DNA of 64,000 bases from Verrucomicrobiota bacterium (GTDB lineage Bacteria; Verrucomicrobiota; Verrucomicrobiia; Opitutales; Opitutaceae), in NCBI GenBank assembly GCA_030605125.1, contig JAUWBD010000001.1, positions 62,001 to 126,000 on the forward strand, read 5' to 3'. The position numbers and the translations under genes are program-made. Position 1 is the stretch's first letter, and each line of letters opens with the position of its first letter. Shown piece after piece: positions 1-64,000 of this stretch. The notes beneath the pieces were generated by a model, which was not told the origin of the DNA, ran no database searches, and saw only the letters and a list, made by a program, of their open reading frames with translations.

Positions 1-256
1 CCTTGGCCCGGCTTTGGTCGAGCACCGCGGTCTGGCGCGCGGAGATGCCGAGGCCGATCCGCGGCGGGGGAGCGCCGGGCGCGATCTCCGCGACCTCCAC
101 CCGCACGGTCAGCGTGGAGCCGTCGTGGTCCACCGCGTAGGCCACCCGCGGCGTCGCGCCGTCGGAGAGGATCGTGAACGCCGGATCGGCGAGGAGAGCG
201 GCGGAGCACGACAAGAGCCCGATCAGGGCGCGAAAAAACGGGGGCGAGCGAAACAT
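1..256 (-). CDS. Secreted protein, N-terminal fragment (runs off left edge)
   Basis: Reverse-strand frame from ATG at 256 is open to the edge: MFRSPPFFRALIGLLSCSAALLADPAFTILSDGATPRVAYAVDHDGSTLTVRVEVAEI...; clear signal peptide. Not in the ORF track because it has no stop in the window. Confidence 0.6.
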   Translation of the reverse strand, partial: MFRSPPFFRALIGLLSCSAALLADPAFTILSDGATPRVAYAVDHDGSTLTVRVEVAEIAPGAPPPRIGLGISARQTAVLDQSRAK

Positions 257-308
257 GGCGGCGAGGTCTCGGGGTTAACGGAAAGCGGGTAGCCGGGGCG
301 GGGTCGAT

Positions 309-2069
309 TCAAGGCGAGCGCACGAACCAGCACACCGCAAAGGGCGGCAGCGACACGTCGCCCAAGGCCGGACGCGAGTCGGCGATCGCGTCGCGCCACG
401 CGCCCTCGGGCAGGCGCACGGCGGCGGTGGCGGAGGCGACGTTGTGACAGGCGAGCACGGTCTGGCCGGTCGCGGCGTCGCGCCGCAGCACGGCGAACAC
501 GGACGGGCCGAGGTCGGGGATCTCCTGCGCGGCGTCCGGATGAAAGGCCGGCAAGGTCGCGCGCAGGTCCAGCAGGCGCTTGATCCGGGCGAGCACGCGG
601 GCGCGCAGGCCGCCAGGATCGGCCAGCTCGCGCTCGAGCGCGGCGACGTCGAAGGAGGAGCGGTTGATGCTCCGCGCCCGGCCGGTCGAGACGACGAGCG
701 CCTGGTCGTTGCGCGTGCCGAGCATCGCGGGCAGATAAAAGGCCGGCACGCCCATCAACGCCATCGGCACGGCCTGCGAGAGCACGAAGCGGTCGATCTG
801 CTCGTCGAGCGGACGCGCGGCGGCCGGGTCGTTGAGCGCGTCGAAGTAGGTCACGTTGAGCTCATAGAAGGAGACGGAGCCGTCGGCGTTTCGCTTGCCG
901 GTGATGTCGCCGCCGTGGCGCCTCGCGAGGTCGCAGAGTTCCTGGCGCTGCACCTCGGTCAGGATGCCCTCGGTCGGACGCATGCCGATGCCGTCGTGCG
1001 TCGCCGTGATGTTGAGATAGGTCGCGCGCGGGCCGATGTAGTCGAGCGTGGCGGCCCAGCGGGTGAGCACGCTCGCGTCGCCCGAGTGGAGCGCCCAGAG
1101 CAGCAGCGGAGGCAGCGAGAAGTTGTAGATGATCTGGGCCTCGTCGCCGCGCTCGCCGAAGTAGCTGACGTTCTCCTTGTGCGGGACATTGGTCTCGGTG
1201 AGCAGCAGCAGATGCGGCGCGGCGAGGTCGAGGAGATCGCGCCAGAGCTTGATGATCTCGTGCGTCTGCGGGAGGTGCGCGCAGGAGGTGCCCAGCTCCT
1301 TCCAAAGGTAGGGGATCGCGTCGAGCCGCAGCATCGACGCGCCGCGGACGGCGTAGAAGAGCAACACGTCCGTCACCTCGACGAGCACGGCGGGATTGCG
1401 GAAGTTGAGGTCAACCTGGTCGGCCGAAAACGTCGTCCAGAGCCACTCGACGCCGCGCACGGTCTCGAAGGGATGCAGCAGCGGAAGATTCCGCGTGCGC
1501 AGCACCGAGGAGGTGTCGGTGCCCTCGGGGATAGCGACCGCGAAATCCGCGCGCGCCGGATCGCCGGAGCAATGTCCCTTCACATAGTCGCTGTGCTGCG
1601 AGACGTGGTTGACCACCGCGTCGAAGACCAGGCGGTAGTCGGCGGCGAGCGCCTCGACATCGTCCCAGTCGCCGAGGTCTTCGCGGACCTTGCGGTAGTC
1701 GATCACGGAAAACCCGTCGTCGCTTGAAAACGGAAAGTGCGGCAGCAGGTGCACCAGGCTCACGGAAGAGCCCAGATGTTTGCGCAAAAACGCACCCAGC
1801 GCGCGGAGCGGCATTTGGCCGGCCTCACGAATCGTGTCGCCATAGGTGATGAGCATGGCGTCCCGCTCCGACCACCCCTCGGCGCGCGCGGGCGGCATCT
1901 CCGCGCGCCGGGTCAGCGCGAGCGCGATCAACGCGTCGGCCAGCGGGCCGCCGGTCTCGCGACCATAAACAAGCGCCACCCGCGCCCGGACGGAGGCCAC
2001 GATCTCGGCCTCGGAGCGAAGATGCGGCGACGGGGTCGCGATGGTTTCGGTTGATTGAAGAACGTTCAT
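309..2069 (-). CDS. GH13 subfamily 18-like sucrose/glucosylglycerate phosphorylase family protein
   Basis: Motifs GGFSVIDYRKVREDLGDWDD, DAVVNHVSQHSDYVKG, DQVDLNFRNPAVL, MLRLDAIPYLWKE, LLTETNVPHKENVSYFG, NITATHDGIGMRPTEG. Start MNVLQSTET chosen over the upstream M at 2147, which would overlap the next gene. Confidence 0.85.
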   Translation of the reverse strand: MNVLQSTETIATPSPHLRSEAEIVASVRARVALVYGRETGGPLADALIALALTRRAEMPPARAEGWSERDAMLITYGDTIREAGQMPLRALGAFLRKHLGSSVSLVHLLPHFPFSSDDGFSVIDYRKVREDLGDWDDVEALAADYRLVFDAVVNHVSQHSDYVKGHCSGDPARADFAVAIPEGTDTSSVLRTRNLPLLHPFETVRGVEWLWTTFSADQVDLNFRNPAVLVEVTDVLLFYAVRGASMLRLDAIPYLWKELGTSCAHLPQTHEIIKLWRDLLDLAAPHLLLLTETNVPHKENVSYFGERGDEAQIIYNFSLPPLLLWALHSGDASVLTRWAATLDYIGPRATYLNITATHDGIGMRPTEGILTEVQRQELCDLARRHGGDITGKRNADGSVSFYELNVTYFDALNDPAAARPLDEQIDRFVLSQAVPMALMGVPAFYLPAMLGTRNDQALVVSTGRARSINRSSFDVAALERELADPGGLRARVLARIKRLLDLRATLPAFHPDAAQEIPDLGPSVFAVLRRDAATGQTVLACHNVASATAAVRLPEGAWRDAIADSRPALGDVSLPPFAVCWFVRSP

Positions 2070-2088
2070 GAAAAAAATCGCTTCGTGC

Positions 2089-4065
2089 CTACTCGACGCG
2101 CACGCGCCACGGGAGCGGCCCCTCGGGATCACGGCGCACCACGCCAAACCAGCGGGTGTTCCAAGGGTGGCCGTTCTCGGCCCACATCAAACGGGTTACC
2201 CGGTCGTCCGCGTGGCGATGCGCCCAGACGATCGACGCGCCGAGATCGCCCCCGGCCGGCCACGCGTCCGCGCCCATCAGGGCGTAGGGCACGAACAGTT
2301 CTCCTTCGAACTCGCCCGGGCCGATCCGCCGCCAACGGCCCGTCAGACCCGGCACGCCGGACGGCGAGGAATCGCCCGCCCGCAGCGCGAGCAGGCCGTC
2401 GTCCCGCAGGCGTCCGTCGATCCAGAAATACGGCCCGACCGTGCCCAGTTCATCCGAGGGGCGCGGGTCGAAATAGAGCGTGAACGTATCCCGCTCGATC
2501 TCTCCGGTCGCGCGAAAGGCGACCCCCACCCCGTCGCGTCCGGCCCGGAAGGCCCAGTGAAGATAACACTCCCGCCGCTCCGCGCGGTGGTCGGCCGGTC
2601 CGCGCGTCCACCGCGCCTGCACGGGCTCGCCAACCGGCACCCAACGCGCCCCGACCCATTCCGCGAGATCGCCGTCGGCCTCGATATCGCCCGAGGCGGC
2701 GGCGGCAAAGCGCACGTAGGCCAGCTCGGCACCGAGTCCGAGCGAGCCCTCGCCGCTCGCGATGGTCTCGGATATTGGCACGCGGCCAAGCTCGGAATCC
2801 TCGGGCCACGCGACCGTGGTCTCGCGCACGCCTCCGCCGGTCTCGAAGCGCGCGACGGCGCGCGGCGCGGCGACTACCACCCGCTCGCGCAGCCAACGCG
2901 CGTCGGGCCGAAGCGGAGCCGCGAACGCGAAAGCCCGTGAGCCATCGCCGTGATAGTCCACCGCCTGCAGGTGGAGAAATAGACCAGGACGGGCCGTCTC
3001 CGGCCACACGAAGACCAGCTCGCCCGTTTCCCCTATGTCGAGGGCGTAGCCCAGCCGTTCATGTCTTTCGTCCTGGGTAAATGGATACAGCGCCAGGCTG
3101 CCCGCGCGGGCCCGGCCGGAGGCGTTTTTCAAACGAAGCCGCGAAACCAGCCGTCCGTCCGCGCCGCCCTCGGTCATGGCGGTGACTTGCAAAGCGGGCG
3201 CCGGCGCGCGACCGCCGATGGTATCGAAGACCGCCCGCGCGATGCGCGCGTGCCCGGCCGCGTTGGGATGGATCGTATCGCCTCGCCCGCCGGTCTCGAC
3301 CAGCGTCGTGAACGGCTTCGAATAATGCGCGGGGAAAAGCGGCCACATCGCGCGGGCCGCCGCCTGCAAGTCGGCGCCGCCCTCGCCCCAGATCGCGTCG
3401 AAGGTCGGCGCGACCGGCGCGTCGAGTTCGCGGCCCAGCTCACGCAGCGCGGCCGCGAAGACGACCGTGCGGAAGATCGACGCCTCCGGCGGCGGCGGAG
3501 CTTTGTCGGTCGGCAGGGGCGTGATGTTGATGTGCGGCGTGGGCTCGAGCAGGACGACGTCCGCGCCCTGCGCCCGCAGTCGCTCCACCAGCCAGCGCGT
3601 CTGTTCCAGGTAGGCGGCTAGCGGCGAACCCGCCGCCTGATCGTTGAGCCCAAACAGGATCAAGGCCAGATCGGCCCCGGCCGGCGCGATGTCCCGCTCC
3701 CAACGGCGCACGGCGGCGTCCACGCTTCGTCCGGCAAAGGCGGCGCGCTCGACGCGGATCGACGCGGTGACCGTCGCTCGTGTGAGCAGACCCGCGAGAA
3801 TCTCCGGATACGGCCCGGTCGCGGTCACCGAATCGCCAATGGCAAGCAGGGTGAAGGGCTCTCCTCGCAGCAACTTCTCCCCGCCTCGCGGGAGGGCGCG
3901 GCGAAGGGCGACGAGGTCGATGCTTGCCTCCTCCGCCGTGAGCGTGAGCCGGTCCTCGACCGCCTCCATCCGCCCCGGCTCGCTCCAATTGATCGCGCCG
4001 AGCACGGGCCGGAGAATAGTCGGCCCGGCCACGAACAAAAAAAACAGAAGCACGCTGCGCATCAT
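2089..4065 (-). CDS. Secreted SGNH/GDSL hydrolase with C-terminal CBM9-like domain
   Basis: Signal peptide MMRSVLLFFLFVAGPTILRPVLG; GDSVTATGPYPEIL, GLNDQAAG, DTIHPNAAGHARIA blocks; C-term IEADGDLAEWVGARWVPV...FTLYFDPRPSDELG.. CBM9-like. Start moved downstream from 4398. Confidence 0.75.
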   Translation of the reverse strand: MMRSVLLFFLFVAGPTILRPVLGAINWSEPGRMEAVEDRLTLTAEEASIDLVALRRALPRGGEKLLRGEPFTLLAIGDSVTATGPYPEILAGLLTRATVTASIRVERAAFAGRSVDAAVRRWERDIAPAGADLALILFGLNDQAAGSPLAAYLEQTRWLVERLRAQGADVVLLEPTPHINITPLPTDKAPPPPEASIFRTVVFAAALRELGRELDAPVAPTFDAIWGEGGADLQAAARAMWPLFPAHYSKPFTTLVETGGRGDTIHPNAAGHARIARAVFDTIGGRAPAPALQVTAMTEGGADGRLVSRLRLKNASGRARAGSLALYPFTQDERHERLGYALDIGETGELVFVWPETARPGLFLHLQAVDYHGDGSRAFAFAAPLRPDARWLRERVVVAAPRAVARFETGGGVRETTVAWPEDSELGRVPISETIASGEGSLGLGAELAYVRFAAAASGDIEADGDLAEWVGARWVPVGEPVQARWTRGPADHRAERRECYLHWAFRAGRDGVGVAFRATGEIERDTFTLYFDPRPSDELGTVGPYFWIDGRLRDDGLLALRAGDSSPSGVPGLTGRWRRIGPGEFEGELFVPYALMGADAWPAGGDLGASIVWAHRHADDRVTRLMWAENGHPWNTRWFGVVRRDPEGPLPWRVRVE

Positions 4066-4361
4066 AAGGGGAAATCCAAGCGGTGAACCGCCTCGGGGTG
4101 CCTGTAGAGTCCCCAGCGTGCTCGTCCGGACAAGACGAGGCTCCGTGTATGGATTGTGTCTGCGCGCGCCGCCCGCCGCGCCGGAACTACCATGCCGCTC
4201 CGCCGACTTCGTTGACCCGCCACCCCGTGACTCTGCGGACAGGGCAAGCAACGGGCACGCCCGCGCTGTATCTATTCTGTGCCGCTCCTCAAGGCGCGCC
4301 CGCTCCCGCATAGGGTGAATCCACCGAAGTTTCCGCCGCAGCTCCCCCCGCCTACCCCGAC

Positions 4362-5843
4362 ATGACTGCCCTTTCGTCCACCCGACCCCGCCCTTCACGA
4401 GTCTCCTCCGCCGCGCTCACCGCGGTCGTCGCGCTGCTCGCCGCAGGGTCCCTGACGAGCCACGCGCAGGCCGCGGAAGTGCGTATGTCCGCCTCCGCCA
4501 CCGGCGCCGCCACCTGGCGCGCGGCGGGCAACTGGAGCACGCGCACCGTGCCCACGATCCACGACGACCTCATCTTCGATTACTCCAACTCCACGACGGT
4601 CGTCTCCATGGCGCTTCATACCGCGCCAAACGATACCTTCGTCGCCCGCAGCCTCACCTTCGGCTCGGCCTCGGGCCCGGCGCTCGAGGCGTTTTCGCTG
4701 CTCAACGGCAACAGCGGCCAAACCCCGCGAACCCTCACGCTGGCCACCGGCGCGATCACCGTCGCCACTCAGGTCAAAGGCCCCCAATCGATCTTGTCGA
4801 ACCATGGCGTGATGACCTTGGTCGCCGCCGACGCCTCGTTTGAGATAAACAACCTCTCCGCTCAACCGCTCGGCATCCAGGCCAACCTGTCCGACGAAGC
4901 GGCCGGCACCTCCCTCACCCTCGGCGGCACCGGATTGATCAGCCTCGACCGCCCCAACACCTTCGCCGGCACCACCACGCTCCTCTCCGGCGCGCACGTT
5001 CGCCTCGGCCATCCCGCCGCGCTCGGCGCGAGCGCTTCCGTCGCCATCGCCCCGGGGGCCGCGCTCGATCTGGCCAACACCAGCGATACGGCCATCGCCG
5101 GCCTGAACGACCACAACGGCGGCGGCGGCGTCGTCACCCGCTCGGCCGCCAGCGCCGCCCGCACGCTCGTGCTCAACGGCCCCGGCACCTACTCCTTCGG
5201 CGGCGTCCTTCAAACCCACGGCACCGCCCACAACCGCAACTTTCAGCTGCGGATCGAGGGCGGCGGCACCCATCGTTTTTCCGGCGCCAGCACCCACGGC
5301 GGCACCACCACCGTGCTCGACGGCACCCTCGTCGTCGCCAACACCATCGGGTCCGCCACCGGCTCCGGTGCCGTGAATCTCGGGCCGAAGGGCAGGCTCG
5401 CCGGCAACGGCGTCATCACCGGCACCGTCAACACCGATCCGGGCGGCGGCACCGCCCGCGTCACCCCAGGCGAAAACGGCCCCGGCGTCCTCACCTTGGG
5501 CGGGCTGAATTTCGGCGACAGCGGCCAGGGGGCCCTCTTCACCTTCGCCCTCGGCACCGAGTCCAGCCGCATTCACGTGACCGGCAACATCCGCGGCACG
5601 CCGACCGACGGCTCGCTCGTGCTCGACTTCACCGAAGCCGGCGTCATCGCCCCCGGTCGGCCCTACACGCTCGTCACTTGGGAAGGGACCGCCCTCAACC
5701 TGAGCCCGGGCAAGTTCGTGCTCGGCGACGACAGCACCGCCGCCGGCTATGTATTGGATCGCAACTACGGCCGTGGCGGCTGGCGCCTCGACCAATCCGG
5801 CAAGGCGCTGAGCGTGCGCTTCTCCGCCACCCCCACCCGCTGA
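4362..5843 (+). CDS. Autotransporter-associated beta-strand repeat protein lacking a PEP-CTERM
   Basis: Signal peptide; TWRAAGNWSTRTVPTIHDDLIFD, NTFAGTTTLLSGAHVRLGHPAALG, THGGTTTVLDGTLVVANTIGSATGSGAVNLGPKGRLAGNGVITG repeats. Confidence 0.8.
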   Translation: MTALSSTRPRPSRVSSAALTAVVALLAAGSLTSHAQAAEVRMSASATGAATWRAAGNWSTRTVPTIHDDLIFDYSNSTTVVSMALHTAPNDTFVARSLTFGSASGPALEAFSLLNGNSGQTPRTLTLATGAITVATQVKGPQSILSNHGVMTLVAADASFEINNLSAQPLGIQANLSDEAAGTSLTLGGTGLISLDRPNTFAGTTTLLSGAHVRLGHPAALGASASVAIAPGAALDLANTSDTAIAGLNDHNGGGGVVTRSAASAARTLVLNGPGTYSFGGVLQTHGTAHNRNFQLRIEGGGTHRFSGASTHGGTTTVLDGTLVVANTIGSATGSGAVNLGPKGRLAGNGVITGTVNTDPGGGTARVTPGENGPGVLTLGGLNFGDSGQGALFTFALGTESSRIHVTGNIRGTPTDGSLVLDFTEAGVIAPGRPYTLVTWEGTALNLSPGKFVLGDDSTAAGYVLDRNYGRGGWRLDQSGKALSVRFSATPTR

Positions 5844-5953
5844 GCGCTCGCCCTCCCCCTTTTCCCGCTTTCTTCGCGAATCCTCGCCCCACTTCCCGGC
5901 CACCGGTCGGGCCCTCCCGGTCCAGCTCAACACCACCCAACACCCTACCCTCG

Positions 5954-7837
5954 ATGAAATCACGCAACCTCGGCGCCCTCGCATTGGTCGGCTGCACGCT
6001 CTCCTATGCGCAAACCACCTACGACATCAACGCCAACGGCACCTGGATAACGCCCGGCACCTGGAGCCCCGCCTCCGGTGCCGCCGGCCCGCTCGCCGCC
6101 GATCACATCAACATCACCGGCATCACCGCCAATCGCACGGTTTCCCTTCCCGGTGGCCAAACCAACGGCGATACCGCCGGCACCTACACGATCACCAGCC
6201 TAAGCTTTGACCATGACACCTACACCGCATCCTTCGTGGGCGAAAGCAACAGTGGGAACCCTACGCTGAATATCATCGGTGATCTGACGAAAGATGGCGC
6301 CGCCAGCCTCTTCTTCCAGAATCGCCCATCGGCCAATCTCGGCATTTCCGTCGGCGGAAACTTGCTGGTTTCCGAGGGGCTGTTGGACTTTGGCGTCACC
6401 GGCAACCATGGGTTGCGCGTCTTGACCGTCGCCGGCTCGACCACCGTCCGTTCCGGTGCGGAGATACGGCTTTCGGCTCTGGCCACGACCTCTTTCGGCA
6501 CCACTACGATAGACTCCGGCGGTGCGATTTCCGTTCGTGCCTCTGGCAATCGAACCTTTAATTTCAACGGTCTTTCCGGCGCGGGCGCTTTGAACGTGAC
6601 CAACAGCGACACGAGCAATGCGCGCACCCACACGGTGGACTTCACGCCCGCCGCCGGCTCCCACCAATTTTCCGGCGCTATCACCGGCTCGGCCGTCGGC
6701 ACCGGCGCGCTCACCCTCGCGATTTCCAAATCCGGCGCCGGACACCAGGCGCTCACCGGTGCGATCACCGGCCTGAACGGCCTCGTCACCGTCAACGCCG
6801 GCGTGCTCGAGTTCGGCGGCTCCAGCTCGCTCACCACCGGCAACACCCACCTCGCCGGCGGCATCCTCGGCCTCGGCAATAGCAACCTCAACCGCAACCT
6901 CGGCACCGGCGCCGGCCAGATCCGCCTCACCGCCGCCGGCTCCGGCTTCGCCGCCTACGGCGCAGACCGCACCGTCACGCTCGAGGGCAACGCCGCGCTC
7001 TCGTGGGGCCAGACGAACTTCACCCCGGGCTCCAACCTCGCCCTCGGCCACTCCACCGCCACCCACAAGGTCACCCTCACCAACGCCATCAACCTGAACA
7101 ACAACGCCCGCACCTTCACCGTCGGCGACGGCGCGGCCGCCGTGGACGCCGAGCTCTCCGGCGTCATCAGCGGCACCGGCGCCTCCGCCCTCGTCAAGGC
7201 CGGTGACGGCGCGCTCGCCCTCACCGCGGCCAACACCTACGTCAACGGCACCACCATCTCCGCCGGCACCCTGATCGCCGACAACGCCACGGGCTCCGCC
7301 ACCGGCACCGGCTCGGTCTCGCTCGCGGCCGGCGCCACCCTCGCCGGCGGCGGCACCGTCTCCGGCCTCGTCACCACCGGCGGCGCCACCAGCGTCATTC
7401 GCGCCGGCGGCATCACCGACTTCCTCACCCTCTCCGGCGGCCTCAACGCCTCCGCCGGCGCCACCTTCGACGCCTCTTTCGGCACCACCTCCACGCGGGT
7501 CGATGTCGGCGCCTTCACCGGCAGCGCCTCCTCCGGCGGGCTTATCCTCAACATCGTGCAGAGCGAGGGCGTGCAGACCGGCATCGCCTACACGCTGTTC
7601 ACCTTCAGCTCCGCGTCCGGGCTCGACTACTCCGACCTCGCGCTCTCCGCGCAGAGCATCGCCGCCGGCTTCACGCTCGACACGTCCTACGGCAACGGCG
7701 GCTGGATGATCGACGCCAACAGCGTCCGCGTGCAGTTCTCCTCCACCGTCATTCCCGAGCCGTCCTCCTTCGCCCTGCTCGCGGGCCTCGCCGGCGCCGG
7801 CATGGTGCTCACCCGCCGCTCCTCGCGCAGAAGCTAA
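5954..7837 (+). CDS. Autotransporter-associated beta-strand repeat protein with PEP-CTERM sorting signal
   Basis: MKSRNLGALALVGCTLSYAQ signal; NTYVNGTTISAGTLIADNATGSATGTGSVSLAAGATLAGGGTVSG; C-term VIPEPSSFALLAGLAGAGMVLTRRSSRRS. Confidence 0.88.
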   Translation: MKSRNLGALALVGCTLSYAQTTYDINANGTWITPGTWSPASGAAGPLAADHINITGITANRTVSLPGGQTNGDTAGTYTITSLSFDHDTYTASFVGESNSGNPTLNIIGDLTKDGAASLFFQNRPSANLGISVGGNLLVSEGLLDFGVTGNHGLRVLTVAGSTTVRSGAEIRLSALATTSFGTTTIDSGGAISVRASGNRTFNFNGLSGAGALNVTNSDTSNARTHTVDFTPAAGSHQFSGAITGSAVGTGALTLAISKSGAGHQALTGAITGLNGLVTVNAGVLEFGGSSSLTTGNTHLAGGILGLGNSNLNRNLGTGAGQIRLTAAGSGFAAYGADRTVTLEGNAALSWGQTNFTPGSNLALGHSTATHKVTLTNAINLNNNARTFTVGDGAAAVDAELSGVISGTGASALVKAGDGALALTAANTYVNGTTISAGTLIADNATGSATGTGSVSLAAGATLAGGGTVSGLVTTGGATSVIRAGGITDFLTLSGGLNASAGATFDASFGTTSTRVDVGAFTGSASSGGLILNIVQSEGVQTGIAYTLFTFSSASGLDYSDLALSAQSIAAGFTLDTSYGNGGWMIDANSVRVQFSSTVIPEPSSFALLAGLAGAGMVLTRRSSRRS

Positions 7838-7880
7838 ACCGAAAAACCGTCGCGCGCCCCGCGCCCGTTCCACCTCCCTC

Positions 7881-7916
7881 GCTCCGCGACCTCGCGTCGC
7901 GGAGCCTTTCTTTTCC
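7881..7916 (+). terminator. Rho-independent terminator-like hairpin
   Basis: GCTCCGCGAC-CTCGC-GTCGCGGAGC perfect 10-bp stem followed by CTTTCTTTTCC. Confidence 0.75.
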
Positions 7917-7919
7917 TCC

Positions 7920-10900
7920 ATGTTCACCCTGCCCCGCCTGCTCGCTCTTGCCGCCCTGGCCGCCTCCGCCGCCCTGGCCAGCCCCTACGATGTCGCGCCG
8001 CTCGCCCCGGCGCCCACGCTCGACGGCCGCCCGGCGGAGTGGACCTCCCTGCCCGCCCTCGCGCTCTCCGGCGACAGAGGCCCCGCCTCCGTCCGTCTCG
8101 CCCACGACTCCACCCACTTCTACGCCTTCGTTGAAGTCGCCGACCCCAGCCCGCTGCGCAACTCCGCCGCCCAGCCCCAAGAGATGCTCAAGGGCGGCGA
8201 CGCCGTCGCCCTCTACTTCAACCACCCCGACACCGGCCCCCAGCGCGTCATCCTCGGCAAGCTCGAAGGCGAGACGCTCATCTACGTCCACCGCCCGCGT
8301 TCGGAAGTTAAACAGCCGCACGTCTTCAGCTCTCCCGTCGGCTCCGTCGCCTTCGACTACGTCGGCCCGCTCGCCGACGCCCGCGCCGCCTTCCACACCA
8401 CCCGCGAAGGCTACTCGGCCGAGATCGCGTTGCCCTGGAGTTCCCTCGGCTTCCGCTCTCCGCCCGCCGCGTTCGGCTTCGATCTTCAGGTCATCTACTC
8501 CGATCCGGCCGGCTCCCACAACGTCGGCTTCGCCTGGCTCCACGCCACCAACAGCCCCGGCCACACCGTCGAAGATCTCCCCTCCGAGGCCGCCCTCTAC
8601 CCCGACACCTGGGGTCGCGCCGTTCTCGCCGACGGTGTCGCCCGCGCCGGCAGCGCCCCGCTCCCGTCCGCTCCCCAAGCGCCCGCCCCGGCCGCGGGCG
8701 AGACCATCGTCCTCGATCTCCCCCGCGAGGGACGCCTCACCGTCAACATCCTCGACCGAGACGGCTGGATTCTTCGCGAACTCGTTCTCGCCGAGAAAAA
8801 GAAAGCCGGCCGCCACGAGATCCGCTGGGATGGCCGCGACCGCTACGGCGACCTGCTCCCGCCCGGCGACTACCGCTGGAAAGCCATCCTCTTCGACGGC
8901 ATGGGCACCCGTTTCGCCGGCTCCGTCGGCAACTCCGCCCGCCCGCCCTTTCGCACCGCGGACGGACGCGGCTCGCTCGGCGGGCAACACGGCCCGCAGG
9001 GCGTCGTCGCCGCCGACTCCGGCGGCGTGTATATCGGAGGCGGCCTGCAGGAGGGCGAACCGTCCTTCCGCAAGATCGACCCCAAGACCGGCGTCTCCCT
9101 CTGGAAACGCGGCCCCGGCGGCTTCCAAGGCGTGATCGCTGTCGCCGCCGACGAAGGCTTCACCGCCCTCATCAGCACCAAAGGTCGCAACCCTCACCGC
9201 ACCGCCGCGCTCGCCCTCGTCAACCCCGACAGCGGCTCCACGCTCCGCATCGGCTCGCGCACCGAGATCGACCTCGACGACATCCCTTCCGGCCGGCCCG
9301 AGGTGCCCGGCCTCGTCATCGCCGGCGGCCGCGCCATCTACAGCAACACCGCCGCGAAGAATCTCGGCGTCATCCGCCTCGCCGACGGCCAACGCCTCCC
9401 CTCCATCCCGCTCGACGCCTCCGGCCTGGCCCGGCTCGACGAGCACACCCTGCTCGCCTGCGTCGGCACGAGCATCGTCCGCCTCGACCTCCGCACCGGC
9501 GCCACCACGCCCGTCGTCACCGGCCTCGCCGCTCCGCGCGCCATCGCCGTCGAGCCCGGCACCGGCAACGTCTTCGTCAGCGACCTCGGCGACAGCCAGC
9601 AGATCAAGAAATTCACCCGCGACGGCAAACCGCTCGCCACCTTCGGCCCGGCCGGTGGCAAACCCCGCTCCATGCCGGTTTACGATCCCATGGCTTTCCG
9701 CGAGGTCACCGGCCTCGCCTTCGCCGCCGATGGCACCCTCTGGATGAAAGAGACCCACCACACGCCGAAGCGTTTCGTCCGCATCACCGCCGACGGCAAA
9801 TGGATCGAGGACTTCTGCGGCCCCGTCGCCTACAACGTCTTCGGCCCCGACCTCGACGACGTATCCACGATCTACTACAACCCGTCGCCAAAGACCTCCT
9901 CCGTCTTCATCGAGACCCGGGTGGACTACGCCGGCTACGCCGCCGACCCCGCCCGCCCCGGCAACTGGAAGATCACCGCCCTCCACGACCTCGCGCTCGG
10001 CGCCGACGGCGAGAGCGCCAACCCGCTTCTCGAGGAGGTGGCGAAAAACGGCTACGGCCACGTCATCGCCTTCAAGGCCGAGGGCGGCCGCCGCTTCCTC
10101 TTCCGCCTCTCCAAGTTCAACCGCGCCTCCGCCCCCGATGGCGCCGGCCTCTGGGTCTGGGAAAAGGACCGCTGGCTGCCCTTCGCCTTTCTCAGCGCCG
10201 ACGAGAAGCGCGGCGGCCTCTCCTGGCGCGACCTGAACGGCGACGGCCTCGTGCAGGAAAACGAGCGCTTCGCCCCCGCCGCCTACGATCGCTTTGCCTG
10301 GATCGACCGCGACCTCTCCCTCCACGGCACGCAGGGCCGCCACCGCCCCGCCAAGATCGATGCCGCCGGGCTCCCGGTCTTTGCCGACGGCACTTTCACG
10401 CCCTACGCCGCCCCGGGCGAACCCGCGCTCCAAGGCTCCAACGTCTTCGTCTCCCACCAGCGGGACGGCGCGGTTTACTACGCGATCAACCACGGCCCGC
10501 ACCGCCACAACAGCTTCTGGGACCGCGCCACGGAGAACCGCGTGGTCAAGATCGCCGACGGCAAGGTCCAGTGGATCACCGGCCGCAACGATCCGCGCGA
10601 CCACTTCACGAGCTTCAGCACGATGTCCGGCATCGCCGGCGTGGTGGACGACATCCTACTCGTGCATAACGTCGAGCCTTCCACCTTCATCGGCTACACC
10701 ACCGACGGCATGCTCCTCGGCAACGTCGCCGCCGACCCCGACGGCTCCAAGCCCGGCGTCGGCGGCACCGCCATCTACATCGAGCACTTCACCGGCCTCT
10801 TCCTGAAAGACGAACCGACCGGACGCCGCCTGCTCTTTTACGTCGTCAGCGGCGACGACCGCGTCGTCGAGGTCACCGGCCCAGGCCGCGTCGAGCGTTT

Positions 10901-11600
10901 CGAGGGCGCCCTCTCGCTGGCCGCCGCCAGCCGCCCGTCGGCGTCCCGCATCGCCATTCCCTACGCCAAGATCTTCGCCGGCAACGCCCGCGGCCTCGGT
11001 ATCGACGGAGAGGATACGGAGTGGAACCCCTCCATTCCGCGCCACACCCTGTCCGATGCGGGCGCGCCCGTCGCCGACCTGCGGCTGCGCCGCGACGGCG
11101 GCGCCCTCCACGTGATCGCCGACATCCTCTCTCCCGCTCCGCTCCAGGCGGGCGAAGGGCTGGACATCGCCTTCGCCCGCTCCGAGCAGGCGCCCCCGGT
11201 CGTGATCTCCCTCCGTGCCGACGGCAAGAAGCCCGGCCCCCGCTCCACCTGGTCCGGCACCGCCACCATCACGCGCGGCGGAAAAAGCGAGAAGGCCCCC
11301 GGGATCGAAATCGCCACGACCCGCCGCTGGCGCGATCTCGGCTACCGGATCGAGGCCTCCATCCCGCTCTCTCTTCTGCCCGAGTTCACCGAACCCGTCT
11401 CCCAAACCTTCCGCCGGGCCAACGCCACCGCGCCCCAGAGCCGCACTGGCACCACCGGCGACGTCACCGAGATACTGCCGGACCTGCGTGCCCCGCTCTT
11501 CGGCAACCTCCGCGTGATTCGCGTGATCGGCGGTGAACCTACGACCGCGCGCCTCGCCCCCACAGGCCTGGTGCCGACCGACCTGCAGGCCGCTCCCTAG
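7920..11600 (+). CDS. Large secreted protein: CBM9-like N- and C-termini, FlgD-like Ig, NHL/SMP-type beta-propeller
   Basis: Signal peptide MFTLPRLLALAALAASAALA; APTLDGRPAEWTSLP (CBM9-like); GRLTVNILDRDGWILRELVLAEKKKAGRHEIRWDGRDRYGDLLPPGDYRWKA (FlgD-like); VFVSDLGDSQQIKKFTRDGKPLATFG (propeller). Confidence 0.75.
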   Translation: MFTLPRLLALAALAASAALASPYDVAPLAPAPTLDGRPAEWTSLPALALSGDRGPASVRLAHDSTHFYAFVEVADPSPLRNSAAQPQEMLKGGDAVALYFNHPDTGPQRVILGKLEGETLIYVHRPRSEVKQPHVFSSPVGSVAFDYVGPLADARAAFHTTREGYSAEIALPWSSLGFRSPPAAFGFDLQVIYSDPAGSHNVGFAWLHATNSPGHTVEDLPSEAALYPDTWGRAVLADGVARAGSAPLPSAPQAPAPAAGETIVLDLPREGRLTVNILDRDGWILRELVLAEKKKAGRHEIRWDGRDRYGDLLPPGDYRWKAILFDGMGTRFAGSVGNSARPPFRTADGRGSLGGQHGPQGVVAADSGGVYIGGGLQEGEPSFRKIDPKTGVSLWKRGPGGFQGVIAVAADEGFTALISTKGRNPHRTAALALVNPDSGSTLRIGSRTEIDLDDIPSGRPEVPGLVIAGGRAIYSNTAAKNLGVIRLADGQRLPSIPLDASGLARLDEHTLLACVGTSIVRLDLRTGATTPVVTGLAAPRAIAVEPGTGNVFVSDLGDSQQIKKFTRDGKPLATFGPAGGKPRSMPVYDPMAFREVTGLAFAADGTLWMKETHHTPKRFVRITADGKWIEDFCGPVAYNVFGPDLDDVSTIYYNPSPKTSSVFIETRVDYAGYAADPARPGNWKITALHDLALGADGESANPLLEEVAKNGYGHVIAFKAEGGRRFLFRLSKFNRASAPDGAGLWVWEKDRWLPFAFLSADEKRGGLSWRDLNGDGLVQENERFAPAAYDRFAWIDRDLSLHGTQGRHRPAKIDAAGLPVFADGTFTPYAAPGEPALQGSNVFVSHQRDGAVYYAINHGPHRHNSFWDRATENRVVKIADGKVQWITGRNDPRDHFTSFSTMSGIAGVVDDILLVHNVEPSTFIGYTTDGMLLGNVAADPDGSKPGVGGTAIYIEHFTGLFLKDEPTGRRLLFYVVSGDDRVVEVTGPGRVERFEGALSLAAASRPSASRIAIPYAKIFAGNARGLGIDGEDTEWNPSIPRHTLSDAGAPVADLRLRRDGGALHVIADILSPAPLQAGEGLDIAFARSEQAPPVVISLRADGKKPGPRSTWSGTATITRGGKSEKAPGIEIATTRRWRDLGYRIEASIPLSLLPEFTEPVSQTFRRANATAPQSRTGTTGDVTEILPDLRAPLFGNLRVIRVIGGEPTTARLAPTGLVPTDLQAAP

Positions 11601-11745
11601 TGACCCGAGCTCCCATGGCCCGATCAAGCCGCGGCTCCTGATAGTGTTTCCATTGTGTCATGCTGGGCCGCCGCGCCGCAAATCCGCATCGTTTGCGTCA
11701 ACCCGGCCCCTCCCCCGCTTGATCCGGCGGCCTTCCTCTACCCCC

Positions 11746-14700
11746 ATGAATCGCCTCCCTCCTGCGCGCGGCTTCGCGCTGATCGTCACCATCGTGCTGG
11801 TCGCGATGCTGGTGTTGGTGCTGGTCGGTCTGGCCACCTTTACCCGGGTCGAGACGACCGTGGCCGCCAACTCGCAGACGCAGCAGCAGGCGCGGCAAAA
11901 CGCGCTGATGGCCATGAACGTCGCGATCGGCCAGCTTCAGAAACACGCCGGCCCGGACCAACGCGTCACCACCACCGCCGACCTGGTCGCCTCCACCGAC
12001 AAGTCCGGCAACGCCACGCCCGCCGCCCTCTATCCCGCGCAGGCGCCGCGCATCGCCGTGCAGCCCGGTGCCCGCCACTGGACCGCCGCCTGGGGCAACA
12101 ACGAGCAAAACATTGGCTACAACCTGCGCCCCGACCAAATCCCGCCCACCGCCGGCAACCGCCGTGGCGTCACCCCCGCCCTGCTCAACTGGCTCGTCAG
12201 CGGCAACGAATCCGCCGCCTTCTCCGCCAGCGGCACCCTCGGCGGCGTAACCGCCGGCTCCGGCCTGTCCTTCCGCCCCGACGATCCTGTCGATTTGTCC
12301 GATCCGTCCAACCCCACGATCAACGGCTCCGCCGCCGTCCTCCTCGTGGGGCCCAACTCCGTCGGCACTCATGCCGCCGCCGCCCAGGACTACGTCGTCG
12401 CTCCTCTGGTCGAAATCAGCGCCGAGGTCCCCGGCCTCGCCGCAGCGGCCCCCATCGGCCGCTACGCCTGGTGGGTCGGCGACGAGGGCGTGAAAGCCCG
12501 CGTGAATCTCCAAAACGGCTACCAGCAAAGCGGCCAGTCATCCGACCAGATCCACAGCTTCCTCACGGCGCAGCGCTCCGGCGTGGAGTTCACGGATTTC
12601 ACCGCTCCCGGTGCCACCCCGGCCACGCCGCTCGGCTCCGCCTACGACTTTACCTCGCCCGCCCTCGGAAAAATCCTGTCCGGCCCTCAGCTCCCCTTCC
12701 TCGCCGCCGACAACACCGCCCGCGACCGCCTCTCCGACGCCGTCAAACACCGCTTCCACGACCTCACCCTCCACTCCCGCGGCGTCCTCTCCGACACCTA
12801 CGCCGGTGGCCTCAAAAAGGACCTCACCGCCGACATCGCCGACACCTCCTCCAACTTCTCCTACCGCCCGGCCGACAACGCGCCGGTCTTCACGCCCCTT
12901 TCCGGCGCCGAGGCCTACCTCCCCACCTGGGGCCACTTCCGCACCTGGGCCCGCACCCATCCCGGTATGGGCGGCGAGATCGCCCCGACGCCCGCCTCCG
13001 ACACCGCGGCCGGCATCGGCCCGGTCCTCCAGTATTCGGCCCTCGGATACGACCTGCGGGTGCATTCGGACCGCTCGGTTCGCGTCGCCGTCTTCCCCGT
13101 CGTCGCGCTCTACAACCCCTACCCGGTCGCCATCGCGGCCGCCCGCTACGATTTCGGCTTCAAGCTCACCGCCAACGCCCGCATGACCATCCAGACCGCC
13201 GCCCGCGGCGACCCGATCAACTGGGTCCGTCGGGGCGAAATCGACTGGGGCGTCCCCGAAATCCGCCCCGACAACTCCACCGGCACGCAAAGCAACGACT
13301 TCGTCTTCACGGTGGACGGACAGACCATCCCTCCCGGCGAGTCCCACATCTATTACCTCGCCGACAGCGCGTCCGGAAATCCCTACAGCCCCGGCTTGGT
13401 CCTCACCCGCGCCCCCGCCGGCGAAACGGCCAACCCGCTGAACTACGTTTACCTCCCCGGCACCCTCGTCCTCGACGCGGAGGTGATCATCACCGACCCC
13501 GCTCCCAGCGCCGAGGATCCGAACCCGACGCCGACCTCCCACCTGCTCCGCGTCCTGACCACCCAGACCGGCGACAGCCCGGGCACCACCAGCAGCCAGT
13601 GGGGCCAAGGCAACGCCCCCTTCGCCACGGTCACCCTCGCCCGCGAAGGCGGAGTCAACAACTCCGCCGCGTGGTTCCAGCGCAGCCGCGTGTTCACCGG
13701 CATCTCGGGTGTCGCCCGCTCCCAGCTCCTGAAGTTCGACAACGATATTCAGCCCGCCAACTTCACCATGGCCACGGCCGACCCGCTGTTCCGCATCTCC
13801 AAAACGGAAAACTGGGCGGACGAGACGCAAGGCCCCCGCGGCGCGCTCCGTTTCTCCGTGCGCAACACCAGCAGCGGCGACTACAACGCCGCCGACCGCA
13901 CCGGCATGCCGCAGATCTCGACCATCTGGCTCCGCCACTCGAATTTCCGCGCCCCCTACGGCCAGCTGAGTTCCAGCGAGGCGAACGCCCCCCGCACCCT
14001 CAACCGCCGCGGCAACATGATCGCCGGCGCCACCTTGGCCAACGACAGCGTCTCGACGCGCAACGTCATCCTGTTCCCCCGCGCCCACGAGTTCGCCCTC
14101 GGCATGGCCGGCACGCTCGATGCCGGCAACCCCGCCCGCCTCGCCACCTTCTTCGACATCCTCGAGGGGCCCGAGTCGCTTCTCTCCCTCGGCCAGCTCC
14201 AGCACGTGCCCTGGGCCCGCTACTCCTTCCACACCAGCTACCCCTTCGCCAACTCGATGGCCGAGCTGCGCATCCCGCGCCCCACCCACTACCGGACCAA
14301 CAATGTCGCCCGCCCGGAAACCACCCCCGCGGTGACCGACCCCACCTACGATCTCTCCTGGCACCTCAACCGCGCGATCTGGGATCGCTACTTCCTCTCC
14401 ACCGCGCCCGCCTCGCTCACCCAGGCCGCCATCGATTCCGGCGCTCCCTTGCCCAACTCCCGGCTCCGCTACTTCGCCACCGGCGGCGCGACCTCGCCCC
14501 AGCTCGCCCACGTGCGGCACAGCTCCTCCGCCCCGGGCTCGGCCTACGACCGCGCCGCCGCCAACCTGCTCAACGCCGGCGCCTTCAACATCAACTCCAC
14601 CTCGGAACAGGCCTGGCGCGCCGTGCTCTCCGGCACCCGCGGAATTCCGCAGGACAACGCGTATTCATTTTCCGGCGACAACGTGGACGAGATCATCCCC

Positions 14701-15531
14701 TTCGCCCGCTTCTCGCGGTCCCTGCGTCGCGATGTTTCCCCCACCGGCCTCTACCCCGCCGTGGACACCACCATGGTCATCGACACCGCCAACTTCGCCC
14801 GCAGCTTCTATCACGGCAACCGGGGCCTCCGCCTTCCCGATATCCGCAACACCGCGTCCACGAATGACAGCGCGGAAAACCTCGTCCGCGAGCTCGCCCG
14901 CACCATGGTCGCCCAAGTCCGCACCCGCGGCCCCTTCCTCTCCCTCGCCGATTTCGTCAACCGCTCCATGTCCGACACGCCCCACGAGCTCGGCATCAAG
15001 GGCGCGCTCCAATCCGCGATCGACAACATGGCGTCCTCCCAGGCCAACCCCTTCGAGCAATGGCGCACCGCGTCGAATCTGGCCCTATCCCATAACTCCT
15101 ACTACCAAAACGACGTCAGCGCCTACGCCTATCCGGATTGGGACCCCGAGCACTTCATCGGCGGCACCATCGCCACCCTCCAAGACAACCCCGAACGCAG
15201 CGCCTTCCGCCTCCAATACGCCCACGCCCCGAAATACCTCACCCAGGCCGACGTGCTCTCGACCATCGGCCCCGCGCTCTCCGCCCGCTCCGACACCTTC
15301 ACCATCCGCAGCTACGGCGAGGTCCTCGATCCCGTGAACTCCACCGCGGACAACCCCGTCGTCATCGGCCGCGCCTGGTGCGAGGCCGTCGTGCAACGTG
15401 TGCCTGACTACGTCGGAGGCGAAGCACCCGAGACCTCGCTCGCCGATCTGCCCGCCGCCTCTCCCAGCCGCACCTTCGGCCGCCAGTTCCGCATCGTGTC
15501 ATTCCGTTGGCTATCCCCATCCGACCTATGA
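11746..15531 (+). CDS. Pilin-like/PilX-type protein, probable Verru_Chthon cassette protein A family
   Basis: N-term MNRLPPARGFALIVTIVLVAMLVLVLVGLATFTRVETTVAANSQTQQQARQNALMAMNVAIGQLQKHAGPDQRV, size 1261 aa; first ATG with pilin-like N-terminus is at 11746. Confidence 0.7.
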   Translation: MNRLPPARGFALIVTIVLVAMLVLVLVGLATFTRVETTVAANSQTQQQARQNALMAMNVAIGQLQKHAGPDQRVTTTADLVASTDKSGNATPAALYPAQAPRIAVQPGARHWTAAWGNNEQNIGYNLRPDQIPPTAGNRRGVTPALLNWLVSGNESAAFSASGTLGGVTAGSGLSFRPDDPVDLSDPSNPTINGSAAVLLVGPNSVGTHAAAAQDYVVAPLVEISAEVPGLAAAAPIGRYAWWVGDEGVKARVNLQNGYQQSGQSSDQIHSFLTAQRSGVEFTDFTAPGATPATPLGSAYDFTSPALGKILSGPQLPFLAADNTARDRLSDAVKHRFHDLTLHSRGVLSDTYAGGLKKDLTADIADTSSNFSYRPADNAPVFTPLSGAEAYLPTWGHFRTWARTHPGMGGEIAPTPASDTAAGIGPVLQYSALGYDLRVHSDRSVRVAVFPVVALYNPYPVAIAAARYDFGFKLTANARMTIQTAARGDPINWVRRGEIDWGVPEIRPDNSTGTQSNDFVFTVDGQTIPPGESHIYYLADSASGNPYSPGLVLTRAPAGETANPLNYVYLPGTLVLDAEVIITDPAPSAEDPNPTPTSHLLRVLTTQTGDSPGTTSSQWGQGNAPFATVTLAREGGVNNSAAWFQRSRVFTGISGVARSQLLKFDNDIQPANFTMATADPLFRISKTENWADETQGPRGALRFSVRNTSSGDYNAADRTGMPQISTIWLRHSNFRAPYGQLSSSEANAPRTLNRRGNMIAGATLANDSVSTRNVILFPRAHEFALGMAGTLDAGNPARLATFFDILEGPESLLSLGQLQHVPWARYSFHTSYPFANSMAELRIPRPTHYRTNNVARPETTPAVTDPTYDLSWHLNRAIWDRYFLSTAPASLTQAAIDSGAPLPNSRLRYFATGGATSPQLAHVRHSSSAPGSAYDRAAANLLNAGAFNINSTSEQAWRAVLSGTRGIPQDNAYSFSGDNVDEIIPFARFSRSLRRDVSPTGLYPAVDTTMVIDTANFARSFYHGNRGLRLPDIRNTASTNDSAENLVRELARTMVAQVRTRGPFLSLADFVNRSMSDTPHELGIKGALQSAIDNMASSQANPFEQWRTASNLALSHNSYYQNDVSAYAYPDWDPEHFIGGTIATLQDNPERSAFRLQYAHAPKYLTQADVLSTIGPALSARSDTFTIRSYGEVLDPVNSTADNPVVIGRAWCEAVVQRVPDYVGGEAPETSLADLPAASPSRTFGRQFRIVSFRWLSPSDL

Positions 15532-16256
15532 AACCATTTCTCTGCGTCGCCCTTGCGCTGGCGTTCGCCTTTGTCGCCCGGCTCGACGCGCAAACCGCGA
15601 CCGCCCGCTCCTTCCGCGTCGTCACCACGGTCGGGGCGATCAGCGATCTCAAGTTCGACCGCGGCCCGCGCGATACCGTCTCGCTCCTCATCCGCAGCAC
15701 GCTCTCCGATCCCATCCTGCTCTCCGGCGCCCGCACCGTGGAGCTCTACCGCGAGATTCCGCCGCCTCCCGGCAGCCCGCCCGACGCCCAACCCACCCGC
15801 CAGACCGTGGTCACGCTCGTCTTCCCCGAATCGATGCGCCGCGCGATCGCCGTCGTCGCCCCCACCTCCCCGACCACCTACGGTGCGATGGTATTTGACG
15901 ACGACCACGACACGCACCCCGCCGGCACGCTCAAGGTCTTCAACCTCTCCGCGATGAACGCCGCCCTGAAGGTCGGGCGCGAGGTCCGCTCCATCCCGGC
16001 CGGCCAGACCGCGCTCGCCCCCTACCCTCCGGGAAAAACGCTCATCCAACTCGCCGTGCAACGCGGCGACAGCTGGCCCATCGCGATGGACAAAGGCCGC
16101 ATCTCCCGTCCCAACCTCCGCGCCTACCTTTTCGTCTTCAACTATCGCCACGATCCCTCGCTCCACGACGAAGGCCCCCCGCCGCCCGCTCTCGTCCGCT
16201 TCCACACCGAAAGCGTTCCGTCCCCCGAAGCCAAAGGGCTGGCCCTGCTGCGCTGA
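15528..16256 (+). CDS. Secreted hypothetical protein, translationally coupled to upstream gene
   Basis: ATGA overlap with stop of the upstream CDS; signal peptide MKPFLCVALALAFAFVARLDAQ. Confidence 0.65.
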   Translation: MKPFLCVALALAFAFVARLDAQTATARSFRVVTTVGAISDLKFDRGPRDTVSLLIRSTLSDPILLSGARTVELYREIPPPPGSPPDAQPTRQTVVTLVFPESMRRAIAVVAPTSPTTYGAMVFDDDHDTHPAGTLKVFNLSAMNAALKVGREVRSIPAGQTALAPYPPGKTLIQLAVQRGDSWPIAMDKGRISRPNLRAYLFVFNYRHDPSLHDEGPPPPALVRFHTESVPSPEAKGLALLR

Positions 16257-16273
16257 GTTCGGCCGCCTCTTCC

Positions 16274-17497
16274 ATGAACATCCTCCGCCTCCGCCGTCTG
16301 TTTTTTGTCGTGTCGTTTTCCCTCGCCGCCGCCGCGACGACGCTCGCCGCTCCGACCGTCACCGACTTCCACGCCCGCGCCGAGCAACGCGAACCGCTCT
16401 CCGTCGTCTTCTTCGGCGGCTCCATCACCTGGGGCGCCAACGCCTCCGACCCGCAGCGCACCAGCTATCGCGGCCGCATGATGACTTGGCTGCGCGAAAA
16501 ATACCCGCGCACGCCCATCACCTTTCACGACGCCGCCATCGGCGGCACCGGCTCCCAGCTCGGCATGCATCGCCTCGAGCGCGACGTCCTCGCCCACCGG
16601 CCCGACCTCGTCTTCCTCGACTTCACCGTCAACGACAACGCCGAGGGCACCGACCTCCCCCCGCTCGCCTCCTACGAACACATCGTCCGCCGCCTGCTCG
16701 CCGACGACATCGCCGTCATGCCCGTGCTCATGGCCTTCCGCGGACACGTCGATAAACCCGACCTCCCCCTCCCGCCCCGCCACCAAGCCCACCTCAAGAT
16801 CGCCGCCGCCTACGGCCTCCCCGCCGCCAACACCATCGAGCACGTTCGCGCCGCCATCGTCCGCGAAAGCCTCGATCCCCGCCGCGATCTCTGGAACATC
16901 GGGGGCGACGCCGCCCACCCCGGCGACGAAGGCTACCGGCTCCTCTTCGAGGCGGTGCGCGATCGCTACGAGGCCGCCCTCGCCGCCCCCATCCCGACGA
17001 CCATTCCCTCCGAGAGCGTCTTCGAAAACCTCTACAGCAAAACCACCCGCCTCATCCTCGCCGACAATCTCCCCGCCGGCTGGACCCGCCAAAAAACCTA
17101 CCGCACCGCCCTCTGGTTCGACGGCCTCTCCTCCCGCTGGATGGGCGACGTCGCCACCGCCTCCGCCAAACACAAATCCGGCGCGATCGAGCTGGAGTTC
17201 GAAGGCTCGCAAATCGGCTTCTTCGGCGAGCGCAACGGCCTCTCCCCCGCCGTCAAAATATGGATCGACGGCCAGCCCGTCCAGCGCCCCCGCGCCGAAC
17301 CCGGCGACACCCTCTGGCCCACCGACACCGCCCGCTTCGCCCCGCCCAAAAAAGGCACCGGCAACCTTTTCCTCTGGCAGCTCATCTCCAACACCCTTCC
17401 CGAAGGCAAACACACCCTCCGCATCGAACCCGTCTGGGAGGGCGCCGACAAAGACGCCGAGCTTCGCATCGAGAGCATCTGCTTCGCCGGCCGCTAA
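16274..17497 (+). CDS. Secreted SGNH/GDSL hydrolase (esterase) with C-terminal accessory domain
   Basis: Signal peptide; VVFFGGSITWGANASD, FLDFTVNDNAEGTD, DAAHPGDEGYRLL. Confidence 0.8.
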   Translation: MNILRLRRLFFVVSFSLAAAATTLAAPTVTDFHARAEQREPLSVVFFGGSITWGANASDPQRTSYRGRMMTWLREKYPRTPITFHDAAIGGTGSQLGMHRLERDVLAHRPDLVFLDFTVNDNAEGTDLPPLASYEHIVRRLLADDIAVMPVLMAFRGHVDKPDLPLPPRHQAHLKIAAAYGLPAANTIEHVRAAIVRESLDPRRDLWNIGGDAAHPGDEGYRLLFEAVRDRYEAALAAPIPTTIPSESVFENLYSKTTRLILADNLPAGWTRQKTYRTALWFDGLSSRWMGDVATASAKHKSGAIELEFEGSQIGFFGERNGLSPAVKIWIDGQPVQRPRAEPGDTLWPTDTARFAPPKKGTGNLFLWQLISNTLPEGKHTLRIEPVWEGADKDAELRIESICFAGR

Positions 17498-17500
17498 ATC

Positions 17501-17540
17501 CCTTTTCGTTTCTTTCGTGTGTTTCGTGGCTAAACAAATT
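17501..17540. repeat. Intergenic periodic element, TTTCGT phrase family
   Basis: CCTTTTCGTTTCTTTCGTGTGTTTCGTGGCTAAACAAATT; TTTCGT three times at ~9-10 bp spacing; fills the intergenic gap. Confidence 0.7.
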
Positions 17541-17548
17541 TCGCCTTC

Positions 17549-20500
17549 GTGACCCTGCCCGACCTCCACGCCGCCCTCGCCTCCGGCCACCTCGAGATCG
17601 CCCGCCGCATCGGCCGCGCCCTCGTCGCCGACCCCGCGACCCACAGCGCCGACACCGTCCTTGGCCTCCACGACGCCCTCGCCGCGCTCACCGACTTCCG
17701 CGAGGCCTCCGCCCTTCTCGACACCCACGCCTCGCTTCTCCGGGCCCGCCCCTTCGACGTCGTCCTCCGCCTCGCCGAGAACGCCCAAACCCTCGCCGCC
17801 GAGACCCACTACCGGATCTCCGACGAGGCCGCCGCCGGCCTCACCATCGACGAATACCTCGTCAAATACCGCGCCCTCGCCGACCACCGCTTCGCCGAGG
17901 CGATCCGCCTCGCCGACACCCCCGCTCTGGTCGCGCAACTCCAGGCCGCCGCCACCCGCTGCAAACGCAAGCTCCCCGCCCTCCCCGACCCGCCCCCGGC
18001 CTCCGCCGAAGTCTCGCCCACCCCGGCCTCCGTATCCGCCGGATCCCTACACGGCCGCCTCGTTCTCCCCGACGGCTCTCCCGCGGCCCAAGTCGTCGTC
18101 ACCCTCGGCCTCGCACCCGAGATCGTCCACGCCGACCCCGCCACCTACCAATCCGACGAGCCCCACTACCGCCCGAAAATCGGCGAACTGCGCGCCCTCA
18201 AAACGACCAGCTCCGCCGACGGCTCCTTCGCCTTCGCCGACGTCCCCGCCGGCACCCACGACTTCCTCGCCGTCACGCTCGACCCTGAGCGCCACGCCAT
18301 CCCCACGCGCTTCGTCGCGCGCGGCTTGGTCGTCTCCTCCGATCGCGCCACCGATACCGGCCCGCTCACCGTCAACGAATGGCGCAGCGCCCCCGCCGCG
18401 CCCTACGCGAGCCCGCATCCCGACATGCTCTCCGCCGACGGCCACACTTGGCGCAAGCTCTCGGATACTCGCCTCCACAACCCGTTCTACTACGAGTTCC
18501 GCCGCCAGGCCCTGCGCCTCCCGCTCCCCGCCGGCCTCGATCCCACGACGCACGCGCTTCGCGTCGAGATCACGCCCGGCCGCGCCGAGCCCTTCCAGAT
18601 CATCGAGCGCGAAGTCCTCCTCTTCACCGGCCTCCCGCAACGCACCAATCTGTCCGTCGCCCTCTTCGCCGCCGACGCCGCGCAACTCCCGGCCCCCTCG
18701 CCCGCCGCCGGCGTCACCCTCACCGAGGAATCTGCCGCCGTGTGGCTCCTCGATACCGGCCGCGCCCGCTTCCGCCTCGCCGGCCCCGCCGCCGCGCTCG
18801 ACGCCGCGCCCATCCTCGCCGTCCAGGGCCCCGACCAACGCTGGCGCGGACAAGGTCGCCTCATCCTCCCCGTCGGCCTCACCGTTTCCTCGCGCGACAC
18901 CTCCGTCCTCACCCGCGGCCCGCTCTTCGTCGAGCTGCGCACCACGCTCCGCCTCTCCAACGGCGCCGACTACGTATTCACATTTTCCGCACACGCCGGC
19001 GAGCCCTTCCTCGGCGTCCGAGAAACCTCGCCCGACGTCCCCGGCGCCGCCTTCGAGTTTTCGCTCGCCGAGTTCTCCGGCGGCCGCGGCTTCCTCCACT
19101 GGACGCCCGAAAAGCCCTTCGGCTCCCGCCACTGGTGGAGCTTGGAGAAAAAAGACGCGCTCATCGCCCGTCTGCCCGAGCAGGTCCCGTGGTGGATTCC
19201 GCCGCAGGGCTTCGCCTATGCGCTCAGCCCCGACAGCATCCGAGAACGGGACTTCATCGGCGTCATGAGCCTGCGCCGCGGCGAATGGATCGACCGTGAG
19301 TTCAACCGTCTCGCCCAGGGCCCGATGGACGCCGACGGCTCCGAAAACCGCGAACTCGACTGGCCCTTCCCCGAGATGGTCGGCTCATCCATCTCCATGA
19401 TCACCGGCCACACCACGGCAGGCGGCGACGTGTTCTTCCGCTTCGGCTGCTTCGACGGTGAGCGCCAATGGGGCCTCTACGTCGGCGAGGTCGGGGCCAA
19501 CACCGGCCTCGAAAAAGAAATCGGCCTCGTCCAGCACGCCTACTCCTCGCCGCGCCTCCAGGAGTTCAAGGATTGGCACTTTGACGTGCCCGACGCCCAC
19601 GCCCGCCCGCACGTCGTCGCCTCGCGCGACTCCCTGCCGCACCTTCGCGCCAAGACCCGCCACCCGCTCCTCGGCAAAGTCTGGGAAAAAATCCGCGCCG
19701 GCATCGTCCCCGGTCCCGCCGGCGGGCTCACCTTCGCCGTCGAGGCCGACCCCGTCGTCGCCTGGCGCCGCCGCCTCGAGCTCGTGCGCATCGCCGAGAT
19801 CCAGGCGCGCAAGGTCCTGCTCGGTCGCGACCGTGGCGACGCCTACTCGCCCGTCATGGGCCGCCCGATCACGCCTTGGGCCGAGGAATACGACCTGCTC
19901 GCCGCCTCCGGCGTGTTTGACGCCGAGGAGGAGCGCACCCTGCGCGCCTACTTCATCCTGATGGGCCACATGTTCATGGAGCCTGACTTCATGAACTTCC
20001 AGTTCAACGCGCGTAACGCCAACTTCGAGGCCGACCGCACCGACATCGTCGGCGCCGTCGGCCTGGTATTCGACGGCCATCCCGACGCCGATAAGTTCCT
20101 CAACCACGTCATCGCGCTGACCAAAAAATCGCTGCTCGTTTACTGCACGCCCGGCAGCGGCAAGTGGTATGAAAACCCCGCCTGCTACTACCTCCAGGCG
20201 TCGAAGTGCCGGATGAACCTCGTCTATCACCTGGTGCGCCACGGTCGCATCCGGCTCGACGAGATTCCGCGCCTCAAAGACTTCCTCCGCTGGGGCATCG
20301 TGCTGCTTCAGCCCCCCACGCCCGTCGCCTACGCCGTCATGCGCGACGGCGGCGGCGCGGAGGTCTTCGACCGCGTGGAGAAAATCCGCCGCGTCCCGCC
20401 CATCGGCGACCACGCCTCCATCGGCCGCTGGATTCCCGAGCACTACGCCACCATCGGCAAACTCTTCCAGGACCTCGACCCCGCCTTCGCCCGCGAACTC

Positions 20501-21799
20501 ACCGACGCCTACTACGCGGCCAACGCCGACGGCTTTCGCCTCGCCACCCGCTACGCCGTCCCCGTCGAACAGATCGGCGAAAACGTGTTTCACGCCGCCA
20601 GCGGCGGGGCCAACTTCGGCAACCTCCCGCTCTTCTTCTCCGTCATCGATCCCGAGGACCTGCCCTCGGCCGTCCCGCCTCTCCCGCTCGTCAGCCGCCG
20701 CCTCGAAGGTTTCGGCGCCGTCTTCCGCCATCAGGTCAACACCAGCCGCGAGGGCTACGTCCTCCTCAAGCAGGGTCCCGGCGGTTACCGCTACCACCGC
20801 ACCGAAGGCAGCTTCATCTTCTTCGCCGACGGCCACCCGCTCGTCTATGACGGCGGCGAGGCCGGCGAGACCTGGCGCCACAGCACGCTCTCGTTCCACG
20901 ATGTCCACATGCCGCTGATGAGCGGCCGCGTCGAACGCTGCTTCGCCACTCCCGCCTTCCACTTCTCGCAAGGCGTGCACCCCGGCGCCGTCGCGCCCGG
21001 CAAGCCCGTCTATCTGAGCGACACCTGCGAGCACGAGCTCGTAGAGGAATCCTACCGCCGCTTCCGCCAGGAGCCTCCCGGCGTCGTCCGCTCGCTCGCC
21101 TGGCTCGGCGGACGCACGCTCATCGTCCACGACGCCATCGACCTGCCCGCCGAGATTCCCTCGCACTGGCACCTCCAGGTAGTCGGAGACGCCCCTTCCG
21201 GCGACGCCGCCTCCGGCTATCTCTTCCCCGGCCGCTTCGGCACCGACCTCCAGGTCCTTTTCCCCGGCCAACAGATCGCCAAGTCTTCCGTCGAATACCT
21301 CCCAATCCTCGAATACCACAGCGAGCCGCATCAATGGTTCGGCCAGCAACACCTGCAGGTCTCCACGCCGGGCGCGCGCGATTACCTCGCCGTCCTCCAC
21401 CCGGTCGGCGATTCCGGCCCCGTATCCGCCGAGGCGATACACCACGCCGGCCGCGTAGTCGGCGCGATCGTGCGCGGCGCGCATGGCGTGGACCGCGTCT
21501 GGTTCGGCCGCAAAAACGCCGTCGCCTCGTCCGACGCCGATCACGACTTCTCCGGCTCCGCCGCTTCGCTGCTCCTGCGCGCGGACGGCGAGACCACGCT
21601 CTCCCTCATCGGCCCCGGCCGTCTCTCCCACCGTGACCTCGCGCTGGAAAGCACCGGCCCCTCCGCCCTGCTCACCCGCCTGGCCGACGGCTCGTTCCAG
21701 CTCCTCGCCGACGGCACGGGCGAGGTCCGCCTGTTCCGCTCCGGCCGCGAACAAGCCTTCACCGTCAACAGCCCCCTCCACCACCTCCTCTCCGCATGA
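17549..21799 (+). CDS. 1416-aa heparinase II/III-like polysaccharide lyase candidate with carboxypeptidase-regulatory-like domain
   Basis: GTG start; SLHGRLVLPDGSPAAQVVVTLG..SSADGSFAFADVPAGTHDFLAV; C-terminal SFIFFADGHPLVYDGGEAGETWRHSTLSFHDVHMPLMSGRVE...TLIVHDAIDLP resembles heparinase-type beta-sheet domain. No signal peptide seen. Confidence 0.55.
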   Translation: MTLPDLHAALASGHLEIARRIGRALVADPATHSADTVLGLHDALAALTDFREASALLDTHASLLRARPFDVVLRLAENAQTLAAETHYRISDEAAAGLTIDEYLVKYRALADHRFAEAIRLADTPALVAQLQAAATRCKRKLPALPDPPPASAEVSPTPASVSAGSLHGRLVLPDGSPAAQVVVTLGLAPEIVHADPATYQSDEPHYRPKIGELRALKTTSSADGSFAFADVPAGTHDFLAVTLDPERHAIPTRFVARGLVVSSDRATDTGPLTVNEWRSAPAAPYASPHPDMLSADGHTWRKLSDTRLHNPFYYEFRRQALRLPLPAGLDPTTHALRVEITPGRAEPFQIIEREVLLFTGLPQRTNLSVALFAADAAQLPAPSPAAGVTLTEESAAVWLLDTGRARFRLAGPAAALDAAPILAVQGPDQRWRGQGRLILPVGLTVSSRDTSVLTRGPLFVELRTTLRLSNGADYVFTFSAHAGEPFLGVRETSPDVPGAAFEFSLAEFSGGRGFLHWTPEKPFGSRHWWSLEKKDALIARLPEQVPWWIPPQGFAYALSPDSIRERDFIGVMSLRRGEWIDREFNRLAQGPMDADGSENRELDWPFPEMVGSSISMITGHTTAGGDVFFRFGCFDGERQWGLYVGEVGANTGLEKEIGLVQHAYSSPRLQEFKDWHFDVPDAHARPHVVASRDSLPHLRAKTRHPLLGKVWEKIRAGIVPGPAGGLTFAVEADPVVAWRRRLELVRIAEIQARKVLLGRDRGDAYSPVMGRPITPWAEEYDLLAASGVFDAEEERTLRAYFILMGHMFMEPDFMNFQFNARNANFEADRTDIVGAVGLVFDGHPDADKFLNHVIALTKKSLLVYCTPGSGKWYENPACYYLQASKCRMNLVYHLVRHGRIRLDEIPRLKDFLRWGIVLLQPPTPVAYAVMRDGGGAEVFDRVEKIRRVPPIGDHASIGRWIPEHYATIGKLFQDLDPAFARELTDAYYAANADGFRLATRYAVPVEQIGENVFHAASGGANFGNLPLFFSVIDPEDLPSAVPPLPLVSRRLEGFGAVFRHQVNTSREGYVLLKQGPGGYRYHRTEGSFIFFADGHPLVYDGGEAGETWRHSTLSFHDVHMPLMSGRVERCFATPAFHFSQGVHPGAVAPGKPVYLSDTCEHELVEESYRRFRQEPPGVVRSLAWLGGRTLIVHDAIDLPAEIPSHWHLQVVGDAPSGDAASGYLFPGRFGTDLQVLFPGQQIAKSSVEYLPILEYHSEPHQWFGQQHLQVSTPGARDYLAVLHPVGDSGPVSAEAIHHAGRVVGAIVRGAHGVDRVWFGRKNAVASSDADHDFSGSAASLLLRADGETTLSLIGPGRLSHRDLALESTGPSALLTRLADGSFQLLADGTGEVRLFRSGREQAFTVNSPLHHLLSA

Positions 21800-22998
21800 A
21801 CTGGTTCAACCAAGCCCGCTACGGCATGTTCATCCACTGGGGCCCCTACTCCGCGGGTGGCCGCGGAGAGTGGACCGCCAACCGTGAATTGTATTCCAAA
21901 GACGAATACACTGTGGAGTTTGTCGAAAAGTTCACCGCCGAGAACTATGATCCCCGCCGCTGGGTGGCCCTCGCCAAGGAGGCGGGCATGGGCTACCTCG
22001 TGCTCACCACCCGCCATCACGACGGCTTCTGCCTCTGGGACACCCATACCACCGACTTCAAGGCCACCCGCATCGGCGCCAAGCGCGACCTTGTGCGCGA
22101 CTTCGCAGACGCCGTTCGCGAGGCCGGGCTCAAGGTCGGCTTCTACTTCTCGATGGCCGACTGGTTTCACCCCGACTACCCGGGCGCCCACCGCCGCGAC
22201 TGGCCCGACGCCTGGCCCGACGAAGCCGCGCGCCAACGTTTCGTCGCCTACTACCACGCCCAGCTCGAGGAGCTTATGACCCGCTACGGCCGGATCGACC
22301 TCCTCTGGTATGACGGCTGCATCCCCGCGCCCACCGACGGCACCGCCATCAACACCCGCGTCAAGCAGCTCCAGCCCGACATCCTCATCAACAACCGCAA
22401 CGGCGACCCGCACGATTTCCACAGCTGCGAGCAGGCGATCAAGCCCGCCCCTCCCGGCCACGACTGGGAAGCCTGCATGACGCTCAACGAGAACTGGGGC
22501 TTCCACGCCGGCGACCACCAATGGAAAAACGCCCGGGCCGTCGTCCGCATGCTGACCGAGACCGCCCACGGCGCCGGCAACCTCTTGCTCAACGTGGGCC
22601 CGCGCGCCGACGGCACCCTCCCTCAGCCCTCGGTGGACATCCTCCGCGAGGCCGGCGCGTGGCTGCGGCGCAACCCCGGTTGGCTGCACGGCTCCGACCG
22701 CTGCCCCTTCACTTGGAACAACTGGGGCCGCGTCACGGTGAAGGGCGACCGCATCTACCTGCACATCTTCAACGGCACCGGCCCTCGCCTGCGCCTGGCC
22801 GACATCGGCAACCGCGTGCGCTCCGCCCGCCTGCTCGACGGCGGCGCGCCCGTCGCTTTCCGTCAAACCGACGACCTCGTCATCCTCGACGGTCTGCCCT
22901 GGCCGCTCGCCGACCCGATCGCCACCACGGTCGTGCTCGAGGTCGAGGGCGCGCCGCGCAGCACCCGCGCGCAGACCTCGTTCTGGATCCCGGAGTGA
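21796..22998 (+). CDS. GH29 alpha-L-fucosidase
   Basis: ATGA overlap with previous gene; WFNQARYGMFIHWGPYSAGG, ENYDPRRWVALAKEAGMGYLVLTTRHHDGFCLWDT, IDLLWYDGC, LLNVGPRADGTLP. Confidence 0.92.
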   Translation: MNWFNQARYGMFIHWGPYSAGGRGEWTANRELYSKDEYTVEFVEKFTAENYDPRRWVALAKEAGMGYLVLTTRHHDGFCLWDTHTTDFKATRIGAKRDLVRDFADAVREAGLKVGFYFSMADWFHPDYPGAHRRDWPDAWPDEAARQRFVAYYHAQLEELMTRYGRIDLLWYDGCIPAPTDGTAINTRVKQLQPDILINNRNGDPHDFHSCEQAIKPAPPGHDWEACMTLNENWGFHAGDHQWKNARAVVRMLTETAHGAGNLLLNVGPRADGTLPQPSVDILREAGAWLRRNPGWLHGSDRCPFTWNNWGRVTVKGDRIYLHIFNGTGPRLRLADIGNRVRSARLLDGGAPVAFRQTDDLVILDGLPWPLADPIATTVVLEVEGAPRSTRAQTSFWIPE

Positions 22999-23121
22999 CG
23001 CTCACCACACGGCGACTGGTGGGTCAATCGCTCCATCCATCCGGGCGTCTGGACGATGCAGAGGAACCCACGCGCACGGGCAACAACGCGATAGGTCGCC
23101 GCGACTAACGCCGGATCTAGT

Positions 23122-24693
23122 TCATGCTTCCCTGGCGTGCATCTCGGAGTCGCCGGACTTCCGCGTGGCGTCCCAGGCCAAGACCACGCCCGCCTCGCGC
23201 AGTCGCGACGCCAGCTCCGGATAGGCCACCGCCTGCACCGCCACGCCGTCGCGGATCGCGAGCGCGGCGGCGTTGGCCGCCGCCTCGCCGAGCGACATAA
23301 ACACCGGCTCCATGCGAATGGAGCCATAGGCGATGTGCGAGGCCGAGAGGCAGACCGGCACCAGCAGGTTGGCGCATTCCGCCTCCCGCGGCGTGATCGA
23401 GCGATAGCTGATCGGATACGGAGTGAAACCGGCCACCTGCACGTCGCCTTCGTTGCGCACATGGCCGTCGGCGTCCACGAAGCGGCGGCAGTTGTGCGAA
23501 TCCATCGAATACGCGGCCAGCCCCACCGGCTCGGGCGCGAGTCGCGCGCCGGTGCAGTCGTGCTCGGTCATCACGTAGTCGGAGACCATCCGGCGCGCCT
23601 CCCGCACGTAGAGCTGGTGGGGCCAGCCGCCGGTCTCGACAAACTCGTCGCGGCACAGCCCCCACTGCGCGTAGGCCTCGCGAATGTCGGGCGGCACGGC
23701 CGGGTCGTGTTGGTAAAACCAATACAGGCCCTGCTGGTAGGTCACGTGGGCTTGAAACAGCTTTTCGCGCTCGGCGTGGGTCGCCGCCGCCCAACCGTGG
23801 TTTGCGCCGATGAAGTCCGAGGAGACCGCGCCGTGGTTGTTCGTGTCGGTCTTGGTCCGGACGCGCAAACGGTCGAATTTCCTGAACATCTGGCGCCAGC
23901 CCGCCGCGAGATAACGGGCGAGCAATTCGTAGCGCGCGCGGTCGTAGCCGGCGGGCTTGGGAAACGGCAGACGATTGGCCGGATCGTCGGTCATGCAGAC
24001 GCGGAAGTTGTAGGCCTGCAACCGATGGTCGCCCGCGCCGGGCACCGGCAGCCCCGTCTCGATTCCGGCCAGGAGTCCGCTCGCGGGATCGCCGGGCGTC
24101 ACGTAGGGCGAGACGGGAAATTCGAACTGGTGTTTGTCGCGCACCTGCGCGCCGTTGAGCGTCTCGCCGTAGGTCGCGTTGGACTCCCGGCCGATGTGGT
24201 GGGCGACGCCCGCCGCGGCGAGCAGATCCCCCTCGTAGGTCGCGTCGATGAAGATCCGCGCCCGCGCGACGACGCCGCTCTCGGTCTCGAGCGAGACGAT
24301 GCGATTCCCCTCCTTCTTCACCGCCGCCAAAAACTGCCGGCGATGCACGGTCACGCCCGCCTCGCGCACGAGGTCGTCAAAGACCCGCGCGGCCGCCGAG
24401 GGCTCGAAGGTCCACGCCTCGTCCACCCCGTAATGCCGCCCGAGGCGACGGTAGAACTCGCGGGCGACGCCGCCGATCGCGGCCTTGTTACCGATATCGG
24501 TGAAGCCGAGACCGGAGGCCGTCATGCCGCCGATCTTCGCCGCCGGCTCGAGCACGAGCACGGTCAGGCCGAGTCGCGACGCCGCGACGGCCGCCGCGAT
24601 TCCCCCCGCGGTGCCGCCATAGACGCAGACGTCGTAGGCGGACGCAATCTCGGGACGGTTCTTGGCGAAGTCGGAGTGGTGATGACAGAGCAT
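23122..24693 (-). CDS. FAD-dependent oxidoreductase (FAD_oxidored/PF12831-type)
   Basis: YDVCVYGGTAGGIAAAVAASRLGLTVLVLEP dinucleotide fold; RIFIDATYEGDLLAAAGV; NLLVPVCLSASHIAYGSIRMEPVFMSLGEAAANAAALA. Confidence 0.85.
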   Translation of the reverse strand: MLCHHHSDFAKNRPEIASAYDVCVYGGTAGGIAAAVAASRLGLTVLVLEPAAKIGGMTASGLGFTDIGNKAAIGGVAREFYRRLGRHYGVDEAWTFEPSAAARVFDDLVREAGVTVHRRQFLAAVKKEGNRIVSLETESGVVARARIFIDATYEGDLLAAAGVAHHIGRESNATYGETLNGAQVRDKHQFEFPVSPYVTPGDPASGLLAGIETGLPVPGAGDHRLQAYNFRVCMTDDPANRLPFPKPAGYDRARYELLARYLAAGWRQMFRKFDRLRVRTKTDTNNHGAVSSDFIGANHGWAAATHAEREKLFQAHVTYQQGLYWFYQHDPAVPPDIREAYAQWGLCRDEFVETGGWPHQLYVREARRMVSDYVMTEHDCTGARLAPEPVGLAAYSMDSHNCRRFVDADGHVRNEGDVQVAGFTPYPISYRSITPREAECANLLVPVCLSASHIAYGSIRMEPVFMSLGEAAANAAALAIRDGVAVQAVAYPELASRLREAGVVLAWDATRKSGDSEMHAREA

Positions 24694-24712
24694 GAGCGGC
24701 AGCGGGCGGGGC

Positions 24713-25846
<1,134 letters not shown>

Positions 25847-25889
25847 GAGTGAACGAAGGGGATCGGGAGGAGGGAATCGGGAGGGAAGA

Positions 25890-28049
25890 TCACTTCATCG
25901 AGGGCACGATGATGCCGCGCATGATAATCTTTTGGCAGAAGAGGAAGACGATGAGCGTCGGGATGGAGGCCACGACAAAGCCCGCCGTGGTGATCCAGGC
26001 GGAGTTCGACCACCAGATGCTGGCCTGGTAGAGCCAGACGGAGATCGTCCACATCTCGGGGTCCTGACAGATGATCAACGCCCAGGCCCAGCCGTCGTAG
26101 GCGGCCATGAAAGCGCCGAGCGCGTTGATCGCCAGGATGGGCGTCACCATCGGCATGGTGACGAAAAGGAAGATCTGCCACTCGCGCGCACCGTCGATCG
26201 TCGCCGCCTCGTAGAGCTCCTGCGGGAGCGAATCGAAGAAGCCTTTGAGAATAAAGATGCCCATGCCGCTCGCCGCCCCCGGCAGCACCAGGGCGAAGAA
26301 GGTGTTCAACATGCCGAGGTCGCGCATCAGCAGGTAGCCCGGAATGGCGCTGACCATCGCCGGAAAGGCGGAGGTCGCGAGGCAGAAGAGGATGATCTTG
26401 TCCTTGGCGCGCAGGCGAAACCGCGAGAGCGCGTAGCCCGCGATCGGGTTGACCGTGAGCGAGGCGAAGATGCTCAGGATGATGAGCCAGAGGGTGACGG
26501 GGATCGAGTTGCCCTGGTCCACCAGGAAACGGCCGATCGTGCTGTAGTTGAACCACGCGGGCGCGATGGCGAAGGAGCCGCGATGTTCGCGGTAGGTGAC
26601 GGCGTAGGCCTTGTCCAAGGGCATGCGCGCCTCCTCCCAGTGGGCTAGGTTCCAGCCGTAGGCGGCGTTGAGCGTATCCAGGTTTCCGTGACGCTCGCGA
26701 AGGAACGCCTGGTAGGCCGCGTCCGCCGAGCCGATGACGCGATCCTCCGCGCCCAGCGTGCGGACAAAGGCCGCCCACACCTCACGCACGCCGACGGAGC
26801 CGTCGGCCCGGGCCGGCGGGAGGGATTCGGCGAGCGGAAAGTCCGCCCATTCGCGATGCGAGGTGCCCAGTATCTGGTTAAGCGACGGCACGCGCTCGTA
26901 GGTGCGCTCAAGGAAAGCCTCGTAGCGGGCGCGCAGCTCGGGCGTGACGACGAGTCGGACGTGGCGGAGCGGATACTGGGTCTCGACGAAGCTGCGCCAG
27001 AGCTCGCGCAGGCCGTCGAAGCCCTCGGCGGGCAGCGGGAAAGGCGTCTGCTCGAGGCTCGCGTAGCCGGTGCCGGCGAGCCGGTTGTAGCGCCCGATGT
27101 CGAAGCGCTCGCCGGCGCCGAGCGCGAGGCGCTCGCGCGTGCGGTCGCCCGTGAGATAGTCGATCCATGCCCGCCGCAGGGAATAGGGCTGGGTGGGCGC
27201 GAGCGGAGCATGCTCGCGGGCAAACCGGCGCCACAGTTCCCGCTCCTCCACCGAGGCGTCAAAGGGTAGCGGCGAGAGGCGGGAGGCCTCCGCGGACGAA
27301 AGGCCCTCGGCGCGAAGAAACGAACGCCAGGCGGATTGCACGCCGGGCGTCGCCGCTCCGTGCAGGAGATGGTGGCGCAGCACCGTGTAGTCCTCCCACT
27401 TGGCGTTGCCGCGGGGAAACCACGACTGCTGCCACATCGGCGAGCGGCGCTCGCTGTCGAAGCGGATGGCGATGTAGTTCTCGATCGGCACGCCCCAGCG
27501 CGCGGAGAGCCGCTCCAGCGCCGCACGCTCCAGCGCCTTGCCGCGCAGCCTCGCTTCGGGATCGGCGCGGCGCGCCTGCTCCTCGTAGTGCCGCAACATC
27601 GTCTCCGCCGCGAATTCGTTGGTGAAGATCGCGCGGGTGTCGTCGAGCGAGTAGCCGAGCGTGAAGTCCGAGTAGTCGGCGGCCTGCGTGCGCCAGCGCG
27701 AGAACTCGGCCTCGTCGGCGTCGAGGTAGCGGCGCCCGACCTCGTCCACTCGTTCGGTGTCGAGGCCGATCGCGCGCCAGGTCGTCCAGCCCGCCGGACG
27801 CTCGGGCAGGATGTCCGCCGCGACGGAAAACATCGGCAGGCCTTTCATGAAGCGGTCCGAGGACGACCAGAGCGAGCGCGGCACGATCGAGAAGCGCTCG
27901 TAGTCGAAGCTGTTCGTGACCGACCCCGTGAGGGTGATCATGAACGGGATCGCCATGCTCGCCCCGAAGAAGACGAGATTGGCGTAGATCAACCAGACGA
28001 AGCTTCGCTGGGACCAGGTGCGTTTGCCGACGACGGAGAGGAGGGGCAT
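25890..28049 (-). CDS. MalG-type carbohydrate ABC permease with ~470-aa extracytoplasmic insertion after TM1
   Basis: TM1 [26 protein letters not shown] loop [27 protein letters not shown]; insertion residues ~44-515 between TM1 and TM2. Confidence 0.88.
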
Positions 28050-28058
28050 GGTAATCGA

Positions 28059-30749
28059 TCAGTCTTGGGCGCGGCGGAACTCGACCCGCTTGAGGATGCG
28101 CATCTGCACGAGGGTGAAGCCGATCAGGCAGGCGCCGACGATCCAGGCCATCGAGGTCGCCATGCTGAAGCGCAGGTTGTTGTAGGCCTCGATCCAGATC
28201 TTCATGCTCACGACCATCGTCGTCTCGCCCGGACCGCCGAAGGTGAGCAGGAAGATGTTCCCCATGTTCTGGAACGTCGCGATGAACGCGCCCAAAAAGT
28301 TGATGATGATGAGCGGCATCAACACCGGCAGGGTGATGTGGCGCAGCTTGGTGAAGATGCCGCCGCCATCGAGTTCGCAGGCCTCGTAGGTGTCCTCGGG
28401 CACGCTCTTGAGCGCCGCAAGGTAGATGAGGCAGCCCATGCCGGCGCTCGCCCAGGCTCCGGGCAGGATCACGCAGAGCATCGCGAGCGCGGGATCTTCC
28501 AGCCAGCCCTGCGGCGAGACGTTCACGCCCGGCAGGTAGTTGAGGATCGCGATCATCTGGTTGAACAGACCGTTGGGCCGCGGGTCGAACATCAGCTTCC
28601 AGAGGAGCGCGATCACGAGGCCGCTCGTCACCTGCGGCAGGAAAAACAGCGTGCGGAAGAAGATCTTCCCGCGCGGCACCTCGGAGAGCATGATCGCCAG
28701 GATGATCGGCGTGGTAAACGACAGGAGCATCGTCAGCGCCACGTAGTAAACCGTGCGGCCCATGCTCGCCCAAAAACCGCGGTCGAGCGCCAGCGCGATG
28801 AAGTTGTCGAGCCCCACAAACACGCTCTCGCCCGCCACGCGGTAGTTTTGAAACGCCATCACCAGTCCGCGGAAGAGCGGGTAGTAGCCCCACAGGCCGA
28901 TGAGCAGCAGCGCCGGCAGGAGCAGCAGCCAGGGCAGAAAACGGTTGTCCACCATGCCGCTCGCCGCGGGCATGCCACGACGCTGGAAGAGCGAGCGGAT
29001 GATCATCACGAGCATGCCGGCCATGGCCGCGCACACGACCGCGAAGATCACCCTCGCCAGCGGGCGGTGCTCGTCGAGCTCGGCGCGGGGCCGGGCGAAC
29101 ATCACGCCGGAGTTGGCCTTGCGGTTGATCATCGAGAGCGCCGCCCCGTAGTCGAAGGGCTCGCCGCTCTGCGCCAGCACGAGGCTGAGCATCTCGCGAT
29201 TCAAAGAGCCGTCCATCGTCGCCCAAAATCCCTCGTAGGGCTCGGTGAAGCTGACGATCTCGCCGGAATCGATCCGCCGATACACATCCCGCAGCGAGCC
29301 CGGGATGCTCTCGATGTAGTCCTGATGCCCGAGGCGCTCGAGCATGCGCGGGTGCACGAAGCGGGCGAGGCCATACACGACCATCCGCTCCGCCACCGCC
29401 TCGCGCGCCACGCTGTCCGTCACGCCGGTGAGCACCTTCCACACCTTGTCGCGCTCGGCCTTGGGACGCTCGCCGACATTGACCGCCATGGTCGCGAAGT
29501 GCCGCTGCACCTGCACCACCGGACGATGCTCCTCGCTCGCCGCGGGAAAAGGGAACCAGCTCAGGAGATCGGGGTTAACGCCGGAGGTGTTGCCGGTGTT
29601 GAGCAAGTCGGTGACGAACCAGGTAATCATCGCCACCTCGCCGCGCCCGAGCAGTTGCAACGGATCGGTCTCGCGAGAGCCGAGGTGCGCGCGCGCCACG
29701 CCCTGATTTACCTGCGCGGGCGAAAACGTGATCCGACGCCCGTCCACCACCACCGCGCCGGCCGCGAGGGCCTCGGCGTCGAGCGGGATAGGTTCACCGG
29801 TCTCCGGATCCAAGATCCAACGCCCCCAGCGCAAACGATGGAAAAACGCGGTCGCGGCCAAGCCGGCGGGGGAATCGAAATCAGCGCGAAACTCGACCGG
29901 CGCCTGGGAAAGATCGGTGCCGTCCTCCAGCTTCAGCACCCGCGCGTCGGGCGGAAACACATGCTGCAAGCCGGTGCGCGGATCGGTGCGCACCTGCACG
30001 ATCGGTTCGCCGCCCGCCGCCTTCACCCAGGGCAGCCAAGTGAAGCCGTGGGGGAGCAAGGTCAGCGCGCGCTGGCCGGGATTGTGCAAGCGCCCCGCCA
30101 CCGGCGCGCCGGGATTGGTGAGGATCATGCACCAACGATAAAACTCCTCCCACGTGCGGGGCGGATTGTCGGGATCAAGCCCCGCGTTCCGAATCAGGTC
30201 GGTGCGTATGATGACGCCGAGCATCGACTCGCCGGCCTGAGGCAGGCCGTAGATTTTGCCGTCCTTGGTCGCGACCTGGCGCCAAAGCGCGGGCACCTCC
30301 GCCCACCCTTCCCAACGCGCCTCCTCCGGGCTCACCTGCCCGTCGCCGTCCGTGTCCTCGCCGATCCACTCGTTTAGCGGATGAAGAAACCCCTGCCCCA
30401 CGTCGTTTCGGATGACGTGAAACCATGAGTCCATGATGTCGGGCGAGGTCTGGCCCGCGATCGACATGATGAGCGTGGACCGTCCGCCTCCGCCCGGCAG
30501 CGCCAGGCCGCTCCACATCTGGATGGAGAGATTCGGATCGTCCTTCATCATCTGCACCAGATGCGGAGTGGCCTCCGGCTGGTTGGGATCGTAGAAGCGC
30601 GACACCACCGAGACCTTCACCGGGCCGGGAGTCTCCTTCGCGGCCTGCGCCGGGGCACAGAGAAGCGCGACCAGTGCGAAAAGCGTCCACGCGGTGCGAA
30701 GAAAGGAAAAGCTGTGCGAACGGTGATCGGGTTCGGGCGGGGCGCTCAT
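28059..30749 (-). CDS. Fused extracellular solute-binding protein / MalF-type ABC permease
   Basis: Signal peptide FLRTAWTLFALVALLCAPAQA; SBP-1-like domain with YGLPQAGESMLGVIIRTDLIRNAGLDPDNPPRTWEEF; then TM segments and EAA loop YEACELDGGGIFTKLRHITLPVLMP. Start MSAPPEP chosen; upstream in-frame Ms exist up to 30995. Confidence 0.88.
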   Translation of the reverse strand: MSAPPEPDHRSHSFSFLRTAWTLFALVALLCAPAQAAKETPGPVKVSVVSRFYDPNQPEATPHLVQMMKDDPNLSIQMWSGLALPGGGGRSTLIMSIAGQTSPDIMDSWFHVIRNDVGQGFLHPLNEWIGEDTDGDGQVSPEEARWEGWAEVPALWRQVATKDGKIYGLPQAGESMLGVIIRTDLIRNAGLDPDNPPRTWEEFYRWCMILTNPGAPVAGRLHNPGQRALTLLPHGFTWLPWVKAAGGEPIVQVRTDPRTGLQHVFPPDARVLKLEDGTDLSQAPVEFRADFDSPAGLAATAFFHRLRWGRWILDPETGEPIPLDAEALAAGAVVVDGRRITFSPAQVNQGVARAHLGSRETDPLQLLGRGEVAMITWFVTDLLNTGNTSGVNPDLLSWFPFPAASEEHRPVVQVQRHFATMAVNVGERPKAERDKVWKVLTGVTDSVAREAVAERMVVYGLARFVHPRMLERLGHQDYIESIPGSLRDVYRRIDSGEIVSFTEPYEGFWATMDGSLNREMLSLVLAQSGEPFDYGAALSMINRKANSGVMFARPRAELDEHRPLARVIFAVVCAAMAGMLVMIIRSLFQRRGMPAASGMVDNRFLPWLLLLPALLLIGLWGYYPLFRGLVMAFQNYRVAGESVFVGLDNFIALALDRGFWASMGRTVYYVALTMLLSFTTPIILAIMLSEVPRGKIFFRTLFFLPQVTSGLVIALLWKLMFDPRPNGLFNQMIAILNYLPGVNVSPQGWLEDPALAMLCVILPGAWASAGMGCLIYLAALKSVPEDTYEACELDGGGIFTKLRHITLPVLMPLIIINFLGAFIATFQNMGNIFLLTFGGPGETTMVVSMKIWIEAYNNLRFSMATSMAWIVGACLIGFTLVQMRILKRVEFRRAQD

Positions 30750-30893
30750 CGGGGTCGCCGACCAGAGCATCGGGCCACTACCCGACGCGACCGGAACACA
30801 TAACATACTCATGAACTTTGGAGCGGGGCGGGAGTTCGCCACAGCGCAGTGTCCGAACGCTGATTCTTGGCCAAAAAAAGCTCCTCGGCGATA

Positions 30894-31034
30894 GGTGTGT
30901 CCGGGAAATAAACCCGTGGAGCGCCAGAGGAGAGACTCGCTCGGCCAAGGCGACCGAGGCGGAGGTGGACCAGCGGTCCATGCCGTCGAGGGCAACGCCG
31001 GCCCGGCATGACGGGTTTATTTACCAGACACACC
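30894..31034. repeat. 141-bp inverted-repeat element with internal hairpins (MITE-like or structured RNA)
   Basis: Left GGTGTGTCCGGGAAATAAACCCGT pairs with right ACGGGTTTATTTACCAGACACACC (22/24); internal hairpins TGGACC-agc-GGTCCA, CTCGG/CCGAG, TGCC..GGGC/GCCC..GGCA. Confidence 0.75.
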
Positions 31035-31081
31035 CCAAGGGAGGAGCCCTCGGCAATACCAGGCCACGCCAAACCCGCGCG

Positions 31082-32467
31082 TCAGGTGTAGTGCAACTGC
31101 GCCGTCGCCACGCAATCGGCCGACGCCACCACCCGCACCCAGTGCGCGCTGAACCCGTCGGAAAACACGTGCGGCGCGTAGCCTTTGGCCGGCACCTCGA
31201 CTCGTTGATACGCGCTCCATTCCCCGCAGCCGAGGAAGTCCACCTCGATGGTGAACGTCACCGGCTGTTCGGCCTCGTGCGTGAGATGAATGACCTTCTT
31301 GTCAAAACCGGTCATGAGATACGGATCGGAAGGCTCGCCGGCCTTGACCGCGTCTTTCCACCATGGGCCGCCCCACCCCTTCGGCTTGCCGAGGTTCCAG
31401 AGGTCGTCGGTGCGGCCGAACCACAGGCCCGAGCTCGGCTCGGCGGCCTGCAGGTTGCCGCCGCCTTCGTGCGAGGTGTTGTCGGCGCCGATGACGAGCA
31501 TGCCGTTCCAGTTGCAAAAATCGCCATGCACCCAGAGGTGCGTCGAAATCGGGCGGATGCCCCAGACGCGTCCGCCGAACGCCCACGGCGAGAGTTCGTA
31601 GAACATGCCGTGATGGTCCATCAGCAGGCGCTCGTGCTCGATCGAGCGGATGCGCGGCCACTCGGTCTGCCACTTGTGGTCCCAGCAATTCGACGCCTTG
31701 GGCAGGCGATAGGTCGTCCATTTTTTGTCGGCGTCGGTGTAAACCTTGAGGATCGCCGAGGCGCGGTCCCAGCCGTTGGCGAAGATCGTCTTACCGAAAT
31801 AGTTCAGTCCGTTCACGCCAACGAAGGGCTTGTTCTCGATCGAGGCCCACTTCGCGCCGTCATACTCGGCCAGGTTGCCCTCGGCGGTTTTGCCGAGGAA
31901 GTCGGACTCGGAGTAATCGTTGTTCACCACGACCAGACGCCCGTGCGCCTGGTAGCAATCCTTGAAGTGGCAGCTCCCCTCGCCCGGCGTGCCGAGCTCT
32001 TTTTGCAGGTCGAAGAGGTGCTTTGTCTCCAACGTGTGGACGTTGAGCTCGAACAGCTCGCCTTCCATGCCGAGCATATAGACGAGGTTTCGGGGATCGG
32101 TCAGGTGACGCGCCGTGCCGCACAGGCGGATGTCCACGAGCTCCGCGACGGTGCGCACGTTGTGCTTTGTATCCACCAAGTGGGGACCGATGATGAGCTG
32201 GCTCGACTCATCGTGCACAAAGCGGTTGGCATAGGTGCCGTCCACGCCCGCCGGATGGCGCGTCATGGAAAAATCCGGCTCGATCACGCGCAGGCCCGTG
32301 CCCGTGCCGGTGTGGCGGCGGTGCGAGTTGTAGTTGAGCACGTAGAGCTTGCCGAGCCAGGGCATCAGGCAGCCCACGCCGATCTCGCTGCGCGGCGGGC
32401 CGAAGTCGGCGACCTGGGCGAGCGACGGAACGACACCGGAGAAATTCAGGGGAAGGTTTGGATTCAT
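31082..32467 (-). CDS. Conserved-looking hypothetical protein, possibly beta-propeller-like
   Basis: Intact 461-aa ORF in an operon-like position; repeated blade-like segments (GKLYVLNYNSHRRHTGTGTGLRVIEPDFS, GRLVVVNNDYSESDFLGKTAEGNLAEYDGAKW); no signal peptide. Confidence 0.6.
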   Translation of the reverse strand: MNPNLPLNFSGVVPSLAQVADFGPPRSEIGVGCLMPWLGKLYVLNYNSHRRHTGTGTGLRVIEPDFSMTRHPAGVDGTYANRFVHDESSQLIIGPHLVDTKHNVRTVAELVDIRLCGTARHLTDPRNLVYMLGMEGELFELNVHTLETKHLFDLQKELGTPGEGSCHFKDCYQAHGRLVVVNNDYSESDFLGKTAEGNLAEYDGAKWASIENKPFVGVNGLNYFGKTIFANGWDRASAILKVYTDADKKWTTYRLPKASNCWDHKWQTEWPRIRSIEHERLLMDHHGMFYELSPWAFGGRVWGIRPISTHLWVHGDFCNWNGMLVIGADNTSHEGGGNLQAAEPSSGLWFGRTDDLWNLGKPKGWGGPWWKDAVKAGEPSDPYLMTGFDKKVIHLTHEAEQPVTFTIEVDFLGCGEWSAYQRVEVPAKGYAPHVFSDGFSAHWVRVVASADCVATAQLHYT

Positions 32468-32515
32468 CGCCGGAGATGCTGCGCGCAGGCGCGACCTTGC
32501 TGAAGCGGGACGACA

Positions 32516-32529
32516 TGTTCACGTTAACA
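32516..32529. promoter_or_regulatory. Candidate LacI-family operator
   Basis: TGTTCACGTTAACA imperfect palindrome (TGTTnACGTnAACA) in the divergent intergenic region, 10 bp upstream of the LacI-type ATG. Confidence 0.55.
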
Positions 32530-32539
32530 TTCTCGCCTC

Positions 32540-33514
32540 ATGAACCGCCCCACCCTGCACGACGTCGCCCGCGAGGCCGACGTGAGCCACATGACGGTCT
32601 CGCGCGTGCTGCACGGCGTGCGCGCCGTGCGCCCGGGCACGGCGGACCGTGTGCGCGCCGCCGTCGAAAAACTCGGCTACCGCCCCGACCCCGCGCTCTC
32701 CGCGCTCGCCGCCTACCGGACGAAGGGCGGCGGCCGGGGCACGGGCGGCACGGTTGCCTTCATCGACTGCGACGGCACCGAGCACAGCCGGAGCGTGTTC
32801 GCGGGGGCGCGCGCCGAGGCGTCGTTGCTCGGCTACGCCTGCGAAGCCATCCGTCTGCCATCGGGCAAACGCGCGCAAACGCGATTGTCCCGCGTGCTTT
32901 TTCATCGCGGGGTGCCGGGGCTGCTCTTCGGCCCGTCGGAAATGCGGCAGGAATTCACCGGCTGGGACTGGGCGCGCTTCGCCGCGGTCTCGCTCGGCGC
33001 GCTCTGCCACCGGCCGGCGATGCACGCGGTGTCGCCGGACTACTTTCACGGCGCGGCCAGCGCCTGCGAGCGGTTGTTTGAGACGGGACGAAAACGCATC
33101 GCGTTGATCGTCGATTCGCATCTGCAAACCCGCACCGGCGACCTCTGGCTGGGCGGATACGCCGCCGGCGTGCTCGCGCGTCACGCCCCCCTGGTGTGCC
33201 CTGATCCCATCATGCGCAAACACGCGGCGCTGCTCGCCTGGCTCCAAAAAAACAAAATCGACGGCGTCCTCACGATCCACGGTGAACTGGCGTCGTTGCT
33301 CGGCAAAATCGGCATGACCGCGGCCTACCTGAACCAGGAGGGCGAAGGCCTGCCGTTCGCGCACTACCATCTCCCGCGAGCCGACATCGGCCGCGAAGGC
33401 GTGCGCCTGCTGCATCACGCGCTGCTCCGCCGCGAATTCGGCCTGCCCGCCGAGCCCAAGCACGTGGCGCTGCGCGGCGTGTGGCAAACGGACGCGTCAT
33501 CCGTGTCTCCGTGA
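32540..33514 (+). CDS. LacI-family transcriptional regulator
   Basis: HTH TLHDVAREADVSHMTVSRVLHGVRAVRPGTADRVRAAVEKLGYRPDPALSALAAYR. Confidence 0.93.
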   Translation: MNRPTLHDVAREADVSHMTVSRVLHGVRAVRPGTADRVRAAVEKLGYRPDPALSALAAYRTKGGGRGTGGTVAFIDCDGTEHSRSVFAGARAEASLLGYACEAIRLPSGKRAQTRLSRVLFHRGVPGLLFGPSEMRQEFTGWDWARFAAVSLGALCHRPAMHAVSPDYFHGAASACERLFETGRKRIALIVDSHLQTRTGDLWLGGYAAGVLARHAPLVCPDPIMRKHAALLAWLQKNKIDGVLTIHGELASLLGKIGMTAAYLNQEGEGLPFAHYHLPRADIGREGVRLLHHALLRREFGLPAEPKHVALRGVWQTDASSVSP

Positions 33515-33520
33515 ACACTT

Positions 33521-33543
33521 CGGCGGGTTTGGCCGCCGTTTTG
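33521..33543 (+). terminator. Putative rho-independent terminator
   Basis: CGGCGG-GTTTGG-CCGCCG then TTTTG, just after the lacI-type stop. Confidence 0.5.
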
Positions 33544-33653
33544 CGCCTTGGCCGGCACGGCTTCACGCCATCCGTCGCCGCGCTTCGCCGCGCCGCCGGG
33601 CACCCTTGTCGTCGCCGCATCCTGCTGCTTTCATATGTGGCTTAATTTCACTA

Positions 33654-34406
33654 ATGGAAATGACTTTGCCCGTTACCGCCGTTCCCGCCCTGGCCCGCGG
33701 ACTTGCCGCCATGCGCCTGCTCTCCGCCGAGGGCCCGCTTGCGATGGAGGCGGTCGCTTCCCGTCTTTCACTACCCCGCAGTTCCGCCTTCCGGCTGCTC
33801 GAAACCCTCCGCACCCTCGGCTACGCCGAACGCGATCCCGCCCGCCGCTACCGGCTGATCTGGAGTTTCCAGCCCGGCGAAGGCGTCGCCGCCGCGTTCT
33901 CAGCCCGGCTGGATTCTTGCATGGAGCGCCTCGCCGACTCCCTCGGCGTCACCCTCGAATGGTATGAAGCCTCGGAGCGCGGCCTCGAGCTGCGCCGCCA
34001 GCGGCTGCCCGTGCGCGGCGAGGTGCGCGTCGCGGCCCGCCCCGGCTTCGTCCGCGAGTGGAACACCCAGCTCGACGCCGTCGCCCGCCTCGGCCACGCC
34101 TTTTCTCCCAAAGCCCCCGTGCTTCGATCCGGCCTCGTTGCCTACACCCGCGACGGCCGCCTCTCCAAAATTCCGCTGCGCGAGGCCCGCGCGCTCGTCG
34201 CCTCCGCGCGCAAATCCCGCTCCGCCACCGACGTGCCCTTCAACCAGAACGGCGTCCGGCGCTGCGGCTCCGTGGTGCTGCTCCCCGGCGACGTGTCCGC
34301 CGGTTTTCTCGTCGCCGCGGCCTCGATCACCTTCGACCCCGACGCCCCCGCGCCCGCCCGCCTCGCCGCCGCCCTCCGCGAGGCCTGCGGCGCCCTTTCA
34401 ACCTGA
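33654..34406 (+). CDS. IclR-family transcriptional regulator
   Basis: MEMTLPVTAVPALARGLAAMRLLSAEGPLAMEAVASRLSLPRSSAFRLLETLRTLGYAERDPARRYRL winged HTH. Confidence 0.75.
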   Translation: MEMTLPVTAVPALARGLAAMRLLSAEGPLAMEAVASRLSLPRSSAFRLLETLRTLGYAERDPARRYRLIWSFQPGEGVAAAFSARLDSCMERLADSLGVTLEWYEASERGLELRRQRLPVRGEVRVAARPGFVREWNTQLDAVARLGHAFSPKAPVLRSGLVAYTRDGRLSKIPLREARALVASARKSRSATDVPFNQNGVRRCGSVVLLPGDVSAGFLVAAASITFDPDAPAPARLAAALREACGALST

Positions 34407-34415
34407 CCCGCCGCC

Positions 34416-35957
34416 ATGCGCATCCTCTACCTCGATCTCGACTCCTGTCGCCCCGACCACCTCGGCTGCTACGGTTATCACCGCGACACCTCGCCCCACA
34501 TCGACGTCATCGCCCGCCAGGCGATGATCTTTCACAACTGCCACACGTCCGACGCGCCCTGCCTGCCCTCGCGCACCGCGCTCTACTCCGGTCGCTTCGG
34601 CATCCAGAGCGGCGTCGTCGGTCACGGCGGCACCGCCGCCAACCCCAAGATCGAGGGATCGTCGCGCGATTTCTCCGACTCCTTCGTCAACCAGGGCCTC
34701 GCCCGCCAGCTCCAGAAGCTCGGCTACCACACCGCGATGATCTCGCCCTTCGGCCAGCGCCACGGCGCGCACTGGTTCTACGCCGGCTTCAACGAGGTCC
34801 ACAACTCCGGCGGCGGCGGCATGGAATCCGCCGAAGAGGTCTGGCCCTCCATCGCCTCCTGGCTCGATCGGCGCGGAGCCGATGACCACTGGTTTCTCCA
34901 CGTCAACTTCTGGGGCATCCACGCCCCCTACCGCGTGCCCGCCGACTACGGCGAACCCTTCGCCGACGCTCCCCTGCCCCCCTGGCTCGAAACCGACGCC
35001 GAGGCCGTCCTCGCCCGCCACAACCGCCTCACCGGTCCGCACTCGTCGCTCGACTTCGACATGTATGACGACCGCCCGCACCCCGACTATCCGCGCTACC
35101 CCGACAGCGTCCGCACCCGCGCCGACCTGCGCCGCGTGTTCAACGGCTACGACACCGGCATCCGCTACGTGGACGACCACATCGGCCGCATCGTCGCCAG
35201 GCTCAAGGCCGCCGGCATCTATGACGACACCGCGATCATCATCTCCGCCGACCACGGCGAAAACCTCGGCGAACTCGGCATCTACAGCGAACACGGCACC
35301 GCCGACTCCGCCACCTGCCGGATTCCCCTCATTATCAAGTGGCCCGGAGGCGCCGCCGGCGTGAATTCAAAACTCCACTACAACGTGGACCTCGCCCCCA
35401 CGCTCATGGACCTCCTCGGCGGCGAAAAACAACCGCTCTGGGACGGCGCCAGCTACGCCCCCGCCGTGCTCACCGGCGCCGACGTCGGTCGCGACGAGGT
35501 CGTCGTCAGCCAGTGCGCCCACGTCTGCCAGCGCTCCGTCCGCTGGGAAAACTGGCTCTACCTGCGCACCTACCACGACGGCTTCCACCTCTTCCCGCAG
35601 GAGATGCTCTACGACCTCGAAGCCGATCCGCACGAGCAACACGACCTCGCCGCGCGACACCCCGAGCTTTGCCGCGAAGGCCAGTGGCGGCTCTCCCGCT
35701 GGCACGACGCGCAGATGCAACGCATGGCCCGCTCCGCCAGCGACGTCGTCGATCCGCTCTGGACCGTGGTGCGTGAGGGCGGCCCCTTCCACGCCCGCTC
35801 CACCCTCCCCGGCCAGCCCGGCGGACTCGAGGGCATCGCCCGCTACATCGCCCGCCTCGAAGCCACCGGCCGCGCCGACGGCGCCGCTCAACTCCGCGCC
35901 GCACACCTCGACCCCCTGAACCCCGTCCTCAAGGCAGCCACGCGTCCCGCGGCGTAA
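34416..35957 (+). CDS. Type I sulfatase
   Basis: Formylglycine motif C-L-P-S-R in DAPCLPSRTALYSGRFG; DLDSCRPDHLGCYGY; IIISADHGENLGELGIYSEHGT. Confidence 0.93.
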   Translation: MRILYLDLDSCRPDHLGCYGYHRDTSPHIDVIARQAMIFHNCHTSDAPCLPSRTALYSGRFGIQSGVVGHGGTAANPKIEGSSRDFSDSFVNQGLARQLQKLGYHTAMISPFGQRHGAHWFYAGFNEVHNSGGGGMESAEEVWPSIASWLDRRGADDHWFLHVNFWGIHAPYRVPADYGEPFADAPLPPWLETDAEAVLARHNRLTGPHSSLDFDMYDDRPHPDYPRYPDSVRTRADLRRVFNGYDTGIRYVDDHIGRIVARLKAAGIYDDTAIIISADHGENLGELGIYSEHGTADSATCRIPLIIKWPGGAAGVNSKLHYNVDLAPTLMDLLGGEKQPLWDGASYAPAVLTGADVGRDEVVVSQCAHVCQRSVRWENWLYLRTYHDGFHLFPQEMLYDLEADPHEQHDLAARHPELCREGQWRLSRWHDAQMQRMARSASDVVDPLWTVVREGGPFHARSTLPGQPGGLEGIARYIARLEATGRADGAAQLRAAHLDPLNPVLKAATRPAA

Positions 35958-37257
35958 TCACCGCTCCCGACGGCACTCGCACCTCGCCAGACAGCAGCGG
36001 ATCACGCGTGCGCACCATCCATAGATTCAGCCGGCCGCGCAGATCAGCCAACAACGCGGCGTGCTCCGGCGCCTCCGCCAGATTGACCGCTCCGAACGGA
36101 TCGCGCTCCAAATCATGCAGGCTCTCCGCCGGCAGAGGCTGCTCGCCGAGGCCCGCCTCGTGCAACTCGCGCCGGCTCGGCCCATCGTCGATGTTCGGCA
36201 GCACCGGGCGCAGCCAATCACCCATGAAGCGGCGGATATACCGATACCGATCGGTGCGCACCGAGCGCATCGGTTCGTAGGCCGCATGGAAGGTGACTTC
36301 CGCAAAAATCTCCTCGTGCACCGCCGCGGTTTCTTCGCGCAGCAAGGGCAGCAGCGAACGACCTTCCAGCCCCGGCTCTTCCGGCTGGCCCAGCGCCTCG
36401 TTGATCGTAGGCAGAATGTCCAGGTGCGTGACCATCGCGTCCACCACCCGGGGCGCGGTGATCTGCGGCAGGCGCATCATCAACATCACGCCCGTGCCCT
36501 CGTCGTTGAGGTTGCACTTCGCCCAGGGAAACGCCGGACCGTGGTCGGTCGTCACGACGATGATCGCGCGCCGGTCGAGGCCGGTCCGGCGCAACGCGTC
36601 AATCACGATGCCGAAACAAGCGTCGGCCGAACGCATCGCCGTCGCATAGGCGCTCATGTCGGCGCGCGTTCGCGGCGTGTCGGGCAGATAGGCCGGCGGC
36701 GCGATGTCGCCGGTCGTTTCGTCCACGCTGGTCTCGGGAAACGGGCGGTGCGGAAAAAAGAAACCGCATTCCAGATAAAAGGGCCGATCACCGCCCGCAT
36801 GTTGCTCAATAAACTTCGCCGCGCGCTTGGCGTAGAGCCGGTCACGGGCTGCGTGATCGAGCCCGCGCAAGTCGGCGGCCGGCGTCAGCCTGTGATCGTG
36901 AAATTGCTCCTCGGAGCCGACCGGGCGCTTCGACGCCACGTGCTGCTCGCCGCTCAAGGCCGTCTCATAACCGAGCCGCGACAGCCGCCGGGCCAAGTGC
37001 TCCGACGGATCGACGAGACCGAACCCGCGATGCGCCAGCCCAAGCATGCCTGCTTGGTGCGGATAACGCCCCGTCAACAAGCCGGCGCGACTCGGCGAAC
37101 AAGTCGGCGCGACCGTGTGCGCGTTGCGAAAAAACACCGACTCCTCCGCGAAGCGCTGCAGGTGCGGTGTCGGCACCGGGGCCCCGTGCGGCTGGATCCA
37201 GCGGCCTGCGTCGTGACAGTTCAGGTATATGACGGACGGCGACATCGAGTGCGCCAA
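35929..37257 (-). CDS. Type I sulfatase
   Basis: C-S-P-S-R in APTCSPSRAGLLTGRYPHQAGMLG; IIVVTTDHGPAFPWAK. Converges on and overlaps the previous sulfatase by 29 bp. Confidence 0.93.
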   Translation of the reverse strand: MAHSMSPSVIYLNCHDAGRWIQPHGAPVPTPHLQRFAEESVFFRNAHTVAPTCSPSRAGLLTGRYPHQAGMLGLAHRGFGLVDPSEHLARRLSRLGYETALSGEQHVASKRPVGSEEQFHDHRLTPAADLRGLDHAARDRLYAKRAAKFIEQHAGGDRPFYLECGFFFPHRPFPETSVDETTGDIAPPAYLPDTPRTRADMSAYATAMRSADACFGIVIDALRRTGLDRRAIIVVTTDHGPAFPWAKCNLNDEGTGVMLMMRLPQITAPRVVDAMVTHLDILPTINEALGQPEEPGLEGRSLLPLLREETAAVHEEIFAEVTFHAAYEPMRSVRTDRYRYIRRFMGDWLRPVLPNIDDGPSRRELHEAGLGEQPLPAESLHDLERDPFGAVNLAEAPEHAALLADLRGRLNLWMVRTRDPLLSGEVRVPSGAVITPRDAWLP

Positions 37258-37298
37258 CTACGCGGCCCTCCGCCACGCCTAGCAAGGGCCGCCGCGCC

Positions 37299-37315
37299 GT
37301 ATGCACGCTGTATGC
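37299..37315 (+). promoter_or_regulatory. GTATG direct-repeat operator, site B
   Basis: GTATGCACGCTGTATGC, 42 bp upstream of the sulfatase start at 37257. Confidence 0.55.
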
Positions 37316-37355
37316 ATCGCCGGCGCGTGGTCGCGGCCTCGCGGCGCGATTCCGC

Positions 37356-38039
37356 TCAACTGCCTGTGGGCTTTGGCCAATAAAACACCCCGCTCGAGGC
37401 CTGGCCAAACTCCTCGAGTTCGGCGAATTTGAACCAGCGCGCGGAGCCATCCATGCGCACCGCGTTCATGCCCTCGGGATGGGGGCGCGCCACGTCGGGC
37501 TCGGAGTGCGAACTCGCCACGCCGTTTCGGTAGAAGGTGAAGCAGCCCCACATCGCCATGCGCGGGTTGTTGATCCGGGCGATGTTGTCCATGACGAGGC
37601 CTTTCGGCGCGAGCATCGAGGTCACGTTGAAGTAGCAATACGTCATGTAGCCCGCTTCGTCGGAGTAGTTGCCCTCCATGTCGGGATTTCGCGTGTCATA
37701 GATCTCCCCCGGGCAAAACATCGCGTTCCTGCGCTCGCCCAGGTAGGGCTTCAAGGTCACGTCGTAATACTCCTTCTGGTAGCGATGCGGAATGCCGCGA
37801 TTCCGGTATTCGGGCGTGTGGTTCGGGAAGAAGCCCCGGTTGTCGTTGGCAAACGCGATACAGGCCAGGGCGTTTTGCCTGATCTGCGCCACGCACCGGG
37901 ATTTTTTTGCGGTGCTGCGCGCCTTGCCGACCACGGGAATGATGATCGCCGCAAGGATCCCGACGATGGCGATGACGGTGAGCAGTTCGATGAGCGTGAA
38001 GCCCGAACGGTATCTACGACGCTGGGGAGTGGGGTGCAT
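37356..38039 (-). CDS. Prepilin-type N-methylation protein (type II secretion pseudopilin-like)
   Basis: GFTLIELLTVIAIVGILAAIIIPVVGKARSTAKKSRC; C-term ARPHPEGMNAVRMDGSARWF. Confidence 0.9.
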   Translation of the reverse strand: MHPTPQRRRYRSGFTLIELLTVIAIVGILAAIIIPVVGKARSTAKKSRCVAQIRQNALACIAFANDNRGFFPNHTPEYRNRGIPHRYQKEYYDVTLKPYLGERRNAMFCPGEIYDTRNPDMEGNYSDEAGYMTYCYFNVTSMLAPKGLVMDNIARINNPRMAMWGCFTFYRNGVASSHSEPDVARPHPEGMNAVRMDGSARWFKFAELEEFGQASSGVFYWPKPTGS

Positions 38040-38192
38040 GGTTACAACGGGGGGGAGGGGCGAGCGGGCGGCCGCAACAATCAGGTCAGACGAGGACCCG
38101 GAGCTTGGGCGGCACCGGCGCCGCGCAAAAGAGGGCTACTATGGGGATGTGTGCAGACGGTGGACGCAGCCGCGTCTCTGGCGAGCCGAATG

Positions 38193-38227
38193 GCTTACAC
38201 CGTTTACCCCATAAGTTATCGATTTGC
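38193..38227 (-). promoter_or_regulatory. AraC-type candidate operator, site S1
   Basis: Reverse strand GCAAATCGATAACTTATGGGGTAAACGGTGTAAGC upstream of the prepilin gene. Confidence 0.5.
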
Positions 38228-38295
38228 GTCGAGTCCGGGCGTGCAGACCACGACGCCGCCGCCAACTCGCCATGTGCAGGGGCATGCGGCGCGCC

Positions 38296-40341
38296 TCATG
38301 CCGCGGTGTAAACCCTGCCCGCGGCGAAGCGTTCGCCCGCCGGGTCGCCACTCTCCGCGTCTCTCCAACGCCCGGCCGACGCACCCGCCTCCGAAAACAC
38401 CCAGACCACGGAGGGTATTCCCGCCGCGTCGAGCCACACGACGTGCGTGCCCTTTTCCTGCAAGCGCGGACGGACCATGCGCGAAACGAGCCGGTTGTAG
38501 AGATGGTTCACCCGCGCGTAGTCCTCCGCCCGATCCCCGCCAGGCAGACGCGTCTTCGAGCCGCCCAGTTCCCACGGGTCCGCGCCGATGCCCGGAACCG
38601 AGCGATGCGCGACCATCCAGAAATACTTCTCCGGACTCAACCGATCCGGGCCGATCGGGCTCTTCCCGCCGCTGAAAAACGACGGGCTGTTGTCGATCAA
38701 CGCGAACGCCTGGTCGCCCTCGACAAAATCGCTCCACAGCCGGCGGCGAAACTTGTCGTTCTCAAACCCGAACGTTGCCACCTGGCTCACGCCGAAGATC
38801 GTCACCACCTCCACGCGTTGCTTGAAGCCCTTGCGCTGCAACTCGCCCTGCATGCGGAAAATCTCGTCCGCCTGCGGGGACTTGTCGGGCGCGCCCCAGT
38901 CGAGACAGGTCACCCCGAGGTTCTGATACGAATCCCAAAAAATGCCGCCGATTCCCGTGTCCGTTTGCACGTCGAGAATCTGCCGCTTGAACCAGTCGCC
39001 AAAGCCGCTGCGCACGCGGCCGCTCCACAAGGAACCGTAGTTGCCGTCCCACGGGTCGCCGTTGGCTTCCTTCATCACCCAGTCCGGATGCTGCCTCCAC
39101 ACCGGGGCGTGCTTCGAGAGGTGAAACGAGAACCACTGCATCAACCGCACGCCCTGGCGCGCCGCCTCGTCGTTGAGCCGTTTCATGCGCTCGGCGCCGT
39201 TGAACGCTTCCGCGAACGTGAAGGTGTAGGGACAGCAGATGTTGCCCGCCGCCGGCGGATTCGGATCCGAGGTGATGCTGTCCCACACGCCGTGGATAAA
39301 CGCCTGCTTGTATCCGAGTTTCGCATACTCCTTGAGGTCGCGCTCCAGGGGGTCGAGCCACTTGTCCATGCGCGCCTTGATTTCCTTGTCCCAGAGGTGC
39401 GCGCCGCTGCACGGCTCGGGAACCTCCAGCCTGAAATCGTAGTTCGCGTGGATGCGCGCGCGCACCTCGAAGAAACAGTCGAGCCACAGGTTGCGGCGCT
39501 CGTGGCGCTTGAGCGGCGACGGGGCCTTGTGCACGAGCAGTTTTCGCTCCGGAGCCCGCACCTTCGCGCCGAGCGGGAAGTAGGCGCGGTCCAGGTGATG
39601 GATGACGTTTTCATCGGCGTATTTTTCGAGCCGGGCCCGGGTCAGTCCGGGCTTCTCCGCGAACAGGCACAGCGCGCGGTCGCCCTTCGCCTGGAAGTCG
39701 CAGATGCCCGCGCCCGCCGCGCGCGGCAGCATGTCCATCGGATAGGAACCGCCCCAGCCTTCGGTGAAAAACTTCTCGATCGTGGAAAACGCCGAATCCG
39801 CCGCCACCTCCTGCTCGAGCTGGATCGTGGACACGTCCTGCTGGATGAGCGTCGCGCCCGCCGCCTCGCCGCCGATCTCCCATGTCGCCGCCTCCATGAT
39901 CCAGTGGATCGGCGCCCCCTCGCATTCGTAGCCGATTCGCATCGCGAGGCCGCTCCATTCGTTTTCGAAAATCCTTTCGATGATCGCGCGGAAACTCCAG
40001 GTGAACGTCGCCTCGGGGCTGTCGAGGCGGCGCGCCTTGATTCGCGCCTCGCCCATCGCGTCGGCCTGTTGCACGCGCGGCATCCACGCGCCCCGCGCCG
40101 TGAACGTCACCACCGCCGAACCGTCCGCCCCTCGCTCGACGCCCCTGAGCGTAAACGACTCGAAGCGCGCGCCAAAGTTCTCCCCTTCGCTCTCGGTGTA
40201 GATCGTCCACGGCAGACGCCCCGACCGCAGCGGCACGCCTTCGTGCCACACCTGGCCGACGCCGGCGAAACCGCCTTCCGCGCCGACCAACAGCTCCAGC
40301 GACAGACCGTTGGCGAACTCCAACCGTTGGGAATGATGCAT
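38296..40341 (-). CDS. Putative TIM-barrel glycoside hydrolase (alpha-galactosidase-like clan, family unresolved)
   Basis: LERDLKEYAKLGYKQAFIHGVWDS, GVRLMQWFSFHLSKHAPVWRQHPDWVMKEANG, GIGGIFWDSYQNLG; N-terminal beta-rich domain. Confidence 0.55.
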   Translation of the reverse strand: MHHSQRLEFANGLSLELLVGAEGGFAGVGQVWHEGVPLRSGRLPWTIYTESEGENFGARFESFTLRGVERGADGSAVVTFTARGAWMPRVQQADAMGEARIKARRLDSPEATFTWSFRAIIERIFENEWSGLAMRIGYECEGAPIHWIMEAATWEIGGEAAGATLIQQDVSTIQLEQEVAADSAFSTIEKFFTEGWGGSYPMDMLPRAAGAGICDFQAKGDRALCLFAEKPGLTRARLEKYADENVIHHLDRAYFPLGAKVRAPERKLLVHKAPSPLKRHERRNLWLDCFFEVRARIHANYDFRLEVPEPCSGAHLWDKEIKARMDKWLDPLERDLKEYAKLGYKQAFIHGVWDSITSDPNPPAAGNICCPYTFTFAEAFNGAERMKRLNDEAARQGVRLMQWFSFHLSKHAPVWRQHPDWVMKEANGDPWDGNYGSLWSGRVRSGFGDWFKRQILDVQTDTGIGGIFWDSYQNLGVTCLDWGAPDKSPQADEIFRMQGELQRKGFKQRVEVVTIFGVSQVATFGFENDKFRRRLWSDFVEGDQAFALIDNSPSFFSGGKSPIGPDRLSPEKYFWMVAHRSVPGIGADPWELGGSKTRLPGGDRAEDYARVNHLYNRLVSRMVRPRLQEKGTHVVWLDAAGIPSVVWVFSEAGASAGRWRDAESGDPAGERFAAGRVYTAA

Positions 40342-40377
40342 CGGCCGAGGCTCGCACGCCGACCGGCGGGATTTAAG

Positions 40378-40394
40378 CCATACGGTATGCATAC
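40378..40394 (-). promoter_or_regulatory. GTATG direct-repeat operator, site D
   Basis: Reverse strand GTATGCATACCGTATGG, 37 bp upstream of the start at 40341. Confidence 0.55.
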
Positions 40395-40434
40395 ATCCGG
40401 ACCCGAGCCGGACATACGGAGCGGCTCCGCGACC

Positions 40435-41310
40435 TCACTCCGCGATCAAACGCATTTTCAGCAAGCGCGGGCCGGTCGCCCGTCCCGCGATCACCTCGCG
40501 CAGATTATCCAACAGCAGCCGGGCCAGCTCCGCCACGTTCACCTCCGCCCAATCGCACGGCACCGGCGAGACGTAGGGAGACTCGGCGTTGCGGTGCAGG
40601 ACCAGCCGTAGCTCCTCCGGCACGCGGACGCGCTTCTCCATGATCGCCGACAACACCCCGCGCGCCGCCCGGTCGGGGAACACGATCAACCCGTCCGGCC
40701 GGGGAGTCCGCTCCCACAGCGCGCACAACTGCGAATAGCCGTTTGGCTCCTGCGAAACGCGGGTCGCGAAAATCCACTCGTAGTTCACCTCCAGGCCCGT
40801 CTTGGCGCAGACGTTTTCGACATGCTCCAACATCGCCGCGTCCGCCATGTCGGAGGGGATCATCAGCCCCGCGCTCCTGCACCCGCGCGCGGCCAGCCGC
40901 TCCAGCGCCTCTCGGATCATCGCCCGATGATCCATGTCCACGAACCCGATCCCCTTGCCTTGGCAAAACACGGTCCACGACAAACCCGCCTCGCGCATCC
41001 ACGTCGTCATCGCCGGATAAACCATGAACCCGATCACGCCGTCCACCGGCCCTTCCCGGCGGATGCGCGCGACCTCCGGCGGCTCGATCACCGCCATCGA
41101 GGCCGGACGCGTCTCGATCAGCGGCACCATCTCGATCCCCTGCTCCTGCCCCTGCTTCATCAGCGACCAGAACAGGCTGAGATAAAACATCGACGAGTCA
41201 CGCTTCGGATCCGAGCCCACGTAAACGATCACCCGCCGCAAGCACCCGGGCTCCGACTCTGCCCCTGACGTCGAACGGGATGTATCGGGGGCGTTAGGCT
41301 TTTTTTCCAT
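40435..41310 (-). CDS. LacI-type periplasmic-binding-like effector domain protein without an HTH
   Basis: VIVYVGSDPKRDSSMFYLSLFWSLMKQGQEQGIEMVPL, DGVIGFMVYP, AARGCRSAGLMIPSD, DGLIVFPDRAARGVLSAIMEKRVRVPEELRLVLHRN; N-terminus only ~26 polar residues, no HTH. Confidence 0.65.
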   Translation of the reverse strand: MEKKPNAPDTSRSTSGAESEPGCLRRVIVYVGSDPKRDSSMFYLSLFWSLMKQGQEQGIEMVPLIETRPASMAVIEPPEVARIRREGPVDGVIGFMVYPAMTTWMREAGLSWTVFCQGKGIGFVDMDHRAMIREALERLAARGCRSAGLMIPSDMADAAMLEHVENVCAKTGLEVNYEWIFATRVSQEPNGYSQLCALWERTPRPDGLIVFPDRAARGVLSAIMEKRVRVPEELRLVLHRNAESPYVSPVPCDWAEVNVAELARLLLDNLREVIAGRATGPRLLKMRLIAE

Positions 41311-41347
41311 GCGCGCTTTGTAGAACCGCCCCCTCCGCCTCGCGACT

Positions 41348-41364
41348 CAATACAGTTAACATAC
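41348..41364 (-). promoter_or_regulatory. GTATG direct-repeat operator, site A
   Basis: Reverse strand GTATGTTAACTGTATTG in the divergent region between 41310 and 41424. Confidence 0.55.
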
Positions 41365-41423
41365 GCCTGCCTCCAAAGCGTATTCACCTTGCCCGGCCTT
41401 GACGCTTCATCGAGTCCAGACGC

Positions 41424-42569
41424 ATGGCCCGCATGCGGATGACCACCGACCTACCCCCGCTCCCGGAGGCGTTCCCGTCGTTTCGCGGCTTCGCGCCCGG
41501 AGAGAGCCGCCAGCAAACCATCACCCAGCTGATTCGCGAGTGCGCACGCTCCCTGCAACGTCGCGAGGCCCGCCCGTTCTACCCCATGCGTCAGATCGCC
41601 GCCTTCTTTGACGCCCCGCTGCGCACCGTCGCGATCAGCTACGAGACGCTCGACTCGGAAGGACTGCTCGCGCGCATCCGCGGCTCCAAGACCGTGCTAG
41701 CGGGAAAAAGGATCACCGCCCGCAAGCCGGTCAACGCGGTCGTTGGCCTGCCCATCTCCCTTCAGGCCATGATCGCCTCGCCCTTCGAGTGCCGTCTCCA
41801 GATGGAGCTGGAGGAGCGCCTGCGCGCCCGCGGCCACGTCGCCGACTCGATTTTCTTCCGTCCCAACGAGGACTACGAACCGGCCTTCGCCGAGCGCCTC
41901 GTGCGCCACGACCTCGACTTCGTCGTCTGGCACTCCCCCCACCCGCTCGCCGCCCACGTGTTGCTCTCCCTGCGCGAACGCGGCGTGCGCCTCGTCCTCC
42001 TCCAACCGGCCGAGTCCCCCCTGCGCGTCTCCGCCCGCTCCCACGTCCTCTCCTGGCAAAACGCCTACCGCGAGATGGCCGCCGCCTGGGCCGCCGACGG
42101 CGTGCGCCGCGCCGTCTTCGCCGAGCCCGAACACCTGCTCGCCCGCCGCGCGCTCCGCCAACTCGCCCCCCTGCTCGCCGAACACGCGATCAAGACCCAC
42201 ACCGTCGAGGCCGATCCCTCCGCGCTCTCTCCCCTCCTCACCCCCGCCTCCGGTCCGAAAGACGGAAAATCCGTCCTCGGCTTCATGGACTTCGCCTCCG
42301 CCGACGCGCTCTGCAACGGATACCCCGACTTCATCGACGAGATCTCCCGCCACGCGCGCGTCGCCTTCTGCCGCGGAGCCGTTCGCGTTCCCCGGCTCGT
42401 CACCCGCCGCACCCGCGTCGATGTCGTCGATCTCGACGCCGCCGCCCTCGCCGAGGGCGTGGTCGAGGACCTCCGCGACGAGCAAAACCAGCAAGAGGGC
42501 GTGCGCGCCACCTTTCACGCCGAGTTCCTGCCCCAGGTCGTGATGGGCGCCGGACCGAGCTTCCCCTGA
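41424..42569 (+). CDS. GntR-type HTH regulator with C-terminal PBP-like effector domain
   Basis: YPMRQIAAFFDAPLRTVAISYETLDSEGLLARIRGSKTVLAGK winged HTH; PBP-like C-term. Confidence 0.75.
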   Translation: MARMRMTTDLPPLPEAFPSFRGFAPGESRQQTITQLIRECARSLQRREARPFYPMRQIAAFFDAPLRTVAISYETLDSEGLLARIRGSKTVLAGKRITARKPVNAVVGLPISLQAMIASPFECRLQMELEERLRARGHVADSIFFRPNEDYEPAFAERLVRHDLDFVVWHSPHPLAAHVLLSLRERGVRLVLLQPAESPLRVSARSHVLSWQNAYREMAAAWAADGVRRAVFAEPEHLLARRALRQLAPLLAEHAIKTHTVEADPSALSPLLTPASGPKDGKSVLGFMDFASADALCNGYPDFIDEISRHARVAFCRGAVRVPRLVTRRTRVDVVDLDAAALAEGVVEDLRDEQNQQEGVRATFHAEFLPQVVMGAGPSFP

Positions 42570-42615
42570 CCCGCCCCGCCGAGCCGCCCGCGTCGCGGAG
42601 GCCTCGCCCGTGTAT

Positions 42616-42632
42616 TCATACTGTTCGCATAT
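42616..42632 (-). promoter_or_regulatory. GTATG direct-repeat operator, site C
   Basis: Reverse strand ATATGCGAACAGTATGA, 44 bp upstream of the GH130 ATG at 42676. Confidence 0.5.
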
Positions 42633-42675
42633 CGTCTCCGCGCGGAGCCGGGCACCGTCGTCGCTTCTTCCCGCC

Positions 42676-43728
42676 ATGAGCGACCTCGCCCTGCGTTTCC
42701 CCGCCAATCCCATCATCCGCCCCTCCGACGTGATCCCCAGTCGTCCCGACATGGAGGTCACCTGCGTGCTCAACCCCGGAGCCTTCCGGTTCCAGGGCCG
42801 CACCGGTCTTCTGCTTCGCATCGCCGAACGTCCCGTGCAGGAAGCCGGCTGGGTCTCCACCCCCGTCCTCAACCCCGCCCAGCCCGGCGGCATCGAAATC
42901 GTCCGCTATCGCGTCGCCGATTGCGACGACGCTTCCGACCCGCGCGTTTTCACCCACCGAGGCAAAGCCTACCTCACCACGCTCTCCCACCTCCGCCTCG
43001 CCTGGTCCGACGACGGCGTGCGCTTCTCCACCGACCCCGCGCCCTCCCTCATGGGCGAAGGACCGCTCGAATCCTTCGGCATCGAAGACTGCCGAGTCAC
43101 CCGGATCGGCGACACCTACCACCTCCACTTCACCGCCGTCTCCGACGCCGGCTTCGGCGTCGGCTACATCACGACGAGCGACTGGAAAACCTACCAACGC
43201 CACGGCGTCATTCTTCCGCCCCCTAACAAAGACTTCGCGCTCTTTCCCGAAAAAATCGACGGCTACTACTACGCCCTTCACCGCCCCACCCACGATTCTC
43301 TCGGCGGTCCTTATATCTGGATCTCGCGTTCGCCCGACCTGCTCCACTGGGGTGATCACCACTGCGTCGCCCGCCCTCGCCCCGGCGCCTGGGACTCCCA
43401 AAAAATCGGCGGCGGCGCCGAGCCCATCAAAACCGAAAAGGGCTGGCTCGAAATCTACCACGGCGTCGCCCGCGACTCCCAATACTGCCTCGGACTGCTG
43501 CTCTTCGACCTCCACGACCCGCGCAAGCTCCTCGCCCGCTCCGAGCTCCCGATCATGAAGCCCACCGCGCCCTACGAGCTCACCGGCTTTCTCGGCAACG
43601 TCGTCTTCACCAACGGCCACACCGTCCACGGCGACGAGATCACGCTCTACTACGGAGCCTCCGACGAGGTCGTATGCGGCGCCACCCTCTCCCTCAAGCA
43701 ACTCCTCTCCACCCTCGAAACTCCATAA
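42676..43728 (+). CDS. GH130-like beta-mannoside phosphorylase/glycosidase, paralog 1
   Basis: NPIIRPSDVIPS..CVLNPGAFRFQGRTGLLLRIAERP, GIEDCRVTRIGDTYHLHFTAVSDAG, KTEKGWLEIYHGV, LYYGASDEVVCGA. Confidence 0.88.
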   Translation: MSDLALRFPANPIIRPSDVIPSRPDMEVTCVLNPGAFRFQGRTGLLLRIAERPVQEAGWVSTPVLNPAQPGGIEIVRYRVADCDDASDPRVFTHRGKAYLTTLSHLRLAWSDDGVRFSTDPAPSLMGEGPLESFGIEDCRVTRIGDTYHLHFTAVSDAGFGVGYITTSDWKTYQRHGVILPPPNKDFALFPEKIDGYYYALHRPTHDSLGGPYIWISRSPDLLHWGDHHCVARPRPGAWDSQKIGGGAEPIKTEKGWLEIYHGVARDSQYCLGLLLFDLHDPRKLLARSELPIMKPTAPYELTGFLGNVVFTNGHTVHGDEITLYYGASDEVVCGATLSLKQLLSTLETP

Positions 43729-43739
43729 ACACGTCAAAC

Positions 43740-43773
43740 TCGATAAATAACTTTTCGCATAAATCGGACAACC
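43740..43773 (+). promoter_or_regulatory. AraC-type candidate operator, site S2
   Basis: TCGATAAATAACTTTTCGCATAAATCGGACAACC, 53 bp upstream of ATG 43826. Confidence 0.5.
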
Positions 43774-43825
43774 GATCCCCGTCGCTCGGCACCCTGGATC
43801 GAACGCATGCTGACCGCCACTCGTC

Positions 43826-45199
43826 ATGCCCACCGTCACCCTCTCCGTCCACGAATCCGATCCGGTTGATGTCATCGTCGTCGGCGGCGGCCCCACCGGT
43901 TGCACCGCCGCCGCGGCCGCCGCGCGCGAAGGCGCCCGCGTGCTCCTCGTCGAGTCCACCGCCATGCTCGGCGGCAGCGGCACCGGCGCGCTCGTGCCGG
44001 CCTGGTGCCCCTTCACCGACAAAAAACAAGTCATCTACCGCGGCCTCGCCGAGCGCATCCTGCGCACCTGCAAGGAGCGCCAACCGCTCGTCCCCGCCAA
44101 CCAGTTCGACTGGGTGCCGATCGACCCCGAACTGCTCAAGCGCGTCTATGACGACCTCGTCGCCGAGTTCGGCGTCACCGTGCTCTTCCAGACCACGCTC
44201 GCCGCCGTCGAGAAAAAGCGCGACTCCGTCTCTTCGATCATCGTCGCCAACAAACGCGGGCTCACCCGCCTGCGCGCGCGCGTCTTCATCGACTGCACCG
44301 GCGACGCCGATCTCTGCGCCTGGGCCGGCGCCGAGTTCCAGAAAGGCGACGCCCACGGCGACCTCATGCCCGCCACCCACTGCTTCATCCTCAGCAACGT
44401 GGACACCGAGGCCTTCAAGACCGATTGCGACAACGGCCGCCGCCTCATGGGCAACCACCCCAAGACGCGCTTCTACGAGATCATCGAGAGCGGCCGCTTC
44501 CCCCTGATCCGCGACGCCCACGCCTGCGCCAACCTCATCGGCCCCGGCACCGTCGGCTTCAACGCCGGCCACATCTGGCAGGTGGACAACACCGACCCCG
44601 ATTCCGTCTCCCGCGCCCTCGCCCAGGGCCGGCAAATCGCCGCCCAGTTTCGCGACGCCTTCGCCGAGTATTACCCCGCCGCCTTCGCCAACGCCTTCCT
44701 TGTCACCACCGGCAGCGTGCTCGGCGTGCGCGAGACCCGCCGCATCACCGGCGACTACGTCCTCACGCTCGACGACTACATCGACCGTCGCTCCTTCCCC
44801 GACGAGATCTGCCGCAACGCCTACTTCATCGACATCCACCACTCGCTCAAGGAGGCCGGCGAACACACGAAGAAGCGCGCCGACGGCCTCTCCATGCCGT
44901 CGCTCCATTACCAGCCCGGCGAATCCCACGGCATCCCCTACCGCTGCCTCACGCCGCGCGGCCTGCGCAACGTCCTCGTCGCCGGTCGCTCCATCTCCTG
45001 CGACCGCCCCGTGCAGGGCAGCGTGCGCGTGATGCCCGTCTGCCTCGCGATGGGCGACGCCGCCGGCCTCGCCGCCGCGCTCGCCGACGACTCCGCCGAC
45101 GCCGACGTGCACGCCGTGGACGTCGCCCGCCTCCGCGCCCGCCTCGTCGAGGAAGGCGCTTGGCTTCCCGAGCCCGCTCGGGTCGCGGCGACCGCCTGA
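43826..45199 (+). CDS. FAD-dependent oxidoreductase (PF12831-type)
   Basis: PVDVIVVGGGPTGCTAAAAAAREGARVLLVES; RVFIDCTGDADLCAWAGAEF; NVLVAGRSISCDRPVQGSVRVMPVCLAMGDAAGLAAALA. Confidence 0.9.
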   Translation: MPTVTLSVHESDPVDVIVVGGGPTGCTAAAAAAREGARVLLVESTAMLGGSGTGALVPAWCPFTDKKQVIYRGLAERILRTCKERQPLVPANQFDWVPIDPELLKRVYDDLVAEFGVTVLFQTTLAAVEKKRDSVSSIIVANKRGLTRLRARVFIDCTGDADLCAWAGAEFQKGDAHGDLMPATHCFILSNVDTEAFKTDCDNGRRLMGNHPKTRFYEIIESGRFPLIRDAHACANLIGPGTVGFNAGHIWQVDNTDPDSVSRALAQGRQIAAQFRDAFAEYYPAAFANAFLVTTGSVLGVRETRRITGDYVLTLDDYIDRRSFPDEICRNAYFIDIHHSLKEAGEHTKKRADGLSMPSLHYQPGESHGIPYRCLTPRGLRNVLVAGRSISCDRPVQGSVRVMPVCLAMGDAAGLAAALADDSADADVHAVDVARLRARLVEEGAWLPEPARVAATA

Positions 45200-45210
45200 T
45201 CCCTATCCGT

Positions 45211-45236
45211 GTAGGGGCGTCGCTTGCGACCCCGCC
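45211..45236. repeat. REP-like hairpin 1
   Basis: GTAGGGGCGTCGCTTGCGACCCCGCC; GTCGC-TT-GCGAC core with flanking GGGG/CCCC. Confidence 0.5.
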
Positions 45237-45314
45237 GAATACGGGCGGCCACCGCTCCCCGTAAGGTATTCGTTCGCTTTCACCCTGCGCCACTCAACCG
45301 CGCACCCCCGCTCC

Positions 45315-48300
45315 ATGCCCCCCCGCCCCCTACCCATTGCCCTGGCCGCCGCCTTGCTCACCTCCGCCGCGCTCACCGCCGCGGAGCCCGCCATCCCGAT
45401 CACCTTCGAGCTGAAGGAACCGGGCCACGTCACCCTCGTCATCGAGGGCGCCGACGGAAAACGTGTCCGCAACCTCGTCAGCGAAACGCCCTTCCCCGCC
45501 GGCAGGCACACCGTCGCCTGGGACGGACTCGACGACCTCGGGCGCGACCCCCAAGCCGCCAAACACTCCATTTTCCACATCCCCGGCAAGATGGTTTCTC
45601 CCGGCGACTACACCGTGCGCGGCCTCGCCCACCCGGGCATCGACATCGTGTATCAGCTCACTCCCTACACGGAGGGCCGCCCGCCGTGGAACAACGGCGA
45701 TCCCGCCTCCCAGTGGCTCACCAACCACAGCGCCCCCAGCGGCGTGGCGTTCGTTCCCGCCGGAGGGGCGCCGACGCGTGAAGGCAAACCATCGTCCGCC
45801 GGCCCGCAGGTGCTCATCGCCAGCCGCGTCGCCGAGGGCGGCAGCGGCCTCGCCTGGCTCGACATGGACGGGCGCAAGGTCTGGGGCCAGCACTGGCTCG
45901 GCGGCGTCTGGACCGCCGCCTCGCACCTCTCCGTCGATCACGGCTCCCGCACCGTCGAGGGCGTTTACGCCTATGCCGCCGCCTCGTGGCCGGGCGACAA
46001 ATACAACAACTACCGCTCCGAACTTCGTCTCCACAAACTCATGGCCGCCGGCCACGGCGTGAAGGCCCCCAGGGACAAACGCTTCGGCACCGGCGAAGAC
46101 CGCCCGGTCCTCGAACCCACCTACTCCATCCCCCTTTCGCAACCGCTCCCCGACGACTTCGCCAAGCGCCCCGAGCGCGAGCAAAGGAGCCTCGTCCGCT
46201 CCCGCTCCGCCGACCTCACCGGGCTCGCGGTTCACAACGGCATCGTCTGGGCCGCCTTCGCCGACCGCGATTTCGCCGTCGTCATCGACGCCCACGCCGG
46301 CAAGGAGCTCGGCACCGTCTCCATCCCCGCCGTGCGCGGCCTCGCCTTCGACCGCGCGGGCAATCTCCACGCCCTCTCCCAAGGCCGCCTGCTCCGCTTC
46401 GCCATCGACTTCGCCACGCCCGCCAACCTCCCCGCGCCCGTCGTCCTCGTCTCCAACCTGGAGGACCCCCAGTCCGTCACGATCGACGACAATGGCGTGC
46501 TCTACGTCAGCGACTGGGGCGACAGCCACCAAGTCAAACGCTTCACCGCCGACGGCCGCCCGCTCGCGCCGATCGGCGAACCAGGCGCGCCCGCCATCGG
46601 TCCCTACAACCCGCGCAAGCTCAGCAAACCCGCCGGCATGGCCGTGGACGACCGCGGTCGCCTCTGGGTTGCCGAAAACACCCACACGCCCAAGCGCGTC
46701 AGCCTGTGGAACACCGGGGACGCCTCCCTCATCGACGCCTTCTACGGCCCCATGCGCTACGGCGGCTCGGGCGCCGTCGATCCCAAGGACCCGACCCGCT
46801 TCTTCTACGACGACGACCACGGCGGGGGCATCGAGTTCAAGCTCGACTACGCCATCGGCCGCTCGACGCCCGTATCCATTTACTACCTACCCGACCACGA
46901 CCAGACCGGCATCACCGGTCGCTACGTCGGTGGCGCGCCCAGCTATCCCCTCCATAACGGCGTCCGCACCTACCTGACCAACGCCTACAGCCTCCACACC
47001 ACCGGCCGCCGCAGCGCCACGCTCTGGCGGCGCGACGACGACGGCGTCGCCCGCATCGTCGCCGCCGCCGGCTCCACGCTCGACTCGAACGGCGCGCTCC
47101 TGCCCGTCTTCGCCCGCGACGACATCCGCGCCAAGATGCCCCCCGGCCACGACCCCGCCTCGCCCAAGGCGTTCTTCTTCGTTTGGTCCGACCTCGACGG
47201 CGACCAACTCGTCTCGCCCGACGAGATCCAGATCGCCGACGCCGGCGACTTTTCCGGGAACAAGACACCGCGCCCCAACATCATCGGCGTGGCCATCGAC
47301 GACGCCCTCGTCTGGACCGTGGCCAACCTCGGCGGCGCCCTCGTGCAACTCCGCCCCGTGTCCGTCAACGCCGCCGGCGCTCCGGTTTACGATCTCGCCA
47401 AGACCGACGTCCTCTCCCGCGCCGTGCAAGCGCCCGCCAGCAGCGGCCACGCCCAGGCGCTCTCCGCCCGCGATGGCTGGACGATCACGACCACTCCGCT
47501 CGCCCCGCACCCGCGCGAGGCTGTCGGCGCCGCGCGCAACGGCGAAGCCATCTGGTCCTACCCCAGCCTCTGGCCCGGTCTCCACGCCTCGCACATCGCC
47601 CCCATGCCGGAAAATTCCGGCCAGTTGGTCGGCACCACCCGCGTCATCGGCAACGTCATCGACGCCCCGCCCGGCTCCGACGCCGGCCAGCTCTTCGCCA
47701 TCAATTCCAACAAAGGCGTGATCTACGTCTTCACCGTGGACGGTCTCTTCGTCACCCGTCTCTTCCAAGATTGCCGCACCACCTCCTGGCGAGCCCCCGA
47801 AGCCATCCGCGGCATGTCCGTCGCCCACCTCTCGCTCCAAGAGGAATGCTTCGGCCCGATGTGGACCCGCGCCTACGACGGCCGTGTGTTCCTCCAGGGC
47901 GGCTTCCCCGGCAACATCATGACCGTCGAGCACCTCGACAAAGTCCGCCGTCTCCCCGACAAGCGCATCACCGTCACTCGCGAGCAACTCGCCGCCGCGC
48001 AGGCCGAAAACCTTCGCGCCGAGGCCGAACGTCAAGCCGCCCGTGAAATCAAACCGCTCGCCATTCCCGCCTCTTCGCCCGCCCCCGTCGTGGACGGCAG
48101 ACTCGACGACTGGGCCGGCGCGCAATGGCTCCCCATCGACAAACGCACCGCCAAGGTCGGCAACTGGGGCAAACGTCCCGTCGAGTCCGCCGCCTCCGCG
48201 CGCATCTCCGGCGACCGCCTCTACCTCGCCTGGAGAACCTACGATCCCGAGCTCCTGCGCAGCAGCGGCGAATCGATGAACAACCTCTTCAAGACCGGCG

Positions 48301-48797
48301 GCGCCCTCGATCTCATGATAGGCGCCGACGCCTCCGCCGACCCCGCGCGCCGCGCCGCCGTCGCCGGCGACCGCCGCCTCCTGGTCACCCAGGTCAAAGG
48401 CAAGACCGTCGCCGTTCTTTACTCCCCCGTATCGCCCGGCGCCACGACTGAGCCGGTCGTCTTCGGCTCGCCGCTGCGCACCCTGCGCTTCGACCGCGTC
48501 GATGTCGTCAGCGACAAAGTCGCGCTCGCCTACGAGATCAAACCCGACCTCGAAAAAGACAAAAACGGCTCGATCAAAGCCGCGACCTTCGAGGTCTCCG
48601 TTCCGCTCTCGGTCCTCGGCTTCGTCCCGAAGCCGGGTTCGTCCCACCGTTTCGACATCGGACTCCTCCGCGGCGACGGCGCGCAGACGCTCCAGCGCGT
48701 TTACTGGAGCAACAAAGCCTCCGGCCTCGTGAGCGACATCCCCAGCGAAGCCGAGCTCATCCCCGCCCTTTGGGGCACGCTCCAGATTATCGATTAA
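45315..48797 (+). CDS. Large secreted FlgD-like/beta-propeller protein with C-terminal CBM9-like domain
   Basis: Signal peptide; ITFELKEPGHVTLVIEGADGKRVRNLVSETPFPAGRHTVAWDGLDDLG; LYVSDWGDSHQVKRFTADGRPLAPIG; PAPVVDGRLDDWAGAQWLPID (CBM9-like). Confidence 0.78.
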   Translation: MPPRPLPIALAAALLTSAALTAAEPAIPITFELKEPGHVTLVIEGADGKRVRNLVSETPFPAGRHTVAWDGLDDLGRDPQAAKHSIFHIPGKMVSPGDYTVRGLAHPGIDIVYQLTPYTEGRPPWNNGDPASQWLTNHSAPSGVAFVPAGGAPTREGKPSSAGPQVLIASRVAEGGSGLAWLDMDGRKVWGQHWLGGVWTAASHLSVDHGSRTVEGVYAYAAASWPGDKYNNYRSELRLHKLMAAGHGVKAPRDKRFGTGEDRPVLEPTYSIPLSQPLPDDFAKRPEREQRSLVRSRSADLTGLAVHNGIVWAAFADRDFAVVIDAHAGKELGTVSIPAVRGLAFDRAGNLHALSQGRLLRFAIDFATPANLPAPVVLVSNLEDPQSVTIDDNGVLYVSDWGDSHQVKRFTADGRPLAPIGEPGAPAIGPYNPRKLSKPAGMAVDDRGRLWVAENTHTPKRVSLWNTGDASLIDAFYGPMRYGGSGAVDPKDPTRFFYDDDHGGGIEFKLDYAIGRSTPVSIYYLPDHDQTGITGRYVGGAPSYPLHNGVRTYLTNAYSLHTTGRRSATLWRRDDDGVARIVAAAGSTLDSNGALLPVFARDDIRAKMPPGHDPASPKAFFFVWSDLDGDQLVSPDEIQIADAGDFSGNKTPRPNIIGVAIDDALVWTVANLGGALVQLRPVSVNAAGAPVYDLAKTDVLSRAVQAPASSGHAQALSARDGWTITTTPLAPHPREAVGAARNGEAIWSYPSLWPGLHASHIAPMPENSGQLVGTTRVIGNVIDAPPGSDAGQLFAINSNKGVIYVFTVDGLFVTRLFQDCRTTSWRAPEAIRGMSVAHLSLQEECFGPMWTRAYDGRVFLQGGFPGNIMTVEHLDKVRRLPDKRITVTREQLAAAQAENLRAEAERQAAREIKPLAIPASSPAPVVDGRLDDWAGAQWLPIDKRTAKVGNWGKRPVESAASARISGDRLYLAWRTYDPELLRSSGESMNNLFKTGGALDLMIGADASADPARRAAVAGDRRLLVTQVKGKTVAVLYSPVSPGATTEPVVFGSPLRTLRFDRVDVVSDKVALAYEIKPDLEKDKNGSIKAATFEVSVPLSVLGFVPKPGSSHRFDIGLLRGDGAQTLQRVYWSNKASGLVSDIPSEAELIPALWGTLQIID

Positions 48798-48812
48798 TAT
48801 CCCTCTGGTTTT

Positions 48813-48838
48813 ATCTGCGCCCATCTGCGAAATCTGCG
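48813..48838. repeat. Intergenic periodic element, ATCTGCG phrase family
   Basis: ATCTGCGcccATCTGCGaaATCTGCG; three exact ATCTGCG units at 10- and 9-bp spacing. Confidence 0.75.
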
Positions 48839-48858
48839 GTCCAAATTCGTCCCTCTCC

Positions 48859-49818
48859 ATGATCCGCGTCGGACTCCACGGGCTCAACGGCCACCAAATT
48901 CACCCGGCACTCGTCGCCCACCCGAACGCCAAGCTCGTCGCCATCGCCGATATCTCACGCGAAAAGCTCGCGCCGTCTCAGGCCGCCGACGTCTCACTCC
49001 GCGTCCACGCGAGCTTCGACGCGCTCATAGCCGATCCCGATATCGATTTCATCTCGCTCTGCTCCCCTCGCCGCGCCGATCAGGCCGCCCTCGCCATCCG
49101 CGCCCTGCGCGCCGGCAAGCACGTGCTCGCCGAAAAACCCTGCGCGCTCACCGAGGCCGACCTCGACGCCATCATCGCCGCCGCCCGCGAGACCGGCCGT
49201 GTTTTCCACGAGATGGCCGGCACCGGCTTCAGCCAGCCCTACTTCGCCCTGCGCGAAGTCGTTCGCTCCGGCGTGCTCGGTGAAATCGTGCAAGTGATCT
49301 CCGAGAAGTCCTACCCCTACGCCGACTGGCGTCCACAAGACGAAGCGCTCGACGGCGGCCTCATCCTCCAAAACGCCGTCCACGCCCTGCGTTTCGTCGA
49401 ACACGTCGCCGGCACGCAAATCGCGTCCGTGCTCGCCGCCGAAACCACGCTTGGCAACCCCGTCGCCGGCGGCGGGCTCCGCATGGCATCGGCCCTCCTC
49501 CTCACGCTGCGCAACGGCGGACTCGCCTCGATCACCGCCAACTACCTCAACCAATCCGGCACCGGCGTGTGGGGCAACGAGTCGCTGAAAATCCTCGGCT
49601 CCCGCGGCTTCGTCGAATCCGCCGCCGGCGGCAAACACACCCGCCTCGTCGTCGGCGACCGCGACTTTGGTCCGCTCGACACGTCCTCACCCGGTATCAA
49701 TTGGTTGGATACAATCTTTTCCGATATCGAAGGCCGCGGGAAACTCCCGCTCACGCTCGAAGAGGAACTCTCCCCCACCCGCTGGGCCCTGCGCGCCAAG
49801 GCGGGCCTCGCTCGCTGA
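48859..49818 (+). CDS. Gfo/Idh/MocA-family oxidoreductase
   Basis: RVGLHGLNGHQIHPALVAHPNAKLVAIADISREK; FISLCSPRRADQAALAIRALRAGKHVLAEKPCALTEADLDAIIAAA. Confidence 0.9.
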   Translation: MIRVGLHGLNGHQIHPALVAHPNAKLVAIADISREKLAPSQAADVSLRVHASFDALIADPDIDFISLCSPRRADQAALAIRALRAGKHVLAEKPCALTEADLDAIIAAARETGRVFHEMAGTGFSQPYFALREVVRSGVLGEIVQVISEKSYPYADWRPQDEALDGGLILQNAVHALRFVEHVAGTQIASVLAAETTLGNPVAGGGLRMASALLLTLRNGGLASITANYLNQSGTGVWGNESLKILGSRGFVESAAGGKHTRLVVGDRDFGPLDTSSPGINWLDTIFSDIEGRGKLPLTLEEELSPTRWALRAKAGLAR

Positions 49819-50859
49819 CGCGGCCCGGCGCTCGCTCCGTCCTTTGCCGACTCGGTCCGCTTCGTGAAGCAGTAGGATCGCGGCCGCGATCCGGCGTGTC
49901 AGGCCCCGGCGCGACCGAAGGTCTTTTTCCCTTCCTCTTCTCAAACGCCCGGGGCGCTCGCGCGCCTCCTGCGTTTGAAAAGCGCGGGGAGACGCGCCCT
50001 CATGCCGCTTAAACCAAGCCGAGAAATGAGAGAGCTGGCGAAAGCCCAGTTCGTAGGCGACCTGCTTGACCGACTGCTTGCCCGCCTTGAGCGCCCGACG
50101 CGCGCGCTCCATCCGTCCGCGCTCCCAATACTGATGAAGCGTGAAACCGTAGATTTGGGCGCAGACACGATTCAGTCGTCCCGTGCTCAAGCCGCTCGCT
50201 CGCGTCACCGCCTCCTCCGGATATCCGCCTCCGGGCGTCTGGGAATCGATCACCTGCAGGGCGCGCGCCACCCGGGGGTCTGTCGATTCCGGGATTCTCA
50301 TTTTCAGGCCCGCTTCCATCAAGGCCTCGACCAGCGCACCCTGCCAGGCCTGCCAATGCCGCTGATACTCCAGAAAACGCGGATAGCTCATCTGGTTTCG
50401 CCAATGAAAAACGGTGCGCATGTCGCGCTCGTAGTCGTCGTTCCATCTCAGCTTTTCCGTCAGCGCCAGAAGTCGGCGCGCATGGCGCTCGAGGCTCGGA
50501 TGCTCCCGCGCATCGATCACCACGAGCGCCTTTCCCTCAAACAAGGGCGATCCATCCGGCCAACTCTGCGACACGCGTAGCGCCAACAGGCGCGTGTCCG
50601 GCGCGAAGCGCTGCGTCACCCGCGAGCCGAAGCACACCAGCCACTGCCCCTTCCCCGCGCGCGCCGTCTCCCCGTCCGAGGCGATCTGCGCCCGGCCCTC
50701 GCGCACCAGCCACGCGCTGAACTCGCGCTCCCGCTCGCCGCTGCGATCCGCCTTCCCCGCCGGGATCACGCTGTCGTGAATGAAGAGCAGCTCGGTGCGC
50801 ACGCTCTCCCAGTCGTGCAGGCTGCTCGTATCCCCGGAAGCGAAGTCGGTCTCACGCAT
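49687..50859 (-). CDS. AraC-family transcriptional regulator with ~94-aa C-terminal extension
   Basis: HTH SVKQVAYELGFRQLSHFSAWFKRHEGASPRAF; N-terminal cupin-like sensing region; start MRETDFASG at 50859. Confidence 0.85.
   Translation of the reverse strand: MRETDFASGDTSSLHDWESVRTELLFIHDSVIPAGKADRSGEREREFSAWLVREGRAQIASDGETARAGKGQWLVCFGSRVTQRFAPDTRLLALRVSQSWPDGSPLFEGKALVVIDAREHPSLERHARRLLALTEKLRWNDDYERDMRTVFHWRNQMSYPRFLEYQRHWQAWQGALVEALMEAGLKMRIPESTDPRVARALQVIDSQTPGGGYPEEAVTRASGLSTGRLNRVCAQIYGFTLHQYWERGRMERARRALKAGKQSVKQVAYELGFRQLSHFSAWFKRHEGASPRAFQTQEARERPGRLRRGREKDLRSRRGLTRRIAAAILLLHEADRVGKGRSERRAASASEARLGAQGPAGGGEFLFEREREFPAAFDIGKDCIQPIDTG
49872..49892. repeat. REP-like hairpin 2
   Basis: GTA + GGATCGCGGCCGCGATCC, an 18-bp perfect palindrome. 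Confidence 0.5.
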
Positions 50860-50864
50860 CGGCT

Positions 50865-50899
50865 GCAAATAGATAACTTTTGGCGTAAGCCGACAACTC
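50865..50899 (+). promoter_or_regulatory. AraC-type candidate operator, site S3
   Basis: GCAAATAGATAACTTTTGGCGTAAGCCGACAACTC, between the AraC-type gene (start 50859) and the beta-helix gene (51025). Confidence 0.55.
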
Positions 50900-51024
50900 C
50901 ATTCGATTGCCCGTCCCGCGCGCGGGTTCGAATCTCGCGCCAATCCCCGCCCCCCGTCCGACCGCCTCGTCATCCATGGCGAACCACGCGGAACGACGAC
51001 TTCCACCCCAAACCACCGTCATTC

Positions 51025-53718
51025 ATGCCCCTCCGTGCCCCCTCGCTCCCGCGCGCCCTCGTCGTTGTCCTCGGCCTGCTCTCCTCCATCACCGCTGCAG
51101 CCTTCGGCCAACCCCCCTTGGTCTTCACCCACACCAAATCCGCCCTGCCCGGAGACATGATCGTCATCCACGGCGCGCGATTCATCCAGGGGACCGACAT
51201 GCCCGAGGTCTGGTTTGACACGATGACTGGCGATACCTCGCCGCCATCGCCCACCACGCAATCCACGGAGGTGGTCTCGCAGACCGCCACCCTGCTCCAC
51301 GTCCGCGTGCCCGAATCCCTTTCCCCCGGCCTCTATGCCGTCTTCGTGAAACGCGGCGCTTTCACCAGCGCGCCCCTCTGGATCAACCGCGCCGACGCCT
51401 GGCAGGTTCTCGACCTCGCCGGCACCGAAATCGACCCCGGCCGACCGTTTCGACTCTATGGCTGGAACCTCGAGCTCTCCGGAGCGGCCTCCCAGGTCTG
51501 GTTCGAAAACATCGATACCCTCGCCCGCACCGCCGCCACCGTCACCGCGCTCGATCGCGCCAACCTGCTGCAAGCCACCGCGCCCGCCACCTTGGTCCCC
51601 GGCCAGTCCTATCGCCTCATCGTGAGCAACGGTCACGGCGGAGCCTACGGAGAGACCGCCGGCCCCGTGCTCTCCTGCCTAGCCACCCCGGTTGATGCCC
51701 TCGGCCTCGGCGTGCCCTGGGCCGACGAATACGCCTTCGCCGCCGCCACCGTGATCAACGTCAAAGCCCCCCCGTTCAACGCCGTGGGCGACGGCATCGC
51801 CGACGACTCCGCCGCCATCCAGGCCGCCTGCGACGCCGCCACCGCCGCCGGAGGAGCACAGGTCTATTTCCCCGCCGGCACCTACAACCTGGGAAGCACC
51901 ATCGTCCGCCTCGGCGCCAGGATCGTCCTCCGCGGCGACGGCCCCGCCCACTCCACCATCCACGGCGAGATCAACCCCAAGAACTCAAACACCTCCTCCC
52001 ATCTCGGCATCGCCGATCTCCGGCTCACCGGCGGCCGCCTCCGCATGAACAGCAAACCCGGTCCCGTCTTCGCCGTCCGCTCCGAGTTCGACGTGCCCGG
52101 CGGCTCCGCCCTCGACGTCCAATCCTGCACCAGCAAGGCGCTCGTGCGCGATTGCAGCATCATCGCCCGCTCCATCTCGCAGAAAAACGTCTTCAACTGC
52201 AGCAACACCCGCAACCTCCTCTTCAAGGACAACTACATGCAGTGGTCCGACGGACGCATCTACGCCGTCGGCGGTCGGGATCTCCAGATCGATGGCTCCG
52301 TCTTCATGCGCACCTCCGTCACCACTCCGTCCAATGGTGTCGAATATGGCGGGTGGGCCCTCGACCGCGCCAGCAACGTCGCCGTGATCGACAACTCCTT
52401 CGGGAAAATCGGCTCCGGCCCGATCATCCAGTCCAACGACGGCGAGACCATCCTCAACCAATCCGTCCCCCGCCTCGGCTTCGGCGCCGTCGGCTCCGCC
52501 ACCGCCAACACCCTCACCGACGGCGCGCAGGCCTGGACCACCGACCAGCTCGTGAACGAGGACGCGCACGTCCTCATCGTCTCCGGCCCCGGCGAAGGCC
52601 AGTGGCGCCACATCGTCTCCCACACCTCCGACACGCTCACCCTCGACACCCCCTGGGATATCGTCCCCACCACCGCGTCCGGCTACGTCGTCACGCGCAA
52701 GGACGTCAACTGGCTCGTCGCCGGAAACCTCTTCGAAGACTGCCCCCGCCCCATCTGGCTCTATAGCTGCACCATGGCCGACGTCGCCATCGTGGACAAC
52801 CACTTCGTCAACTCCGGCGACATCTACCTGCGCTCCGACCAGCGCCAAAGCGACGGTCGCCACACCGTCTTCCACAACGTGCTGATCCAGGACAACGAGA
52901 TCGTGAACACCAACCACGTCTATCCCTCGCAGCTCGTTTTTCAGGCCACCGTGCCCGGCACCGGCTCCGAGGTCCGCCTCGGCAACGGCTTCTGGGACGT
53001 CGTCGTGCGCCACAACACCATCGACTCCCTCCGCCCCTCCCTCGGCGCCGGCAGCGGTTACGGCGTCGTCGGCGAAGGCTATTTCGCCGTCACCAACGGC
53101 AACGGATCCGGGCTCGACGGCCGCGAGGGCATCAAAGGACTCCTCTTCGACCGCAACGCCGCCTGGAACCTCGACCACGCCTACCACACCTCGACCGGCG
53201 TCTCGCGCACGACCATCCATCGCCCCGCCTTCGCCAACATCGGCTCGCCGCTCCACGACTTCGTCCGTCCCGGAGCCACCCAGGGCGCGCTCGACACCGT
53301 CGTCGTCGCCGGCTCCCATATCCTCGACAACACCGACCACTCCGGCCTCGCCGTCACCGGCCTCTGGACCGCATCGACCAGCAGTCCCGGCTACGTCGGC
53401 CCCGACTACCAGCACGACCGCAATGCCGACAAAGGCGCCAAAACCTTCCGCTACACCCCTGAACTTCCCCAAGCCGGCTCCTACGCCGTTTACGCCCGCT
53501 GGGCCGCACACCCCAACCGCGCATCCAACGCCCCCTACACCATCGTTCACGCCTCAGGCTCCGACACCGTCAGCGTAAACCAACGAATCAACGGCGGAGT
53601 CTGGCAGCTCCTTGGCGTTTATTCATTCGCGGCCGGCTCCGCCGGGCATGTCACCCTCGGCACCGCCTCCACCGACGGCTTCGTCATCGCCGACGCAGTC
53701 CGGTTCGTGGGCCAATAA
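51025..53718 (+). CDS. Secreted beta-helix protein (pectate-lyase-3-like) with IPT/TIG-like N-term and golvesin/CBM-like C-term
   Basis: Signal peptide MPLRAPSLPRALVVVLGLLSSITAAAFG; INVKAPPFNAVGDGIADDSAAIQAACDAATAAGGAQVYFPAGTYNLGSTI; C-term ELPQAGSYAVYARWAAHPNRASNAPYTIVHASG. Confidence 0.82.
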   Translation: MPLRAPSLPRALVVVLGLLSSITAAAFGQPPLVFTHTKSALPGDMIVIHGARFIQGTDMPEVWFDTMTGDTSPPSPTTQSTEVVSQTATLLHVRVPESLSPGLYAVFVKRGAFTSAPLWINRADAWQVLDLAGTEIDPGRPFRLYGWNLELSGAASQVWFENIDTLARTAATVTALDRANLLQATAPATLVPGQSYRLIVSNGHGGAYGETAGPVLSCLATPVDALGLGVPWADEYAFAAATVINVKAPPFNAVGDGIADDSAAIQAACDAATAAGGAQVYFPAGTYNLGSTIVRLGARIVLRGDGPAHSTIHGEINPKNSNTSSHLGIADLRLTGGRLRMNSKPGPVFAVRSEFDVPGGSALDVQSCTSKALVRDCSIIARSISQKNVFNCSNTRNLLFKDNYMQWSDGRIYAVGGRDLQIDGSVFMRTSVTTPSNGVEYGGWALDRASNVAVIDNSFGKIGSGPIIQSNDGETILNQSVPRLGFGAVGSATANTLTDGAQAWTTDQLVNEDAHVLIVSGPGEGQWRHIVSHTSDTLTLDTPWDIVPTTASGYVVTRKDVNWLVAGNLFEDCPRPIWLYSCTMADVAIVDNHFVNSGDIYLRSDQRQSDGRHTVFHNVLIQDNEIVNTNHVYPSQLVFQATVPGTGSEVRLGNGFWDVVVRHNTIDSLRPSLGAGSGYGVVGEGYFAVTNGNGSGLDGREGIKGLLFDRNAAWNLDHAYHTSTGVSRTTIHRPAFANIGSPLHDFVRPGATQGALDTVVVAGSHILDNTDHSGLAVTGLWTASTSSPGYVGPDYQHDRNADKGAKTFRYTPELPQAGSYAVYARWAAHPNRASNAPYTIVHASGSDTVSVNQRINGGVWQLLGVYSFAAGSAGHVTLGTASTDGFVIADAVRFVGQ

Positions 53719-53747
53719 GCGCCGCCTATCAGCACCAGCCCCGTGGC

Positions 53748-53767
53748 GGGCGTCGCTCGCGGCGCCC
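53748..53767. repeat. REP-like hairpin 3
   Basis: GGGCGTCGC-TC-GCGGCGCCC inverted repeat (one G-T wobble). Confidence 0.45.
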
Positions 53768-53786
53768 GCACGATGCCTTGTTCGAC

Positions 53787-53821
53787 GCCAATAGATAAGT
53801 TTTAGCGTAAATCAGAAAGTT
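53787..53821 (+). promoter_or_regulatory. AraC-type candidate operator, site S4
   Basis: GCCAATAGATAAGTTTTAGCGTAAATCAGAAAGTT, 45 bp upstream of ATG 53866. Confidence 0.5.
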
Positions 53822-53865
53822 CTAAACATCGCCCCGCCGTCCTCGGCCGCGTCACTTTTGCCCCG

Positions 53866-54594
53866 ATGTCGCCCCGTTTCGCTATTACCCCTTTCCTCGC
53901 GCTCGCCTGCTTCGGCGTCCTGTTCGCGGCCGCTGCCTCCCTCCGCGCCGCGCCGGTGTATTCGCACACGTTCAACGGCGCGCCCGACGCCGGCCTTCAC
54001 GGCCTGCCGCTTGAGATCGGCGCCGGCGCCTGGATCGCCTCCGAAACCGCCAGGGCCGACGGCACCGACACCGCCCAATCGACCGCATGGATTCCCTACG
54101 CGTTCGACTCCGGCGTTTACACCGTCACCCTCACCCTCGATCTCTCGGCCCTGCCCGCCAACAACAACGGACTCATCGGCATCGGCTTCACCAACGCCTC
54201 CTCCCCGCGCACCGGCGACTTCGTCCACTCGACCAGCTCGGTTCACAGCGCGTTTGGCCTGCGTGGCACGAGCGACTGGGCGTTCTGGGGCGGCCGCGGC
54301 AAACTGCAACCGGTGGACGGAGGGGGGCCCACCTTCCCGCGTCAGAACACCCTGAAACTGGTTCTCGATACCACGAGACCCAACTGGATGGTCACCGCTT
54401 CGCTGCTCGACGAAAACGGCGCCGAGATACGGGTCGATCTCTCTCCCGACGATCCCACCTCCAACGCCTACACCTACGAGACGAATCCCGCGCCCTTCAC
54501 CGGCGTCGGCGTCCTCCTGCGCTCCAGCGCCGGCCGAGCCGTCCACTTCGCCTTCTCGGCCGAGCCCCGCCCGACCTCCGCGCCTCTCCGTTAA
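53866..54594 (+). CDS. Secreted hypothetical protein, LamG/concanavalin-like fold suspected
   Basis: Signal peptide; VYSHTFNGAPDAGLHGLPLEIGAGAWIASET..FDSGVYTVTLTLDLSALPANNNGLIGIGF. Confidence 0.6.
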   Translation: MSPRFAITPFLALACFGVLFAAAASLRAAPVYSHTFNGAPDAGLHGLPLEIGAGAWIASETARADGTDTAQSTAWIPYAFDSGVYTVTLTLDLSALPANNNGLIGIGFTNASSPRTGDFVHSTSSVHSAFGLRGTSDWAFWGGRGKLQPVDGGGPTFPRQNTLKLVLDTTRPNWMVTASLLDENGAEIRVDLSPDDPTSNAYTYETNPAPFTGVGVLLRSSAGRAVHFAFSAEPRPTSAPLR

Positions 54595-54633
54595 TCATTC
54601 CTCCCGACCCGACACCCCACACCACCCGCCTCG

Positions 54634-56136
54634 ATGAAATCCACCGCCCTCCACACGCTTCGCCTCGCCGCCCTGCTCGGCTCCATCCCCGCCCTCCACG
54701 CCGCCAGCGGCACCTGGAACACCACCGCCTCCGGCAACTGGAGCGACTCCACCAAATGGATCGACAACATCGTCGCCGACGGCTCCGGCTTCATCGCGAC
54801 GTTCCAGGCCCCCACGCCCAACACCAGCTCCCCCGTCGTCACCATCACCCTCGACAGCGACCGCACCATCGGCGGCCTCTTCTTCAACGGCCCCAACGCC
54901 GGCGGCGTCGGCACCCACAACTTCACGCTCTCCGGCCCCGGCGTGCTCACCCTCGCCGGCTCCACCACGCCCACCGTGACCGGCGGCCTCACCTCACGCA
55001 CCGCCACGGTTTCGGTATCCCTGGCCGGCACCCAAGGCGTAACTTTCGAGAACTCGGGCACCGTCTCCAACACGACCCTCATCATCGCCGGCAACAACAC
55101 CTACACCGGTGAAACCACCATCGCGGGCAACAACCGCATCGTGACCATCGCCCACAACAACGCGCTGGGCTCCACCAACGGTGGCACCACCGTGTCATCG
55201 AACTCCGCGCTGCTCCTTGCCAACGGCATCACCGTCACCGGTGAAACGCTCAACCTGAGCAGCTCCGGGGCGAGCAGCGAAGGCGCGCTCCGGGTCGCCA
55301 CCGGCGGCTCCGCCGAGTGGGCCGGCGCGATCAACATCACCGGCAACTCGCGTATCACCGCGGGCTCCACCGGCAGCACGATCGGCACCGGCGGCAACCT
55401 CAAGGTCAGCGGCGTCATCGCCGGCTCGGGCAACCTTCAGGTTTCCGGTCTGGGCACGCTGACCTTGAGCGGAGCCAACACCTACACCGGCACCACTCAG
55501 GTCTTCCGCGGCACCCTCAAACTCGACGCGGGCAACAACCGCCTGCCCACCGCCACCGCCCTCACCATCGGCGGCAGCTCCGAGAGCGCCACGCTCGATC
55601 TCAACGGTTACCACCAGCAGGTCGCCCGGCTCGTCAGCGGCTCCGGCTCCGGCGCCCGTATCCTCACCAACACCGGCTCCGCCGCCTCGACCTTCACCGT
55701 CAACCAGACCTCCGGCACCGACACCTTCGACGGCGTCATCGCCGGCAACATTAACTTCGTCAAATCCGGCGCAGGCACCCTCAACCTCACCGGCACCGCC
55801 AACACCTTCACCGGAAACATCACGATCAACGCCGGCACCCTCGGCATCGCCTCCGCCTTCATCAACAACACCGCCGATGTTTCCATCGCCAATGGCGCGG
55901 TCTTTGCCCTCAACTTCGTCGGCACCGACACCATCTCCGGCCTCTGGCTCGCCGGTGTCGCCCAGCAACTCGGCACCTACGGCGCCATCGGCAGCGGCGC
56001 CCAGTTCCAAAGCGCCTTCTTCTCCGGCACCGGCCTCCTCGAGGTCACCTCCGTCATCCCCGAGCCCTCCTCCGCCGCCGCGGCGGCCGGCCTCGCCGCC
56101 CTCGGGCTCGTCGGCCTTCGCCGCCGTCGTCGCTAA
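54634..56136 (+). CDS. Autotransporter-associated beta-strand repeat protein with PEP-CTERM
   Basis: GTWNTTASGNWSDSTKWIDN; NTYTGTTQVFRGTLKLDAGN; VIPEPSSAAAAAGLAALGLVGLRRRRR. Confidence 0.88.
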   Translation: MKSTALHTLRLAALLGSIPALHAASGTWNTTASGNWSDSTKWIDNIVADGSGFIATFQAPTPNTSSPVVTITLDSDRTIGGLFFNGPNAGGVGTHNFTLSGPGVLTLAGSTTPTVTGGLTSRTATVSVSLAGTQGVTFENSGTVSNTTLIIAGNNTYTGETTIAGNNRIVTIAHNNALGSTNGGTTVSSNSALLLANGITVTGETLNLSSSGASSEGALRVATGGSAEWAGAINITGNSRITAGSTGSTIGTGGNLKVSGVIAGSGNLQVSGLGTLTLSGANTYTGTTQVFRGTLKLDAGNNRLPTATALTIGGSSESATLDLNGYHQQVARLVSGSGSGARILTNTGSAASTFTVNQTSGTDTFDGVIAGNINFVKSGAGTLNLTGTANTFTGNITINAGTLGIASAFINNTADVSIANGAVFALNFVGTDTISGLWLAGVAQQLGTYGAIGSGAQFQSAFFSGTGLLEVTSVIPEPSSAAAAAGLAALGLVGLRRRRR

Positions 56137-56172
56137 ACCGACAAACCGCTCCGTATCCTTTGTGTCCCCGTG

Positions 56173-56203
56173 GCCGCCGGCATTCGCCGGCGGCTATTTT
56201 TTG
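56173..56203 (+). terminator. Rho-independent terminator
   Basis: GCCGCCGGC-ATTC-GCCGGCGGC then TATTTTTTG. Confidence 0.85.
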
Positions 56204-56216
56204 CCCACACCCTGCC

Positions 56217-57266
56217 ATGCCCGACCTCGCCGTTCGCTTCGCTCAAAACCCCATCATTCGCCCCGCCGACGTGGTCCCCAGCCGCGATGGCATGGAGGTC
56301 GCCTGCGTGCTCAATCCCGGCGCCTTCCGCTTTCAGGGCCGCACCGGCCTCCTCCTTCGTATCGCCGAGCGCCCCGTGCAGGAGGCAGGCTGGATCTCCA
56401 CGCCCGTCCTCGATCCCGCCAAACCCGGCGGCATCGACATCGTCCGCTTCCCCGAGTCCGAGTGCAAATGGATCGAGGACGCCCGCATCTTTTCCCACCA
56501 GGGCCGCGGCTACCTCACCACGCTCTCGCACCTCCGGCTCGCCTGGTCCGACGACGGCGTGAAGTTCGGCATCGAAACCAAACCCACGATCATGGGTGAA
56601 GGTCCGCTCGAAGCCTTCGGCATTGAAGACTGCCGCGTCACCCAGATCGGCGACACCTATCATCTCCACTTCACCGTCGTCTCCGACGCCGGTTTTGGTG
56701 TCGGCTACATCTCGACCACCGATTGGAAAACCTACCAACGTCACGGCGTCGTCATCCCGCCTCCGAACAAAGATTTCGCGCTCTTCCCGGAAAAAATCGG
56801 CGGCTACTACTACGCCCTCCACCGCCCCACCCACCACGCGCTCGGCGGTCCCTACATCTGGATCTCCCGCTCGCCCGACCTCCTCCACTGGGGCGATCAT
56901 CACTGCGTCGCCCGCCCACGCCCCGGCGCCTGGGACGCCCAAAAACTCGGCGGCGGCGCCGAGCCCATCAAAACCGAAAAAGGCTGGCTCGAAATCTACC
57001 ACGGCGTCGCCAAGGACTCCCAATACTGCCTCGGCCTTCTCCTCTTCGACCTCCACGATCCCCGCAAGCTGCTCGCACGCTCCGAGCTCCCGATCATGAA
57101 ACCGATCGAGCCCTACGAACTCACCGGCTTCTTCGGCAACGTCGTCTTCACCAACGGCCACGTCGTCGATGGCGACACCATCACGCTCTACTATGGCGCC
57201 TCCGACGAGGTCATCTGCGGCGCCACCCTCTCCATCAAGCAACTCCTCGCCTCGCTCGAAGCCTGA
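56217..57266 (+). CDS. GH130-like phosphorylase/glycosidase, paralog 2
   Basis: Near-identical over long stretches to the product of 42676..43728, e.g. YIWISRSPDLLHWGDHHCVARPRPGAWD, GGGAEPIKTEKGWLEIYHGVA.DSQYCLGLLLFDLHDPRKLLARSELPIMKP. Confidence 0.88.
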   Translation: MPDLAVRFAQNPIIRPADVVPSRDGMEVACVLNPGAFRFQGRTGLLLRIAERPVQEAGWISTPVLDPAKPGGIDIVRFPESECKWIEDARIFSHQGRGYLTTLSHLRLAWSDDGVKFGIETKPTIMGEGPLEAFGIEDCRVTQIGDTYHLHFTVVSDAGFGVGYISTTDWKTYQRHGVVIPPPNKDFALFPEKIGGYYYALHRPTHHALGGPYIWISRSPDLLHWGDHHCVARPRPGAWDAQKLGGGAEPIKTEKGWLEIYHGVAKDSQYCLGLLLFDLHDPRKLLARSELPIMKPIEPYELTGFFGNVVFTNGHVVDGDTITLYYGASDEVICGATLSIKQLLASLEA

Positions 57267-57338
57267 ATCGCAGATTCGCCGCGTCTCGAAGCCACTCGCG
57301 CGCGGCGGACCTGAATCGAACGCTCCCGCCCCGCTCTC

Positions 57339-58361
57339 ATGCACGCCCCCGCCTCGCTGCCCATCGGCGTTGTCGGCCTCAACTTCGGCCGGCACATCCT
57401 CGATCAACTCCTCCGCGACACCGTCCGGCCGCACCTCCGCCTCGCCGCCGTGTGCGACATCGACGCCCCCAAGGCCGCCGACTACGCCGCCCGCTTTGGC
57501 GTCAAGTCCTTCACGTCCCTCGACGATCTCATCGCCGATCCCGCCATCCCCATCATCGGCCTTTTCACCGGCCCGGTCGGCCGCGCCGCGCTCGTCCGCA
57601 AGATCATCCGCGCCGGCAAACATGTCGTCACCACCAAGCCCTTCGAAACCGATCCCGACGCCGCCCTTGAAGTCCTTCGCGAGGCTCGCGCCCTCGGCCG
57701 CGTCGTCCACCTCAACTCTCCCGGCCCCGTGCCCCCGGACGACATCGCGAAAATTCTGTCATGGATTTCCGAATACAAACTCGGCGCCCCCGTCGGCGCC
57801 CGGGCCGACGTCTGGGCGAGCTACCGCGAGCAAGCCGACGGCACCTGGTATGACGACCCGCAAAAGTGCCCCGTCGCCCCCGTCTTCCGCCTCGGCATCT
57901 ACCTGATCAACGACCTCATCCGGATCTTCGGCCCCGTGCGCGAGACCCACGTCTTCCAATCGCGCCTCCTCACCGGCCGCCCCACCGCCGACAACGGCCA
58001 GCTCTCCCTCCTCTTTGAAAACGGCGCCCTCGGCAACGTCTTCGCCTCCTTCTGCGTCAACGACGGCGACCACTACCGCAACAGCCTCGTCCTCAATTTC
58101 GAGCGCGGCACCATCTACCGCAACGCCGGCCCCGACCGTGTCGGCAACCACAGCGAACTCTCCCTCGTCATGACCCGCGCCGAGCGGCGCGAAGTCGTCG
58201 CCCGCGAGATCGTCGAGGGCACCAGCGGCGCCTACAACTGGAGCGCCTTCACCCGCGCCGTGCGCGGCGAGCCTCTCCCCGACGAAACCACGCCCGAGCA
58301 AATCGTGGCCGGCCTGCGCGTCATCCAGGCCATGGCCCGCACCGCCAACCGCCTCGATTGA
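57339..58361 (+). CDS. Gfo/Idh/MocA-family oxidoreductase
   Basis: IGVVGLNFGRHILDQLLRDTVRPHLRLAAVCDIDAPKA; RKIIRAGKHVVTTKPFETDPDAALEVL. Confidence 0.88.
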   Translation: MHAPASLPIGVVGLNFGRHILDQLLRDTVRPHLRLAAVCDIDAPKAADYAARFGVKSFTSLDDLIADPAIPIIGLFTGPVGRAALVRKIIRAGKHVVTTKPFETDPDAALEVLREARALGRVVHLNSPGPVPPDDIAKILSWISEYKLGAPVGARADVWASYREQADGTWYDDPQKCPVAPVFRLGIYLINDLIRIFGPVRETHVFQSRLLTGRPTADNGQLSLLFENGALGNVFASFCVNDGDHYRNSLVLNFERGTIYRNAGPDRVGNHSELSLVMTRAERREVVAREIVEGTSGAYNWSAFTRAVRGEPLPDETTPEQIVAGLRVIQAMARTANRLD

Positions 58362-58369
58362 GGCCGCCG

Positions 58370-60472
58370 ATGCACTACCACGCCCAGCACGCCCCCTTCG
58401 GCGCCTTCGCCAGCTTCACCCTCGGCCTTCCCGGCGCGCGCGGCGGCTTCGGCCAATCCCTCCCCGGCCCCGCCGATCAAGACGTTTACATCGGTTTCCG
58501 CCGCGTCGCCGCCGACGGCGCCCCCGCCACGCCTTGGCAGCTCCTGCCTTACTACCAACGCCCGCAAGTCGCCGCCGTCGCCGCCTTCACCGGCGAAAAC
58601 ACCCGGTCCGCCTCGCACGAGCCGCAGCCCATCGGCCTCGAAAAAATCGAGCGCCGCCTCGGCTGGGCCAGCGACACCTGGCGCCACGAGGGTTTTTCGT
58701 TCTGCCTCTTCAGCCCCTTCGGCCCCACCGCGGAGCCCGACACGATGGCCGACGACGTCGCCCGCCGCGCCTTCGCCCCCGTCGTCTGCGCCGAGATCGG
58801 TTTCGACAACACCCACGGGGCCGAAGACATCGAGTTGCTCTTCGGCATCGGCCACGCCGAGCACCCGCTTCGCCCGCTCGAGGACTCCGCCGCCGACCTC
58901 GCCGGCTTCGCCCTCGGCCACGCCCACGGCTTCGCCGCGCGCCCCGCCGACGTCCACTCGCGTATCCAAGGATTGGATATGTTCAACCCTCCCGCCCGCG
59001 ACCACCGCGGCCTCCACCTGCTCGGCCAGGAGGCCGCGCTCGTTTTCCGGGTGCGCGCCGGCGAGGCTCGCCGTTTACCGCTCGCGCTCGGATTTTACCA
59101 GGCCGGCGACGTCACCACCAGCCTGCGCTCACGCTACTACTACACCAAATTCTTCGACGACCTCGAAGCCGTCCTCCGCCACGGCCTCGCCGAACACGCC
59201 TTCTACTCCGAGACCTCCGAGGCCCGCGACGCCGAGCTCGCCACCTCCGGGCTCGACGTTGACCAGCGCTGGCTCATCGCCCAGGCCACCCACAGCTACC
59301 TCGGCAGCAGCCAGCTCATGCTCCACCGGGGCCGCGCCCTCTGGATCGTCAACGAAGGCGAATACCGCATGATCAACACCTTCGACCTCACGGTGGATCA
59401 TCTGTTCCTCGAGCTCGCCTGGCACCCGTGGGCCGTCGCCAACACCCTCGACCTCTTCGCGCGACGTTACCGCTACACCGACACGATCCAGCGCCCCGGC
59501 GACCACGCCGTCCTCCGCGGCGGCGTGTCCTTCACCCACGACATGGGCGTGATGAACCAGTTCACCCCGCCCGGCCGCTCCAGCTACGAATGCGAACGCC
59601 TCCACGGCTGCTTCTCGCACATGACGATGGAGCAGCTCCTCAACTGGATCTGCTGCGCCGCCACCTACGTTGAGAAAACCGGCGACCACGAATGGCTGCG
59701 CGGCCATCGCCGCCTGCTCCTCGCCTGCGCCGAGAGCCTGCGCCGCCGCGACGATCCGCGCGCCGCCCGCCGCACCGGTATTCTCAAATGGGACAGCCAC
59801 CGCTGCGGCGCCGACGGCGGCGAGATCACCACCTACGACTCGCTCGACGTCTCCCTCGGCCAGGCCCGCAACAACCTCTACATCGCGGTCAAGGCCTACG
59901 CCGCCTGGGCGCTCCTCGAACGCGCCTTCGCCGCTCTCGAAGAGCCCGCGGAATCCACCTCCGCCCGCGCCGCCGCCGACCTCGCCGCCCGTGCCATCGC
60001 GGCGAAGTTTGAGGCCGACACCGGCCTCTTCCCCGCCGTCTTCGAAGCCGGCAACCGCTCCCGCATCCTGCCGGCCGTCGAAGGCCTCGTGTTCCCGCTC
60101 TACCTCGGTTTCGCCGACGAGCTTCGTGCGCGCCACCCCGATCTCTTCGCCAAGCTCTCGACCCACATCACCAAGGCCCTCCAGCCCGGCGTCTGCCTCG
60201 ACGCCGACAGCGGCGCGTGGAAAATCTCCAGCACCAGCCGCAACACCTGGTTCAGCAAGATCGCCCTCGCCCAGCACGTCGTGCGAAAGCTCTTCCCCGA
60301 AGCGCTCAACGAAAAGGCGCGAGCCGCCGACGCCGTGCACGCGAAGATGCAGCAAAGCGAACCTCTCGGCCGCTACGCGATGGTGGACCAGGTGGACAGC
60401 TCCACCGGCGTCTCACTCGGCAGCCGCTATTACCCGCGCATCGTTACCGCCTGCCTCTGGTTGGATCGCTGA
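58370..60472 (+). CDS. GH52-like (beta-xylosidase family) glycoside hydrolase
   Basis: HAQHAPFGAFASFTLGLPGARGGFGQSLPGPADQDVYIGFRR and SRYYYTKFFDDLEAVLRHGL match the GH52 beta-xylosidase pattern as remembered; no signal peptide. Confidence 0.75.
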   Translation: MHYHAQHAPFGAFASFTLGLPGARGGFGQSLPGPADQDVYIGFRRVAADGAPATPWQLLPYYQRPQVAAVAAFTGENTRSASHEPQPIGLEKIERRLGWASDTWRHEGFSFCLFSPFGPTAEPDTMADDVARRAFAPVVCAEIGFDNTHGAEDIELLFGIGHAEHPLRPLEDSAADLAGFALGHAHGFAARPADVHSRIQGLDMFNPPARDHRGLHLLGQEAALVFRVRAGEARRLPLALGFYQAGDVTTSLRSRYYYTKFFDDLEAVLRHGLAEHAFYSETSEARDAELATSGLDVDQRWLIAQATHSYLGSSQLMLHRGRALWIVNEGEYRMINTFDLTVDHLFLELAWHPWAVANTLDLFARRYRYTDTIQRPGDHAVLRGGVSFTHDMGVMNQFTPPGRSSYECERLHGCFSHMTMEQLLNWICCAATYVEKTGDHEWLRGHRRLLLACAESLRRRDDPRAARRTGILKWDSHRCGADGGEITTYDSLDVSLGQARNNLYIAVKAYAAWALLERAFAALEEPAESTSARAAADLAARAIAAKFEADTGLFPAVFEAGNRSRILPAVEGLVFPLYLGFADELRARHPDLFAKLSTHITKALQPGVCLDADSGAWKISSTSRNTWFSKIALAQHVVRKLFPEALNEKARAADAVHAKMQQSEPLGRYAMVDQVDSSTGVSLGSRYYPRIVTACLWLDR

Positions 60473-60689
60473 CAAGCCTGTCAGGGACGGGACTGATATC
60501 ATCAAACGATCCGCGCTATGTATCGGGCCGCGCCAAGGAATCTTTTACCGCGCCCAAGATTTGCCACGGATTTGTCAGGGCACAGGAAACCAGCGTGCAC
60601 TGATTGCTCCTTACGACATCCTCTTTCGTATCATAAACCACCACATAACAACTTAAGGCCAAATAAACGAAGGCTTTCCGGGTTGCGGC

Positions 60690-60721
60690 GAAACTTGGCT
60701 CGAGTCCCCGCCATCCCGCCA
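60690..60721 (+). other. Possible tRNA 3'-end-like remnant
   Basis: GAAACTTGGCTCGAGTCCCCGCCATCCCGCCA resembles a T-arm/acceptor-CCA segment but no matching 5' half is present. Confidence 0.25.
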
Positions 60722-60729
60722 ATTTTGGC

Positions 60730-60761
60730 CCCCGATCACCGCAAGGTTATCGGGGCTTTTT
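60730..60761 (+). terminator. Rho-independent terminator
   Basis: CCCCGAT-caccgcaaggtt-ATCGGGG then CTTTTTC. Confidence 0.7.
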
Positions 60762-60924
60762 CTTGCCCGCGAGCCGAAGGTGGAATCAAGCGAGCTCGGC
60801 CGTGCCCCCGTTGTCTGCCGCTGGCTGCGTCCATCGCCACGTCTCCTCCCTTGTCGCCACCTCGACTGAAACAAATTGCTCGAAATCTCTCAGATTCTAT
60901 CAAACAACCTCACTCACACCTTCC

Positions 60925-62220
60925 ATGCCCCTCTCGTCCCCACGCAAAAAGAACTCCTCCGCGTCTCCCTCCAAGGCTTTCGCCGCCGCGCGTGATGCCT
61001 ACGCCGCGCTCGGCGTCGATGTCGAGGCCGCCCTCGCCACCCTCGCCGCCACCCCCATCTCTCTCCACTGCTGGCAAGGCGACGACGTCGGCGGCTTCGA
61101 GAAGGCCGACGCCACCCTCTCCGGCGGCGGCATCCAGGCCACGGGCAACTATCCCGGAAAGGCCCGCACGCTCGACCAGCTCCGCCAGGACCTCGACCTC
61201 GTCTTAAAACTCCTTCCCGGCCGCCACCGCCTCAACCTCCACGCCATCTACGCCGACTTCGCCGGCCGCCCCGTGGACCGCGACGCGATCGAGCCAAGGC
61301 ACTTCGCCTCCTGGCTCCAGTGGGCGCAGGACCGCAAGCTCCACGGCCTCGACTTCAACCCCTCCTGCTTCTCCCACCCCAAATCCGCCGAGGGCACCCT
61401 CTCCCACCCCGACAAGGCCGTCCGCGAGTTCTGGATCGCCCACTGCGCCGCCTCCCGCCGTATCGGCGCGCATTTCGGCAAGAAACTCGGCACCCGCAGC
61501 GTCACCAATATCTGGATACCGGACGGCTCCAAGGACACGCCCTTCGACCGCGCCGCGCCCCGCGCCCGCCTCGCCGATTCGCTCGACAAGGTCCTCGCCG
61601 AGAAACTCAACCCCAAGCACCACCTCGACGCCGTCGAATCCAAGCTCTTTGGCATCGGCGCCGAGTCCTACACCGTCGGCTCCCACGAGTTCTACCTCGG
61701 CTACGCGCTCAAGCGCGGCGACCTCGCCTACTGCCTCGACGCCGGCCACTTTCACCCCACCGAGTCGCTCGCCGACAAGATCTCCTCCGTCCTCCAGTTC
61801 GCCCCCGCGCTCCTCCTCCACGTGAGCCGTGGCGTGCGCTGGGACAGCGACCACGTCGTCACCTGCGACGACCCCACCCGCGCCATCTTCGAGGAGCTCG
61901 TGCGCGGCGGCTTCCTCGGCCGCACCGCCATCGGCCTCGACTATTTCGACGCCTCCATCAACCGCATCGCCGCCTGGGTCATCGGCACCCGCGCCGCGCA
62001 GAAGGCGCTGCTCGCCGCCCTCCTCGAACCCGCCGCGCAGCTCCGCGCCGCCGAAAAATCCGGCGACCACGCCCTCCGCCTCGCCCTCTTCGAGGAGAGC
62101 CGCGCCCTCCCCCTCGGCCCGATCTGGGACGAATTTTGCCGCCGCCACGACACCCCCGCCGGCCTCGGCTTCATGACCGAAATCGCCGCCTACGAGAAGA
62201 CCGTCCTATCCAAGCGCTGA
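60925..62220 (+). CDS. rhaA: L-rhamnose isomerase
   Basis: Close resemblance to E. coli Rha[121 protein letters not shown]. Confidence 0.97.
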
Positions 62221-62223
62221 TTA

Positions 62224-62251
62224 GCCACAAAAAGCACAAAAGGCGCAAAAA
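62224..62251. repeat. Intergenic periodic element, CACAAAA phrase family
   Basis: GCCACAAAAAGCACAAAAGGCGCAAAAA; CRCAAAA units at 9-bp spacing; inverted-orientation relative of the 17501 element (shared TTYGTGGCTAA end). Confidence 0.7.
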
Positions 62252-62377
62252 TCCCCTACGCCGCCCTCCTCACCGAGGGCGGCTCTTTCAGCCCTTCCTC
62301 CATTAGCCCGATTTACCCGATCTAGCAGAAACCTAGCTCCAAACTCCGCACCTTTTGTCCCGCCACCGCGTCCTTCG

Positions 62378-62409
62378 CATTGGTCCTTGGACATTGGTCA
62401 TCGGTCATT
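62378..62409. repeat. Intergenic heptamer tandem element, CATTGGT family
   Basis: CATTGGT-CCTTGGA-CATTGGT-CATCGGT-CATT, degenerate 7-bp tandem array. Confidence 0.75.
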
Positions 62410-62417
62410 TTCTCCAC

Positions 62418-64000
62418 ATGCCCTCGTATCAATACGTCAACTACACCTGGGACGACGCCAAGGCCGCGTCCCTCGATCCCGTCGGTCGCCTCGTCTATCG
62501 CTCCAACATCCTCGGCAGCGACCAGCGCATCACCAACACCGGTGGTGGCAACACATCCTCCAAGTTGACCGAAAAGGATCCCATCACCGGCCAGCCCGTC
62601 GAGGTCCTCTGGGTGAAAGGCTCCGGCGGCGACCTCCGCACCGCCGGCCGCGAGTTCTTCTCCTCCCTCTACCAGGAAAAGCTCCTCGCCCTTCAAGGCG
62701 TTTACAACGCCCGCCCCGACAAGGGCCTCAAGACCCAGGCCGAGGACGACATGGTCGGCATGCAGGCGCACGCCACCTTCAACCTCAACCCCCGCGCCTC
62801 CTCGATCGACACCCCCCTCCACAGCTTCCTCCCCGGCAAGCACGTGGACCACATGCACCCCAACGCCATCATCGCCATCGCCGCGTCCTCCCGCTGCGAG
62901 CAGCTGACGAAGGAAATCTTCGGCGGCGAGATGGCCTACGTGCCCTGGATGCGCCCCGGCTTCGAGCTCGGCCTCGCGATGCAAAAGATCTCCCGCGAGC
63001 AGCCCAAGGTCCGCGCCATCATGATGGGCCAGCACGGCTTCATCTCCTGGGCCGACGACGACAAGCAGTGCTACACCGACACCCTCAACTTCATCGAAAA
63101 GGCCTCCGCCTTCATCGAGAAGAAATACGCCGAGAAGGGCGGCGACGCCAAGGCCTTCGGCGGCCAGAAATACCAGACCCTCCCCGAGGCCCAGCGCCGC
63201 GCCACCCTCGCCTCCATCCTCCCCTGGCTCCGCGGCCAGGTGTCCCAACAGAAGCGCTTCATCGGCACCGTGCAGGACGACGAGAAGATCCTGCGCTTCG
63301 TCAACTCGGCCGACGCCCCGCGCCTCGCCGCCCTCGGCACCTCCTGCCCCGACCACTTCCTGCGCACCAAGATCAAGCCGCTCTACGTGGACTGGAACCC
63401 GCAGACCGAGGACACCGCCGCGCTCAAGCTGAAGCTCGCCGCTGCCCTCGACCAATACCGAGTCGATTACACCGGTTACTACAACGTCTGCCGTCGCCCC
63501 AACTCGCCCGCGATGCGCGACCCGAACCCGACGGTCGTCCTCATCCCCGGCCTCGGCATGATCGCCTGGGGCAAGGACAAGTCCGAGAGCCGCGTCACCG
63601 CCGAGTTCTACAACTGCGCCGTCGAGGTCATGCGCGGCGCCGAGGCCATCGACAAATACATCGCCCTCCCGCAGCAGGAGGCCTTCGACATCGAGTATTG
63701 GCTGCTCGAGGAGGCGAAGCTCAAGCGCATGCCCGCCGAAAAGGAGCTCGCCCGCCAGGTCATCCTCGTCATCGGCGCCGGCTCCGGCATCGGCAAGGAG
63801 ACCGCCCACCGCCTCGCGAAGGAAGGCGCCCACATCGTGTGCGTTGACCTGAACCCACAAGCCGCCGAGGCCACCGCCAAGGAGCTCACCGACAAGCTCG
63901 GCCTCGGCATCGGCGTCGCCGGCACCGGCATCTCCAACTGCGGCCCCGCCATCGGCCTCGCCGCCAACATCACCGACCGCGCCTCCATCCGCGCCATGCT
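62418..64000 (+). CDS. rhaD: Bifunctional rhamnulose-1-phosphate aldolase / short-chain dehydrogenase (partial, runs off right edge)
   Basis: Frame from ATG 62418 is open to the edge: MPSYQYVNYTWDDAKAASLDPVGRLVYRSNILGSDQRITNTGGGNTSSKL...HMHPNAIIAIAAS...QVILVIGAGSGIGKETAHRLAKEGAHIVCVDLN. Not in the ORF track because it lacks a stop. Confidence 0.93.
   Translation, partial: MPSYQYVNYTWDDAKAASLDPVGRLVYRSNILGSDQRITNTGGGNTSSKLTEKDPITGQPVEVLWVKGSGGDLRTAGREFFSSLYQEKLLALQGVYNARPDKGLKTQAEDDMVGMQAHATFNLNPRASSIDTPLHSFLPGKHVDHMHPNAIIAIAASSRCEQLTKEIFGGEMAYVPWMRPGFELGLAMQKISREQPKVRAIMMGQHGFISWADDDKQCYTDTLNFIEKASAFIEKKYAEKGGDAKAFGGQKYQTLPEAQRRATLASILPWLRGQVSQQKRFIGTVQDDEKILRFVNSADAPRLAALGTSCPDHFLRTKIKPLYVDWNPQTEDTAALKLKLAAALDQYRVDYTGYYNVCRRPNSPAMRDPNPTVVLIPGLGMIAWGKDKSESRVTAEFYNCAVEVMRGAEAIDKYIALPQQEAFDIEYWLLEEAKLKRMPAEKELARQVILVIGAGSGIGKETAHRLAKEGAHIVCVDLNPQAAEATAKELTDKLGLGIGVAGTGISNCGPAIGLAANITDRASIRAM

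Follow-up and report, generated by a model that had tools for sequence, protein, structure and literature searches.

MalFGK2 is the textbook model of how a binding protein hands its sugar over to an importer. In the DNA analyzed here (64,000 nucleotides of an Opitutaceae genome, hereafter referred to as the window), the usual layout of this system is swapped: the binding protein (SBP) resides inside MalF, and a large extracytoplasmic domain is carried by MalG. What is the role of this domain, and how widely is it found?

The MalG-type permease and its operon

The permease gene (positions 25890..28049, minus strand) encodes a protein of 719 amino acids (aa). A BPD_transp_1 domain (PF00528) was recognized above the cut-off at residues 537-709 (E 2.8e-12), and the EAA...GA motif of the EAA loop of the BPD_transp_1 core is present at residue 614. 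The nearest relatives of solved structure are AlgM2 and MalG. A fold search with the model of the full permease found MalG, SugB and AlgM2, the membrane domain being the only part matched. Against the MalG equivalog model NF008231 the protein scores 81 bits (cut-off 261), and it was classified from its sequence as MalG-like, without equivalog status for MalG, the maltose permease proper.

Hydropathy places the first transmembrane segment (TM1) at residues 16-44 (27918..28004, minus strand; helix 12-42 in the AlphaFold2 model), behind a basic cytoplasmic N-terminus, while the next TM segment begins at residue 513. The intervening insert in the P1 loop, of approximately 468 aa (residues 45-512; 26514..27917, minus strand), is essentially the one placed at residues ~44-515 by a preliminary description of this locus, which had reported an extracytoplasmic insertion of ~470 aa. 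The MalG membrane core, from TM2 to the C-terminus and including the EAA loop (25893..26513, minus strand), was delimited by PF00528, hydropathy and the fold search. Three TM segments separate the insert from the EAA loop, so the two lie on opposite sides of the membrane; since the EAA loop is cytoplasmic and the N-terminus basic, the insert is extracytoplasmic. The same description had stated that this loop is normally short, which is consistent with the total length of the ordinary MalG proteins found by the same search in Opitutaceae genomes (about 255-334 aa). Open frames of ~340-670 aa among the Opitutaceae MalG matches were considered as graded inserts and rejected, since most of them result from reading through overlapping frames; the actual proteins fall within the range just given.

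Directly upstream of malG, at a distance of 9 nt, lies a gene for an SBP fused to a MalF-type permease (ORF of 978 aa; 28059..30995, minus strand), with SBP_bac_1 at residues 167-300 and BPD_transp_1 at residues 764-974. The TTG start of this ORF is probably located upstream of the true start. An extra TM helix predicted by hydropathy (residues 644-672; 28980..29066, minus strand) links the SBP to the MalF core. At the position of the P2 loop of the E. coli protein the fused MalF has, by hydropathy, a loop of only about 32 aa (residues 716-747), i.e. P2 is absent. A MalK-type ATPase with ABC_tran, OB_MalK and TOBE_2 domains is encoded in the same operon directly downstream of malG (24713..25846, minus strand), so that a MalF-type permease, an SBP (fused) and MalK adjoin the MalG-type gene, as expected of a CUT1 importer.

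The surroundings of the operon (window positions 16274-37257 and 50776-60472) are those of polysaccharide utilization. They include genes encoding a GDSL esterase, an alpha-L-fucosidase, an FAD oxidoreductase, LacI and IclR regulators, two sulfatases, a pectate-lyase-like protein with Golvesin_C, and GH52. No Pfam family over the cut-off was found in two proteins encoded beside the operon, of 1416 aa (17549-21799, plus strand) and 461 aa (31082-32467, minus strand).

Repeat units and predicted fold of the insert

The presence of at least three related units within the insert, noted in the preliminary description, was confirmed by profile-profile alignment (hhalign) of slices taken from a 55-member family alignment. 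Unit 1 (residues 262-337; 27039..27266), unit 2 (residues 342-411; 26817..27026) and unit 3 (residues 417-480; 26610..26801), all on the minus strand, are significantly alike (E 3.4e-17 for unit 3 versus 2, 2.3e-11 for unit 2 versus 1 and 1.3e-9 for unit 3 versus 1). Unit 3 also matched a degenerate unit at residues 118-189 (27483..27698, minus strand; E 9.2e-10, probability 96.5%), while two further slices of the insert gave no convincing repeat match in the same comparison. The insert is composed of tandem repeats, three of them unambiguous and at least one more degenerate.

In a leave-one-unit-out analysis, the HMM of unit 3 outscored the maximum of 550 shuffles on the rest of the insert in all 55 members, and the counts for the leave-one-unit-out HMMs were 55, 53 and 51 of 55. 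A pooled unit HMM recognized at least two units, and up to five, in 125 of the 143 family ORFs scanned, a set that includes duplicates and truncated ORFs. A laxer control with shuffled inserts (sequence E < 1, Z = 137) produced 77 matches in 1100, which is more than ideal, and lone weak units are for this reason not to be trusted.

AlphaFold2 modelled the whole permease with a pLDDT of 87.9 (mostly 90-98 within the insert), and residues 46-512 alone with a pLDDT of 94.8 and a pTM of 0.93. The insert is thus predicted to be ordered, in addition to being extracytoplasmic, rather than disordered or cytoplasmic. The model is all-helical with four three-residue strands. Each of the clear units consists of a helix, a three-residue strand and two helices (strands at residues 286-288, 364-366 and 437-439 in units 1-3, respectively), and the degenerate unit has the same order of elements (strand 138-140). 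A Foldseek search of the PDB with the insert alone gave no match at E <= 0.001. W, F, P and Y make up most of the near-invariant positions of the insert; the only acidic ones are D49, D125 and D/E443.

A helical hairpin shared with glycoside hydrolases

A likeness to a motif of GH42-type beta-galactosidases had been pointed out in the preliminary description, and glycan handling by the insert was proposed on this basis. The likeness holds at the level of the family. The window permease alone matches PF02449 with E 0.048, below the cut-off and not significant; in the first alignment, all seven members matched this profile at E <= 1 (best 6.3e-6), and 13 of the 55 inserts did so at E < 0.01 (best 5.9e-13). 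The matching segment is a helical hairpin in unit 3 (residues 441-478; 26616..26729, minus strand), corresponding to positions 149-191 of the PF02449 profile and following the pattern F(L)xxxYGsldalNxaYG..P. With the family profile, the same hairpin was matched in GH14 as well as GH42 structures, 3voc and 7vkw among the matches (best 2e-4), and the weak top Foldseek matches of the insert, mostly GH50, GH42-like and GH14 hydrolases, agree with it. Judged from these profile matches, the hairpin is a real relation to GH42-type hydrolases at the family level.

The likeness is, however, confined to this single hairpin of ~36 residues, also present in GH14 and other TIM-barrel hydrolases, and the insert matches only about 40 of the 376 positions of the GH42 profile. 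In contrast to the GH42 and GH14 enzymes, the insert has the hairpin in tandem: its all-helical AlphaFold2 model contains no TIM barrel, and no catalytic Glu pair was found among its near-invariant residues. For want of a barrel and an acid pair, the reading of the insert as an enzyme was rejected. With no PDB fold match at E <= 0.001 either, glycan handling is not supported by the analogy with a GH42 catalytic domain. The hairpin would be a structural element that has been reused, not an active site. Single copies of it also occur in large non-permease proteins, presumably glycoside hydrolases (L106-L110, L114 and L115).

Distribution and phylogeny

Seven insert-bearing copies were identified in 6 of 201 Opitutaceae genomes. 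Screening of 388 Verrucomicrobiota genomes with the insert HMM gave 143 genomes with a match at E <= 1e-5, and 121 when the threshold was set to E <= 1e-7. Hydrolases bearing only the hairpin account for a few of the weaker matches, and the share of sampled genomes with the insert is about a quarter to a third. In a wider genome collection, a single-protein query gave no matches, whereas an alignment query did find the family in Lentisphaerota, Kiritimatiellota, Verrucomicrobia and Armatimonadota (including Zipacnadia). The cultured Oligosphaera ethanolica carries the insert. Across the family the insert is about 180 to 545 aa long.

In a FastTree phylogeny of the membrane region, all insert-bearing members group together, apart from four ordinary MalG proteins. 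The group of the window copy is nested among copies from Lentisphaerota and Armatimonadota, and two other Opitutaceae lineages are placed elsewhere, which suggests that the insert-bearing malG of the window group was acquired horizontally. The inserts of gut Kiritimatiellae are short (roughly 210-290 aa, with only about one clear hairpin kept) and are nested inside long-insert forms in the same tree; this position suggests that they were shortened secondarily.

A second pair of insert-bearing MalG and SBP-MalF genes (L038, G000:C191:22000-32000, and L206) is present on the same contig of the same genome; about 62 kb lie between it and the copy in the window, and its MalG is 69% identical. ORFs near it were judged by eye to be GH4-like, GDSL-like and FAD oxidoreductase-like. 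Another Opitutaceae MalG, of 588 aa (L047:3660-5426), has the same loop occupied by a different insert, beta-rich by eye and possibly an independent insertion; its gene adjoins an 851-aa ORF that was matched by the MalG-core search.

Pairing of the insert with the SBP-MalF fusion

The importer had been described as remodelled, and this view is upheld across the family, where the insert-bearing MalG goes with the SBP-MalF fusion. The fusion gene usually adjoins malG where enough upstream sequence is present. In a Kiritimatiellae-type clade it is located away from malG. All ten genomes chosen via family MalGs nevertheless encode the fusion, nine of them without a fusion gene beside malG. To count co-occurrence in the 388 Verrucomicrobiota genomes, the insert was identified by its HMM at E <= 1e-7 and the fusion by a junction-spanning SBP-MalF fragment. 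Both were found in 111 genomes, the insert only in 10, the fusion only in 18 and neither in 249 (Fisher p about 9e-65, a statistic that is inflated since it ignores phylogeny). Some of the single-sided genomes may represent incomplete assemblies or matches just below the threshold.

The two partners also diverge together. Over 34 gene pairs, distances between inserts and between partner SBPs are correlated (rank r 0.92), and the partial r remains 0.56 given both TM domains (Mantel p 0.0005), compared with 0.01 for the MalG membrane part versus the SBP. The co-divergence is carried mostly by the repeat half of the insert. The control comparison of the MalG and MalF membrane domains given the outer domains has a similarly high partial r (0.53), so the insert-SBP signal is only moderate evidence, part of which may reflect rate class rather than contact. 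The length of MalG is not correlated with that of its partner (rho -0.26, p 0.14).

Several arrangements were observed at individual loci. Insert-bearing malG genes stand alone, distant from the SBP-MalF gene, at L132, L134, L143, L172 and similar loci; at L143 an unannotated ORF of 1083 aa without a Pfam match lies directly upstream of malG. The fusions L043:80-3643 and L044:345-3845 (1187 and 1166 aa, respectively) run about 250 aa ahead of the first hydrophobic segment, representing either a real extension or a start called upstream. SBP-MalF matches in G822:C145, G826:C63 and G830:C1 contain 1-3 in-frame stops within the matched range, attributable to decay, assembly error or alignment beyond the start codon.

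Possible function of the insert

We consider it about an even chance (probability about 0.5) that the insert serves the tethered SBP of a MalFGK2-like (CUT1-type) sugar importer as a built-in docking platform. The repeat domain would stand above the translocation pathway and cradle the fused SBP, holding it in register with the pore and relaying its loaded state, a role that in E. coli belongs to MalF-P2 plus MalG-P1. In fold, the TM1-TM2 loop of MalG is equivalent to the TM3-TM4 loop of MalF. Contacts of both MalF P2 and MalG P1 with MalE have been reported for E. coli (Daus 2007, as cited in PMC3150292). Docking is suggested by the location of the insert in precisely this P1 loop, by the loop of only about 32 aa at the P2 position of the fused MalF, and by the co-occurrence of insert and fusion even when unlinked, together with the co-divergence of insert and SBP. 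Moreover, the mostly aromatic and proline near-invariant residues, devoid of an enzyme signature, favour docking rather than catalysis. Besides the similar correlation between the membrane domains and the effect of phylogeny on the co-occurrence statistic, two points count against it. In the genomes checked, gut Kiritimatiellae with short inserts still pair with the SBP-MalF fusion, so the full repeat array is unnecessary for pairing, and a fused SBP might need less help with docking, not more.

An unlikely alternative is that the insert binds glycans directly, as a module that captures carbohydrate or guides chains, passing long oligosaccharides to the SBP; this comes close to the proposal of the preliminary description. 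The hairpin is common to carbohydrate-active enzymes of several families, the locus encodes a fucosidase, two sulfatases, GDSL esterases and GH52, and conserved Trp and Phe recur at repeat positions. These aromatics, however, occupy the same place in every unit and look like core positions, the hairpin lies outside the catalytic centre of the enzymes that share it, and no carbohydrate-binding-module family was matched among the inserts. The pairing and co-divergence with the SBP favour docking over this reading. It is hardly credible that the permease has taken up a glycoside hydrolase domain, degenerate or cryptic: the GH42 and GH14 profile matches at the hairpin are reproducible, but the small part of the GH42 profile covered, the barrel-less helical model, the missing acid pair and the lack of a PDB fold match at E <= 0.001 have already largely refuted it.

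The size, repeat make-up and length range of the insert would also suit a spacer, and the helical domain could be an envelope scaffold tying the importer to peptidoglycan, an outer-membrane porin or a neighbouring enzyme. We regard this as quite improbable, as the divergence of the insert follows that of the partner SBP more closely than that of the membrane domain it is joined to, and no peptidoglycan-binding or outer-membrane family was matched. If the loop had expanded neutrally in particular lineages and had no role of its own, this would account for the variable unit number and for the shortening in gut Kiritimatiellae; such an origin is very unlikely for a domain that at least two phyla have kept and that has near-invariant positions, a high-confidence fold and a co-occurring partner.

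Relation to known systems

A hydrophilic TM1-TM2 region of ~500 aa, with function unknown and reported in no other MalG, was described in MalG1 and MalG2 of Thermotogales (Noll et al. 2008, BMC Evol Biol 8:7, PMC2246101), where malE is a gene of its own and MalF, with its eight TM helices, has a large periplasmic loop. Compared by description only, that insert resembles the present one in size and location. The partners differ: Thermotogales have a separate malE and a P2-like loop, whereas here the SBP is fused to a MalF with the short loop. The E. coli MalFGK2-MalE system shares the subunit plan and a similar MalG core, but has a free SBP, MalF P2 and a short MalG P1 in place of a tethered SBP and a big extracytoplasmic domain on MalG. 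In GlnPQ and OpuA the SBP is likewise covalently tethered to a membrane subunit; these belong to other transporter families (for amino acids and glycine betaine), and their abstracts (PMC8025302, PMC11065425) mention no repeat domain. A literature search for the insert/fusion architecture outside Thermotogales found none, which is not proof of absence. With the present family, the occurrence of large TM1-TM2 insertions in MalG reaches phyla beyond the Thermotogales, in combination with partners that are arranged differently.

More tentatively, these systems could constitute a distinct two-gene importer class that is frequent among Verrucomicrobiota and also occurs in Armatimonadota, with the SBP residing in MalF and docked by MalG through a helical-repeat cradle. 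In this rather doubtful extension, the fold of the cradle would have no relative among solved structures, the cradle would not be related to the insert of Thermotogales, and its number of units would be tuned to the size of the SBP or substrate.

Among bacteria degrading complex polysaccharides, the pairing of insert and fusion is widespread. Oligosphaera ethanolica DSM 24202 is available as a cultured host, and the natural variation in repeat number offers a ready series for probing the role of the domain. The finding also bears on the Thermotogales insert, which has been unexplained since the report of 2008.
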